From assembly GCA_949987565.1 (NCBI GenBank), contig OX465104.1, forward strand, positions 4,927,248-4,991,247: a stretch of 64,000 bases of DNA, in the 5' to 3' direction. Positions 1 through 64,000 of the stretch are shown here, piece after piece. Under the pieces are notes generated by a model, which saw nothing but the letters and a program-made list of their open reading frames with translations, was not told the DNA's origin and made no database searches. How positions within the stretch are numbered: position 1 is the first letter of the stretch; each line of letters starts with the position of its first letter. The stretch is from Luidia sarsii (taxonomy: Eukaryota; Echinodermata; Asteroidea; Paxillosida; Luidiidae). Made by a program: the position numbers and the translations under genes.

Positions 1-21
1 GAAAAAGTCATTCAGGATGAC

Positions 22-251
22 CTTTCTCAAAGGCAGAGTGACAAGGACAAAACAGATACATGTACACGAAGGAAAGGGGAAGAGAGTGAATAGGACACTG
101 ATGAGAAACAAAGGACAAAGAGTAAAGCTGGTAGGGTGAGATCAAAGGGAAGGGCAAGGAGTAGGGTAGGGATTAGTGAGAGGAGGGGGAAAGATCAGAT
201 CTTTTAGTCAATTTTAGTCAGTAAGCAGTTTGCAACATTTTTTGTATGTCA
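22..251 (-). mobile_element. Truncated Penelope-like 3' end with 13-bp target-site duplication
   Basis: Carries the 3'-UTR and terminal segment of the 4369-10598 element on the minus strand (CTCAAAGGCAGAGTGACAAGG and the TTGCAAACTGCTTACTGAC end). It is flanked by CATTCAGGATGAC at 9-21 and 252-264. Internal parts of the UTR are deleted. Confidence 0.85.
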
Positions 252-348
252 CATTCAGGATGACAAAACATTTCAAACAAAATTCTTTGAAGTCATACAT
301 AAATGCTACAAACTGCAAATCTCCTAGAATATCCCAAACAATTATCAT

Positions 349-525
349 GATATACAAAAATGTTGCAAACTGGTTACTGACTAAAATTACAAAAATGCAA
401 ATCTCAAAATTTAGTGGGCTCGACGTTTTGATCCTAGCAGGACCTTTCTCTACGGCCTTCTCAAAGGCCTTTGAGAAAGGTCCTGCTAGGATCAAAACGT
501 CAGGCCCACTAAATTTTGAGAAAAG
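349..525. mobile_element. Miniature Penelope hairpin element
   Basis: Roughly 60-nt extension (GATATACAAAAATGTTGCAA...) then two inverted arms from GTGGGCT.GACGTTTTGATC to its complement near 513. Flanked by ATTATCAT at 341-348 and 526-533. It stands only 77 bp from the preceding Penelope insertion. Confidence 0.8.
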
Positions 526-601
526 ATTATCATCCTTAAAAAATTGACCTGCCATTCTATTCATGCCAGACCTTTTGTCTGTCTATAGGTTATATAATTA
601 T

Positions 602-846
602 GGCCCTTTTCCAAAACCCGGGCTCCGGCTTCGTCTCTGTTATCCAAAAGCTGAAAACACAGGTTGGAGTTCTTTGCTGAAGTTGAAGCTTTGGATTCTT
701 TTTTTCTTTCTTTTTTCAAAATGAAGTGTAACATTAAAAAACAAAGCCAAAGGCCTCCCATTTTCATGCCTTGTACTTTAAAATGGATGAAAGAAATGGC
801 GACAAAGCCAGAGCCTGAGCCTAAGCCGGGTTTTGGAAAAGGGCCC
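602..846. mobile_element. Inverted-repeat element (GGCCCTTTTCCAAAAC family)
   Basis: Terminal inverted repeats GGCCCTTTTCCAAAACCCGG and GGTTTTGGAAAAGGGCC, followed inside by complementary GCTCCGGCTT/GAGCCTGAGC segments. Related copies form an inverted pair at 46973-47500. No coding capacity; the open frames across it are not host genes. Confidence 0.75.
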
Positions 847-910
847 AGATTTCTGGTATATATGTATAGCGCCCTCATGCGGTTAGGCTCTTGACTCAAA
901 TGATAATCCA

Positions 911-1119
911 ATAGAGGTTTTTTTCAGTCACATGCTTTTTGCCACTCAGCGTTCAATTCATGTGGATGTGAGCAGAGGGTGCGCACCTTCAAGTCATCAA
1001 ATGTCCAATTTAAATACTCAGATTCGATATTTGCATGCGCTTCCGCGGATTTGGACGCTCCTGCAGACATGCTAATGAGCCTTTGGCGGTCAAGTGACGT
1101 CATGTGAAAAACCTCTATA
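911..1119. mobile_element. Short inverted-repeat element
   Basis: Left end ATAGAGGTTTTTTTCAGTCACATG is complementary to the right end CATGTGAAAAACCTCTAT, about 210 bp overall. A related end motif (GACGTCACGTGAAAAAGATCTA) recurs near 47831. Confidence 0.6.
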
Positions 1120-1124
1120 GGTCA

Positions 1125-4019
<2,895 letters not shown>

Positions 4020-4754
4020 CTGTCGATTATGACAAGATTTTCATAAACAAAACAATAAAAAAATCTGCATTTTTAGAAAGCAGAAGGGAAAGTATCAGAC
4101 AAAATTTAAAATACGTACAGGGTTTACATTCACCCTTACTCATTCAAAATGTTACAAACTATGACGTCCATGATTCTACAAATCTGCAAAATTTAGTTAG
4201 AGGGCCTGCCTGATGTTTTAATCCCAGCAGGGCCTTTAAAGGTCTTTGAGAAGAGTCCTGCTACTTCAGTACTTGGCAATACTTGCTAGGATCGAATTTT
4301 GCAAGTAACGTCAAACGTCAGGTACCGTAAACATCTAATTTGGCAAGATTTTAACAAATAATAATAATTTAAGGTGATATACAAAAATGTTGCAAACTGC
4401 TTACTGACTAAAATTACCAAAATGTAAATCTAAAATTTAGTGGGCCTGACGTTTCGATCCTAGCAGGACCTTTCTCAAAGGCAGAGTGACAAGGACAAAA
4501 CAGATACATGTACACGAAGGAAGGGGGGAGAGTGAATAGGACGCGGATGAGAAACAAAGGACAAAGAGTGAAGCTGGTAGGGAGAGATCAAAGGGAAGGG
4601 CAGGGGGTAGGGTAGGGATTAATGAGAGGAGGGGGAAAGATCAAAGAGAAGGGCAAGGAGTGGGGTAGGGATTAGTGACAATAGGGGGAAAGATCAAAGA
4701 GAAAAGTGTGAAGGACTGAACACAAAAGAAGGATTATCAGAAAGCTGCATGGTG

Positions 4755-7472
4755 TTAGTCATTACCCTCCTGGATGTTGAGACCATGTGGTTGAATAGTC
4801 CGAAGACGCTTCATCCACATTTTCTCACGGCTAAGACGGACAGCATTATTACGGTGACCAAGTGATTCTATGCCCAGTACACTCATATCTGATATCGAAT
4901 GATCAGGGAGATTGAAGTGATACCCAACAGGGGTGTCCATTTTACCAGTTTTGATAGTAGACCTATGGCCATAGATACGTTTTTTGAGGGTGTTTTTGGT
5001 CTCGCCAACATACTGAATATTACAAACTCTACAAGAGATGAGGTATATGATGTTTGAGGTAGTGCACGTGATAGAGCCATAGGTCGTGTGGGTAGTTCCA
5101 GAAGAATGTCCATTGAAAGAGTCTATTTCCTTGACATGTGTCTTGCAAACAATGCATTTCGAGGTACACTTAAATGTACCAAATTTGGTTGGAGGTGAAG
5201 AGTCCAAAGGGGGAACCTCTGCTCGGACAATTAAGTCACGCAGGTTACGGGGGCGCCTGAAAGCCAAAACAGGCGAATTAGGAATGGCTTCAGCCAGACG
5301 ATCCGAAGTGTGGAGAATATGGTGGTTTTCCTTAGTTATCTTCCTGAGAGGAGGAAGAGAGGGGTGGTAGGAAGTAACCAAGGGAACCTTGGGCTTGTCC
5401 TTGGGACCTGGTGGCTTTTGTTTTAGTGCCGAACTTCTGGGAATGGAAAAGACTTTAGCAATGGAGTTCTTCACTTGGCGAGAACTATAGCCTCTGGCAA
5501 CCAAGTTACTGGCCAATACACGTGTATGGCGGCGAAAGTCAGACTCATTGGAACATATACGCCTCAATCTGAGGGCCTGGCTGTAAGCTATACCAGTCTT
5601 ACAGTGTCTAGGGTGACAACTGGAGGAATGGAGATATTGATGAGTGTCGGTGGGCTTAGAATACAAGTCAGTAGTGAGTGTATTGAGGTCTTTCCGGACG
5701 GTGACGTCCAGAAAGTGGGTCTGTTGAAGAGACTGCTCCCATGTGAATTTGATGGTCCTATGGAAGGAATTGATGTGGTCAAAGAAAGCATGCAGGCTGC
5801 TGCCGTCCCTAGTCCAAATGAAGAAAACGTCATCTATGTATCTCCACCAAATCCAGGGACGGCATGGAGCCTCACTGAGCATGCGTTCCTCAAGGTCACC
5901 CATGAAGAGGCATGCAAAGGAAGGAGCCATGCGCGTACCCATGGCAGTGCCATGCACTTGAAGATAGTGCTTGCCAAGAAAGGAGAAATTATTCTTGGCC
6001 AGCACTAACCTCATGAGGGTGGTTATGTCGGAGATGGGTGGAGAAGACTGTTTTCCTTTGGCCAGGGCCGAGGAGCAAGCCTGAATGCCTTCTTCCTGGG
6101 GGATGTTAGTGTACAGAGAGGAAACGTCAATAGTACCAATTATGGCAGTGGCAGGAATTTGATCCTTGATACTTTCCAACTTTCGCAGAAAATCGGGAGT
6201 GTCATGGACGTATGAGGGGATTTGGGGAACCAAGGGTTTGAGAAAAGAGTCAATGAAAAGAGATATGTGTTCCGTAGGTGAACCATTGCCAGAGATGATG
6301 GGTCTGCCTGGGTTGTTGGCCTTGTGAATTTTTGGGAGAAGGTAGAATCTGGCAGTTCTACAATTGATCGGTGATAGAAATCTGTGAGCTTTTTTACTCA
6401 AATGATCACGTGATCGCATGTCATCCAAAACTTCCTGAATTTGCTCTGAAAATTTGCCAGTGGGGTTAGAGTCCAGACATTTGTAATGCTGGGGATTGTT
6501 GAGTTGGCGATTGGCTTCATCAATATATTTTTGGCGATCCATGATTACTACGGCTGACCCTTTATCTGCTGGCTTGATAATGATGTCACCGCGGGAACGT
6601 AAAGTGTTGAGAGCAAGACGTTCTTCCCTAGGGAGATTGTCGTGGGGCTTACGGGTAAGATGAGAGGAGTTGGAAACTTGAGAACTGACTGCTTGCACAT
6701 ACGTTTCAAGGGCTGGAACACGGTTCTTGGGGGGGACCCAGGTGCTTTTTACACGGAAAGGTTCTTCTTTACGGGAGCCAGAATCGATGAAGAACTCAGT
6801 CAGACGAAGTCTGCGGTAATACTCAGTGAGATCTTGACTGAGCATTACTTGGTCAACTTTGGGGGGAGTAGGACAAAAGTTCAAGCCCTTGGAAAGTAAC
6901 GTATGCTCTGCGTCAGTTAGAGAAGAAGAGGAAAGGTTGACAACAGTGTTAGTGGGGGGTAAAGGTGTAGACTGGGGACTGCGTCTGAAGCGGTTGTGTC
7001 TGCGTTGTTTGGCAACAAGGCCACCAATCTTCTTGTTTCTCCTGTCGGTGAGAAGAGAATTGAGGTTAGAGAGACCTTTCTCAATCTCATCACTGAGATC
7101 CTTGTACTGGCTTTCAGAACAGCTGGAGCGTAGTTTTGAGTCCAGATTAGCAATGTCCTGGTGGACAGCCTGAAGGGTGATTTCACATTGCTCAGAGAGG
7201 ACCTTGATGAGCTGAATGGAAGCACTATAAAGAATTTGATTCCATTTTTTCTGTAGGTTGGGGGAGAGTTTTCCAATTTGGGGGGTGTGAGATATCTGTA
7301 AGCCAGTAGGGATCAGGCGAGAGACTGAGAAAAAGTTGTAGTTGTCTTGATGGAAAGTGTACCGAAGAGCCTTTTCTTGCAGTTTCCTAAGTTGAAAGAA
7401 ACAGTTAGGGTTGTTCATGTTAGTAAGAGCAAAAAACAAGAGACAAACACAGAACGCAGACTTACATACCAA
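4755..7472 (-). CDS. Penelope-like reverse transcriptase with GIY-YIG endonuclease, left copy
   Basis: 905 codons, intact. Same architecture as the right copy: N-terminal region, IIKPADKGSAVVIMD near residue 298, palm motif A (GTIDVSSLYTNIP, about 445), motif B (HGTAMGTRMAPSFACLF), YIDD catalytic box near 545, then a Cys/His cluster (CTSKCIVC) and GIY-YIG nuclease (IIYLISC...YVGETKNTLKKRIYGHR, about 807-838). It differs from the right copy at two residues seen directly, Ile for Phe near residue 229 and Ile for Val near 438. The product would prime reverse transcription at a nicked target. The ATG at 7472 gives the longest frame; Met19 is an alternative start. Confidence 0.95.
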   Translation of the reverse strand: MVCKSAFCVCLLFFALTNMNNPNCFFQLRKLQEKALRYTFHQDNYNFFSVSRLIPTGLQISHTPQIGKLSPNLQKKWNQILYSASIQLIKVLSEQCEITLQAVHQDIANLDSKLRSSCSESQYKDLSDEIEKGLSNLNSLLTDRRNKKIGGLVAKQRRHNRFRRSPQSTPLPPTNTVVNLSSSSLTDAEHTLLSKGLNFCPTPPKVDQVMLSQDLTEYYRRLRLTEFFIDSGSRKEEPFRVKSTWVPPKNRVPALETYVQAVSSQVSNSSHLTRKPHDNLPREERLALNTLRSRGDIIIKPADKGSAVVIMDRQKYIDEANRQLNNPQHYKCLDSNPTGKFSEQIQEVLDDMRSRDHLSKKAHRFLSPINCRTARFYLLPKIHKANNPGRPIISGNGSPTEHISLFIDSFLKPLVPQIPSYVHDTPDFLRKLESIKDQIPATAIIGTIDVSSLYTNIPQEEGIQACSSALAKGKQSSPPISDITTLMRLVLAKNNFSFLGKHYLQVHGTAMGTRMAPSFACLFMGDLEERMLSEAPCRPWIWWRYIDDVFFIWTRDGSSLHAFFDHINSFHRTIKFTWEQSLQQTHFLDVTVRKDLNTLTTDLYSKPTDTHQYLHSSSCHPRHCKTGIAYSQALRLRRICSNESDFRRHTRVLASNLVARGYSSRQVKNSIAKVFSIPRSSALKQKPPGPKDKPKVPLVTSYHPSLPPLRKITKENHHILHTSDRLAEAIPNSPVLAFRRPRNLRDLIVRAEVPPLDSSPPTKFGTFKCTSKCIVCKTHVKEIDSFNGHSSGTTHTTYGSITCTTSNIIYLISCRVCNIQYVGETKNTLKKRIYGHRSTIKTGKMDTPVGYHFNLPDHSISDMSVLGIESLGHRNNAVRLSREKMWMKRLRTIQPHGLNIQEGND

Positions 7473-7555
7473 CGGACGGACAGACTTACATACACACGTA
7501 GACAGGTCAGCAAGTTGCTGACCTGTCTACGTGTGTATGTAAGTCTGTCCGTCCG
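7473..7555. other. Palindrome centre between the two reverse transcriptase genes
   Basis: Both halves are complementary through GACAGGTCAGCAA-G-TTGCTGACCTGTC, with a single unpaired base at 7514. No TATA motif is visible. A transcript reading across would fold into one very long double-stranded RNA. Confidence 0.85.
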
Positions 7556-10273
7556 TTGGTATGTAAGTCTGCGTTCTGTGTTTGTCTCTTGTTTTTTGCT
7601 CTTACTAACATGAACAACCCTAACTGTTTCTTTCAACTTAGGAAACTGCAAGAAAAGGCTCTTCGGTACACTTTCCATCAAGACAACTACAACTTTTTCT
7701 CAGTCTCTCGCCTGATCCCTACTGGCTTACAGATATCTCACACCCCCCAAATTGGAAAACTCTCCCCCAACCTACAGAAAAAATGGAATCAAATTCTTTA
7801 TAGTGCTTCCATTCAGCTCATCAAGGTCCTCTCTGAGCAATGTGAAATCACCCTTCAGGCTGTCCACCAGGACATTGCTAATCTGGACTCAAAACTACGC
7901 TCCAGCTGTTCTGAAAGCCAGTACAAGGATCTCAGTGATGAGATTGAGAAAGGTCTCTCTAACCTCAATTCTCTTCTCACCGACAGGAGAAACAAGAAGA
8001 TTGGTGGCCTTGTTGCCAAACAACGCAGACACAACCGCTTCAGACGCAGTCCCCAGTCTACACCTTTACCCCCCACTAACACTGTTGTCAACCTTTCCTC
8101 TTCTTCTCTAACTGACGCAGAGCATACGTTACTTTCCAAGGGCTTGAACTTTTGTCCTACTCCCCCCAAAGTTGACCAAGTAATGCTCAGTCAAGATCTC
8201 ACTGAGTATTACCGCAGACTTCGTCTGACTGAGTTCTTCTTCGATTCTGGCTCCCGTAAAGAAGAACCTTTCCGTGTAAAAAGCACCTGGGTCCCCCCCA
8301 AGAACCGTGTTCCAGCCCTTGAAACGTATGTGCAAGCAGTCAGTTCTCAAGTTTCCAACTCCTCTCATCTTACCCGTAAGCCCCACGACAATCTCCCTAG
8401 GGAAGAACGTCTTGCTCTCAACACTTTACGTTCCCGCGGTGACATCATTATCAAGCCAGCAGATAAAGGGTCAGCCGTAGTAATCATGGATCGCCAAAAA
8501 TATATTGATGAAGCCAATCGCCAACTCAACAATCCCCAGCATTACAAATGTCTGGACTCTAACCCCACTGGCAAATTTTCAGAGCAAATTCAGGAAGTTT
8601 TGGATGACATGCGATCACGTGATCATTTGAGTAAAAAAGCTCACAGATTTCTATCACCGATCAATTGTAGAACTGCCAGATTCTACCTTCTCCCGAAAAT
8701 TCACAAGGCCAACAACCCAGGCAGACCCATCATCTCTGGCAATGGTTCACCTACGGAACACATATCTCTTTTCATTGACTCTTTTCTCAAACCCTTGGTT
8801 CCCCAAATCCCCTCATACGTCCATGACACTCCCGATTTTCTGCGAAAGTTGGAAAGTGTCAAGGATCAAATTCCTGCCACTGCCATAATTGGTACTATTG
8901 ACGTTTCCTCTCTGTACACTAACATCCCCCAGGAAGAAGGCATTCAGGCTTGCTCCTCGGCCCTGGCCAAAGGAAAACAGTCTTCTCCACCCATCTCCGA
9001 CATAACCACCCTCATGAGGTTAGTGCTGGCCAAGAATAATTTCTCCTTTCTTGGCAAGCACTATCTTCAAGTGCATGGCACTGCCATGGGTACGCGCATG
9101 GCTCCTTCCTTTGCATGCCTCTTCATGGGTGACCTTGAGGAACGCATGCTCAGTGAGGCTCCATGCCGTCCCTGGATTTGGTGGAGATACATAGATGACG
9201 TTTTCTTCATTTGGACTAGGGACGGCAGCAGCCTGCATGCTTTCTTTGACCACATCAATTCCTTCCATAGGACCATCAAATTCACATGGGAGCAGTCTCT
9301 TCAACAGACCCACTTTCTGGACGTCACCGTCCGGAAAGACCTCAATACACTCACTACTGACTTGTATTCTAAGCCCACCGACACTCATCAATATCTCCAT
9401 TCCTCCAGTTGTCACCCTAGACACTGTAAGACTGGTATAGCTTACAGCCAGGCCCTCAGATTGAGGCGTATATGTTCCAATGAGTCTGACTTTCGCCGCC
9501 ATACACGTGTATTGGCCAGTAACTTGGTTGCCAGAGGCTATAGTTCTCGCCAAGTGAAGAACTCCATTGCTAAAGTCTTTTCCATTCCCAGAAGTTCGGC
9601 ACTAAAACAAAAGCCACCAGGTCCCAAGGACAAGCCCAAGGTTCCCTTGGTTACTTCCTACCACCCCTCTCTTCCTCCTCTCAGGAAGATAACTAAGGAA
9701 AACCACCATATTCTCCACACTTCGGATCGTCTGGCTGAAGCCATTCCTAATTCGCCTGTTTTGGCTTTCAGGCGCCCCCGTAACCTGCGTGACTTAATTG
9801 TCCGAGCAGAGGTTCCCCCTTTGGACTCTTCACCTCCAACCAAATTTGGTACATTTAAGTGTACCTCGAAATGCATTGTTTGCAAGACACATGTCAAGGA
9901 AATAGACTCTTTCAATGGACATTCTTCTGGAACTACCCACACGACCTATGGCTCTATCACGTGCACTACCTCAAACATCATATACCTCATCTCTTGTAGA
10001 GTTTGTAATATTCAGTATGTTGGCGAGACCAAAAACACCCTCAAAAAACGTATCTATGGCCATAGGTCTACTATCAAAACTGGTAAAATGGACACCCCTG
10101 TTGGGTATCACTTCAATCTCCCTGATCATTCGATATCAGATATGAGTGTACTGGGCATAGAATCACTTGGTCACCGTAATAATGCTGTCCGTCTTAGCCG
10201 TGAGAAAATGTGGATGAAGCGTCTTCGGACTATTCAACCACATGGTCTCAACATCCAGGAGGGTAATGACTAA
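7556..10273 (+). CDS. Penelope-like reverse transcriptase with GIY-YIG endonuclease, right copy
   Basis: Intact 905-codon frame, mirror image of the left copy. The reverse transcriptase core shows YIDDVFF (catalytic aspartates) and the LPKIHK motif typical of Penelope-like elements. The C-terminal endonuclease has the paired IIYLISC and YVGETKNTLKKR motifs with the Arg and Gly expected for GIY-YIG. Penelope-like elements are retroelements related to telomerase reverse transcriptase; those with this nuclease insert at many sites. The two start codons face away from each other across an 83-bp spacer, so any promoter must lie within the spacer or the arms. Confidence 0.95.
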   Translation: MVCKSAFCVCLLFFALTNMNNPNCFFQLRKLQEKALRYTFHQDNYNFFSVSRLIPTGLQISHTPQIGKLSPNLQKKWNQILYSASIQLIKVLSEQCEITLQAVHQDIANLDSKLRSSCSESQYKDLSDEIEKGLSNLNSLLTDRRNKKIGGLVAKQRRHNRFRRSPQSTPLPPTNTVVNLSSSSLTDAEHTLLSKGLNFCPTPPKVDQVMLSQDLTEYYRRLRLTEFFFDSGSRKEEPFRVKSTWVPPKNRVPALETYVQAVSSQVSNSSHLTRKPHDNLPREERLALNTLRSRGDIIIKPADKGSAVVIMDRQKYIDEANRQLNNPQHYKCLDSNPTGKFSEQIQEVLDDMRSRDHLSKKAHRFLSPINCRTARFYLLPKIHKANNPGRPIISGNGSPTEHISLFIDSFLKPLVPQIPSYVHDTPDFLRKLESVKDQIPATAIIGTIDVSSLYTNIPQEEGIQACSSALAKGKQSSPPISDITTLMRLVLAKNNFSFLGKHYLQVHGTAMGTRMAPSFACLFMGDLEERMLSEAPCRPWIWWRYIDDVFFIWTRDGSSLHAFFDHINSFHRTIKFTWEQSLQQTHFLDVTVRKDLNTLTTDLYSKPTDTHQYLHSSSCHPRHCKTGIAYSQALRLRRICSNESDFRRHTRVLASNLVARGYSSRQVKNSIAKVFSIPRSSALKQKPPGPKDKPKVPLVTSYHPSLPPLRKITKENHHILHTSDRLAEAIPNSPVLAFRRPRNLRDLIVRAEVPPLDSSPPTKFGTFKCTSKCIVCKTHVKEIDSFNGHSSGTTHTTYGSITCTTSNIIYLISCRVCNIQYVGETKNTLKKRIYGHRSTIKTGKMDTPVGYHFNLPDHSISDMSVLGIESLGHRNNAVRLSREKMWMKRLRTIQPHGLNIQEGND

Positions 10274-10611
10274 CACCATGCAGCTTTCTGATAATCCTTC
10301 TTTTGTGTTCAGTCCTTCACACTTTTCTCTTTGATCTTTCCCCCTATTGTCACTAATCCCTACCCCACTCCTTGCCCTTCTCTTTGATCTTTCCCCCTCC
10401 TCTCATTAATCCCTACCCTACCCCCTGCCCTTCCCTTTGATCTCTCCCTACCAGCTTCACTCTTTGTCCTTTGTTTCTCATCCGCGTCCTATTCACTCTC
10501 CCCCCTTCCTTCGTGTACATGTATCTGTTTTGTCCTTGTCACTCTGCCTTTGAGAAAGGTCCTGCTAGGATCGAAACGTCAGGCCCACTAAATTTTAGAA
10601 ATAATAATAAT

Positions 10612-12572
10612 AATAACAGGACACACCATAAAAATAAAAAGGTACAACCACTGGCACTTGCCAAGAAATTAGTCTCACAGTCACAGATTTCCCCAAAATC
10701 ATGATTCTGTGACGCGAAAATTGTCTACTTCTTTACATGATTTAACGATGGAGGAATAATCTAAGTGTTTATAACTTGTTTTTGCTCAGTCAGTCAGTGT
10801 CACACTTCCATGGTCAATGGTCATGGTCAGATGAAGCTCAACACTGACTTTCACTAGTCAGTTTCACGTCCAACTCGGTCCAAGTCAACTCGGTCCCAGT
10901 CAGCTTGGTACGAGACCAACTCGGTCTGGGACCAACAGTTTTTTGTGCACAATTTCCCATAGGGACCGAGTTGGTCACGGACCGAGTTGGTCACGGACCG
11001 AGTTGATCACGGACCGAAGTGACTGGGACCAAGGTGGTCACGGACCGAGTTGGTCATATAGGGGACCAGACTGCCAGTTGCGGCGCTGCCGTTTGGATCT
11101 TGCGACTGAACCGGGAGGTTTTCGCCCATTTTGGGGGGGAAATCGACACATTTTCGCCACATGGACAGTTGCACACAGGTGCGTGGTATGTAAACCACAT
11201 TTGCTAGAATAGTAGAAATCTTGGGCCAAATGAAGCAGTATTTTAGGAGTTATGCTGAACCTGCTGATCCCTATGCCACAGCATTAGTGAACGTTACACA
11301 GAAGCCTATGGGAAAAAAGCCTAGTTATCTGTGAGGTTCCGGTCGGGAGAGCAGCGGACGACGTAGAACCCCACAGTTCTGGGGGTAGGCCACAGCCACA
11401 GGGCAACAATATCCGCGGCTTGAGTGAGGCGATCCATTATTCAACACGCTCTCACTTTTTAGACAGTTTGCAGACACATTTATTCATTCATTTTTTTTAA
11501 TATGTTAATACATGGAGACTTGACAATTTTGTGTTTTTCGGGAGTAATTTTATTCATCTTTTCATTCAAGGAGATTATATAATTTCAAACATACAGCTCA
11601 TGTCATGCCAAGCCATAAACTGATGTCAAAGTTCATGTCAAAGTCGAGCGTGTGGCAGATTATAGCGCGCAACTTGCTTTATTCGATCCTGCGCAAATTG
11701 CTGCTGCGCAAATTTTACATGAGCGAAGATAGTGAAAATCGCAAGATCACAGTACACAGTGCGCTAAATTGTCACTCAGTGTTCAGCCTGTCACAGTGTC
11801 ACTAGTGTCAGTGTCACCATGGAGGAAGGAAAATAGTCTGAGTGAGTGAGTGACTGAGTTTTAGTTTCGACATCTTCAAAACACCTAAGGCCATTACATT
11901 ATAAACTTCACCTATCAATACAATCTAACAATCTGAGAAGAAAAGAATTCTGACATTACCGGGCATTTTGACAGACGATTAAATGACTTGCTCGCATGGA
12001 TTTATACGGCTGTTGTCATGTTGTCAAGACTCCAGTAGAAAAATGCAAATAGTATGGTGCCTACTTGGTAATATGCGTGTTTCAGTTTAGAGATGTCTAG
12101 AAGCTAGATGATATAGCACTTTTGACGGTAGAGGGCGCTCATTGCTCAAAGCGCTGATTGGAAGTCATGTAAAATCTGGAAAAGATCATGGAAAGTCACG
12201 GAATGAAAAAAATGATTGGTTAAAACTCATAGTGCCTCTGTAGACTTTTTTTTCTCTTTTTTTCTTTTCTTTTTCGAGCAATTAGTTTCTGAAAAGGTGG
12301 GGGACGTATTAAGTCGTGAACCCCAAACACGACGGGTGGCGCTCTCACCTCCGACCCTTAAAGTTATTAAACTGTAGGTCGCGCTTGTCTTATATACCGA
12401 CTGAATCGAGTGATCTTTTAGCCACGGTTATCGATTTGAAGAAATCTAGTAGTAGCCGAACATAGATCTGCGCATGTGCGACAACCTTCATTTCGAAAAC
12501 GGCCTGGAAAGGTCACGTTTTCAACCGACAGAGGGAGCTCTTCATAATTAACGTGGAAAGCCCCTCAGGCCT
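10612..12572. other. Non-coding stretch right of the Penelope palindrome
   Basis: No convincing exon found. Holds an ACCGAGTTGGTCACGG minisatellite (10855-11062) and otherwise unique A/T-rich sequence. The missing first exon of the ANKRD42-like gene may be hidden in this interval or in 12750-13223, but no ATG-plus-donor could be supported. Confidence 0.4.
10855..11062. repeat. Degenerate 16-17-bp minisatellite
   Basis: Repeats of ACCGAGTTGGTCACGG on one strand with inverted versions (CCAACTCGGTC) at the left end, about ten units, so the array is itself partly self-complementary. Confidence 0.75.
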
Positions 12573-12749
12573 CAACCTCTGCCGAGTATGAATAATGCAT
12601 CAGGTACTGACGTCACTGCAAAACGATCCGTATCCGTACCAGTCCGAATCCAGGGTTGCTCCACAACGCAACACGGAGTGGTACGGTCAGGATACAGGTG
12701 TGCAGTGACGTCAATACCTGATGCGTATTCATTTTTCGGCAGAGAGTTG
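12573..12749. mobile_element. Short inverted-repeat element with CRE-like ends
   Basis: Left arm CAACCTCTGCCGAG...ATGCATCAGGTACTGACGTCACTGCA is complementary to the right arm TGCAGTGACGTCAATACCTGATGCGTATTC...CGGCAGAGAGTTG. The 62-codon frame across it is an artefact of the hairpin. Confidence 0.7.
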
Positions 12750-13223
12750 CTCCAACATACGTTACCTTATAATTGATTGATAAATAAAATTTAAAAAAAA
12801 TCGCCCGGTCCGTGTTTCATTAAAATACATGCATGCGGAAAGTTTGTCTACAATTTTAATTAGATGACACATTCAAATAATCCTATTTTTTCTAAGGACT
12901 GCATTTATTTTGATTAAAAACGTTGTCGGTTTGGATAGCCGACCGTGATCTGCAGTATACACGAACACACGCGCACGCACTCGCACAAAGACCCGCACAT
13001 CCGTACATTGTACGCATTGAATTACTGTAATGTTGTTCACCGGTACGGTCTGTGTTCGTACGGGTGCGTACGCTGTATTGCGGATCATTGCGGACCGAAG
13101 TCATCGCGCCCCGGCCCCTCGCGTATAGGGGAGTATCTGTGGGTGCGTGTGATCTCGCAAGCGTAGGCTATCTTGCATCTCAACCAACAACGTCTTGAAC
13201 CAAGACTACAACGTGGTTAAATC

Positions 13224-13603
13224 TTAAAGGCCCATACAACATTGGGAAGATCGAAAAACATCGATGTCCACAGTTTTACTTCTAATTTACACAGTTTGTA
13301 GATGATCATGATAGAATCCTCGTGTTGAAATCTTACGGCCTGCGATGCTGTATTTCTCGAGAAATCTTCACTCAAACATTGACAAATAGTTTATTACTCG
13401 CGAGTGATAAACTTACACTTACACTACAGTCTACAGAATGGTGGGTGCGTAAACCGTGACGTTTTTGTTTGCCTTTTTTTACTTTCTCAGGTTACCATTT
13501 GAGCTAAAAGCTTCGCAAGATTTCCTTTTAAGAATGTTTAATGGTTTAACCCACAAAGTGTGGCAATCTGTTGACTTTTACCAATGTTGTATAGGGCCTT
13601 TAA
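13224..13603. mobile_element. Inverted-repeat element (TTAAAGGCCC family), uninterrupted copy
   Basis: Ends TTAAAGGCCCATACAACATTGG and CCAATGTTGTATAGGGCCTTTAA form terminal inverted repeats over about 380 bp. A second copy at 29533-30082 carries a Penelope hairpin at the position corresponding to 13536-13549 here, making this the empty site. Confidence 0.85.
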
Positions 13604-15047
13604 ATGGGTGACAAGTTAGGAAAGAAACACAAGTTTTTCTTAGGTTTATTTGAAAAAGGAAAACTATAAACTTTGTTTTCCATTAATTTGACAAAGTTCG
13701 AGAAAAAGGACAAAGGAAGAGAAAAGCCACAAGCACACTTTTATATTTATTCTCGAGTTCACTTTTTAATATAATTCTTTTTAATATATTCAATTCCATG
13801 ATTTGAGAATAGTCTTCGCATAATATTCCAAACATACATGCCTTATTTGTTTATTTTCAAGCCGGAGGTTAAATGTCTATACACAGGATATTCTTTTAAA
13901 ACTTAACAAGCTAAAATTAAGAACATGCCTAAATGTTACTGAGCAGCAAAAATGGGGGCTAGTTTTTCAGTTTCTAACGGCAACAAGCTAAAGGGTCAAC
14001 TAGATCTAAGTACTGACTAAAACTCTTCAAAACTGGGTCTTTAGAACTCACCAAAGGATACTCCTTTTCCAACCCCCCCCCCAAAAAAAATAATAATAAT
14101 AAATAAAACAATAACTAAACGAAAAAACAAAAGTGATGCAGAAGTTTGAAATGAAATGAGGTTCAGCATACACTGAAAAATAAGTTTACATTTCAAGTAA
14201 ATGACCAACTGATTTTTTTTTAATTTTTTTTTTTTGGGGGGGGGTGGTATCAACAAATGCCACATCCTATAAGTTTGTCAAAAATTCAAGGTAATGCACA
14301 GCTATGAACACCAATAAGGTGCAGTCTACAGCGGTCTATTCATACACACATGATCCGATTCTAAGTATATCCCTGACGTAAGAAGGCATTGCATACGAAA
14401 GCAACAAAGATCTTAACCTCCCTAGGTGACTTCATTCTTAAGCACATACAGTTTATCCTAACCTTTTCATACAATTCTATGATATAGATTCTGAAAGATA
14501 CAGGGATAGAAATTCAACGATTCAAATCATCATTATTACACTGTCTTGGAATATCGAAAACATTCTTGAAAAAAAAAATCAGACGCAAAAATGATTTACA
14601 TGTACATACAATAGGTTAATTGGGTAGTTAACTTGACAGGCTACTGTTGTTTACAATTGTTAACAACCATTGAATGTTAACAGTTGATGGGCTGACAAGG
14701 ATCTAAACAAGTAAGTCTACACGTCTGACAAAATTCTGGAAGCCTTTTTCAAAGCATCGGCAACTTTCCACTCCGGATCTTCAAAGGAAATTGCCGTCAT
14801 TAAGTGGAACACTTTCTAGCACATTTGGACCAATACCTCGAATATACATGCACCTAAAACGTCAAACAACCCTTTCATCTTTCTCTTTCTTTCTTTTTGG
14901 TTTCAAAATTCTTGAATATTGTAATTTTGTTCTGCATAATTCAAATTATCGGATGAAGTAGGATTGTAAACTATACAGAAAGTTGTCTTCCACTTTGATG
15001 TGATAATGCCATGGGTTCTATCTACAAGCATGGGTGTATTGTATCAA

Positions 15048-15230
15048 CGCAGTGGCTGTTGTAACGGCAGTCTTCCGTGTGGTTCCCTGACTTCACAGTA
15101 TTTGTCAGGATGTTTAGCTCTTGGAACCAGACTATCAGCTAATAGACTGGTTCAACCAGCCTGAAATGCTGACGAAATACAATCAAGTCAGGGAACCAGA
15201 CGGACGACTGCCGTAACAACAGCCACTGCG
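15048..15230. mobile_element. 183-bp inverted-repeat element with 9-bp target-site duplication
   Basis: Ends CGCAGTGGCTGTTGTAACGG and CCGTAACAACAGCCACTGCG are inverted repeats. TTGTATCAA flanks at 15039-15047 and 15231-15239. A 9-bp duplication suggests the Mutator superfamily. The sister copy is at 19734-19916. Confidence 0.88.
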
Positions 15231-15892
15231 TTGTATCAAACCCTGACTGAGTGACTAGTCTTTTCTCAAGATTCCATACTCCCATGAACACAAAGCAAAT
15301 GTACCATATATCAAAAACTTTTACAAAATGAGTTTGCATAACAGGCTTACTGATCCATCTGTTTCTTACAAGACAGAGGAATATGTCTGTATATCAACTT
15401 GAGCCAACCAAAAATAACATTTCAAAAAAGCTAACTGAAAGATGCATAATCAGTGAAAAAAAAACCTCTTAAAGTAATAGTTGATATTTAAAAAAAAGTA
15501 AAGTATTGCAAAAGTGGCTCCGATATTTTTAAGTTAAAAAATGCTTCATTGCCACTTAAACAAACAAAAATTGGCAAAATGTGAGAACATGAGGGCATGT
15601 TGACACTCACATCACCATGGTAACATCCCTCTAGTTTCCTCTCTTCTGCCAATAAAATGATTGAATTAATGCTATGATCCAGCCTACCGCCGATCAGGGT
15701 GTGTTTTGACGAGCTTGATCAGAGACACATTTGTGGCACATTTCTATTAAGTGCAAATGGCTGGCAAGCGAGCATTCAATGAAAAAAGAATTGCAGCATT
15801 TTCAATAACTGGCAAATCTATTCATGTAGTAAGGATGTATTTTGAAAAAAAAAAGTGCTTTGAAAGTTAGTAACATTATAGAATTGTAATTC

Positions 15893-16035
15893 AATGAGGT
15901 TTTGTCCTTGCTCGACATGATAAACACAGAATGCTCAGTGCTTTGCCCGGTGCCTGATAAAAACCTGATAAAAAGGGCAAAACCTCATTGAATTTACATT
16001 CTTCTCGATGCAAAACATCATGTTATATCTATAAT
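15893..16035 (-). mobile_element. SINE family S2 tail
   Basis: Minus-strand tail with GGTTTTGTCC..., GCTCAGTGCTTTGCCCGGTG and the closing GATGCAAAACATCATGTTAT. No tRNA-like head is left. Confidence 0.6.
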
Positions 16036-17555
16036 AGAATTGTCTGTTTTAACATTCTGCAGAAGGGTTAAGGACACGCTATATTACGATAATGTAAAAG
16101 TGGGAAATGGCCAGAACAAGTACTTTTGCTTGGATTCTTCAGCTTCAATTTTAGAGGAAAACGTACAATTTGACTTAATTGCCTTTTCACTTGGTGACTA
16201 TGAAAATATACACAAATTGTCACTCAAAACAGAAAGATAAAGTAAATTGTAAATCTGTCAATAATCCTTAGAAATACAAAGTCTTTTACTACTTTTCTCG
16301 TTTCTATATTTTTTTGGGAAAACTTAAAGCCAACATTTCACACAGCTTGGCTAAGCAAAGAAATCTTTCATCCCTTTCAGAGACAATTTGATGCCTGATT
16401 AAGTTTGCTTGTTTTAACTTTCTTGGTACAGCACCACAAAGATACAGGTTTGTGGTTTGGGAAAGCTTAGTTTACTTAACGTTTAAGATTTGTTGTTTAT
16501 ACAGACACTGAGCTTTTGCCTTAAATGTACCCAGCGTTTGGTTATATCCATTAATAACTGTAATGCACAAGAGTCTCAACTTTTCTTCGTTTTTTTTTTT
16601 TCCAGAAGATTCACTCATAGATTAAAATATTTAAAATACAGTAGCTTTAAACTTTTAAGATGCCATTTTCTTCTGTGAGTGCCATTCTAAGAGAATCTCT
16701 GAGAGATTGTTAGTGAGTTAATAATAGGCTACCAGTCATTGACTCTCGACAAAAAATTGCATTTTTTACTATTCATATTTCCACACAGACCTCAATCACA
16801 TTACACATATTCTTTGGACTCTCCACTGGGAAGTGTTCTGCTTGACAGTTTGCTGTACGAACGATTATTTCTCAAAAAATGTTCACACTGTATTAGAGTA
16901 GGAAGGGATTGACTTCAGTAAATTTGCATACCGGATACCGTTGCTAAAGACATTTTCCAAATGTTAAGCTCAACTGGACCAAAGGTTATTTTAGCGTGTA
17001 CATGCCTTGAAAGATCAATGATTACTTTCACTTCCTTACTTGTTCAAGCAACAGTGCCACACACAGATTACCTTAGAGAATTACGAAGAACTGCATGATG
17101 TCATGATGATGTCAACTTTGAAATTAAAATGGTGACAGAACAATAAGCCATACAGCTGTGTGTTTACTGAGCACAGCAACAACTGACAACCATTTGACTT
17201 CTTACTGACTTTTGGCCGACAGTTTTTTTCATTTGACTTCTTACACTCGTTTCAAATGATGTCATCTGTGCAAGTTCATCCAAGACTTGGACTTATCGAG
17301 AAGACGCAAAGACTGGATCTGAGCTCTGCTTAAACAGACGTTGTCATATTTTTGCCTCAGTTCTTTGCAGCCTTACGGCGTCGAAAAACAGAGAGGGTTT
17401 GTTAATCGGGGGGTTTTGAGCACATTTTAAAGATGAGAAATAGTGACCTGCATTTTAACACGGAACTCCCTGCCTAGCCTACACACAAAGTTTTTTTTTC
17501 AACGGGACGAGTTATAGAATGGAATGGGCAGACTCGTGTCTGGCTCCGTACCTGG

Positions 17556-17672
17556 CTAGTAATAGTCTGTGTTGAAGCAGTTGCCTGATTCGTTTATCTT
17601 GACCACAACTTCGGAGACATAGCCTGCCACGTTGATGTCTCTCCTCTCAGAAGACTTGATGAAGGGGTGTTC
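17556..17672 (-). CDS. MAP2K4: MAP2K4 exon 12 (stop)
   Basis: EHPFIKSSERRDINVAGYV and a C-terminal tail ending NTDYY before TAG. Confidence 0.93.
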   Translation of the reverse strand, partial: EHPFIKSSERRDINVAGYVSEVVVKINESGNCFNTDYY

Positions 17673-20600
17673 CTGGGTGGTTTAGGAAGACACAGAAGAT
17701 GGCTTACAATACTAGGTCTTTGACATTGCTGCAATCTGCCGGTTCATTTAGCAATGAAAAATGCAGTTTCTTTCCACACGTGATCCCTTCCCTACTGCAT
17801 GCCCTTCCCTTTGATCTCGGCCTGGTCTGTATACCAGTTTCCCTCCTTTGATCCCTTCCCTACTGCTTGCCCTTCCCTTTGATCTCCTCCTGGTCTGTCT
17901 ACCAGCTTTCCTCCTTTGACCCCTTCCCTACTGCTTGCTCTTCCCTTTGATCTCCCCCTGGTCTGTCTACCAGCTTTCCTCATATGACCCCTTCCCTACT
18001 GCTTGCCCTTCCCTTTGATCTCACCCTGGTCTGTCTACCAGCTTTCCTCCTTTGTCCATCCACATCTTACCACCCTCTCCCCCTTCTTATCTGTTGTTTA
18101 TCCTTCTCAGTCTGCCTTTGAGGAAGATCCAGCACCCATCACAGAGTGCTAACTATACATGTACCTTCTGGTAGGGCTAACCCCATTGAATAGCTTTCTG
18201 AACAAGTGTCTGACTCACCAGTAACCTGTTGTACTTTGGTCTCTCCTTTTCAACCTTGGTTAAACTGGAAAAAAAAAATCACATCCACAACAAGTGTCAT
18301 GCTGGGAACATCTATTGCTAATTAAAGCTTTGACACCTGTCACTATTCATTAATTGATTTGCGTTAGTCTGAAATCTTTGCGTAGTTTGAAATCACCTGG
18401 TTATCAATTGAAATCACCAGCAGAAAGTGTAATTGACTTTTCAGAATTGTTGGATTCCAAGGTATGCATAGAAAAAGTTAGGAAAAGAAAGCATTTAGTG
18501 TGGATGTTTTTTTAACTTGACGCTGTCCAAATGTGTTAGGAATCTGGATCGATGAAATAGGTTCCTCAGTGTCTTGTATCGGACTCACCATTTGCTGACA
18601 AAGTCGGTGAAATCATGCGAGAATTGCATATCAGGAGTGCTGATGAGCCTGGGCGGGGGTCCTTTGACTACCTGGGCGAGTTGGTCAAACACACTGTTCC
18701 ACTTGGGATAAGGAAACTTGCCAGTGGCTAACTCAATCTGTAGGAGAGGGAGAGGAGGGAGGGATTGGATGGGATTAGGGATAAGGAACAACACTCTTAG
18801 ATGCGCCAGCCCAGAAAAAAAAACTAAACCAAACAAGAAGGATTGAAAACTAATACTAGACGTAAACATATGATTTTGTGTCAGTGAGAATGTAGTGGGC
18901 CTGACGTTTCGATCCTAGCAGGACCTTTGAGAAAGGTCCTGCTAGGATCGAAACGTCAGGCCCACTAAATTTTAAGATTTGCATTTTGGTAATTTTAGTC
19001 AGTAAGCAGTTTGCAACATTTTTTGTATATCAGTGAGAATGTAATTCAATGAGGATTTCCCCTACTTGATGTGTAGTTTGCAGTGCATGCTCAATGCTAT
19101 GCCCGATTGCCTGGTAACTTGCATCAGTGAGAATGTAATTCAGTGAGAGCTTTGCCTGATTGCCTGGTGATTTGTATATGTCAAGATGTAATTCAATGTT
19201 GGTTTACCTTACCAGACATTACCACAAATGTAAATGTAATCTACATTGCTTGTGACTGGTAATGGACTGAATTGTTCTTTTGCTCATTATCTTTTTCTTT
19301 TTTTTCTTTTTTGCAGTGGAGTTCAGGAGTTATTTCAGTCTTTACTCACTCATTACAAGGACTTCATTATTTCAAAAGATATATCAACATAAAAAAGTCT
19401 CTAAAAGTTGATGAATACATCAGGGAATTAATACAACAATAAACGGCCACTAGCCCCCACCGAATAAAGCACGTTATTCTTCCCAGACAACTTTTGGAAA
19501 GTATCATCACCCAGTCTTGATTTTGTGGACATTAAAAATAGATGCAAGCGTTGCTTGAACTGAGAAGTTAAGACAACATCTTGAGTGCCTTTATGATTAT
19601 CAAAAACCACTTTACATCTGATATTCCAAATTTGGCGAAGCATTTCTGTCACCAGCACTGTTGGAACCAACCCTAAATCGTAATCCAAAATTCTGTTGCA
19701 ATCGTTAAGATACCATGCCTTGATTTTTTTTTTCGCAGTGGCTGTTGTTACGGCAGTCGTCCGTGTGGCTCCCTGACTTCACAGTATTCGTCAGGATGTT
19801 AAGCTCTTGGAACCAGACTATCAGCTAATAGACTGGTTCAACCAGCCTGCAATGCTGACGAAATACAATCAAGTCAGGGAACCACACGGACGACTGCCGT
19901 AACAACAGCCACTGCGGGTTTTTTTTTTAAGTTGAGGAGAGAAGTGGACTTACTAATGTGATTCCCAGACTCCAGACATCAGACCTGACATCGTAACCTT
20001 GCCTGGAAACATACGGATCTATTCTCTCGGGCTGTGGGATCGAAACAAAAAGAAAATATTACATCCACCAAGAAATACCCTGTCCCATCCATTCATCTTT
20101 GTTTTGTTTTCTTTTTTTTCGTTGTGGAGTTCAAGACTCTGCTTTTTTCAACACATCAAACTGACAATGCAAATTATACAGTTCTATTTGTCGTTACTAC
20201 ACATTCGTTTTTGAATAAGTATGATTACCGGTAGTCAAAAATGATTTGATCTCAACATTTAGTGGGCCTGACGTTTCGAATTTCCTAGCAGGACCTTCCT
20301 CAAAGGCAGAGTGACAATGACAAAACAGATACATGTACACGAAGGAAGGGGGAAGAGAGTGAATAGGACACGGATGAGAAACCAAGGACAAAGAGGAAAG
20401 CTGGTAGGGTGAGATCAAAGGGAAGGGCAAGGAGTAGGGTAGGGATTAGTGAGAAGAGGGGGGAACGATCAAAGAGAGAAGTGTGGAGGAGTGATGAATT
20501 AACACGAGAATGATTAAGTCATCATAGTTTCCTCCACTAGTAAGAAAAAACTAGATGGTTACACTCATCCACAGAACACAGAACATTCTTTTTACCATAC

Positions 20601-23600
20601 ACTAATTTACAGGTCTAAAGCATTAATCTTTTCAACTCAAGACGCAAGAAACTCTCTAAACTTTGTTTAAAATTCAAAATAATGTTGTCAAATACATTGC
20701 TGTTATTGAAAACTTTCTTACCGCCATATACGGCTTGCATCCTGCATCCCTGGTCTTAGCGATGGAGTCTACCAGCTGTCCGCTGATGCCAAAGTCACAT
20801 AATTTGATGTTACCTTTGGTGTCTAGCAGGATATTCGATGGTTTCACATCTACTCAAAGATAAAGGAAGGAAAATAAGGGAATATTTTCACAGTAAGGCA
20901 AAATGGAAAAAATAATCAGTTTCTCCTCCCTGCTCGCATCTTTTTTTTTTGCCGCCAAATAATAATAATAATTTTTTTAAATCTAAAAAATATACACATT
21001 CAAAAAAAATTATTTGATTGATTTTCGATGTTTCCAGCCGTTGAACCTCGCACATGCACAGCCTATGTACATATTGCACCGTACTTAATAATGACTGGAT
21101 ATTACCGTAGACTACCTGTCTTTAGGCCTTTAGGGGGAAAAATATTTTGGGAAAAGGCCAACAAAAAAAAACCACAAAAAAGTGCCCGCATCCTCCTTTT
21201 TTCAAAAAGTTTTGATGAGAAACTAATTTTTTTTTTTTTTACTTGGCTCAACATGTAAAAATGTTGCTTACTGACTAAAATGACCAAAAAACGAAAATAA
21301 CAAAAATTAAAAGGGCCTAGCCTTTCGATCCTAGCTGGCCCTCCTAATTTTGGGAACATTTTTTTACATCAAGATGATACGATTAGCTACTGACTGAAAA
21401 TGATTTCAGATAAAAAAACAAAATATATACGCAAATCTCAAAAAATAAAAGGGCTTCATATTTCAACTTTCACAGAGGTATTTTAAAATTACAATCATTT
21501 TATAAAACTTCCTTTTGGTGTGGTACACAGAGATGGAAACAATGATGAACTGCTTTTCATACTAGAAAGTTAATTAAAGTACCCATGAAAGGAAAAGTAA
21601 AAACAAAGTCGCCCTGAGAATGATGATTACAAGCTTCTTCAAGACTCTTTCAACAGGATTTCTGAAAGGATTTCTAAAAGAGCATAAAAGTGCAATTTTG
21701 AGGGTTTCCATGATTTTTTATTTCTCTAACCACTTGCTTACCTCTGTGGATAATTGTGAGTTCCTCTTTCAGGTAATTCAGCGCTGTTACTGTCTGCAGA
21801 AGTGAATCAAATCATTAACAACAAAACTGTGAGGAGAGAAGCAGTCGCAGTGAACCATGGAGATTGATATAGTTTGGGAACTAGGCTGGCAATACTATTG
21901 TATTTGGAGTGCCAAAATGGCTGCCAGTCGCTTCAATACTAAGTAGACCATGGGAACAAGGCTAACAAACCAATTGTATTGGTAGTGCCAAAATGGCCGA
22001 CAGTGGCTTTAGTACTAAGTAGACCATGGGAACAAGGCTGGCAAACCAATTGTATTGGGAGTGCAAAAATGGCCGACAGTGGCTTCAGTTCTGAGTAGAC
22101 CCTGGGAACAAGGCTGACAAAGCTATTGTATTGGGAGTGCCAAAATGGCCGACAGTGGCTTCAGTTCTGAGTACCTAGACACTGGGATCAAGACGGGCAA
22201 TGCTTATTGCCTTAGGAGTGCCAAAATGGTACACAGTGGCTTCAACTATAAAATCACTTTGCAGTTCTGAGAGATCTCTGTTTCGGTTTTGTCAGGGCTT
22301 GGGGATGACCTTCAACATCCATCGTAAGATTTTTGGGCTGAATACTCACCGAGACTGTGACTTTGCCCAGGATAGCCTCTGGTATGCGGCTTTTAAGATT
22401 CTCACACACAAATTTGTAGAATTTATCTAATGAGGTGTCCATCAACTCCATGCAAATCCAACAATCTCCCTGCAAGCCAAATAAATAAATAAATCAGAGT
22501 GCATTAACAGAGGGTTTGATTTCTGCAGATACACAGCAGTTGATGGTTAAATCCCGGTCCAGTCAAAGTTTTCTTTGCCAATTTTCAAAATTTTAAGTCA
22601 TAATGATTATTTGAAAAAAATGGCAACAAAAAACCTTTGACTGGACCGGGATTTGAACCCGAAACCTCTGGTTTGTGTACCATTGCTCTTATCATCTGAG
22701 CTATCCAGCCCTTAGATGGTGGCCTCCTTAAATAATCAACTAGTCTCTGCCGGGGTGGGGGCAGCAGTCTGAAGCAATTCAACCATTAACTGCCAATTTT
22801 TCAATTTGTTCAAAATTGTTTGTTTCGCTTGATTTAAAAAAAATCTGCATCCACTTTGTGTGATCCCTGAGCTGCCGTAGCCAGGTTCACAACAATTGGT
22901 TTGTTTGCATCTGATTGAAAGTGGGGGTGTGATCCGTGGAGATATTCGGCAGTTCATGCTTATGACTGGCACCCCCATCCAGGCAAAGATACAGTAGTTG
23001 ACTATTAGGGAAGGCCCACACTTAAGGGCGGGCTAGCTCTGGTGGTAGAGCAATAGTCTCTCCTAAAACAAACAGGGTCATGACATTTTCAAGGTTTTTT
23101 CAGTGTTCAGTTTTTCAAGTGTATTTTCAGTTTTGATGATAGAAACAGAGGCCAACCTAATAAACCAAGGGCCAAGGCAATTAAACGTCCATGTCATATT
23201 AGACACGCTACCAGTGTTGTCACTTTTAAATCAATGTTAAAACCTTATGTTTAAAAAAGTGATGTACAAAAATGTTGCAAACTACTTACTGACTAAAATT
23301 ACCAAAATGCAAATCTCAAAAATTAGTGGGCCTGACGTTGCGATCCCAGCAGGACCTTTCTCAAAAGGTGTTTTATTAATTGGAAAACTCTGACGGTTGT
23401 AATTTTTGGGTGTGTTTCATCTTAAAATCTAATCAACACTATTGTATGTGTTTTTGTAATATTTTGTAAAATTTTGAAGAATTTGGGATCGAATTACTCT
23501 TGTAGATGTTTATGTTATTTTTGATATTGTAATGCGCTCTTGGACATTTTATGGAAGAAGCGCTATATAAGGTCAGTATTAAAGCGTTATTATTATTAAT

Positions 23601-26600
23601 GCTATTAAGCCCGACGCCATAATTTCTAAAAGTCTGTCAGCAATTCAAGTCCCTTACCTCTTTGAAAAGTGCACCATAGAATTTGATAATGCAAGGACAG
23701 TGATTGCTTCTCTTGACGACATCCAGATCCATCAATAACTGCTTCTGTTCCTTCTCATCAACTGTCGACCGGATTCTCTGTGAAAGGAAAAAAAAGACAA
23801 TGGAAAATGGTGGAAGTTTGGTCTTACAAAAGCAATACAGGTCGAACCGAGGAAGGAAAAACTGACTGGGAACTTTTGAACCATTTTGAAAAATGGCAAA
23901 GTAAATTAAAACTGAATAATTAATTAGTTTATAATATTTTCTAATAAATTTAAACAGATAGAGGAAAAACTGACTGGGAACTTTTGAACCATTTTGAAAA
24001 ACAGCAAAGTAAACTAAAACTGATTAATTAATTAATTTATAATATTTTCTAATAAATTCAAACAGATAAAGGAAAAACTGACAGGGAACTTTGGAACAAA
24101 TTGAAAAATAAAAAGACCCACAAAAATTAGACTGGACCAGAATTTGAACCAAAAAAGGTACTCGATTACTAAGCTTGGGCGGTATTGCATTTTCTGATGC
24201 CTTGGTGTCCTTGAAAACAATACCGCGGTATCACAGATGAAGGCAATTACGTCATCAAAAAGCTCTTGAGTTGCGGCAACTGTAATTCTAAGGCAATGCA
24301 AAAACCTGAAAGTGGGGCCAATTTGAGGTTGTTTTTTTCTTCGTGAAATTACCTAAATTTGATTACAATGATGATATCGATATCATTATGCAAAAGAATT
24401 ATTAAAAGAAACGATGTTTTATCATTTAAGGAATATGCTGATTTGTTTCTTGAATCCTGACAAGAATTTCCAGTGAAGACAGCGCGCCGCGCGTTTTCAT
24501 CCGAGAATGTCAGTCATAAATGTAGCTGGCCAAGCACTGACAATTTGGAGCAAGCTAAGTCCTGGTGGGATGGATATGAAGGCACAGTTATCTTACCTTG
24601 ACAGCCATGACTGTCTTGCTTCGAGTATGCAACATTTTACTGACAGAACCAAAAGCACCGCGACCAATCTCTCCTTTGTCGTCAAGATCCTCCGCTGTGA
24701 AGTCATAAATCTGAGAAGATTGGGAAAGATTGAAAACAAAACCATTGGCAAAGAAAACTTTGACTGGACCGGGATTGGGAAAGAGGCAATAATAAGGGAT
24801 ATCAGGGGGTTTTTTTTGTTTACATTTTTTTAGAACTATACATTGCATGTACCATTTCTAAATTCTGTCAGAAAGTTATATTTGAAAAAGTTTTTCTATT
24901 GGTTTTTTTTTTTTTTACACATGACATGCTAGCAATGGGAACAATTTTAGAACTACATAACATAACATGTATTTCTAAATTTTGTCAGGAAGTTATATTT
25001 GAACAAGAAAATCAGTTTTCTATTGGTTTTTTTTTTTTTTACATTTTTTCTATACATGACATGCAAGCAAAGGAAAGATTTTGAGAACTACATAACACGA
25101 TATAAACATGTATTTCTAAATTCTGTCAGAAAGTTATATTTGATCCGTTTTGAATCAATTTTCTATTGGGCTTTTTGGGCCGAAAGGAAGCAGAGGCCCA
25201 AATGCAATTTGAAAAAATTTCTGAAATCCATGGAAAAGGACACGAGATTTGTCACTTTCAATTTGGCAATAACTGTCCAGCCATGAGACACGTGGGTGTC
25301 TTTCCAGCGCTGTCTCACGGATCTAAGATGAAGACTGTTTCAGGTTCTTTACATACCTCTACCGGAGATATGCTTAGCTTGCCTATGGAGTCCAGACTAC
25401 GGGAACGCATTCTGTCACTGCAGGCAAAGACAATTTTAAACTTTTAACAAAAACAGAAAAATGAAATGAAAACCAGGGTGTGATCCCTGGGGTGGATTTC
25501 ACAAAGCCTTACGATGCATCGTAACTCAGCTTACGATGGATAACCCATCGTAAGTTGGGATAGGTCGTATGGTTTCGCCCATCATCTTGCAATTGATTGT
25601 AAGCTACGACGAGTTTGGTGAAATCGACCCCTGGAGATATACGGCAGTTCATGGTTAAATGCTTCTCACTGGCTCATGGCGCCCCCACTCAGGCGAAGAT
25701 AGATGACTGTATGGGAAGGCCACCATCTAAGGGCTGGATAGCTCAGATTGTAAGAGCACTGGTAAGTAGGGGTCTTCAGACTTGGGTTCAAGTCCTGTCC
25801 AGTAAAGTTTTCTTTACAATTTTTCAAAATTTCAAGTAATGATGATAATGTTCCAAAAACTGCTTACTGACTAAAATGACCAAAAAGTGGATATCAAAAT
25901 TTATGAGAGTCTAGAGTTTTGATCCAAGCAGGACCTTTGCCTTTGAGAAAGGTCCTGCTAAGATAAAAACGTAAGGCCCTTCTCATTTTTAATAACAATA
26001 ATAATAATAGTCACGGGTATTTACTCAGTGTGCCTTTGCAAAATCGCTGTACAAAATATTATTATAAAATATCATTATAATAAAATTATTAAATATTATT
26101 TAATATAAATAAAAAGACCATGAGAAGGTCGTGAGAACACAAATATTTTACGTCGTTTCCTGAAAGTTTCCTGTTCTTACTCTTTGTACATAGTGTACCG
26201 GGTCTCACTCTAAAAGCTATTGTCCTGTTTTAGTCCGTTTGTAGTTAGTAGTAGTAGTAGTTGTTGTTGTTTTCTTGACCAAGGGAAAGGTACAAAAGCT
26301 CTGCTTCACCTTTTTCCTTCATATTGACATCTTATAATATTACATATAATTACATACTTTCTGTAAGATATTTTGTTTATACATAAGCCTTGATGAATTG
26401 TATACCCAGGATGTCAATGTGGAAATAAATGTTGAATTGAATTGAATTGAAAATACTGACAGGAGAATCATTGCGGACGAAATGAGGACGGAATTGCACA
26501 GTTGGAGCTCCAGCTTTGGACCAGCTAACGAGAATGACCTTTCTTCAAAAGGTTTGGACCCAGTTGACATTGGGCACATGAATAAGCAGTTACATTAAGG

Positions 26601-28646
26601 CCGTTCGCACTACGAGAATAATCGCGATTTGAATCGTAATTAAAAAAACTCCTTTTTTTGGGGTCGTGTCCACAGAGGCCAAAAAATCACGTCGCGAAAA
26701 AAAGCAATTGTGGTCAAATGGTGGGTGTGTCCTCTAGGGTGGCCCAAGCAGAGAGACATATAAACAAGCACGGCACTTCCTGTCAATCAGAGCGTGAGTG
26801 GTGCATTGTGGGATAAGAAAACCTGACCAGTGCGATTTGGCAGAGCGTTCCCATACACCAAGTTGCATAAAACGCAATTATTTGAAAAAAAATCACTTTA
26901 AGTGGAGTGCGAATCGCCATTAAAATCCCACTAATAATCGCATTTATTGTGTCCACAGACGCAAAAAAAAAAGTGGAGCTTGGATCGCAATTTGAATCGC
27001 GTTTATTTGGTGTAATCTACAGAATCGAGTGAAGGATTCGGTCTGGTTCTACTCACAGGTGTGACTCTGTCCTTGTGTTGCTGTTACTCTCATTACTGCT
27101 GTGTGTACTGTGTGTACTGCTGATGCTGGAATTACTGGGGCTGGTTACCAGACTGAGTCCAGTGGTGACTGGCATGGTGTCCACACAGGGCTCAAAATCA
27201 TTCTCCTGAGGCGGACCAATGCGGGCCAAGTCTAGCTTCAGGGAAGGTTTGCTTCGCTCGTCTGCAACGCGACAAAGTCAAGATAACCAAGCTTCAATAA
27301 TTTATAATCTCTACAACAATTTGGTGCTTGCATCGAAATGAAAGTAGGGGGTGTGATCCCTGGAGATATATACGGCAGTTAATGGTTGAATTGCGTCTGA
27401 CTGGTGATCCCACCCCAGCATAGTTGACTACAGTTGAACGTCGCTATAACGATCATCCATGAGAATAGTTTGGAATAGCGATCGTTCGTTATGACGGTTG
27501 TAGCCACATATTGTGTATACAAAAATCGGGAGCCAAAGGGCATGTTCGTCATGTTATAGCCAAATGTTCAGTATATTGGCTTTCATTATATTGACGTTCC
27601 ACTGTATTTGGGAAGGCCACCATCTAAGGGCTGGATAGCTCAGATGGGAAGAGCACTGGTACGCAAAACCAGAGGTCTTGGGTTAAGATCCTGGACTTCC
27701 TGGTCCAGTCAAAGTTTTCTGTGCCAATTATTTTTTTTCAAATTGCTCAAAAGTTCAATTTGTTTGACTCAATATAATCTCAAGATATGCAAAAATGCCT
27801 CTTACTGACTAAAATGACCAAAATGCAAAATGTATACCAAAATTGTGGAGGACCTGATTGTTTCGATCCTTGCACTAGCACTTTAGCAGGACCTTTCTAA
27901 AAAGCTGTATCCACTTTGTGTGATTCCCAAACAGCTATAGCCAGGTTTACTGTTAAGTGTTAACAACTGTTGTCTACATCTGAATTAAAATGGGGGGTGG
28001 GATCCAAAGTTCAAAATAAAAGATTATAAAAAAAAATATTAGTTGATTGGTTCATTAATCATGAGTAATAACTAATAAATAGAAGAAGTAGCAAACATTG
28101 AAGGCTGCAGTAGGCATTGACCTCCTGTACTACAACTGTCTTCAAGCAATTTATGTTTAAATTCTAAGTTTGCTATCACTTCATCCCTCAATTAATTCGG
28201 CTAGTTGAAATTAAATGAAAAATGGTATTTTATAAAGTACAACTTAAGTTACGAGTATTCAATGTCATGGAATAATTACACAGCTGTAATATCACTTTTG
28301 ATCAATAATATCGTGACTATTCGTGCAAAATCAGACGCTTATCTTATCAGGAACTGTAACTTTTCATAATAATATGACAGAGACAAAATTGTGTAGGCCT
28401 ACGGGTTGCTGACAAGTGACATGATGCGAATTGCGATGTACGTTTTTGTTTTACCAAAAACGATGGACCCCAATTTAATCCTCTACAATGCACTGACAAA
28501 CCACTTTTGACAGATAGGTAAGGGCTTACATATCACATCAGGTCAAAATTAGTCAATTTGTCGAAAATTGCGGGCGTTTAGGACGAAAAAACGAGGATGA
28601 AAAGGACCCGATTTTATGACTCACCGTTGATTCCGCGATACGCCAT
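17556..28646 (-). CDS. MAP2K4: Dual-specificity MAP kinase kinase 4 (MKK4/SEK1), complete
   Basis: Twelve exons (28625-28646, 27057-27261, 25357-25417, 24597-24710, 23658-23777, 22350-22469, 21742-21793, 20722-20849, 19954-20031, 18589-18737, 18219-18264, 17556-17672) join without a phase break into 404 codons including stop, close to the 399 residues of human MAP2K4. MKK4 phosphorylates JNK and p38 in the cytosol after activation by MAP3Ks. Visible: docking site KPSLKLDLARIG (12-23), Gly-rich loop GRGAFGSV (112-119), Lys134, HRDVKPSN (Asp232), DFG (250-252), activation-loop sites Ser260 and Thr264 in SIAKT, APE equivalent PERID, and a DVD-type docking C-tail. It is divergent from the peroxidase gene. 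The start rests on a short 22-nt first exon with a good ATG context; this is the least certain part. Confidence 0.95.
17770..18130 (-). repeat. Minisatellite from Penelope 3' UTR, in MAP2K4 intron 11
   Basis: Four units of about 70 bp (GATCCCTTCCCTACTGC...CTGGTCTGTCTACCAGC) followed by CTGCCTTTGAGGAAGATCC. The sequence is that of the Penelope 3' UTR, amplified in tandem. Confidence 0.7.
18219..18264 (-). CDS. MAP2K4: MAP2K4 exon 11
   Basis: 46 nt micro-exon: CLTKVEKERPKYNRLL, including the conserved Arg of subdomain XI. Confidence 0.92.
18589..18737 (-). CDS. MAP2K4: MAP2K4 exon 10
   Basis: ELATGKFPYPKWNSVFDQL followed by AQVVKGPPP, diagnostic of MKK4 rather than MKK3/6 or MKK7. Ends in phase 2. 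Confidence 0.96.
18895..19029. mobile_element. Miniature Penelope hairpin with 14-bp target-site duplication
   Basis: Inverted arms GTGGGCCTGACGTTTCGATC...CAGGCCCAC, then the extension TTTGCATTTTGGTAATTTTA on the right. TCAGTGAGAATGTA flanks at 18881-18894 and 19030-19043. It sits in MAP2K4 intron 9, inside a SINE S2 tail. Confidence 0.92.
19044..19205 (-). mobile_element. SINE S2 tail fragments
   Basis: Two diverged tail copies (GAATGTAATTCAATGAGG and CAGTGAGAATGTAATTCAGTG) adjacent to the Penelope hairpin. Confidence 0.5.
19428..19700 (-). pseudogene. Possible LINE ORF2 C-terminal remnant
   Basis: An 86-codon minus-strand frame with EMLRQIWNIRCKVVFDNHKG resembles the C-terminal tail of some L1/Tx1-type non-LTR retroelements. 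No catalytic motif remains and no upstream part was found, so the assignment is weak. Confidence 0.35.
19734..19916. mobile_element. 183-bp inverted-repeat element, sister of 15048-15230
   Basis: CGCAGTGGCTGTTGTTACGG at the left and its complement at the right; same length as the sister copy. Inserted into a T-rich tract, so the target duplication is only a T run. Ends 37 bp from the MAP2K4 exon 9 donor. Confidence 0.85.
19954..20031 (-). CDS. MAP2K4: MAP2K4 exon 9
   Basis: 26 codons, PERIDP...SRQGYDVRSDVWSLGITL, containing the P+1 loop and the invariant Asp of alphaF. Confidence 0.95.
20250..20505 (-). mobile_element. Penelope-like 3' fragment
   Basis: TTTAGTGGGCCTGACGTTTC followed by the 3' UTR (GATACATGTACACGAAGGAA...). 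Truncated before any coding part. In MAP2K4 intron 8. Confidence 0.8.
20722..20849 (-). CDS. MAP2K4: MAP2K4 exon 8 (catalytic and activation loops)
   Basis: Completes HRDVKPSN, then LCDFGISGQLVDSIAKTRDA and GCKPYMA. The Ser and Thr of SIAKT are the activating phosphorylation sites of MKK4. Confidence 0.96.
21742..21793 (-). CDS. MAP2K4: MAP2K4 exon 7
   Basis: 52 nt, TVTALNYLKEELTIIHR, splitting the catalytic-loop Asp codon with the next exon. Confidence 0.93.
21860..22205. repeat. About 82-bp tandem repeat in MAP2K4 intron 6
   Basis: Five units containing GGAACAAGGCTGGCAAACC and GCCAAAATGGCCGACAGTGG. Confidence 0.85.
22350..22469 (-). CDS. MAP2K4: MAP2K4 exon 6
   Basis: 40 codons, phase 0. 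GDCWICMELMDTSLDKFYKF gives the hinge and alphaD; RIPEAILGKVTVS begins alphaE. Confidence 0.95.
22540..22990 (-). mobile_element. tRNA-derived SINE, family S1
   Basis: Minus-strand head GGGCTGGATAGCTCAGATGA (A box) with GGTTTCGGGTTCAAATCCCG (B box), then CCAGTCAAAG. The upstream body holds GGTGTGATCCGTGGAGATAT-like sequence. Part of another tail in the opposite direction precedes it at 22550-22610. Confidence 0.78.
23100..23600 (+). pseudogene. LINE 3' remnant interrupted by a Penelope fragment
   Basis: A frame around 23205-23255 reads RHATSVVTFKSMLKPYV, typical of LINE ORF2 C-termini. The 3' end GCGCTATATAAGGTCAG...TTATTATTATT is a usual LINE tail. The Penelope end segment (23258-23367) lies between the two. 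Confidence 0.55.
23258..23367 (-). mobile_element. Penelope terminal segment, single arm
   Basis: TGATGTACAAAAATGTTGCA...GTGGGCCTGACGTTGCGATC, one arm only, without the inverted partner. Confidence 0.75.
23658..23777 (-). CDS. MAP2K4: MAP2K4 exon 5
   Basis: 40 codons, phase 0. RIRSTVDEKEQKQLLMDLDV and CIIKFYGALFKE cover the alphaC helix and strands beta4-5 of the N-lobe. Confidence 0.95.
23865..24160. repeat. About 120-bp tandem repeat in MAP2K4 intron 4
   Basis: Two and a half units of GGAAAAACTGACTGGGAAC...AATATTTTCTAATAAATT, derived from the tail of SINE S1. Confidence 0.7.
24597..24710 (-). CDS. MAP2K4: MAP2K4 exon 4 (Gly-rich loop)
   Basis: 38 codons, phase 0. DFTAEDL, then GEIGRGAFGSV and the catalytic lysine in MAVK. 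Confidence 0.95.
24835..25160. repeat. About 120-bp tandem repeat in MAP2K4 intron 3
   Basis: Three units with TTTCTAAATTCTGTCAGAAA, AGTTATATTTGA, a TTTTTTTTTTTT run and ACATGACATGC. Confidence 0.75.
25357..25417 (-). CDS. MAP2K4: MAP2K4 exon 3
   Basis: Encodes LDRMRSRSLDSIGKLSISP, matching the conserved segment just before the kinase domain of MKK4. Ends in phase 0 at GTATGT. Confidence 0.9.
25478..25845 (+). mobile_element. SINE S1 copy with nested DNA element
   Basis: Begins GGTGTGATCCCTGG, is interrupted by the element at 25491-25628, and resumes with AGATATACGGCAGTTCATGG and the tRNA-like head GGGCTGGATAGCTCAGATTG. Lies in MAP2K4 intron 2. Confidence 0.82.
25491..25628. mobile_element. 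138-bp inverted-repeat element inside a SINE
   Basis: Ends GGTGGATTTCAC and GTGAAATCGACC; internal CTTACGATG repeats. CCCTGG is duplicated at 25485-25490 and 25629-25634. A second copy at about 31568-31712 lies in the intergenic region. Confidence 0.85.
25845..25995. mobile_element. Penelope hairpin, diverged
   Basis: AAAACTGCTTACTGACTAAAA extension, then TTTTGATCCAAGCAGGACC and the inverted AAGGTCCTGCTAAGATAAAA arm. Confidence 0.65.
26130..26460 (+). mobile_element. Possible LINE 3' UTR
   Basis: Ends with AATAAATGTTGAATTGAATTG, a short tandem tail typical of CR1/L2-type LINEs. No coding remnant seen. Confidence 0.35.
27057..27261 (-). CDS. MAP2K4: MAP2K4 exon 2
   Basis: Encodes the MAPK docking site (KPSLKLDLARIG) and a Ser/Thr/Asn-rich linker with THSTHSS. 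Acceptor TTGCAG, donor GTGAGT, ends in phase 2. Confidence 0.88.
27340..27740 (+). mobile_element. SINE S1 copy
   Basis: GGTGTGATCCCTGGAGATAT, the tRNA-like head GGGCTGGATAGCTCAGATGG and CCTGGTCCAGTCAAAGTTTT. An unrelated 170-bp stretch (27430-27600) splits the body. Confidence 0.75.
27785..27900 (-). mobile_element. Penelope terminal fragment
   Basis: TGCAAAAATGCCTCTTACTGAC...TTGTTTCGATCCTTGC and AGCAGGACCTTTCT; decayed. Confidence 0.6.
28625..28646 (-). CDS. MAP2K4: MAP2K4 exon 1 (start codon)
   Basis: Codes for MAYRGIN plus one base, with AAAATGG start context and a GTGAGT donor. Phase 1 fits the next acceptor. Being short, it could be wrong; an upstream start cannot be excluded. Confidence 0.65.
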
Positions 28647-29204
28647 TTTGGATGACTAGCGCAGGGGTCAACTGAGGTCGCAATGACAGGCCCTGGAATA
28701 GACTTGTCTGCCAGTCCTTCCAATGAAAATAAAATTATCATTTACGCAAGCTCATCTTGTTCTTAATGTTTTATGGGATTGCTTTAAGTGTATGCGAACT
28801 CGCGAGTGGTGAGTCAGCCGTATAGAATTACCTGTAAGCAGTGGAGGCTGCAAGTGCAAGAGATACAATTATTGAAGAGAAAAACTTGATGCCGCAAATA
28901 ACGATGCAAATGAAGGTTTCACCATGAGACGAATCTATTTCAAATGGAGAATCAAAATATTGTTCAACCTTATTCAAAGATTATTTTAGCTTTGTATAAA
29001 CTGTTAGCAAAAATACGATTAGTTAATTAATCCAATTTAAAATTTGCCTTTGTGTCCGTGAACTAAGGGGGGAAGCATATTAAATCTAGAAGTAATGTAA
29101 ATACATGTGTAGTGACATGTACATGTACATGTTTCTATCTGCTAACCTCATAACTGTACAATGTGGTAATAAATAACCAAACGCATGAATCTCAAAAACT
29201 TATA

Positions 29205-29340
29205 GGGCCCGACGTTTCGATCCTAACAGGACCATTCTCAAAGGCAGATTGACGAAGACGAAAAACAGATAAGAAAGGGATGAGTAAAGATAGGGACGAG
29301 AGAGGATGGACAAGAGAAAAAGATCTACTTGTCAGTAAGG
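29205..29340 (-). mobile_element. Penelope-like 3' fragment
   Basis: TAGGGCCCGACGTTTCGATC then diverged 3'-UTR sequence (AGAAAGGGATGAGTAAAG). Confidence 0.65.
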
Positions 29341-29532
29341 CAAAAGGACAGGTCCCAGTTTATTCTGACTAGTTGCCCACCCATTTTTCGTGCGCATTAG
29401 GGTTTTTTGTCCACTGTACAAAGTTTAAATGCCATTGAGGCAGCAGCCCGTTGCTGACTGGCGTGACCTTTTATTTCCACAGGTGCTTTCAAAATAAATA
29501 AAAAACCAAAGAAGGATTTGCTGAATCTATAA

Positions 29533-30082
29533 ATTCAAGGCCCAATACAACAATCTGAATCTAGATCGCAAAACATCGAAGTCCACATATTATTTCCTTC
29601 TAAGTTCTAATTTAAAACACATAATAATTATTATGTAGATGGTCGTGATAGAATCCCCATGTTGAAATCTTACGGTGTGGGATGTTGTACGATTCTTCAT
29701 CGACAAATAGTGTATTACTCGCGAGTAATAAACTATTTCTTAAACTACAGAACGGTGCGAAAACCATGACGTTTATTTTACCTTCTTCTCATTTCTCAGA
29801 TTACCATTTTGAGGTAAAATCTTCGCAGGATTTTTTTTTTAATGTTTAATGGTTTAAAGTGATATACAAAAATGTTGCAAACTGCTTACTGACTAAAATT
29901 ACCAAAATGTAAATCTTAAAATTTAGTGGGCCTGACGTTTCGATCCTAGCAGGACCTTTCTCTGCCTTTGAGAAAGGTCCTGCTAGGATCGAAACGTCAG
30001 GCCAACTAAATTTTTAGGTTTAATGGTTTAACACACAAAGTCTGTTGTGTGGCAATCTTTTGACCTTTACCGATGTTCCATA
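29533..30082. mobile_element. TTAAAGGCCC-family inverted-repeat element, interrupted
   Basis: Diverged copy of 13224-13603. It shares TTTATTACTCGCGAGT.ATAAAC and the GTTTAATGGTTTAA...GTGTGGCAATC stretch, split by the Penelope hairpin. Confidence 0.8.
29858..30017. mobile_element. Miniature Penelope hairpin with 14-bp duplication and known empty site
   Basis: Extension AGTGATATACAAAAATGTTG..., then arms GTGGGCCTGACGTTTCGATC and CGAAACGTCAGGCC, ending AAATTTTTAG. GTTTAATGGTTTAA occurs at 29844-29857 and 30018-30031, and once at 13536-13549 in the uninterrupted relative. Confidence 0.95.
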
Positions 30083-31567
30083 ATTCAGCATCCTAAACTG
30101 CCCGGATTCTCTCGGACTCAAAAGGTGTCGGGAACAACCACTTGAAATATTGTCGATTAGATCTCATTTGCACTGGAGGATGTGGAATATCTATAATCTC
30201 TGTTCATCTAAACCATCTGTGGGATTTTTCAACGTACCTTGTTTTGTCCCTCCAACGAAGAAATACGCACTATCTCACAAATAATATTTCTCTAAGAAAT
30301 ATGTAGGCCCTAGGCCTATATTAACTTACCTTAGAATGAATATTGCGGTAAGAATTGTTTCGATAATGAAAAATGGAAAGAAAACTGACAGGACCGGGAC
30401 TTGAACTAATAAATTAAGCAAAGGTTTGAACGACCAATGGATTAGATGATTGTTTAAGGCATTTTATCTTTTATTTATTTTTAATAAAAAAAACACAATT
30501 TTGATTCACTTGGGAGCTGCAAGGCTCCATTTATTACTTTCCATTCCATACACAATACCAAAAAACATCACGTAACACAATAATATTATGTTAAATATTT
30601 ATACAAGTTGTAGACTTAAAAATGAGTGCAAATTATTCAGCAAGTGAGCGTCTACATTTAGAAAGGTTTCACACAAAAGTCAGTTTGAAGTTAAATTTAA
30701 AGAAAAAGCCAAAATCAACGTTGTGACTCCCTGAATGGAGGATATTAGGCCTATTACACACTCATTATATCACGCATTTTAGCACACGGATCCTATCATG
30801 GTCCTATATAAGATCCACATACTTTACACAAGTAGCAATTCCAATGTTCTGCTTTTTAGAAAGGTCCTCCTATAGGATCAAAACGTCATGCCCTGCTAAT
30901 TTTTGAGATTTTTGGTAATGATATGAAAAGATTTGACCCAATATTTTAATTCCCAGATTTAGTTGATGAAAATGGCCACTGAAATGGATTCCATGCCATC
31001 ACCGGTACAATCACTCCAGACATTTTGGAAGACAAGCCGCAAAGAGCTTGTTTTGGAGCTATTTTGAAAAAAATAATTTGCCACTGTCGGACCTGTCAAA
31101 AGAGATTTTGACCCCCCAAAAAATGGATTTCTCGGATTGGCGTGAAAATAGCCCCTTGAGTCCATTCAACCGTGATTCCGCCACCGGTACAATAATTCCA
31201 GACATTTTGGAGCGAGAGTAAAGAACTTTGGATTTTGGCTCTATTTTGAACACATTTTTATACTGCCGGACCTGTCAAAACTATTTTTAGTCAGCAAGCA
31301 GTTTGATGGAAGGCCCACCTCGAACTCCGTCCGTCCTTTTTATAGTATGGATATAGCCTTGTCCAATGCGGTCTCTCCGATACAGTACGGCTGATGGCAG
31401 AGATCTGGGCCATTGGGCCAAACGCACGCAAACTGCGGCGCAACTGCATTATACCACGCCGGGTGTAAGCTGTACACGGCACGCAGACCGCGCCGCTGCC
31501 ATACCACACTCAGTAAAAGTATGTGTGCGTACAAGACTGTACGAGCCTGTACGCAGCCTGTCCTGTA

Positions 31568-31712
31568 GTCGATTTCACCAAACCCATCGTAACTTACGAT
31601 CAATGGCAAGACGATGAGCCATGCACAGAAACTACACGGCCTATCACAGCTTACGATGGGTAATCCATCGTAAGTTGAGTTACGATGCATCGTAAGGCTT
31701 TGTGAAATCCAC
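31568..31712. mobile_element. Inverted-repeat element, relative of 25491-25628
   Basis: CGATTTCACCAAACCCATCG at the left, CGTAAGGCTTTGTGAAATCC at the right, with CTTACGATGGGTAATCCATC inside. Confidence 0.75.
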
Positions 31713-32154
31713 CCCAGCTGACCGCCCTTGAGTTGCGGACCAGCAAGACAAGACGCTCACACGACATATCAATACGCACGCAAGTTACGGGCGGAGAAAG
31801 GTGCACAGCGTCCGTAAGCTATGAGCGGATCAATGGGGCTGCATTTCCGCAAGGGCGTTGCGCCAATCAGCATACCATTTTCTGAAATCCGGATTTTGAT
31901 TTATATGAATCGGCGACCAACGACTTCAATGGTCAAGGCTAGGACCGTTCCATCAGCCACCGGAACGCGCAACCGAGATTCATGGGGATTAGCAACTCCG
32001 CTGATCAACCGATCAATTAGCATAGACCCTAATGACTGTACGCCCTTGGCCTATTGCGAATAATGTTCGCCCCTTTGTGTTACTTGCAATACATTATCTT
32101 CGTGCAGAAACAAAACTATTATATCTTAACAATAATTTATACTACTTTTCTTAA

Positions 32155-32370
32155 AAGTTAGAGGGCCTGACGTTTTGATCCAAGCAGGACCAAAAGTTAG
32201 AGGGCCTGACGTTTCGATCCTAGCAGGACCAACAGTTAGAGGGCCGGACGTTTCGATCCTAGCAGGACCTTTCTCAAAGGTCCTGCTAGGATCGAAACGT
32301 CAGGCCCTCTAACTTTTCAGATTTATTATTGCATGTCATTTTAGTCAGTGAGCAGATTGCAGCATTTGTT
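32155..32370. mobile_element. Penelope core trimer plus inverted arm
   Basis: Three direct copies of AGTTAGAGGGCCTGACGTTT.GATCC.AGCAGGACC in tandem (about 40-bp spacing), then one inverted copy ending GGCCCTCTAACTTTTCAG and the TTTTAGTCAGTGAGCAG extension. Confidence 0.85.
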
Positions 32371-33404
32371 TTTGTATTTACTTCAATACTACTTTTAAGC
32401 GAATATTGCTTTCCAATAGTTTGACTTCAATTTCAACAATCCCGACGTCGACAAGACTTATGAATAATAATTATTGCCTCGACGGGAAGTGCCATTAATA
32501 TTTCACAATTTTTTTTTTCAATTACAATAGATGGGGAATTTTGAATAAATTATCTACGGCCTTCGCTTAACGGCTGTTCAGGCTCGACCGTACACATATA
32601 ACCAGTATCCACTTCATTACGGGTTCGACGCAGAGGACGGGTAGCGACGAAATTGACGGTTAAATTAGATTTCCTTGGGTACTTTAATTCAGACCAGCAT
32701 TTTCTCCCAGAGAGGCAAGAATCGTACCGTGTTGTCGTTACATACACTCAAATGCTCCTCGAGTTCTGAATCTAATCATCATTTTTGATTAAAACTAGAA
32801 ATTTGACAATTATCTCGTCGATTGGTATCTTTTGGAGTGTCAAAATGAAGGATGCGTTGTTTTAATTAAAGAATGCGTCGAGTGCAAATGAACTGGCAAT
32901 AAAATACAACTTCAGGAAACCAATCCGGCCTCGTTTTACCCCCAAAATAGACACAATTGTTAAGATGTTTTTAAATTTTACATGTAATTTGTGACTTTTT
33001 ATATCGGTTCTCAAAACTTCCTGTTTTGTTCACAAGCGGTGACAATAGGCCCTAAATCTGATTACGACTGAATAATTGAGCCCGCTTATTTCAAACCCCA
33101 TGGCCTTGCAAGTGATTAACAATCATTCACGTCTCCACTAAGTGCCTCGTATACACACACGACTCTCCAATGAAATTCCTTGTTTGTTTCGAAACCCAAT
33201 TCACATTAAAAACCTCCAATGCGATTGGACAGTGCGGGGAGCAGCTTTTGAACTCTCGTCCAATGAGCAGGCACATTTCAACTCACCAAAAACATCTCCA
33301 AACCCACTCTGGTAACCAATTTTGATTTTAGGAAAAAGATTAATAATTCATCACTGGAAGCGTTTTACAACCGCTTTCAATGTATTATATTAAATCCTCG
33401 ACGC

Positions 33405-33412
33405 TATAAAAG
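33405..33412 (+). promoter_or_regulatory. TATA box of the peroxidase gene
   Basis: TATAAAAG lies 122 bp upstream of the ATG. A pyrimidine-CA initiator-like TTCAGTATTCAGCC is about 30 bp downstream, so transcription probably starts near 33437-33445, giving a 5' UTR of about 85-90 nt. Confidence 0.65.
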
Positions 33413-33526
33413 AGCAGACACTATACACTATAATTCAGTATTCAGCCACAGCCAGCGATAGTTGTGCTGACATCTCTTGGTCTCTCTCACATTATACACG
33501 CATATCGAAGAGCCGAGGACGCCACG

Positions 33527-33534
33527 ATGATAAG
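33527..33534 (+). CDS. Peroxidase exon 1 (start codon)
   Basis: Eight coding nt (ATGATAAG) before a GTTAGT donor; joins the next exon as MIR-FLLLG. Chosen because it restores a signal peptide in phase and lies just downstream of a TATA box. Confidence 0.8.
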
Positions 33535-35238
33535 GTTAGTGCGCTTGGGACATTGCAATAATAATTATTATCATATACCAACCCATCCATTATTGCTCAT
33601 TGTATACTGTGTGCAACATACTAGTGCATGACTGCATTGCTATTGACCAGTTCTTGCAGGAGGTGAACAGAGTCTGTTGGTATAACCGCAAAGTTTAAGA
33701 GACGTACACGAACATGTGTTTGTACAGTGTTTGTAAGCCGCGTTTCCACTGGACTAACATTTAACCGAGACGATGGTTAAATTTCCAATAGTCAAATTTG
33801 ACCGTCGTTCCCACTTGGACTTTTGAGTCGGTCAATTTAACCGAGATGATGGTTAAAGTAACCGAGCTGGCAAAACATATTTGTGCACAGTGCATGTACG
33901 CCGGGTCGCGTTTTACCGAGTGGTGCGTTTCCACATGGACTAATCGTAGTCTCGGTTACTTTGACCAAAATAAGTCCAGTGGAAACGCAGCTTTTCAGAG
34001 ATTTGAAGGTTTTCACAGTGAGAATATAGCAGAGTAAGTGATCGGTTTGCGGTAACCGGCCATGCAATTTCTCTTTTGTGAGTGTCTGTTGTTTCGGTTC
34101 TTTTCAGAACCACACATACTCACCCAATAAAAAAATGCACGGTGTTACCGCAAACCTATTTTTGCTGTTGTATGGTTACTCATTTACTTCCATTTGAACC
34201 CACACTTATTGTTTTGCAATATTTGCAATGAATTGCCATGCTAGTCCATCCATTAATGCTGTAGGGCCTATGCTGTGATGCAACACAATATTGCATAACT
34301 GCATTGCTGTTGACCATGGTCAGTTCTTGCAGGAGCTGGAAAAAGTCTAATTGCAGAACTCCGAAAGTTTAAAAGAGACCGACATTTCGGTGTATGGTTA
34401 CACATTTACTTCAACTGGGCCTATACTGATTGTCTTGTGCATAGCTATATACACTCACGGTTCCCCAGGACTTTGGGGATAAGCCTAACTCTTTTCATAT
34501 CTCAAACTTTAGTGGGCCTGACGTTTCGATCCTAGCGCGACCTTTCTCAGAGGCAGAGCACTCTGCCTTTGAGAAAGGTCCTGCTAGGATCGAAACGTCA
34601 GGCCCACTAAATTTTGAGATTTGCATTTTGGCAATTTTAGTCAGTAAGCAGTTTGCAACATTTGTGTATATCTCTTTTCATATTTCTTCAACATTTTCAT
34701 ATTAATTTTTTTTGTGTTCACTCCTCCACACTTCTCTCTTTGATCTTTCCCCCTCTTCTTACTAATCCCTTTCCCACTCCCTTCCGGCTTTGATCTCACC
34801 CTACTAGCTTTACTCTTTGTCCTTTGTTTGTCATCGATGTCCTATTCACTCTCTACCCCCTCTTGTATCTGTTTTGTCCTTGTCACACTGCCTTTGAGAA
34901 AGGTCCTGCTAGGATCGAAGCGTCCGACGGTCAGACCCACTAAAGTTTGAGATTCCCTCAATATGTTTTATAATTTTTGGGAATTCTACACACCAGTGTT
35001 GTCTAAAATTAGAAGATAACCTATTTCTTTGCAGTGTATTTTTTGTGGGTAATTATTTTATCAGCCAAACTTTGAAGAGAACTTTGATTTTCTTCTCTCC
35101 AGGTTTTTGTTGTTGGGGGTGCTTGTGTCGGTCGCTGTCAGCGATCTCTTCCAAGATGCCGAAGACATCAGGGCCGTGGGCAACATGGAGGATCTTCTCT
35201 TCAAGGAGGAGAAGGAGATGGCCTACTCCAATCCCGAG

Positions 35239-35271
<33 letters not shown>

Positions 35272-38200
35272 GCAAAGGATAAATGTGACATTGTACATCA
35301 ACTTCATATCAATTCATGTTTCAGTGCCCACGACCGCCACACTTTTTTTGGAAAAACAATGCGCCATTTTCAAAAGTTGCTTAACCATCGGAAACAATAG
35401 ATGCCTGTGAAATAAATCGATGAGTATATATACGTACACTGCTTGTATAACCGAGTTAACCTTGGCACAATCAGACGTCTACATGGCTTTTGGCTATTAT
35501 GGGTGCACTTATTCAAAACTATTGCAGAGATATATATTGAACGCTAATAATTAACGCTATCAAATAGCACCGATGTTGCTTTGGGAATGGGTATTAATTT
35601 GAATGAAGGGGATGTGACGCTGTGATCATATTAGGTCCTTGTCATTCTGACTTTGAGAAAGGTCCTGCTAGGATCGAAAGGTCATTCTGCCTTTGAGAAA
35701 GGTCCTGCTAGGATCAAAAGGTCATTCTGCCTTTGAGGAAGGTCCTGTTAAGATTGAATGGTCATTCTGCCTTTGAGAAAGGTCCTGCTAGGATCGAAAG
35801 ACGATTCTGCCTTTGAGAAAGGTCCTGCTAGGATCTAGGACCTGCTATGCAAATTGTTTTGAAGAAGATTTGAAATTGTTTTGAAGACGATTTGAATTTT
35901 TTTGAGGAAGATTTGAAATTGTTTTGAAGATGATTTGAATTTTTATGGAAGAAATTTGGAACATTTTTCGAAGGAGTTTGGAACATTTATTTGAAAGAAG
36001 TTTGGAACATTTTTGAAAGAAGTTTGGAAAAAAATTATTCCTTCAAAATTAAATGGAGAAATAATTGATTTTTTTTATGACTGTAGAGAGGAGTCCCAAT
36101 GCTGTGTTGAACCAGTTCAACAGTGTCAAGCATTCACCGATGAACGTGCGGAAACTTGAGATGTATCTGAGGGAACTTGAAGACGCCGAACAGCAAGTTA
36201 CTCGGTAAGTCACAACATCTTAGACAATTGAAATTTATAAGCCTGCAAGGATCGAAACGTCGGGCCCTCTAACTTTTGAGATTCATGCCTTGCAGGTCAT
36301 TTTAGTCAGTGAGCAGTTTACAACAGTTGTATGAATTAACTTATAAACCACCTTAGACAATATCAAGTTTAAGTGATATAAAATGTGACAAAGTTTTTAC
36401 TGACTTAAAAAATGCCCCCCCCCTAAAAAAAAATGCACATCTCAATTAGTGAGAGGGTCTGACACTATGAACATTTAAATCATGAAAATGGGGTGAAAAT
36501 GTCATTTCACCGTGAAACTAAAATAATACTGTGATTTCACGGCGCATTTTACAGTGAATTCACCGTGAAAAAAAATCGCCTCTCTGATCTGAGAAGGACA
36601 TCTTAAGGTCACTAAAGGTCACGTGAAAAAAACCGTGAATATAATTATAGTGCTGCAAGCTCCAGCCTTGAGGGATGGCTAATTCAATTATAAGTAGCCC
36701 CACCCCCCCCGCAGCCACGACAGACGTACTGTATGGTGTCCTTGTAACTGTCACTCCCAGATACTTTGAAACTGCCTCTAGCCATTTACAACCAGGAATG
36801 TGGCCTTGGAGACCACTTGCGAAAACGCTTTAGAAAATGCCGTGAAAACTATTGGCTAATTACTGTGCGCCGTGAAATAGTGGTGAAAACACTGCGAATT
36901 TTCTTTTCACGGCTAAATGACATTGTCAACCCGTTTTCACGGTTTACATGCTTCGTGCCTTTAAGAAAGATTCGGCTCAGATCAGAACGTCAGGCCCATC
37001 ATAATGTCTTGAGACAATGGGTCATGTGTATAAAAAAACCTAGAATTTACTTTTACTACCATTTTAGTAGCATTTACTCGTATTGATATGAATAAAAACC
37101 AAGATTATGTTTTTAATGGAAAGTAATTGCTAAATCCTAAAGGCGTCAACTTTTGTAGCATTGGCTAGACCTGAGCATTTGCTTGTTTTTGTATGAATAA
37201 CAAAAAAAGAGTGCTTCAGATGTTGAGTATTTACTTGTCGTTTTCTAAGACTGAGTCAGGGCAACCTTGAAAAGGAGAAGCAAATGCTAGTTCACAAAAT
37301 GGCAGCTGCGTTCAAGAATGAAATTCGGAAGGAAAAACTGGGTGCATGCCCCTATAGGAGGGAGTGTGCAGACTCCAAATACCTTGCTTGCATTGTGCAG
37401 ACGTGGAGTAATTGTCTCCATCACCTAGGTTTTCTGGATCGGAATCACTGCTGTACATTATCCGCCATATGTTGAAATTTGGTGTATAATTATAAACCAC
37501 ATCTCTTCAGCACCAGGCTGTTCGATTGGCGCGTTTGCGTGTGTACGTACGTACACCCATACTGTACATGTACACACACCCTTACACGCGTATACTTGTG
37601 GGGTATTTCCTTTGTTCTCGTGTACTAAAAAACACTCCCAGAAAAGCCTAATTCAAATCGCTCCCTTTCGAACCAGAATCACTTTCCTAGGCTGAAATTT
37701 GTAGCGAACGTCCCTTATATAATATAGTTCTATTTGCGACAGACAGATATTAAAACATGCCTTGAACATTTTTGAGTTAATTCCAAATAATCAGTTTCAT
37801 GAAAACCTTATGGGGTACCAAAAAAGTACCCCACAAGGAGCTGTCCCATTGTTCTGAGTACCCACCCATTGTTCCGGTACCCCACAACCCACCTTATGTA
37901 AGCCCATGTACAATGGAAACCATTCGGATGTGCGCTCAAGCATTTGCTACCATTTGCACCAGTAGATGCTTAACAGCAAAATGAACATTTTTATTCATAC
38001 TAATTCAAGCATTTACTTGTTCAAATTTCTTTTACTTGGTATAGTAAATGCTTCTGCTGTTTGCTTATACTTCCTAGAGTTTGGAAGTTATTTTTATAAA
38101 ATAATATGACACATTTTCCCATTACAAACCGTTAGACGATCTCAAAAATCTGACTGCAATTAGTTTTTACTTCATCATGACGTAAAATGTGAATACGGAA

Positions 38201-41200
38201 CGTGGATTGTATTGAAGCGCGTACAAAATTACAAATAAAATGGGTCAGTAAAATTCTAAGTGACCTTATTTTGCCCTTCTGCCCTTCTGCAAGGTACCCG
38301 ACGAATGGTTTCCTTGTGTCAATATAATAAAGTGCACTATGAACTACGTGTATCAAAGCACTGACGCATAGACCTAATGTATTATGTATGATCTGTATAA
38401 TATTGCAACCAATTGAATTAATTTCTCACTATACGTGTGGGGCAATTGTGTAGGTATTTTTATGCTATACCTGTTTAGTACAGCAATTTATACAAGACTA
38501 TAGTGGAATGGCTAACTTCATGATGGACACATGCTAAAATAACATATCGTTTAACTTGAGCAGCGTATAATTCCTTTCACTGGTAACCAGAACACAATAG
38601 GTAGGTTATCATGGGAAAAAACGTTGGTTCCCTTACAGGTTGACAAACCCACGTTACAGTACACCCCTGAGGTCCGTGTTGAATACATTGCTTAGTTCCC
38701 TGTGTAGTTTTATTCATTATTGGAAATCAAAAGAGATTGAAGGATAGGACTGAAAATGCAGAGTGGGCAAAGTATTTGCAGTCAAGTGACAGAATGTGGG
38801 TTAAACGATGAGTTAAACCTTTAAAAAGACATCAGGCTTTGTCCTCTGAAACTAAGGAATAGTCTTCAGTTTCACATTTTGTGGAGATTTATCAATAGAT
38901 TTGATCACTGCTTTGCTTCAGACAGACCTAATTCAAGAGTTTCAACAAATTCACGTTTAGTATTGTATGGGTTACGACGTCGACACAACACGAGGTTGAC
39001 AATAGTTCAGCCATACGGACGCCGGTAGGCGTAGGTGTAAGAGCGTGTGTTGTGTATAGCATACGCGCGAACCCTCCCTCTTGGCTGTCATTGGTCAAGA
39101 TCTTAAATTTAAAAAAACAAAGACCACGTGGCAATAGCGCGTATCTAACGCCTCATCCAACACGCAAGACAGGTAGCCATTGTTGTTCTATTCATCGCTT
39201 TCCGCTAAAATCGTACGACTCATTATATGGTACTGCAATCAATATGTGTGATCTTGATGAGCTTCCTTGCCGTCGACAGGCTCACAACCAATGGACCTTT
39301 CCCATGAAATATGCAAATTAGACCTAGCGCATGCGCTTAACTAAATTGGTGGGCAAGCGGGCTGCCAGCCAATCACAGTTTTCCACGGGCGTGCGCGCGT
39401 TCCTTCGCACTAACAGTTTGGCGTGCGGTCATTGGCTATTCAGCGTCTCCTACGCGCGTATTTCGAAACCTGCACGCAATGCGCACTCGTTTGCCCACCA
39501 ATTTATTAAAGCGCATGCGCCAGCTCTTATTTGCATATTTCATGGGAAAGGTCCATTTGCCCAGAGTTGGTCTAATTGTAAGCGGATTCTCATCCCTCCT
39601 TTAGCTAAGGCTACAGCTAAATTTTATGAACTCAAGGGGGTCCTTTTTGACAGGGAAGTACATATGCCCATTCGGACTAAAATACTTGAAGCATGTGTTC
39701 GTCCTAGACTAGCATATGCTACCCAATGCTGGAGGCCAAGTGAGAAAGAAATAAAAAGTCTTGAAAGTAATTGGTATGGTTTTCTAAGGCGAATGATCAA
39801 GGATGGATTCCGCAGGAAACCATCACTAGTAGAAGGCGAAATTAATCATGCCCTTTTCTTTGCTAATATTGATCTAGAGCGCATAACAAAAAGTCAACCA
39901 CTACGGGATTATATTAATGTCCAGTATCTGAAATACATAGCTCATATATGTCGTAGGGAAAATACAAATTTGACCAAGCTTAGTTTATTTTTTATCCCTA
40001 GAGTCCCATACTATCGAGATCCCTGGATAGGTATCTCAGGACTACTGGGTGATCTTTCTATTGAGCAGATTAAAAGAGAAACACAGTCGAAGACTGGTTT
40101 CACCAGGCTCCTAGGAGTCCTGACTCATATGAAGCCTAAAGCTTCAAAATGAGGACCTAAACTGTACTGTACTGTACTTTAAGGAAAAATGTAACCCAGC
40201 ACAACGACATGAAGAATATCCCACCAAAACACTTTTTCAGTAAACAACGCCTGAAGTTAAAGTATCTTCACAATTCGATTACAAATAAAAAAAAAATATA
40301 TTTTTTTTTGAAATTTTAAGTATTAGAGGATGTTATATTTTGATATCATTTGAAAGCTAATGGTATACTCTTTCACATCATTAGAAAACCACAAAATCTC
40401 AAAAGTGGGGTTATTCCTCATTATGCGATGCCGGGTCACAAATGTACATGGAAAAGAATTTCGTAACTCACACTGGATTTCATGCGCTGCTACCATGTAG
40501 AACCGAACGATGCAAGAGTCCCATTCCATACTACATGTACAGCCACTTATTGAATTCATTTTAGGATGTCACTTGGCTCTCTCGCTTCTCAGCCCCAAAG
40601 CAATACTGTAACTCAGTCCACCTTTTTATCATTATCTTTTTTTAAACTCCATTCTGACATTTAATTAACCAATTGTGTTTTTGCTTGCTGCGTAATTTAG
40701 TCACATGGTTCATGAGGGCAATGTGTGCAATGTTTGACAATGTTATTCTGATGAGATTTTATTTGCAATCGTAATGTATGTTTGTTTGTCTTTTAATTAT
40801 AACAATTTTAAAATTCTTGTGATTTGCCCATTGGCCACGAGAAGAATGCATTAAACCAGAATGAAATGAAATGAAATGAAATGAAACGAAACGAAACGAA
40901 ACGAAACGAAACGAAACGAAACGAAACGAAACGAAACGAGACGAGACGAGACGAGATGAGATGAGATGAGATGAGATGAGATGAGATGAGATGAGATAAG
41001 ATGAGATGAGATGAGATGAGATGAGATAAAATGAGATTAAATGAAACGAAACAAAACGAAACGAGATGAGATGAGATGAGATGAGATGAGATGAGATGAG
41101 ATGAGATGAGATGAGATGAGATGAGATGAGATGAGATGAGATGAGATGAGATGAGATGAGATGAGATGAGATGAGATGAGATGAGATGAGATGAGATGAG

Positions 41201-44200
41201 ATGAGATGAGATGAGATGAGATGAGATGAGATGAGATGAGATGAGATGAGATGAGATGAGATGAGATGAGATGAGATGAGATGAGATGAGATGAGATGAG
41301 ATGAGATGAGATGAGATGAGATGAGATGAGAAGAGATGAGATAAAATGAGATGAGATGAGATGAGATGAGATGAAATGAGATGAGATGAGATGAGATGAG
41401 ATGAGATGAGATGAGATGAGATAAAATGAGATGAGATGAGATGAGATGAGATGAAATGAGATAAAATGAGGTAAAATGAAATGAAATGAAAATGAATTGA
41501 AATGACATTTCAGTGCACCTCATCTAACATTTTTTTCTTTTCTTCAGCGCTCTCTCCCACGAGGAAATCGCCCGACGAATCAGTAAAATCAAAGAGATCT
41601 TGGACCGCCGCCAGACCTGCGATAGCACCAGCCCCGGGTTCCGAACCATCGATGGGTCTTGCAACAACCTGGTCACTGTCAGGAGGGGAGCCGCCGGTGA
41701 AACAATCCTCAAGAAGCTGCCCAACGACTATGACGACGGTACGTGAGGATACTTTTGATCTTTCAAACACTCCGTGGCGACTGCCTTGAATACTTATCAC
41801 AGCTCATCACTGTTCGCACTGAGTCTCGCTATACCGTCTTCGATCGTAGCTCTGACCAAAGCAACGGTATTCTTCTTTGATGTCAACCCACTCGTAGTAG
41901 GACCTGCCTAGGTGATCAGGCATTTTCATATGCTGCCCCATACCTGTGGAAATAACTCACAGAACATGTGCGAAATGCCACTAGTCTGGACCGTTTTAAG
42001 ACACTGTTGAAAACTCATCATAGGCTCGCTTTTGAAGAGTGATACGTTTTAATCTGTATTTTAACCAATTTTTATTGGTTGAACTCTTTTGTGACAGTTT
42101 TAATATTCTGCTGTATCTGTGTACTTAACGTATTTTTTTTATCTGTGTGTAATCGTAAATTATTGTCTAGTGGTTTTAAGGTGATATACAAAAATGTTGC
42201 AAACTGCTTACTGACTAAAATTACCAAAATGTAAATCTTAAAATTTAGTGGGCCTGACGTTTCGATCCTAGCAGGACCTTTCTCAAAGGCAGAGAGAGGT
42301 CCTGCTAGGATCGAAACGTCAGGCCCACTAAATTTTAAGTCTTGTGGTTTTGTGTCTTTAGAATTTTTAATGAACATTTTTATAATACATGATTTTATTT
42401 TCCTGTACAGCGCATTTGAATATTTTTGAATAGAAGTTGCGCATAATAAACGTTTTAAATAATAATAATAATAATATTGGCTTCGGCTTTCAACTTTGCC
42501 TTGGCGCATATCTTTCTGTTTTTAATGCGACAAAATATGGCTTTCCAAGTATTCCAAATCTGTCTTGAACATGCAGGGTTTTAAGGTCTTTCGGAGTCCA
42601 CACCCCTTTTCTACTATTCACCGAAGGACACAACGAATCGAGCAGGTTACAATTTACAGATAATTTGTTTTTTTGAAGAACACCACTAAACAAATGAAAA
42701 CATGATGAATATAATTCTCATCATAAATAAAACGAAATGAACGACGTCGTTTTCTTGTTCGAAGTAGAATTTCGATGTCAGAACCGTGGTGCCCGGGTGC
42801 AAGAAAAAGGGTTCATGGTGCGATTGTTTTTTTTTTCTTTCTTCGGGCTATTCCACTCACAGGTCTGAGTACACCGCGTACCAAAACTTCCAACGATAGA
42901 GATCTCCCGAACGCACGCGATGTCTCTAATGCTGTCTTCGGTAACATCCGCATACAGGCCGAAAGCCTGACGGCACTTACAATGCACTTCGGACAGGTGA
43001 CGGATCACGACCTGGTAGCAGTGCACGGGCAGGACGGTATGTCTTGTCTGTCAGTCTGACGATATTTGAAGGTTTTCATAGTGAGACTAGCAGAAGGAGT
43101 ATAGGTTTGCGGCATAGAGAGCTCTATAAATAAAGTAGAGTGCGCACTCCCCTATCAACGCGCGGTACGAACGTGTGCCGACATGGACGCGCACCCGCCA
43201 TTACCAAAGAGGTCAACTGCAGCTCGAAGTGCCCGGATGTCAGTAGCAATCGCGCGTAATATGAATGGGGAAAGGTATAGCCGAAAAGTTGTGAATGCGG
43301 AAACTAAAATGTTATAGAAATGTTTTTTAGTAATGAAAAGAAAGGCCATCAATACCTCAAGGGATTGGTTAATTTTAATGTCCTACTTTCTTTTGTAAAA
43401 AATTGGGATTTAGTTTGCCCCATAGAGATCCATGCATTTGCACCTCTATGGTAATGGTGTCGCAGTCCCCTTGTCGGCACGCGTCACGCAATGAGTGCGC
43501 GCTCTAGTTTATTTATAGAGCTCCATGGCTTGCGATGACACCATGCAGAATTCTCTTTAGTGAGTCTGTGTGTGGTTCTGAAAACGGAACCGGAGGAACT
43601 CGACGTTTCGAACTTACAGTTGTTATGTCCTATCCCTTGGGACACTCAAGTTAAAAGAAGAAAACACACAGAGGCAAATTTTGTAGTTTCACTCTGCCTG
43701 TCTGCCCTGTTTTCAGCTCACAATAAAACATACAGTTGGTGCAGCTAATGCATATGCTATTGAGATGGGGCATGAACTATATGTTGGCTAATAAAGATTT
43801 ACAATGTAAAGTATATGGTGAAGCATTGAAAGTAATGATGATGGTTATTACAACAGTGTACTCTGTTCCTGTTTATGTCTCCTGCATGAAGACGAACTGA
43901 GTATACTGAGTGTACGAGTTCCTCCGGTTCTTTTCAGAATCACTGACATACTCACAAAGGAGAATTCAGCACGGTATCACCGCAAACCTACTCCTTCTGC
44001 AGTGTCAGTCAGTCTGATTTAATTTTCCAATCCCCGGCTCAGCCTCCGTCACAGGTCCCGCTACGTACGTGTGTTGTCCCACGGAGAAAGGAACAGTTGT
44101 CCTATCAAGCTGAAAACGAAGGATGTGCATGACTGTGTATCTTTGTTTGTTTGAAGTTTATGTCCGACTTATGGAGAGGGGTCTTCAAAACGGAGTAGGC

Positions 44201-47200
44201 CATGGTCTCCGAAGCCGACGTAATGTACAGTTACTAACTACACGTCGGGGTACATGTATAAGGTGCACATCATAATTATGGATAGCATTATCGCCGACAC
44301 AAATCGCCAGGCGATCGGGCGAACTTAATGAGCATTCAGGATTAATCCTGATTGAATAGACCGATTGCGCCACCACTCGTTTACATGCCATCACGTGATG
44401 ACTTATAGTGAGTATTTTTGTTCGTCTCATTCGGGAAATGTACAAAGAAGAATGTGGACAATAATATGACAGTCTTCTTTGCTCATTTCCACTCCTGTTC
44501 TGCACCAAACGAGATGCAAAAACAACCCACTCTAATTAGTCACGCGATGGCATGCAAACATCGGTCGCGCAATAGGTCTACACGTAATTCTCGCAGTCGC
44601 ATCCATCATAATGTATATTCTACCTCACCATTACCTCCATTCGGACTCACTTGAGATTGTATTGTCTGGTGATTGAGGTTAAGTCACACATTCAAAGATA
44701 CAAAGGGAGAAGAAGGGCCCCACCTCCTATATAAAGTGGCCCTTGCTGGTCCGCCCTCCAGGCTTTACACTGTTCATCCTCTAGGGTGGGATAAACGTAT
44801 ACACATTTACATGTGATATAAGTCATGAAGTCCACCACAACAGCTAGGGAGGGAGTCACGTAACTCCTCATTTCGGTAATGGCTCGTTAGAATCCCCATC
44901 AAACTTCGCTTCGCTCGTTTACTTACTTGGGGAATTATAAACGACATTCCCTCGTCGCAAAATTATTCACGCCCCCTTCTTTGTTTGCAGTGGTTTGCGA
45001 AAATTGTGCAGACGGTGCCGAGTGCTTTCCCATCACTCTGGACAGCAGTGACGCAGTCTTCGGAAGCAGGGGCAGCTCTTGCTTCGATTTCACCCGGTCC
45101 GAGTCTGTCGACGATGCGGCGGGAGTCAGACAGCACGTGAATTCCGTCACCAGCTATCTGGACGCTTCATTCGTTTACGGCTCCGAAGATTCCGAAGCGA
45201 GTGCACTGAGAGGAAGTAATTAACATCCCCTAGTTTTTGGTCTTAAACCTCGTTCGTGAGATCTTAACCAGTGGTATACTGTTTGTCGGTCACAATAACT
45301 GTTTCAATGCGGACAGTTTTACGGTGACACCAGATTATAGTCATCTCTTTTTAAGGAGTGTGACTGAAAAGTTACCGGCTCTTTTCAGAGCTATATATAC
45401 TTCTTCTCGGAAGAGATAGCATACATGGCGTCACCACAACCTTCCCCATTTCGATTCCGTCATGTAAAACTCCAAATCTTTAGTAAGAATCGGTACGATC
45501 GCTGAGACCATCTTTGATTCTTGTAGTTGCTTTACAGTCACGAGATGGAATGATGTGAGCGTCGTTATTTGATCATTCATTTTCAGTAAGCGGGATTTTT
45601 AAGCCCTTTTCGTACAATCTGCATTTATTTTGAACTGAAAAGGTCTTGAAAGAATCGAGATTTACATTTTGGTGGTTGATGGCACTCAGCAATTTGCAGC
45701 ATACTGTCCTAAATCACTTCGGCATTGCTTTATAAAGCAAAGGTCATTGTCCTTTAAAGGCATAGCACAGCATTGGTCGATGTCAAAGAATAGCTTCCAT
45801 ACGTAGTCTGATCCAACATATGCATGAAATAGTACACCTGTGAACATTTCAGCTCAATCCGCCAACCGAGTCTCGAGAAAATCGTGAAAATCGCTTCATT
45901 TGTTTCGAGAAAATGGCAGCATTCAACGTTGTTCCAAAAAATAATAAATTTAGAACTCGGGGTGAGAAGTAAATTATTTCTTCAGTCTTTTCTCCAAAAA
46001 TACAGCATATTTTGACAGAAATATTTCAGTGCGAGGTTTCTACAATAACCATTTTCAAACTGTATAAGTTTCATGTAAATCTGTGAACATTTTCTGTTTT
46101 TCAATCTTACCAATGTTGTGTAGGGGCTTTAAGAGAGGTAATTAATGACTCAGAACACGTACTTATGTTGGTATATTCCTGCACGCTTTCTTTGTATAGG
46201 TGACGGCAAAATGAACGCTACCGAAGACCCAGTAACGAACCTGGAGTTGTTGCCTCACGATACTGACCTGAAAGAATGCGTAGGAACCTCTGCCGGAGTT
46301 GCGTGTGGCTTGGCAGGCGATGGGCGCGCAGCTGAACAGCCAGGACTTACATCCCTGCACACAATGTTCCTTCGAGAACATAACCGCATTGCGGAAAAAC
46401 TCAAGGAAGACTCTCCCGCCTTGACCTCGGATGAGATCTACAATAAGGCTCGTAAGATCGTGGGCGCCGAGTGGCAGCACATAGTGTACAACGAGTTCCT
46501 CCCGCTGATAGTGGATGCCACCATGTATGCAGACAATCAGCTCGGGAAAGAGTTTTACTCCTACGAGGACACAATGGATCCGAGCATCTCCAACACATTC
46601 GCCGCGGCCGCTTTCCGATTTGGGCACACCTTGGTGCCGTTCGAGTTGCTTCGCGTCGATGCCAACTATGACGAAGTCTACCCGCATATCGACATGCTGG
46701 AGGCGTTCTTTAACGCCTCCTTCATCTACGAAGTGGGGATTCCCGACGGTGCCCTGGACTCGATCATTAGAGGCATGGTGGAGCAGAGTGCTTTCAAGGT
46801 GGATGGAGAATTTGCCACGGCCCTCACCCACAACCTGTTCGGCGAACCGACGGTGGAAGGGTAAGTTGAACTCAGTTGAAATGAACAAAGGGCGCCACCA
46901 AGAGTTTACAAAGGGGGCTTCCAAGCATTTTCAGCGACACAGGCCGTTTACGAAATGAAGGCTTAAAAAGCCCTTTTCCAAAACACGGCATAGGCTTCGG
47001 CTCCGGCTTCGTCTCTGTTATCCAAGAGCTGAAAACACAGGTTGGAATTCTTTGTTGAAGTTGAAGCTTTGGATGCTTTTTCAAAACGCAGTATAACATT
47101 CCAAAACGAAGCCAATTTAGGCCTCCTTAAAAAAAAGGGTCTCTAGTATCTCATCTGTGTGCTTGACTGATTTAGGTGACAATGTGGTCATCACTCTTTC

Positions 47201-50200
47201 AAGCCTTGTACTTAAAATGAACGAAAGTAAGAAAGACGAAGCCGGAGCCTGAGTCTAAGGCCCTTTTCCAAAGCACGGCTTAGGCTCAGGCTCCGGCTTT
47301 GTCTCCATTTCTTTCATCCATTTTTAAGTACAAGGGTTGAAAATGGAAGACATTTGGCTTTGTTTTGAATGTTATACTGCGTTTTGAAAAGGAATGCAAA
47401 GTTTCGACTTCAACAAAGAACTCCAACCTGTTTCTTCAGCTTTTGAATAACGGAGACGAAGCCGGAGCCGAAGCCTAAGCCGGGGTTCGGAAAAGGGCCC
47501 AACATGGCGGCAGTGCTTTTGTTTGGTCACGTGGGTGAAAAAGGGTCTATATTAGCCTTCACTTCGTGAAGGGTCATCATATGTTACATTGCCACAGCTG
47601 TCTAGGCCTATTGCATCGATCTTCGGTGTCGTAATTTCATGGCCACATGGAAGCTGTCATTCATGGGGGCATTGCTGTGTCACATACCTACCTTGTGTAT
47701 AGACCGTTTCACCCACGTGACCAAAACACTGCCGCCACGTTGGACCGCTTTTTACGGAAAGTGTGCGCACAACCATATGGTACAACTGATGTTTACACTG
47801 TGCACTGCCATTGTAAGGCGGTCCAGCATGACGTCACGTGAAAAAGATCTATACCAAATATCACACGATAGATGTAGAGAGAGGTCCACGTGGTGCGTGC
47901 ATCCAGGATTTCCGGAAGCCTTTTGTGCATGTAGGCCTACTTGACGTCTTAATTACCACCATATAGCCTTATCAGCTACAGTTTAACTCAATAACGGCTT
48001 GTCCCACTCGAGGTACGATAGTAAATACTTTATGCTCGTCAGTGCTTTGCCAGATTACTTGCTGAACAAACTCTGCCAACGTGTGCGGGGTTCGAACCCG
48101 GTACGTCTGCTAACAGCTAGGTCGCGTCGATGACGTGTGGTGGATTTGGATCTGAATAGCGGCGGGCACCGCGTTCCATCATTATATAAATAACGTGTGA
48201 TTTTTGCGTCGAGGAAAGTAATTTATTTGGGAGCACGTACTTTCTCTCCTTCACGCAGAGATGGTTTCGACCTTACCGCACTGAATATTCAACGAGCACG
48301 TGATCAAGGACTGCCGAGCTACAACGTCATTCGGAAGGATTTTTGCAATAACAACAAAAATATAAGGAGAGATATTGAGACACCAGTTTTGGACAAATTG
48401 AAAAGTGTCTACGGGTGAGTTGACTCCTGCAATCAACTTGTTTACTCAACTCCCTAAGCATTGTCCTTTTGCATTAATTTAATAACATTTCCTTCTAGAA
48501 AATGATTATAATCGTTATGACGTCAGTAGTTAACGACGTACAGACGGCCATGCATGTTGGAATCGACGTCAGGATACCGTAATGCCATGGGGGACCCGAC
48601 TAATATCGGTTTAAATATAATTTAATAATAAAGTTTAAAGGAGCCTCATAAGAAAACAAGCTATATATTTTCATACACTGTACTTTAAAATGAAAGAAAT
48701 GAAGACAAAGGGAGCAAGAGACTCAGCCCATTCAAAAAATCCGCCAAAACGGAATTTCACGGTCAAGGTCAACACTGAGTGAATATTTTATAAATTGCTA
48801 ACCATTTCATTTCGGACCAAAGGAATCACGGCTCTCAAGCAAAAAGGTATGATTTTATTCAATATTGGTGGGTTCGACATTGTATTCACGTGATATCAGG
48901 GTAATGACGTAACTTTCAGGGCGAACTTGACGTTAATTTAAGAGTAATAACGTGAATTTAAGAGTAATTACGTCAATTTCAGGATAACGACGTCAATTTC
49001 AGGGTAACGACGTCAATTTCAGAGTAATGACGTTAATTTCAGGGCAAGGATGTATATTTCAGGGCAATGACGTCAATTTCCTGGTAATGACGTCAATGTG
49101 AGAGTAATGACGTCAATTTCAGGGCAATGGCGTTAATTTCAGGGCAATGACGTCAACTGCAGAGTAATGACGTCAATTTCAGGGCAATGGCGTCAATTTC
49201 AGGGCAATGGCGTTAATATCAGGGCAATGACGTCAAAGGCAGTAATGACGTCCATTTCCGGGCAATGACGTCAATGGGACGTTCATCGGGGTTTCTTTGA
49301 CATCCGGCCATGATGTTTTGTCTCTTCACTTTCAGAAATCAACTGAAAGACATCGACGCATTTGTTGGCTTAGTCCTGGAGACCCCACGCAACAATATCC
49401 TGGTTGGGAGAACCCTGTCTTGCATATTTGCTGACCAGTTCAGTCGTCTGAAATCCGCCGACCGATTCTTCTATTTGAACCCAGACCAATTCAATTCAGG
49501 TATGAAACAAACAAACGAACGGACAAACGAACGGACGGACGAACGAGCGGAAAGACAAACAGACAAATAACCGACCGACCAACCGACCAGAATCATTCTG
49601 CCAAGATATTGCTGTAAGATCGAATCGTTAGCTCATTTACGTTTTTAAGATTGATTTTGGTCAATTTAATTCAGTAAGCAGCTTGCATATTTCTGTATCT
49701 AACTCGACATCCTTCTTTTCATAAAATAAGGGTGCTTATGATTACGTTTGACTGAGGGACTTCAAACGGGAAAAAGTCAAATCAGTTTCAAAACTGAGAA
49801 ATTTGAAATCTATCGTTGGAATATTAGTTTCCCCATGTCTTGCGCAAGCAAGCAGCTATATCTCGCGATATTTGGGAATGTTTTATTCCATTATAGGCCC
49901 TAAGACCAATATAAAGCTTTAGAATTGTCGACCTAACGAATTAGTACAATTGAGGACAGGAATTTATTCTAATATTTTACAGTTGAAAAATTGGCAAAGA
50001 AAACTTTGACTGGACCGAGACTTGAACCTGAGCCCTCTTGATTAACGTACCAGTGCTCTTCTATCTGAGCTATCCATCCCTTAGATGGTATGGCCTCCTT
50101 AATAATATATAGTCAACTAGTCTTTGCCGGGGTGGTGGCGCCAGTCAGAAGCAATTCAACCATTAACTGCCGTATATCTCCCGGGATCGCATCCCCGCTT

Positions 50201-52478
50201 TCATTCAGATGCAAACAACGAATTGTTGTTAACCTGGCTACGGCAGCTGGTGGATCTCACAATGTTGATGCAGCTTTTGTAAACTTTTTAATTCAAGTCA
50301 AACAAAACAAAGGTAAAACTGACTGGGAACTTTTGCACAAATTGAAAAATTGGCAAAGAAAACTTTGACTGGATTTTGGGCCAATTCTCAATTTATTTTC
50401 AAAAGTTCCCAGTCAATTTTTCCTGTGTCTGTTTGACTAATAAGTTTTACAAGTGATGCACAACTGTCAACTGACTTTCATGGCTGAAATCTAGAAACCA
50501 ATGACGTTTCGATTCTACCGAGACCATTTTTTTCCTCGCAGGCAGGAAATCCCCCTTCCCATGAGAAAGATTCTTGCTAGGATTTGAAACATCGGGACTT
50601 CTTATTTCACGAACTCTTTTCATCGCAATGTCTCGTGAACCATTAATTCTAACAATAATTGTGACCCGGCACAGCATAATGAGGAATAACCCCCACTTTT
50701 GAGATTTTGAGATTTTCTAATGATGTGAAAGGGTATACCATGCTTTCAAATGATATCAAAATTATTTCCGTGTGAACTTTGTTGTAAATAGTACAAGGGG
50801 ACTTCGCTCGTTTATTTGGTACCAAACACAATATAGCAGCACCATTCTAACTCCTCGAAAGTGGCCATTCAAAAAGGCAGGAACTTTACATTTTCATGAA
50901 AATAGTACAAAACACTCCCCGAAATCCTCGTTTTTCAACATTTAGAGGCGGATACCGGAACAATCCTTTGAACATAATATCCTCCAATATATTAACTTTC
51001 CGAAAATACAAAAAAAAAAATTTTTTTTTTTTTTTATCGAATTGAGAAGATACTTTGACTTCGGGCGTTGTTTACTCGAAAGGTGTTTTGGTGGGATATT
51101 CCTCATGTCGCTGTGCCGGGTCACAATTATTACTTTCACTATTCCATGACGTAATAGCTGAAATATTGTCTTAAAACGGCACATCAATGTTTTGCTCTAC
51201 AGCTCAAATAGCTGAAATTAAGAAGGTTACAATGGCCCGTGTCATCTGCGATAATGTGAAAGATGTGACCAACATTCAGCCGTATGCCTTTGCAAAGGAC
51301 CAGCGCTTTGGAAATACGTAAGTAACCAGAAATAGCCCCGAACCCTCTCATACTGGACTGCACGCCGGGACCTCCGAATCCGGAGCTCCATTAATTGGCT
51401 TGACTATGCGACGGGGCCCTCCGAATCCGGGCACCACTATTGTTCACATTTTAAACAAAAACCCTTTTCAGCTTGGAACAAAGCAATATGAATCAGTACA
51501 AAGACCCTTTTTGATGCAATTTGCCACATGACTTGCAAGATTAGCATCAGTAATTGTGCAATTGTGGGACCTTTACTGTGAATGATCGAGGGATACCGCG
51601 CTGCCGCTGAAAGCACGCGTGAGACATGGTGTTGGCATGCCACACAGCCCAACGGTCGTCGGTCAGGCATTGGAATTCCACCCACATTCCTCACCGCAAT
51701 CTGTACGCTCGGTTGTGGCCGACCAACTCGAAGATTTGACTGCCCGGAGGCATAATTTTTTTTCGTAGGAGGGTTAGGGGCAATTTTCATGAATTATCAT
51801 AAAAAAAGGCGTGTGCATTTGTTTTTAAAGAAAATTACGATCGAAGAAGATTACGACACCCCATTTATGATAATTGCCCCTAACCCTCCCACGAAAACAA
51901 ATTACGCTGCCCGGAGTGGAGGCTGGAGTCTGCGGTCAGGGATTGATAGTACTGTACACGCCCCCACATGCATAAGTACGTTACGCTTCATTGACGACGC
52001 ACAATGGGCCTCTTTTTTCGAACGGATAATCTCTTGACAAAAGCCACAACAACGTCCGAATTGTGCCGGGTTTTACTCTCTTGTACACATAGTATACCCT
52101 TATCTATTTATTTCACGGAAATGATATTGTTCCGATTGTTTTAGCGAGATTTGAAAATGATGCCTTGTTCAAAATCCCCGTATGGCGGTCATCGGCGCTG
52201 AAAAACCCCTAGGCTCTCGCCGCGAAGTGCTTTTGTAACTGCATGAACCAATACGTCTTCAGTAAAAAATTGGAAGGGAGATAGAGATGGCGATTCCGTT
52301 ATTTATCGAGTCATTCGGATTCTATTTTGTTTCTCTTGCTAGCGTTCACGAAACCTTCACCATGTTGAGCAACAGTGGATCGTGGCCGTCTGATAGCTTG
52401 CTCGAAGGTCTCAACAACGAACGGAGGCCTTGTTCCGGATCTTTCATTCCCCAGCTGGATGTGTCCCAATTCGTCTAA
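33527..52478 (+). CDS. Secreted animal heme peroxidase, complete (ovoperoxidase/myeloperoxidase type)
   Basis: Eleven exons (33527-33534, 35103-35242, 36087-36204, 41548-41738, 42863-43036, 44991-45215, 46200-46860, 48259-48414, 49336-49499, 51203-51317, 52343-52478) sum to 2088 nt, 695 residues, no phase break. Residues 1-16 (MIRFLLLGVLVSVAVS) form a signal peptide, so the enzyme should act outside the cell or in granules. Superfamily landmarks: RTIDGSCNN start, distal Gln197/Asp200/His201 (GQVTDHD), calcium-loop TSYLDAS, catalytic Arg344 and heme-linking Glu345 (LREHNRIA), proximal His428 (FRFGHT), and NIQRARDQGLPSYN near 515. These enzymes use hydrogen peroxide to oxidise halides or tyrosines. 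No LRR, Ig or membrane domain is present, so it is not peroxidasin or thyroid peroxidase proper. The precise subfamily is undecided. Confidence 0.95.
33735..33993. mobile_element. Inverted-repeat element in peroxidase intron 1
   Basis: AAGCCGCGTTTCCACTGGAC at the left and GTCCAGTGGAAACGCAGCTT at the right, with internal AACCGAGACGATGGTTAA repeats. Confidence 0.8.
33995..34165. mobile_element. Family B hairpin copy
   Basis: GGTTTGCGGTAACC...CGGTGTTACCGCAAACC inverted ends with GGTTCTTTTCAGAACCACAC (histone-like stem-loop) in between. Preceded by TTGAAGGTTTTCACAGTGAG as at 43061. Confidence 0.7.
34501..34671. mobile_element. Miniature Penelope hairpin with 12-bp duplication
   Basis: Inverted arms around a GCAGAGCACTCTGC centre, extension on the right. 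CTCTTTTCATAT flanks at 34489-34500 and 34672-34683. In peroxidase intron 1. Confidence 0.93.
34717..34960 (+). mobile_element. Penelope-like 3' fragment
   Basis: 3' UTR (CCACACTTCTCTCTTTGATC...) through CTTTGAGAAAGGTCCTGCTA and AGACCCACTAAAG; 5' truncated. Confidence 0.8.
35103..35242 (+). CDS. Peroxidase exon 2
   Basis: Rest of the signal peptide and an acidic propeptide (DLFQDAEDIRAVGNMEDLLF). The donor GTAAAA is followed by a 27-A run. Confidence 0.88.
35641..35835 (+). repeat. Tandem array of the Penelope end core, five 40-bp units
   Basis: GTCATTCTGCCTTTGAGAAA followed by GGTCCTGCTAGGATCGAAAG, repeated five times at exact 40-bp spacing with few changes. In peroxidase intron 2. Confidence 0.95.
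36087..36204 (+). CDS. Peroxidase exon 3
   Basis: Propeptide helix: NAVLNQFNSVKHSP and LEMYLRELEDAEQQV. Acceptor TGTAG, donor GTAAGT. Confidence 0.88.
36240..36335 (+). mobile_element. Penelope terminal fragment
   Basis: CAAGGATCGAAACGTCGGGC, CTCTAACTTTTGAG and the CATTTTAGTCAGTGAGCAG end. Confidence 0.7.
36476..36950. mobile_element. Inverted-repeat element with GTGAAA-rich ends
   Basis: GAAAATGGGGTGAAAATGTC at the left; its diverged complement GACATTGTCAACCCGTTTTC at the right. A second, inverted copy is at 62775-63245. In peroxidase intron 3. Confidence 0.75.
39293..39556. mobile_element. 264-bp inverted-repeat element
   Basis: Long terminal inverted repeats of about 68 bp beginning TGGACCTTTCCCATGAAATA and containing GCGCATGCGC and TTGGTGGGCAA. 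Inserted immediately beside the LINE remnant. Confidence 0.85.
39565..40180 (+). pseudogene. LINE ORF2 C-terminal fragment
   Basis: About 195 codons in frame, 5' truncated, ending at TGA 40150-40152. MPIRTKILEACVRPRLAYAT and RRMIKDGFRRK are typical of the region downstream of the reverse transcriptase in non-LTR elements. A short ACTGT repeat tail (40160-40177) follows. The longer frame from 39331 begins inside the neighbouring DNA element, so its first 75 codons are not LINE. Confidence 0.75.
40187..40443. mobile_element. Inverted-repeat element (GTGACCCGGCAC family), short copy
   Basis: GTAACCCAGCACAACGACATG at the left and CGATGCCGGGTCAC at the right. Shares TGATATCATTTGAAAGC and CTCAAAAGTGGGGTTATTCC with 50661-51124. 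Confidence 0.8.
40860..41490. repeat. Pentanucleotide array (ATGAG)n in peroxidase intron 3
   Basis: About 126 units, mostly ATGAG with blocks of ACGAA and ATGAA at the left. Read on the minus strand it opens a 254-codon Ser-His-Leu-Ile frame, which is an artefact. Confidence 0.97.
41548..41738 (+). CDS. Peroxidase exon 4
   Basis: HEEIARRISKIKEIL, then FRTIDGSCNN, the usual beginning of the mature catalytic domain. The exon starts 58 bp after a long pentanucleotide array. Confidence 0.92.
41820..42063 (+). pseudogene. LINE ORF2 C-terminal remnant with internal stop
   Basis: GDQAFSYAAPYLWK, then a stop, then LTEHVRNATSLDRFKTLLKT, which is the classic LINE C-terminal block. In peroxidase intron 4. 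Confidence 0.7.
42178..42339. mobile_element. Miniature Penelope hairpin with 12-bp duplication
   Basis: AAGGTGATATACAAAAATG extension, arms GTGGGCCTGACGTTTCGATC and the complement, ending AAATTTTAAG. TCTAGTGGTTTT (42166-42177) and TCTTGTGGTTTT (42340-42351) flank it. Confidence 0.92.
42863..43036 (+). CDS. Peroxidase exon 5 (distal histidine)
   Basis: LPNARDVSNAVFG and MHFGQVTDHDLV. The Gln, Asp and His of this motif form the distal heme pocket and one heme ester link. Confidence 0.95.
43085..44012. mobile_element. Family B long hairpin, interrupted by a DNA element
   Basis: Left arm GCAGAAGGAGTATAGGTTTG and CTTGCGATGACACCATGCAG; right arm CGGTATCACCGCAAACCTAC. GGTTCT-type stem-loops on both sides and about 330 bp in between. 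Split by the 43118-43527 element. In peroxidase intron 5. Confidence 0.75.
43118..43527. mobile_element. hAT-like inverted-repeat element
   Basis: Ends CATAGAGAGCTCTATAAATA and TTTATAGAGCTCCATG with GAGTGCGCACTC just inside. A second copy in the other orientation is at 55107-55527. Flanking TTTGCGG/CTTGCGA is a possible decayed 8-bp duplication. Confidence 0.8.
44021..44990. other. Remainder of peroxidase intron 5
   Basis: Unique-looking non-coding DNA; no repeat or exon recognised. Confidence 0.4.
44991..45215 (+). CDS. Peroxidase exon 6 (calcium loop)
   Basis: CxxC at the start (VCENCADGAECFPI), RSES, then QHVNSVTSYLDASFVYGSED, the calcium-binding loop of the superfamily. Confidence 0.95.
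45315..45450. mobile_element. Family B hairpin copy
   Basis: ACGGTGACACCAGATTATAG...CATGGCGTCACCACAACC inverted ends, with GGCTCTTTTCAGAGC, nearly identical to the canonical histone 3' stem-loop. In peroxidase intron 6. Confidence 0.65.
46200..46860 (+). CDS. Peroxidase exon 7 (catalytic Arg, proximal His)
   Basis: 661 nt, the largest exon. AGDGRAAEQPGLTSLHTMFL then REHNRIA, EWQHIVYNEFLP and FAAAAFRFGHTLVPF. Contains an unbroken antisense frame of 253 codons, which is a shadow. Confidence 0.97.
46973..47500. mobile_element. Inverted pair of GGCCCTTTTCCAAAAC-family elements
   Basis: Two copies (about 46973-47260 and 47261-47500) face each other: CTGAAAACACAGGTTGGAAT near 47029 versus ACTCCAACCTG near 47431. 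Together they make a 530-bp imperfect palindrome in peroxidase intron 7. Confidence 0.8.
47501..47746. mobile_element. Inverted-repeat element
   Basis: AACATGGCGGCAGTGCTTTT and GGTCACGTGGGTGAAA at the left; TTTCACCCACGTGACC and ACACTGCCGCCACGTT at the right. Confidence 0.75.
48005..48200 (-). mobile_element. SINE S2 copy
   Basis: CAGTGCTTTGCCAGATTACTT, then CGGGGTTCGAACCCGGTACG as B-box region; diverged head. In peroxidase intron 7, ending just before exon 8. Confidence 0.6.
48259..48414 (+). CDS. Peroxidase exon 8
   Basis: FDLTALNIQRARDQGLPSYN. The family usually has NIQRGRDHG, so Gly-to-Ala and His-to-Gln changes are seen here; the structural Asn and both Arg are kept. Confidence 0.94.
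48900..49275. repeat. 20-bp minisatellite rich in TGACGTCA
   Basis: About 18 units of AATGACGTCAATTTCAGGGC at strict 20-bp spacing in peroxidase intron 8. Seven units carry the perfect CREB/ATF palindrome TGACGTCA; others have ACGACGTCA or TGGCGTCA. Ends about 60 bp before exon 9. Confidence 0.92.
49336..49499 (+). CDS. Peroxidase exon 9
   Basis: IDAFVGLVLETP and ILVGRTLSCIFADQFSRLKS then DRFFYLN, the conserved C-terminal core. Confidence 0.95.
49985..50370 (-). mobile_element. SINE S1 copy
   Basis: Head on minus strand (GGGATGGATAGCTCAGATAG), GACTGGACCGAGACTTGAACC, and the body with TGCCGTATATCTCCCGGGAT. In peroxidase intron 9. Confidence 0.78.
50661..51124. mobile_element. Inverted-repeat element (GTGACCCGGCAC family), long copy
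   Basis: GTGACCCGGCACAGCATAATG and CATGTCGCTGTGCCGGGTCAC are terminal inverted repeats; the next inner bases AGGAATAACCCCCAC/GTGGGATATTCCT also pair. In peroxidase intron 9. Confidence 0.85.
51203..51317 (+). CDS. Peroxidase exon 10
   Basis: QIAEIKKVTMARVICDNVKD then IQPYAF, a standard peroxidase block. Confidence 0.95.
51520..52215 (-). mobile_element. Dispersed repeat R (interrupted copy)
   Basis: Shared in inverted orientation with 63480-64000: GCATTGGAATTCC, CGGTTGTGGCCGACCAACTC, GACAAAAGCCACAACAACGT and CCGTATGGCGGTCATCGGCG. Interrupted by 51750-51907. In peroxidase intron 10. No coding motif recognised. Confidence 0.8.
51750..51907. mobile_element. 158-bp Mutator-like element with 9-bp duplication and empty site
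   Basis: Terminal inverted repeats GCATAATTTTTTTTCGTAGG / GCGTAATTTGTTTTCGTGGG (right end read in complement), continuing AGGGTTAGGGGCAATT. TGCCCGGAG flanks at 51741-51749 and 51908-51916. The related repeat at 63773-63781 has a single TGCCTGGAG. Confidence 0.92.
52343..52478 (+). CDS. Peroxidase exon 11 (stop)
   Basis: C-terminal CSGSFIPQLDVSQFV before TAA, matching the family ending with Cys and IP.LDLS. ATTAAA near 52755 is a possible polyadenylation signal. Confidence 0.9.
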
Positions 52479-52837
52479 ACGATGACGTCATGACGACAAG
52501 GTCACAGTGAAAACCGTTTATGAACTTTACATTGGATCAGACTTCTCTTTATTCCATTAATATTTATTCTGGTTGAGGGTTTTCAAGGAAAGCATGATAA
52601 CGGTTGTAATATTTGAGGACTTTAGTAAGGTTTAGTTATTTTCCTCAATATATTTATTAGTTTGATTGAGAGAGTGAAAAGTTGAATATGAATTAGAAAA
52701 TTACGTCAAAAACTTGTAAAAATGTGATTTTTTTTTCCAAGATGTGTTCACAAACATTAAACGAGTGAGACACAATTCAATCGGATTTCCAAGGCCAAAG
52801 GCCGAACAATTTTGATTTCCATCAATTTTTTTCAAAG

Positions 52838-53045
52838 AGGTTTTGCCCTTACTCGACGTGGTAAACACTGAATGCTCAGTGCTTTGCCCGGTGCCTGATA
52901 AAAATATTTCAGGCAGCTCGGGCGGGATTCGAACCCGCGACTCCCGAATTCTAGTACGGACGTCTTAAGTTTACCACGTCGAGTAAGGGCAAAACCTCTT
53001 AGAATTACATTCTCCTCGACGCAAACAACATGTTATATCTATGAT
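52838..53045 (-). mobile_element. SINE S2 copy with foldback ends
   Basis: Head GGGATTCGAACCCGCGACTC on the displayed strand. AGAGGTTTTGCCCTTACTCG at the left is complementary to CGAGTAAGGGCAAAACCTCT at the right, so the tail is present twice in opposite directions. Confidence 0.72.
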
Positions 53046-53897
53046 CATTTTTTTGGAAATTTCTTTTTTTTGGGGGGGGGAATGAGCTGACTTTTCTCGC
53101 GGCTAAATTTACGGTAAACGAAAAAAAAAAAGTTCAACGCACATGAAAGCACTAGATTTAATTCCAAATCACCTTTTAAGCGAATTTCTATTTATTTCTA
53201 AATTTGGTGTACCTTTACCATATATTTTCGGATATCTTATGGCATTATTAATCCGGTTCTATTGGCCTTCTCAATTATCTCCGATGGGCTTTACTTTCGA
53301 GGTGAAAGCGTTTCCCTTATATTTCGACCTACGAATACAAAATGAAAGTTCATAACTACGAGTCGATATTAAACATCCTAACTCCTGATAATTGCATGAA
53401 CATTTTGCGTCGTGATTTGTTATTATTTAGTCCTCTTGGTTTCTCAGGCAACGTTTTGTTACCAGTCTCTCATAGATCGTTTGCACCAACAGCCATCTTT
53501 GGGGCCTTCTAGTGTTATTTAAATGCAGTGACAATGCAGGTACAAAGAGTGCACTCTTGCCTATCCAAGAGGAACAGAGACTAGGACCCAAAGATGGCCA
53601 CCGGTGCAACCGATCTATAGCAATATGTCTCTGACATGTGTCGTATATATGTCTTATGTCTTAGATCTATCATCTGGTTACCACAGTCAATCGAAAGATA
53701 GTCTTTCCTTGAATAAGAACCAAATAAACAAAAAATCACCTGATCGACAAAACAAGATACATTTATCATGACTTGTACATGGCTACTTTGATCCCTTTTC
53801 ACGATCTAAGGTAAAGTGAAATATCCAAATGTACACAACTTTCTTTGGCACTGAGTATAAACTCTCGAATGTATTTATCTTTTACCAAAATTACCAA

Positions 53898-54018
53898 AAT
53901 GCAAATCTCAAAATTTAGTGGGCCTGACGTTTCGATCCTAGCAGGACCTTTCTCAAAGGCAGAGTGCCTTTGAGAAAGGTCCTGCTAGGATCGAAACGTC
54001 AGGCCCACTAAATTTTGA
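53898..54018. mobile_element. Miniature Penelope hairpin
   Basis: AATGCAAATCTCAAAATTTA then GTGGGCCTGACGTTTCGATC and its complement around AAAGGCAGAGTGCCTTT. The extension is truncated, and no clear duplication was found. Confidence 0.85.
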
Positions 54019-54094
54019 AGAACAAAAATATGATCAACGTTCCCTTCATTTTAAGTATAGTCCTATATCCATCTTTGACAATCTCCCTTTTTAT

Positions 54095-54290
54095 TATCTG
54101 GCTACTACCTTACCCCTACCCTACCCCCTACCCTTCCCTTTGATCCCATCCTACCAGCTATTCTCTTTGTCCTCTGTCTGTCATCCGTGTCCCTGTTGCT
54201 CTCCCCTTCCTATTTGGTTTTGTCCTCGCCACTCTGCCTTTGAGAAAACTCCTGCTAGGATCAAAACGTCAGACCCTCCAAATTTCCATC
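54095..54290 (+). mobile_element. Penelope-like 3' fragment
   Basis: CTACCCTACCCCCTACCCTT, CCTTTGATCCC and the CTGCCTTTGAGAAAACTCCT end. Confidence 0.75.
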
Positions 54291-54589
54291 TCCATAAAAC
54301 TTCCAAGGTTGAAGTCCCACGGTTGAAAAGTCGGCTGTAACGTCAAGGAGCAACCTGATAGGTCCACCACTGCTGAACTTGACTCCTGACGTCATTACGA
54401 TGTCATCATAATGTCACGTCAGGTGATGGCGATGTCCCCCTCAATGTAATGATGGCGTCGCACTGATGCCCCCATGTAACTATGACAACACAATCATGTT
54501 GATCTGAAGATGATACTAAGATGAGGCCATGATGTCATGAATATTATTATGAGGTCATAATTCCTTCACGTTGATATCACAATGATTTC

Positions 54590-54940
54590 ATGAATTTTTA
54601 TTCATGAAAGATAGCCAAACACATAGCATAATAAGGCCGCTCGAGGTGATAGCTACAGGAAAAATAGAAGAGGAATAGACAGCAGACAGAGTCAAAGGGA
54701 ACGAAGGTATCCATTCACGTTCCTCTTGAACAGATGCAGTTTGTACGAAGATGGAAAACAGGATGTAGGTAGAGAGTTCCAAAGAGTAGCAGTACGGGGG
54801 AAGAAGCTACTGGAACGTTTCACAGTACTGCACTTCGGAACAGAAGCAGTAAAAGGGTTGCTAAGTTGTAGCAAAGCGTGTGCTGCGAGCGAAGGAGCGC
54901 ACAGTAGGGACAACGGACGAAAGACCCTCTGCACATCTAT
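54590..54940 (-). pseudogene. LINE ORF2 C-terminal remnant
   Basis: SSSFFPRTATLWNSLPTSCF then YKLHLFKRNVNGYLRSL, the signature end of CR1/RTE-like LINEs, followed by a frame shift and non-coding 3' sequence ending at ATGAATAAAAATTCATG. Confidence 0.75.
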
Positions 54941-55106
54941 ATACCATGGAAGTACCTGTAGAAGCGGAGGCTCAGGGAAGAGACAGATCGTCTGACAGAG
55001 AGTGGTTCAAGACAGGATGCCGAGTCATGTCCTATCAGATCAATGGTGATGGCGCGTTCATGTCCCGATGGTGTTGACTGTTGACGTCAGGACGATGTCA
55101 TTACAG

Positions 55107-55527
55107 CATAGAGCTCTATAAAAAAGCTAGAGTGCGCACTCATCGCGTGACGCGTGCCGACATGGGGACTGCGACGCCATTACCAAAGAGGTGCTGAAAT
55201 GCATGGATCTCTATGGGGAAAACCACGTCAAACTAATCCCAATTTTTACAAAAGAAAGTAGGACATCAAAATTCGACAACCCCTTCAGGTATTGATGGCC
55301 TTTCCTTTCATTACTAAAAACCATTTCTATAACATCTTAGTTTCTGCATTCACAACCTTTCGGCTATACCTTTCCCCATTAATATTACGCGCGATTGCTA
55401 CTGACATCCGGGCACTTCGAGCTGAAATTGCCCTCTTTGGTAATGGCGGATGCGTGTCCGTGTCAGCACACGTTCGTTCCGCTCGTTGATAGGGGAGTGC
55501 GCACTCTAGTCTATTAAAGCTCTATGT
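55107..55527. mobile_element. hAT-like inverted-repeat element, second copy
   Basis: CATAGAGCTCTATAAAAAAG and GAGTGCGCACTC at the left; GAGTGCGCACTCTAGTCTAT and AGCTCTATG at the right. Inverted relative to 43118-43527. Confidence 0.82.
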
Positions 55528-55792
55528 AATAGAACCACTGCTGATCCTTGAGAGGGCAGGATAAGGTTGCCTTTCTAATCACTCCACGGAACAAACTGTT
55601 TCACGCTATGGCGCACAACAACAATTAGACATTGCAAATGTACAACAAAATACCACCTTCTGTTGACCACAAGTTGACACAAGATACCAGACCACTCCAA
55701 CTGTGGAGTACTGTTGGGCAATTCATCAGGATATAATGGTTGGAAGGAGAAGTCCTGATGACTTGCCCTATGCAATTTTGCATCACGGATAT

Positions 55793-55997
55793 CTACATCC
55801 ATGCCTCCCAGCCTGCGTACATTCTGCCCAGGATGTTGGGGTCCACAGCTTGGTCGATCAGGCAGGCAACTTGCGTCTCCACGCTCAGGCCGGACGCGGA
55901 CGAGGAGGCGCGGACGTTGAGAGTACGCTCACCCCTCACCACATCTTGGAAGGCCCTGAAGGCGGGATTCCCCTTGTGTCCGAGAGTGAGCTCTCGT
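55793..55997 (-). CDS. PRKDC: PRKDC FATC exon (stop)
   Basis: [33 protein letters not shown] and the terminal WEAWM before TAG. Confidence 0.97.
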
Positions 55998-58900
55998 CTG
56001 TGGAGTCAAGAATCAAGACAGATCCAGATTTATCGAATCGCTTTTTGAAGAAAGAAAAACAAAAAAGGAAATGCTTTCTTGTAAATGATCACCGACGAGT
56101 ATACTGCACGGACATTTAAAAAAACAAACAATTCATAGACTTGATTTATCACTTGATTTATCTGTGATGCAACGCCGTACCCGCCGATATACAATATTCG
56201 AATCCGCCACACGACCTCGTCCAGCTCGGTGGTCAAGTGGTTAGGAGTTAGACGTCTGCACTGGAAAGCAGGAGTCGTGGGTTCGAATCCCGCCCGAGCT
56301 GCCTGAATTGTCTTGGTTTTTGCATCAGGCATTGGGCAAAGCACTGAGCAATCGGTGTTTAGCAAGGGGCAAAACCTCATTGGAAAGACTCGATTTAGCT
56401 CAATCATCCTTGATCTAATTCAGAAACTATTCACCTTTGATATTCAAGATGGCAGTTGCCAGTAACCAAAAAAAAATTAATACCGGTGAGTCAAACTCCA
56501 ATATTTCTTTTTTGAATAAGCTTTTTTAAAAGGAAGAGGAATTAATCTTATGGAGATAATGTCGTCTTTCCATTGTCAGAAAAACTAGCCATTTCCTAGG
56601 GATGGGGAAGGTCTACCTTAGGTCAATTAATTGAGTCTCGGTTCTTCAAAACATAGATAAAAGATGATTCCACTGAAATAACCAAATATGGAAAAATCGA
56701 AAATCAAACGTGCCGGACGGACATTTTGCAAAAAGTAAACAGCATGTGGTCTACGTCTTTGGGCAACTCAGTAACCAAGATTTAAGCAAAGTGTCAACTA
56801 ACATGAGGATATCTGTTGGATTGGCCCCTTGCAGTTTCTTCAAAGCATAGCGTATCTTTTCCCTTGGGTACCAGGCCTCATCTTGTCCGCCGTCCCCCTC
56901 AGTCTCACTCTGACCTTCAGTCGTCAAACCGGCAACTCTCTGTGCCTTGGCCTGCTTCACAGCATTCATCTGAAGACAAGAGGAACAGCATCAAGCAGGG
57001 ATTAGTGGTCCATGCACTGCTTCCCAAATCAGATTTTGTCTGTGAGGTACAGGGAACCATTGACTAGATAGAACAGCAGCCTACGTACTGGTTCCCACAT
57101 CAGTTACTGACTGTTAGATAGAGGGAACCAGTGACAAGACCAGCAGTCCATGCTCTGGTTCCCACATAAGACATTGTCTGTGAGGTACAGGGAACCAGTG
57201 ACTAGACCAGCAGTCCATTCACTGGTTCCCACATCGGGTACTGACTGTTAAATAGAGGGAACCAGTGACAAGACCAGCAGTCCATGCACTCCATTCCCAC
57301 ATAAGACATTGTCTGTGAGGTACAGGGAACCAGTGACTAGACCAGCAGTCCATGCACTGGTTCCCACATCAGGTACTGACTGTTAGATAGAGGGAACCAG
57401 TGACTATACCAATAGTCCATGCACTGGTTCCCACATCAGATATTGTCTGTGAGGTACAGGGAACCAGTGACTAGACCAGCAGTCCATGCACTGGTTCCCA
57501 CATCGGGTACTGACTGTTAGATAGAGGGAACCAGTGACTATACCAATAGTCCATGCACTGGTTCCCACATCAGATATTGTCTGTGAGGTACAGGGAACCA
57601 GTGACTAGACCAGCAGTCCATGCACTGGTTCCCACATCAGGTACTGACTGTTAGATAGAGGGAACCAGTGACAAGCTACCAGCAGTTCATGCACTGGTTC
57701 CCACATCAGATATTGTCTGTGAAGTAGAGGGAACCAGTGACTAGACGGCAGTCCATGCACTGGTTCCCACATCCAGCTCTGTGATCAAGTGGTTAAGACG
57801 TCTGCACTAGAAAGTGCGAGTATAGCAGGTTCGAATCCCACCCGAGCAGCCTGAATTTTTTCATCAGGCATCAGGCAAAGCACTGAGTGCGTATCACGTT
57901 GAGCAGGGCAAACACCTTATTGAAAAAAAATTACATTCTTCTTGATGCAAACATCATCTTATATCTACAAAAGAAATATGTTTAGGGTATCAAGAGGCCA
58001 CCGTACCTTCCAGTCTAATGAGGGTTCCTTAATGAAGACATCCATAGTACAGATGAGGGTTTCGTGGTTCTGCCTCAGGGCCCTCAGACTGTGCACCATA
58101 CAACTCTGTAACATCCCTTCCTTCTTGAGAGGCATCATAAGATTGATTATTTGTCTGGTAAGTCGGAAAGGCACAAGCTCTGGAACTGGAAGGAACTACA
58201 AATTGGGATAAACAAAGAATAGATTGGGATAAACAAGGAATCACATTGGGATAAACAAGGAATCACATTGGGATAAACAAGGAATACAATTAGAAAAAAC
58301 AAGTAATCAAATGGGATAAACATGGAATAAAATGGGATAAACATGGAATAAAATGGGATAAACAAGGAATAAATTGGGATAAACAAAGAATAAATTGGGA
58401 TAAACAAATAATAAAATGGGATAAACAAGAAATAAATTCGGATAAATTAGGAATAAAATGGGATAAACAAATAATAAAATGGGATAAACAAGAAATAAAT
58501 TTTGATAAATAAGGAATAAAATGGGATTAACAAGGAATAGAATGGGATTAACGAGGAATAAAATACAATAAACATGGAAGATAATGGGATAAACATGGAA
58601 CAAAATGGGACAAACAAGGAATAAAATGGGATAAACAAGGAATACAATTGATTAAACAAGGAATACAATTGATTAAACAAGGAATAAGATGGAATGAATA
58701 TTTGTATCATTTGTGTAAATCATTTTTGCTTTCATCTCTTTAATGTTGACTATTTTGATCTCCCGCAATGTACTTCTTGTTGGTGTAAGAAAAAAAGGAG
58801 AATCAATGGAAATAGGTCAATCGAGATGAGCTTTTAGGGGGAAAAAAGTGAGAAAAAAAGGAGAAAGGAGGCTGATTTTAAATATTTGTAAAACAGCTGA

Positions 58901-61900
58901 TTATTTGGTACGGCCCCAAATAAATTAAAGGTTAATTGACAGAGCACTGGCACCATAACATTTAAATTAAATGATTACATTTCTGAAGCGCTATCTCATA
59001 CATGATTATATATTCAAAAGCGCTTCATAAAAAAAAATAAAAAAAATATTTTTAAAAGAAATTAATAAAGAAATTAATAAACTCAAGGTCAGGGTTCACA
59101 TCCAAGCCAAGTCTGCGACACGATGTTGCCGTGGTGAGGACACACCCCAGTACTGACCTGGGTGGCGGAGCCGAAGGCATGGCCAAAGTCGATGCCGATC
59201 ATTCCACCAGTCTCCAGGCTGAGCAGGAAGTTGGACAAATGGCGGTCGCCGATGCCCAGGACGTACTGGCAGATAGACAGGACGGCATGGGTCTGCGCAA
59301 AGTGCGCCCTCAGGGTTATGAACGCCTCAGGCGATGCACTCAGCTGGATGAATGCACGTCTGCAATCGAGAGATAAGGCTTGAGGCAGGCCTTGAATTTG
59401 GTCATTTTCAGGGCAAGGCCACTTTGGCCTTGAACGATGCAAAAATTTTCGGGGACACCAAGGCCAGTGGGTAGGGCAACAAGGCCCCCCCCCCCCACAA
59501 AACAAAATTGGGAAAGGGCACGACGGCCAAGGTAAAAATAGGGCATGGCCAAACTGGCCGTGAAGACGGGGATTTTTTGCGGGGCACCTTGGCCAGTAAA
59601 GAGGGCAACGACGGCACTGGCCGTCGTGGCCGCCGTTCAATTCAAGCCCTGTTGAGGGCTTGCACGGTGGAAATATGAAGTGGAAGGTTTGCGGGTGACA
59701 CCGTGTAGCACTCCTTCTCTTTCGAGAAGGAGTGCGGCTCTTTAGCATTTGCCAGGGCCTGCTAAGAGACTTGTCCGATTCCACCGTTGGTCTGGTCTGC
59801 ATTTGCCATGTGAGACCACCTGATGTTTTTTTTTTTCTTCTTCTTCTTCATTTTCGTGGCAAGGGAAGTTCAGAGCCGCACACTCCTTCTCGAGTGCTAC
59901 GTGGGGTATGTTCAGACAGCATTTTAAATTCGCAAAATCTACCGTTTTAACCCGATCGTTTTTATGTGTGTCTGAACGCTCGCGACACCGTAATGAAATT
60001 TAAAACCGATCCGGTTTAACTCGCCGCTAAAACGCAAATCTGAAACTACTCGAGAGGAGAGTTCAGCGCTAAAACTGATCCAGTTTAGCTGCTTGAGTTG
60101 TGTTCATTTGTAATGGTGTAAAACAACTTGTCACGACAACTACATACATGTACAAGATCTAAAGTACGGTATTGGAGATGTTTGGTGACATGCACATCAT
60201 ACAACTCAGTATTCATGTTGTCCTCAGTTCAGTGTGGTCCTCTTGCACAGCTTTGAAAGGAGACTGGTTGGTCTATTGACATCAAGTTCTATCAATCTCT
60301 GACTGGATTCTAGCATTTGTGCCGAGAGTCACTTAGAATTATCTAGCAAACATTTACCTCATCGAGTCGGAGATCTATCAATCTCTGACTGGATTCTAGC
60401 ATTAGTGCCGAGAGTCATTTAGAATTATCTAGCAAACATTTACCTCATCCAGTCAGAGATCTATCAATCTCTGACTGGATTCTAGCACTAGTGCCAAGAG
60501 TCACTTAGAATTATCCAGCAAACATTTAGTCAGAGATCTATCAATCTCTGACTGGATTCTAGCATTAGTGCCGAGAGTCATGTAGAATTATCTAGCAAAC
60601 ATTTACCTCATCCAGTCAGAGATCTATCAATCTCTGACTGGATTCTAGCACTAGTGCCAAGAGTCACTTAGAATTATCCAGCAAACATTTAGTCAGAGAT
60701 CTATCAATCTCTGACTGGATTCTAGCATTAGTGCCCAGAGTCATTTAGAATTATCTAGCAAACATTTACCTCATCCAGTCAGAGATCTATCAATCTCTGA
60801 CTGGATTCTAGCACTAGTGCCAAGAGTCACGTAGAATTATCTAGCAAACATTTACCTCATCTAGTCAGAGATCTATCAATCTCTGACTGGATTCTAGCAC
60901 TAGTGCCAAGAGTCACTTAGAATTATCCAGCAAACATTTACCTCATCTAGTCAGAGATCTATCAATCTCTGACTGGATTCTAGCACTAGTGCCAAGAGTC
61001 ATTTAGAATTATCTAGCAAACATTTACCTCATCTAGTCAGAGATCTATCAATCTCTGACTGGATTCTAGCATTAGTGCTCAGAGTCATGTAGAATTATCT
61101 AGCAAACATTTACCTCATCTAGTCGGAGCTCTATCAATCTCTGACTGGATTCTAGCATTAGTGCCAAGAGTCACGTAGAATTATCTAGCAAACATTTACC
61201 TCATCCAGTCAGAGATCTATCAATCTCTGACTGGATTCTAGCACTAGTGCCAAGAGTCACTTAGAATTATCCAGCAAACATTTAGTCAGAGATCTATCAA
61301 TCTCTGACTGGATTCTAGCATTAGTGCCCAGAGTCATTTAGAATTATCTAGCAAACATTTACCTCATCCAGTCAGAGATCTATCAATCTCTGACTGGATT
61401 CTAGCACTAGTGCCAAGAGTCACGTAGAATTATCTAGCAAACATTTACCTCATCTAGTCAGAGATCTATCAATCTCTGACTGGATTCTAGCACTAGTGCC
61501 AAGAGTCACTTAGAATTATCCAGCAAACATTTACCTCATCTAGTCAGAGATCTATCAATCTCTGACTGGATTCTAGCACTAGTGCCAAGAGTCATTTAGA
61601 ATTATCTAGCAAACATTTACCTCATCTAGTCAGAGATCTATCAATCTCTGACTGGATTCTAGCATTAGTGCTCAGAGTCATGTAGAATTATCTAGCAAAC
61701 ATTTACCTCATCTAGTCGGAGCTCTATCAATCTCTGACTGGATTCTAGCATTAGTGCCAAGAGTCACGTAGAATTATCTAGCAAACATTTACCTCATCTA
61801 GTCAGAGATCTATCAATCTCTGACTGGATTCTAGCATTAGTGCCCAGAGTCACGTAGAATTATCTAGCAAACATTTACCTCATCTAGTCGGAGCTCTATC

Positions 61901-63441
61901 AATCTCTGACTGGATTCTAGCATTAGTGCCAAGAGTCATGTAGAATTATCTAGCAAACATTTACCTCATCTAGTCAGAGATCTATCAATCTCTGACTGGA
62001 TTCTAGCATTAGTGCCCAGAGTCACTTAGAATTATCTAGCAAACATTTACCTCATCTAGTCAGAGATCTATCAACCTCTGACTGGATTCTAGCACTAGTG
62101 CTGATCCCGTAGAATTATCTAGCAAACATTTACCTCATCTAGTCAGAGATCTATCAATCTCTGACTGGATTCTAGCATTAGTGCCCAGAGTCATGTAGAA
62201 TTATCTAGCAAACATTTACCTCATCTAGTCGGAGATCTATCAATCTCTGACTGGATTCTAGCATTAGTGCCAAGAGTCACGTAGAATTATCTAGCAAACA
62301 TTTACCTCATCTAGTCAGAGATCTATCAATCTCTGACTGGATTCTAGCATTAGTGCCCAGAGTCACTTAGAATTATCTAGCAAACATTTACCTCATCTAG
62401 TCAGAGATCTATCAACCTCTGACTGGATTCTAGCATTAGTGCCCAGAGTCACGTAGAATTATCTAGCAAACATTTACCTCATCTAGTCAGAGATCTATCA
62501 ACCTCTGACTGGATTCTAGCACTAGTGCTGATCCCGTAGAATTATCTAGCAAACATTTACCTCATCAGATCCCATGGAATGAGTGATTCCCACAAACGGA
62601 ATGACTTGACCGTGTCCGAGTAGCTGGCCTTCCTATCAACGAAGAATTACAAGTTGAACCAAAAAAAGGATGAAAGCAAATCAGGAATGGGAGGAGTGAA
62701 GAATCCTGACCTGAAGGTGCTTTGTGATTAAGGTAATTAGACTGGACAAACCAGTATCGTTAACACTAAGAAAATGTAAACCGTGAAGAACGGGTGAAAA
62801 TGTAATTTAGCCTTGAAAAGAAAATTCACAGTGTTTTCACCCCTATGTCAAGTACACAGTTAGTCAATAGTTTTCACAGCACTTTCACAGTGTTTTCACC
62901 AGTGGATTCCAAGGCCACATTCCTGTTGGCAAATGGCTAGAGGCAGTTTCAAAGTATCTGGGAGTGACAGTTACAAGGACACCATACAGTACCTCTATGG
63001 CAGCTGGGGGGCCCTACTTATAAATGAATTAGCCATCCCTCAAGGCTGGAAATTGCCACCCTAGATATTCACAGTTTTTTTACTGTCTCTTTAGTGACCT
63101 TAAGATGTCCTTATCAGGTCAGAGAGGCAATTATTTTTTTCAAGGTAAATTCACTGCAGAATGCACCGTGAAATCACAGTGATTTTTAAAGTTTCACGGT
63201 GAAATGACTTTTTCACCCCTTTTTTCACGGGTTAGATGTTCATAGTGTAAGTTCATTAGATTTTAAGTCCGTACAGGGTCCCAATGGGTGTAATGAATAT
63301 GCATGAGGTATTCTTACAGTAAATGGATTCTAGAGAGCCACTTACTGATAGACTGCTCCATAAAGGGAGCCAGCGTCTTTCACTTTCATTCCTCTTGTGT
63401 GTTTCTCCATCCATTCCATCTGCTTCCTCTTTGGGCTATGA
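55793..63441 (-). CDS. PRKDC: DNA-dependent protein kinase catalytic subunit, C-terminal six exons
   Basis: Exons 63346-63441, 62561-62632, 59158-59359, 58007-58195, 56803-56969 and 55793-55997 join in phase into 309 residues plus stop; the upstream gene is beyond the right edge. DNA-PKcs is the nuclear PI3K-like kinase recruited by Ku70/80 to DNA double-strand ends for end joining. Landmarks: [28 protein letters not shown], catalytic loop [11 protein letters not shown], metal-binding [50 protein letters not shown], and the FATC end [17 protein letters not shown], which in PI3K-like kinases supports the active site. All key residues are intact. Convergent with the peroxidase gene. Confidence 0.96.
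56215..56400 (+). mobile_element. SINE S2 copy, best-preserved head
   Basis: AGCTCGGTGGTCAAGTGGTT...GGGTTCGAATCCCGCCCGAG, whose ends pair like an acceptor stem. The tail AGGCATTGGGCAAAGCACTG follows. In the last PRKDC intron. Confidence 0.8.
56803..56969 (-). CDS. PRKDC: PRKDC exon, linker to FATC
   Basis: Acidic linker ([17 protein letters not shown]) and [18 protein letters not shown]. Donor GTTAGT, phase 2. Confidence 0.92.
57000..57775. repeat. About 62-bp minisatellite in a PRKDC intron
   Basis: Twelve or so units alternating in two types (CATCAGATATTGTCTGTGAGG and CATCAGGTACTGACTGTTAG), giving a 124-bp higher-order period. Each unit has GGGAACCAGTG and its complement CACTGGTTCCC. Starts about 30 bp from a splice acceptor. 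Confidence 0.92.
57775..57965 (+). mobile_element. SINE S2 copy
   Basis: CCAGCTCTGTGATCAAGTGG, GGTTCGAATCCCACCCGAGC and the GCATCAGGCAAAGCACTGAG tail, ending GATGCAAACATCATCTTATA. Confidence 0.78.
58007..58195 (-). CDS. PRKDC: PRKDC activation segment and distal C-lobe exon
   Basis: [20 protein letters not shown] to KEPSLDWK, 63 codons, phase 0. Acceptor TTGTAG at the edge of a 21-bp array. Confidence 0.95.
58200..58690. repeat. About 21-bp minisatellite in a PRKDC intron
   Basis: Some 23 units of TGGGATAAACAAGGAATAAAA. Abuts the PRKDC acceptor at 58195. Long minus-strand frames rich in Phe, Ile and Tyr are by-products. Confidence 0.93.
59158..59359 (-). CDS. PRKDC: PRKDC catalytic and metal-binding loop exon
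   Basis: [19 protein letters not shown] and [14 protein letters not shown], with the Asp and Asn of the catalytic loop and the DFG Asp. Confidence 0.97.
59690..59910. mobile_element. Family B copy, diverged
   Basis: AGGTTTGCGGGTGACACCGTG, GCACTCCTTCTC and inverted GAGAAGGAGTGCGGCTCTTT; AGAGCCGCACACTCCTTCTC on the right. In a PRKDC intron. Confidence 0.55.
60275..62561. repeat. 86-bp satellite array with reiterated splice donors
   Basis: About 27 units; most read CTCATCTAGTCAGAGATCTA TCAATCTCTGACTGGATTCT ... AGCAAACATTTAC. A few units are 76 bp. Each has the perfect inverted repeat AGTCAGAGAT/ATCTCTGACT. On the minus strand most units contain ATGAGGTAAATG, identical to the true donor at 62561. 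A block of about 590 bp is itself duplicated (around 60620-61200 and 61206-61790). Confidence 0.96.
62561..62632 (-). CDS. PRKDC: PRKDC exon ahead of the catalytic loop
   Basis: [20 protein letters not shown] then DLMR. The donor ATGAG/GTAAAT is the first unit of the 86-bp array that follows. Confidence 0.9.
62775..63245. mobile_element. Inverted-repeat element with GTGAAA-rich ends, second copy
   Basis: Inverted relative to 36476-36950; shares AGTATCTGGGAGTGACAGTT, ACAAGGACACCATACAGTAC and AGCCATCCCTCAAGGCTGG. In a PRKDC intron. Confidence 0.78.
63346..63441 (-). CDS. PRKDC: PRKDC exon, kinase C-lobe (first visible)
   Basis: [10 protein letters not shown] and [13 protein letters not shown] before a GTAAGT donor. 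The 5' edge is uncertain: AG at 63442-63443 gives seven extra residues compared with AG at 63420-63421, which has a poor pyrimidine tract. Confidence 0.75.
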
Positions 63442-63479
63442 CTGCATTGATTGAGAGAGACAGACATAGAGTGAGGTTA

Positions 63480-64000
63480 ACCACTTTGCGCTGGGGGGGT
63501 GGGGTTTCAGCGCCGATGACCGCCATACGGGGTTTTTTGAAGAATGCATCATTTTCAAATCTCGCTAAAACAATTGGAACAACATATTTCTGTGAAATAC
63601 TATGGGTACAAGAGAGCAAAAACCTGGCACAATTTGGACGTCGTTGTGGCTTTTGTCAAGAGATTATCCGTTCGAAAAAGGGCCCGTTGTGCGTCGTCAA
63701 TGGACCGTAACGGACTTGTGTGTGCGTGCTTGTACGGTGCTGTCAATCCCTGACCACAGACTGCAGCCTCCACTCCAGGCAGTCAAATCTTTGAGTTGGT
63801 CGGCCACAACCGAGCGTACAGATTGCGGTTAAGAATGTGGGGGGAATTCCAATGCCTGACTGACAACCGTTGGGCTGTGTGGCATGCAAACACAATGTCC
63901 CCCGCGTGCTTTCAGCGGCAGCGCTGTATCCCTCCATCCTCCACAGTAAAAGTCCCATAATTGCACAATTACTGCTGCTAATCTTGCAATTCATGTGGCA
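63480..64000 (+). mobile_element. Dispersed repeat R (uninterrupted copy, runs off the window)
   Basis: Contains GCGCCGATGACCGCCATACG, GTTGTGGCTTTTGTCAAGAG and GAATTCCAATGCCTGACTG. Provides the empty site for the Mutator-like insertion at 51750-51907. Confidence 0.8.

Follow-up and report, generated by a model that had tools for sequence, protein, structure and literature searches.

The window, that is, the whole stretch of 64,000 nucleotides analysed here (Luidia sarsii, assembly GCA_949987565.1, contig OX465104.1, positions 4,927,248 to 4,991,247), carries a 6.2-kb head-to-head palindrome (4371..10598) and a series of mini hairpins belonging to the same element. The two palindrome arms (4429-7513 and 7515-10599; 3085 nt each) are mismatched at 3/3085 positions and are therefore nearly, not exactly, perfect, and an additional stretch, the tail (4371-4428), is present on the left side only. 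Each arm holds one ORF of 905 aa, and the two ORFs point outwards (4755..7472, minus strand; 7556..10273, plus strand). The terminal repeat core in the right arm (10536..10596, plus strand) includes the motif TCACTCT with a putative RNA start (the A at 10541, which is q3028 in the numbering along the palindrome arm in sense orientation that is used below), a possible hammerhead-like fold and the proposed untailed start site of reverse transcription. The palindrome as a whole may be bounded by a 13-bp duplication (4356-4368 / 10599-10611), although the call is ambiguous in this AAT-rich DNA.

The reverse transcriptase (RT) domain of the right-arm ORF (residues 425-575) was matched by PF00078 with an E value of 1.3e-05 and 25.5 bits, which is under the curated cut-off of 29.6, and the GIY-YIG domain of the same ORF (residues 808-888) was matched by PF01541 with 25.0 bits (cut-off 22.6). 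A total of 858 protein homologues was obtained from 7,999 scored candidates; PF00078 is present in many of them, for example in P0002, which has both domains, and P0001 is not so marked, with a YIDD motif visible in it. Among the 120 matches listed of these 858, 15 carry an organism name, and seven of the 15, including the three best-scoring ones, are echinoderm (Apostichopus, Asterias, Diadema, Lytechinus), with amphioxus, newt, scallop and tick among the others. Since the ORF combines RT and GIY-YIG, and homologues with both domains exist, the family that comprises the palindrome and the hairpins is, judged by its sequence, a Penelope-like element (PLE); PLEs are often counted as a third class of eukaryotic retrotransposon. 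A Cys-rich stretch between RT and EN, CTSKCIVC, recalls Neptune as described in the sections of Arkhipova et al. 2013 (PMC3846280) drawn on here.

Hairpins in the window and across the genome

All five hairpins listed in the preliminary description are present as stated there: each consists of an extended (tailed) arm and a short arm, lies within a target-site duplication of its own, and has ends matching those of the 6.2-kb palindrome. The query hairpin (29858-30017) is flanked by the 14-bp duplication GTTTAATGGTTTAA (left, 29844..29857; right, 30018..30031). Its tail (29858..29917, minus strand), present on one arm only and homologous to palindrome positions 4371-4428, is followed by the tailed arm down to its inner end (29918..29962, antisense, minus strand) and by the untailed arm (29960..30017, sense, plus strand); the arms meet at the joint TTTCTCTGCCTTTGAGAAA (29957..29975) with a 3-nt overlap, CTC, and the untailed arm is the deeper one, reaching 16 vs 6 nt past the core. 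The other four are located at 349-525 (tail left; 8-bp duplication ATTATCAT, 341-348 / 526-533), 18895-19029 (tail right; 14-bp duplication TCAGTGAGAATGTA, 18881-18894 / 19030-19043), 34501-34671 (tail right; 12-bp duplication CTCTTTTCATAT, 34489-34500 / 34672-34683) and 42178-42339 (tail left; 12-bp duplication with 1 mismatch, TCTAGTGGTTTT / TCTTGTGGTTTT, 42166-42177 / 42340-42351).

Additionally, several copies absent from that list were found in the window. An insertion at 22-251 combines an untailed arm of 182 nt with a tail-only second arm within the 13-bp duplication CATTCAGGATGAC (9-21 / 252-264), and a hairpin at 32150-32385 has the untailed arm three times in tandem, plus one tailed arm, within the 11-bp duplication ATACTACTTTT (32139-32149 / 32386-32396). 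The hairpin at 53884-54016 has a truncated tail and no clear duplication, the copies at 1696-1838 and 25813-26078 are old, and untailed single arms occupy 20238-20477, 34735-34954 and 54040-54285. In total, the arm core gave 20 matches in the window at no more than 3 mismatches and 0 in 100 shuffles. The window also contains a 68-bp pyrimidine-rich tandem repeat (17770-18109) similar to the 3' untranslated region of the element (q2843-3052), further tandem repeats at 40781-41385, 48888-49276, 57000-57746, 58204-58761 and 60274-62607 (periods of ~10, 20, 67, 21 and 86 bp, respectively), and pieces of host genes at 46145-46864 and 59089-59802 with animal haem peroxidase and PI3/PI4 kinase domains.

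All genomic samples were taken from the one assembly that holds the window (470.9 Mb). The hairpin-query sample comprises 39 scored matches besides the query itself (L002-L008, L027-L058; 40 scored of 1,184 candidates) and is biased: with very common words skipped, its seeds came from the less common letters in the query. The blind sample consists of 18 places of 10 kb (L009-L026). The tail-selected sample, which leans to young, tailed copies, contains 39 copies (L059-L097) in which the 61-nt tail was matched fully or to 60 nt (40 scored of 862 candidates, the fortieth lying in the window), and the ORF-start sample contains L100, L101, L103 and L107-L110 together with the far ends L105 and L106 (40 scored of 238 candidates). 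L001, L098 and L099, which are window places, and L102 and L104, which are places of L101 and L103, were merged or dropped. Hairpin classes were assigned by simple scripts, and the core search, which missed L031, gave 48 hairpins with both arm cores (39 from the hairpin-query sample, 5 from the window and 4 from the blind places), 46 of them with a recognised tail. The tail-selected copies were divided into 22 hairpins, 16 copies with one arm and 1 unclear case. Copies of intermediate length with both arms, the search for which had been proposed in the preliminary description, were indeed found (L009:7937-8201, L092, L061, L097, L091). The blind places contained 26 family clusters in 175,505 bases, covering 3.4% of bases, when weak matches to the pyrimidine-rich part were excluded and pieces no more than 150 nt apart were merged; this corresponds by rough extrapolation to ~70,000 clusters per genome, old fragments and single arms included. 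An exact match search for the arm core in viral contigs gave none.

The tabulation of duplication lengths gave a median of 13 bp, with 83% in 12-15 bp and a range of 8-17 bp (n=59, hand-trimmed, for hairpins and two full-length copies, single-arm copies being excluded), and the duplications are AT-rich (72% AT vs 59% in the window). With flanks anchored at both ends, 37/46 tailed hairpins reached a duplication score of at least 10, compared with 2.4% of mispaired flanks; two rows of this set come from a single local duplication in L002. For the tail-selected hairpins the values were 18/22, with four lacking a duplication at this score, against 0.3%; for the single-arm copies of this sample, with the composite L062 and L065, which runs off its locus, excluded from the scoring, 7/15 reached the score, one of them with a T run. 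These data support the hairpin duplications as real insertion-type duplications.

Exactly one tail was found in 21/23 hairpins from the window and the blind places, in line with the optional tail of PLEs. Merging the double entry for window 32150-32385 and the triple entry for L022:5383-5799 reduced 26 rows to these 23 insertions, and the list was confined to hairpins whose arms lie at most 60 nt from each other, which excludes two in L010; several of the calls lie near the threshold of 14 (window 1696-1838 at 15, four others at 18-21). The two exceptions are L017, which scores 13, and 25813-26078, which scores 15 on its second side. If the start site were chosen independently for each arm, at most half of the hairpins would be one-tailed, and the observed 21/23 then has a binomial probability of ~3e-5. 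Moreover, a second tail was present in 0/22 tail-selected hairpins. The one-tail rule implies that two start sites are used one each. L030 is the sole clear two-tailed hairpin seen, and a search for a duplication around it gave none; together with the marginal 25813-26078 it breaks the rule and counts against the best model given below. At L022:5383-5799, three hairpins stand in tandem with one tail and similar short linkers between them.

Inner ends, joints and routes to a hairpin

The inner ends of the tailed arms in the tail-selected sample are sharply distributed: 30/36 lie at q3026-3043, 0 in the 26 nt of q3000-3025, and 6 deeper (L082, L095 and L097 were unmeasured, their tailed arm ending before the core). 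The inner ends of single-arm copies fall in the same zone. The edge falls at the A in TCACTCT, and a sharp edge fits an RNA 5' end at q3028 better than it fits deletions inside the palindrome. TCACTCT conforms to the initiator pattern YYANWYY, and the downstream promoter pattern RGWYV is matched by GGATC at +28 to +32; both matches were noticed after the fact. TCACT in the Adineta pLTR is named Inr-like in the corresponding part of PMC3846280.

The minimum free energy fold of the repeat contains hammerhead-like stems and GAAACGUC, without helix III, and its stability does not exceed that of shuffles (z -0.11); the CUGAUGA box in it is degenerate. A search of Rfam over 10300-10700 gave no match, hammerhead or other, at E <= 5, and the whole window at the gathering threshold gave two tRNAs only (minus strand, 22638-22710 and 50007-50079, 46.7 and 29.9 bits). 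The modelled fold thus hints only weakly at a hammerhead. The possibility that a hammerhead-cleaved RNA serves as the template was considered and rejected: 0/39 tailed arms of the tail-selected sample end at the cleavage position q3067/3068 expected from the motif, the nearest, L082 and L095, ending at q3062-3063. Five tandem 40-nt units at 35635-35835, satellite-like in appearance, span the putative RNA start and the hammerhead-like region of the family.

The joints between the arm cores are heterogeneous, with 32 distinct joints among 44 one-tailed hairpins; the second copy in L002 (a local duplication, which stayed in the duplication and arm-variant counts), L017, L030 and window 53933 were left out of this set. 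A 3-nt overlap occurs in 9/32 distinct joints vs 4% under a random-breakpoint model, 12/32 have an overlap of 0-2 nt, and 11/32 have extra or rearranged bases. Among 43 hairpins (the second L002 copy and L012 excluded), a shared joint does not go with greater similarity in the remaining sequence: pairs with equal joints have 0.083 differences per site and other pairs 0.080 (permutation p 0.68). The two arms of one copy are not more alike than arms of different copies (2.02 vs 2.11 differences), a result compatible with one template for both arms of a copy as well as with separate ones. The commonest joint recurs in 9/48 script-found hairpins, with 2 variants in addition, and in 4/22 of the tail-selected ones, where it carries a substitution in two cases. 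It also occurs as its mirror image, and both forms have the same GAG:CTC overlap, a symmetry that one would predict if either cDNA could use its 3' end as a primer on its partner. One complex joint, TTTCTCAAAGGCAGAGAAAGGTCTCTGCCTTTGAGAAA, is common to L076 and L096, which sit at different targets and differ there by one substitution in L096; this pair is the best candidate for inheritance of a joint and may leave room for a little of it. An arm-specific variant, an A after GTCAGGCC, was tried as a mark of a hairpin lineage and discarded, since it fits the seeding bias: in the hairpin-query sample it is present in 20/35 untailed arms vs 1/46 tailed arms, and elsewhere in 1/35 untailed arms (window, blind and tail-selected) and 2/34 tailed arms (tail-selected).

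These data bear on the preliminary description, in which the hairpins were taken for internally deleted palindromes mobilised in trans in a MITE-like manner. MITEs are small and non-coding, with inverted arms, target-site duplications and a high copy number. The hairpins, which have the same ends as the palindrome, resemble them in all of these respects and differ in their asymmetric ends, in duplications of 8-17 bp, in heterogeneous joints and in their parent, the ORF of which encodes RT and GIY-YIG and not the DNA transposase of a MITE parent. Propagation of such deleted units, through a transcribed hairpin master or as DNA, would agree with the recurrence of one joint and with the complex joint of L076 and L096. 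At the same time, the conserved deletion junction of MITE-like elements was not found: joints are mostly distinct, copies with equal joints are no more similar than others, the commonest joint has a mirror image, most measured tailed arms stop within an 18-nt zone instead of at varied deletion points, and the one arm-specific variant fits sampling bias. We therefore hold this route to be quite unlikely and do not retain the internal deletions or the MITE-like lifestyle; mobilisation in trans stands insofar as the minis have no coding sequence and, if mobile, must be served in trans. An internally deleted, palindromic and tandem derivative does exist (L100, G000:C6:11703634), with q112 fused to q2963, and it is a different thing from the minis. 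Erosion of centres is far less probable still. Long palindromes are known to be unstable, and inserted ones could later have lost their centres, leaving short arms; however, arm lengths would then be spread, single-arm copies share the zone of the hairpins, and a palindromic centre was found in just 2/40 scored ORF-start loci (of 238 candidates), the window's own and L100. Perfect palindromes can also be artefacts of assembly or of fold-back reads, which is the least probable origin of all in this case, since the palindrome stops at the element ends, its flanks differ and its tail is on one side only, and dozens of separately inserted small copies show the same plan.

Snap-back synthesis, the alternative already named in the preliminary description, supposes that the 3' end of one cDNA, or of an antisense RNA, loops onto its own strand and that copying of this strand yields the second arm; self-priming of PLEs on an antisense template was hypothesised by Arkhipova et al. 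2013 (PMC3846280), who, in the passages drawn on, called for discriminating experiments. A copied arm cannot outreach its template, and the outer end of the tailed arm is the longer one, so that under self-priming the tailed arm must be both the template and the deeper arm, whereas copies with a deeper untailed arm need two separately templated arms. Such a nesting test distinguishes self-priming from two separately templated cDNAs. Among the 32 distinct joints, the untailed arm is deeper in 20 (the joint of the query being of this kind), the tailed arm in 10, and the two are equal in 2; among 21 tail-selected hairpins, with L097 unscored, the numbers are 9, 8 and 4, with 7 in place of 9 without the doubtful L078 (deeper by 2 nt) and L081 (deeper only via a changed T run). 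The untailed arm is deeper by more than 100 nt in L061 and L097 and by ~220 nt in window 22-251, and L101 couples a 33-nt tailed arm to a ~3.3-kb copy with an untailed far end (read at the ends only). Snap-back would account for the palindromic nature of the joints, for joints like TTTCTCAAAGGCAGAGAAA (3 in the 48-hairpin set, 2 in the tail-selected sample) and the start of the L076/L096 joint, all of which resemble a fold-back on GAG:CTC, and for palindrome arms that end within 1 nt of each other and are almost identical. The joints of L050, L075, L076/L096 and L081 show apparent repeated strand switching, which makes a certain amount of self-copying probable; such joints, and more generally the 11/32 with extra or rearranged bases, count against the two-cDNA model given below. 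As the general route for this PLE family, self-priming is refuted by the nesting test; it is an unlikely source of the hairpins as a whole and may nonetheless have given rise to the large palindrome and to a smaller share of the joints.

Full-length-type copies and the proposed route

In 7/7 loci of the ORF-start sample (L100, L101, L103, L107-L110), the terminal repeat, with its edge, hammerhead-like fold and tail, stands directly before the ORF, as a PLE pseudo-LTR would; L100 among them is internally deleted, and L107, which has the same joint as L103 and lies nearby, is probably a local duplication of it. The ORF that follows the repeat starts with ATG TTG CTG TAT (MLLYPLVV), the N-terminus as in P0001. 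Ahead of the repeat, L109 and L110 have the end of another unit, consistent with a tandem arrangement, and L101 and L103 have an inverted arm. Reading of the ends showed the plan of the hairpins at both termini of two of these copies: L101 with L105 has a 33-nt tailed arm, the repeat, the ORF start and an untailed far end within the 13-bp duplication ACAAACAAGTCAT, and L103 with L106 has a 765-nt untailed arm, the repeat, the ORF start and a tailed far end within the 12-bp duplication GTTTTAAATTGT. Because the terminal repeat directly precedes the ORF, the RNA would carry both RT start sites near its own 5' end.

In our reading, to which we assign a probability of roughly 0.7, the mini hairpins are insertions made by the Penelope-like retrotransposon from two cDNAs that start at adjacent sites, are primed on opposite target strands and are joined by their inner ends. 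The RNA would contain two terminal repeats, one ahead of the ORF and a second at the far end of the RNA, each repeat comprising, in this order, the RNA start, the hammerhead-like fold and two adjacent RT start sites, untailed and tailed. A staggered break would be made in AT-rich DNA, and each target strand would prime one cDNA, one from the tailed and the other from the untailed site. The cDNAs would run inwards and be joined, often at a microhomology of a few nucleotides, and filling-in of the stagger would yield the ~13-bp duplication. Where the start sites beside the RNA 5' end are used, both cDNAs would be "strong-stop" products of ~115 nt (tailed) and ~57 nt (untailed), giving a mini hairpin; where one cDNA or both begin in the far repeat, a canonical element with one long and one short arm or a long palindrome would result; and where only one cDNA is kept, a single-arm copy would be left. 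We infer that both target strands act as primers, that the RNA begins at q3028, how the cDNAs are joined, and that the protein of the element itself does the work.

The window palindrome is a case of both arms running ~3 kb. It lacks the terminal repeat ahead of its ORF, unlike the seven loci above, and its arms stop no more than 1 nt apart at a place away from q3028, so that its arms may come from one broken template or its centre from self-copying. The near identity of its arms is not predicted by two independent cDNAs by themselves and counts against the two-cDNA reading.

More tentatively, and at somewhat less than even odds, PLE integration may typically be a process of two cDNAs and two start sites, in which the two subunits of the enzyme would divide the tailed and untailed sites one each on opposite strands. 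The length of the two cDNAs would then place minis, canonical inverted-pLTR elements and giant palindromes on one continuum, single arms would reflect one cDNA that was not kept, and most of what fills the genome would be strong-stop failures of an element that otherwise works. Given the 16/39 single-arm tail-selected copies (judged within 601 nt, some with long arms, so that a second arm could lie beyond) and the untailed single arms in the window, two cDNAs are common, not universal, and these one-armed copies count against the two-cDNA reading.

Relation to known elements

According to the parts of PMC3846280 drawn on here, PLEs are known to have a tail, an inverted pLTR and short duplications. 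As described there, Penelope of Adineta vaga resembles the present family in having RT and GIY-YIG in one ORF, pseudo-LTRs, an inverted pLTR, an optional tail on one inverted pLTR, palindromes at inverted junctions, short duplications (8-10 bp there) and cargo between pLTRs that is moved in trans. Its copies are few and often single, whereas most sampled copies of the present family are short and without an ORF, and a rough extrapolation puts their number in the tens of thousands; and the self-priming on an antisense template hypothesised for it is contradicted as a general route by the nesting test here.

In the 2024 in vitro study of a lizard PLE, Poseidon of Anolis carolinensis (PAc; PMC11167929), both target strands were cut and extended and RT started at two adjacent internal sites bounding the "tail", with later steps left unvalidated in the sections drawn on. 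PAc as presented there shares with the present family the two adjacent tail-bounding start sites, the cutting and extension of both strands and the AT-rich targets. At the same time, its start sites are found 111-118 bp into the ORF and not just upstream of the ATG, and no difference in start site between the strands was seen in vitro, whereas the hairpins here nearly always have one of each; this counts against the one-each model. Metazoan retrozymes and hammerhead repeats, as treated in the portions used of PMC7761336, are likewise short and non-coding; they carry hammerhead-type motifs and are thought to be moved by PLEs, but they are direct tandem repeats with circular RNA, whereas the copies here are inverted hairpins with no hammerhead reported by Rfam.

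The origin of the head-to-head inverted structures of PLEs is a standing puzzle, and many short, readable products turn it into statistics. The large population of ORF-less hairpins, their strong-stop reading, the one-each use of the start sites and the nesting test are added by the present work; no published strong-stop or miniature PLE hairpin was found in literature searches, whose coverage of PLEs had gaps. Note that such PLE hairpins could be mistaken for MITEs. Twin priming of LINEs, which produces 5' inversions, also involves two cDNAs from both target strands of one insertion joined by microhomology, as proposed for the hairpins here; in LINEs, however, it is a minority outcome with varied internal priming, whereas two fixed start sites are used in the present family.
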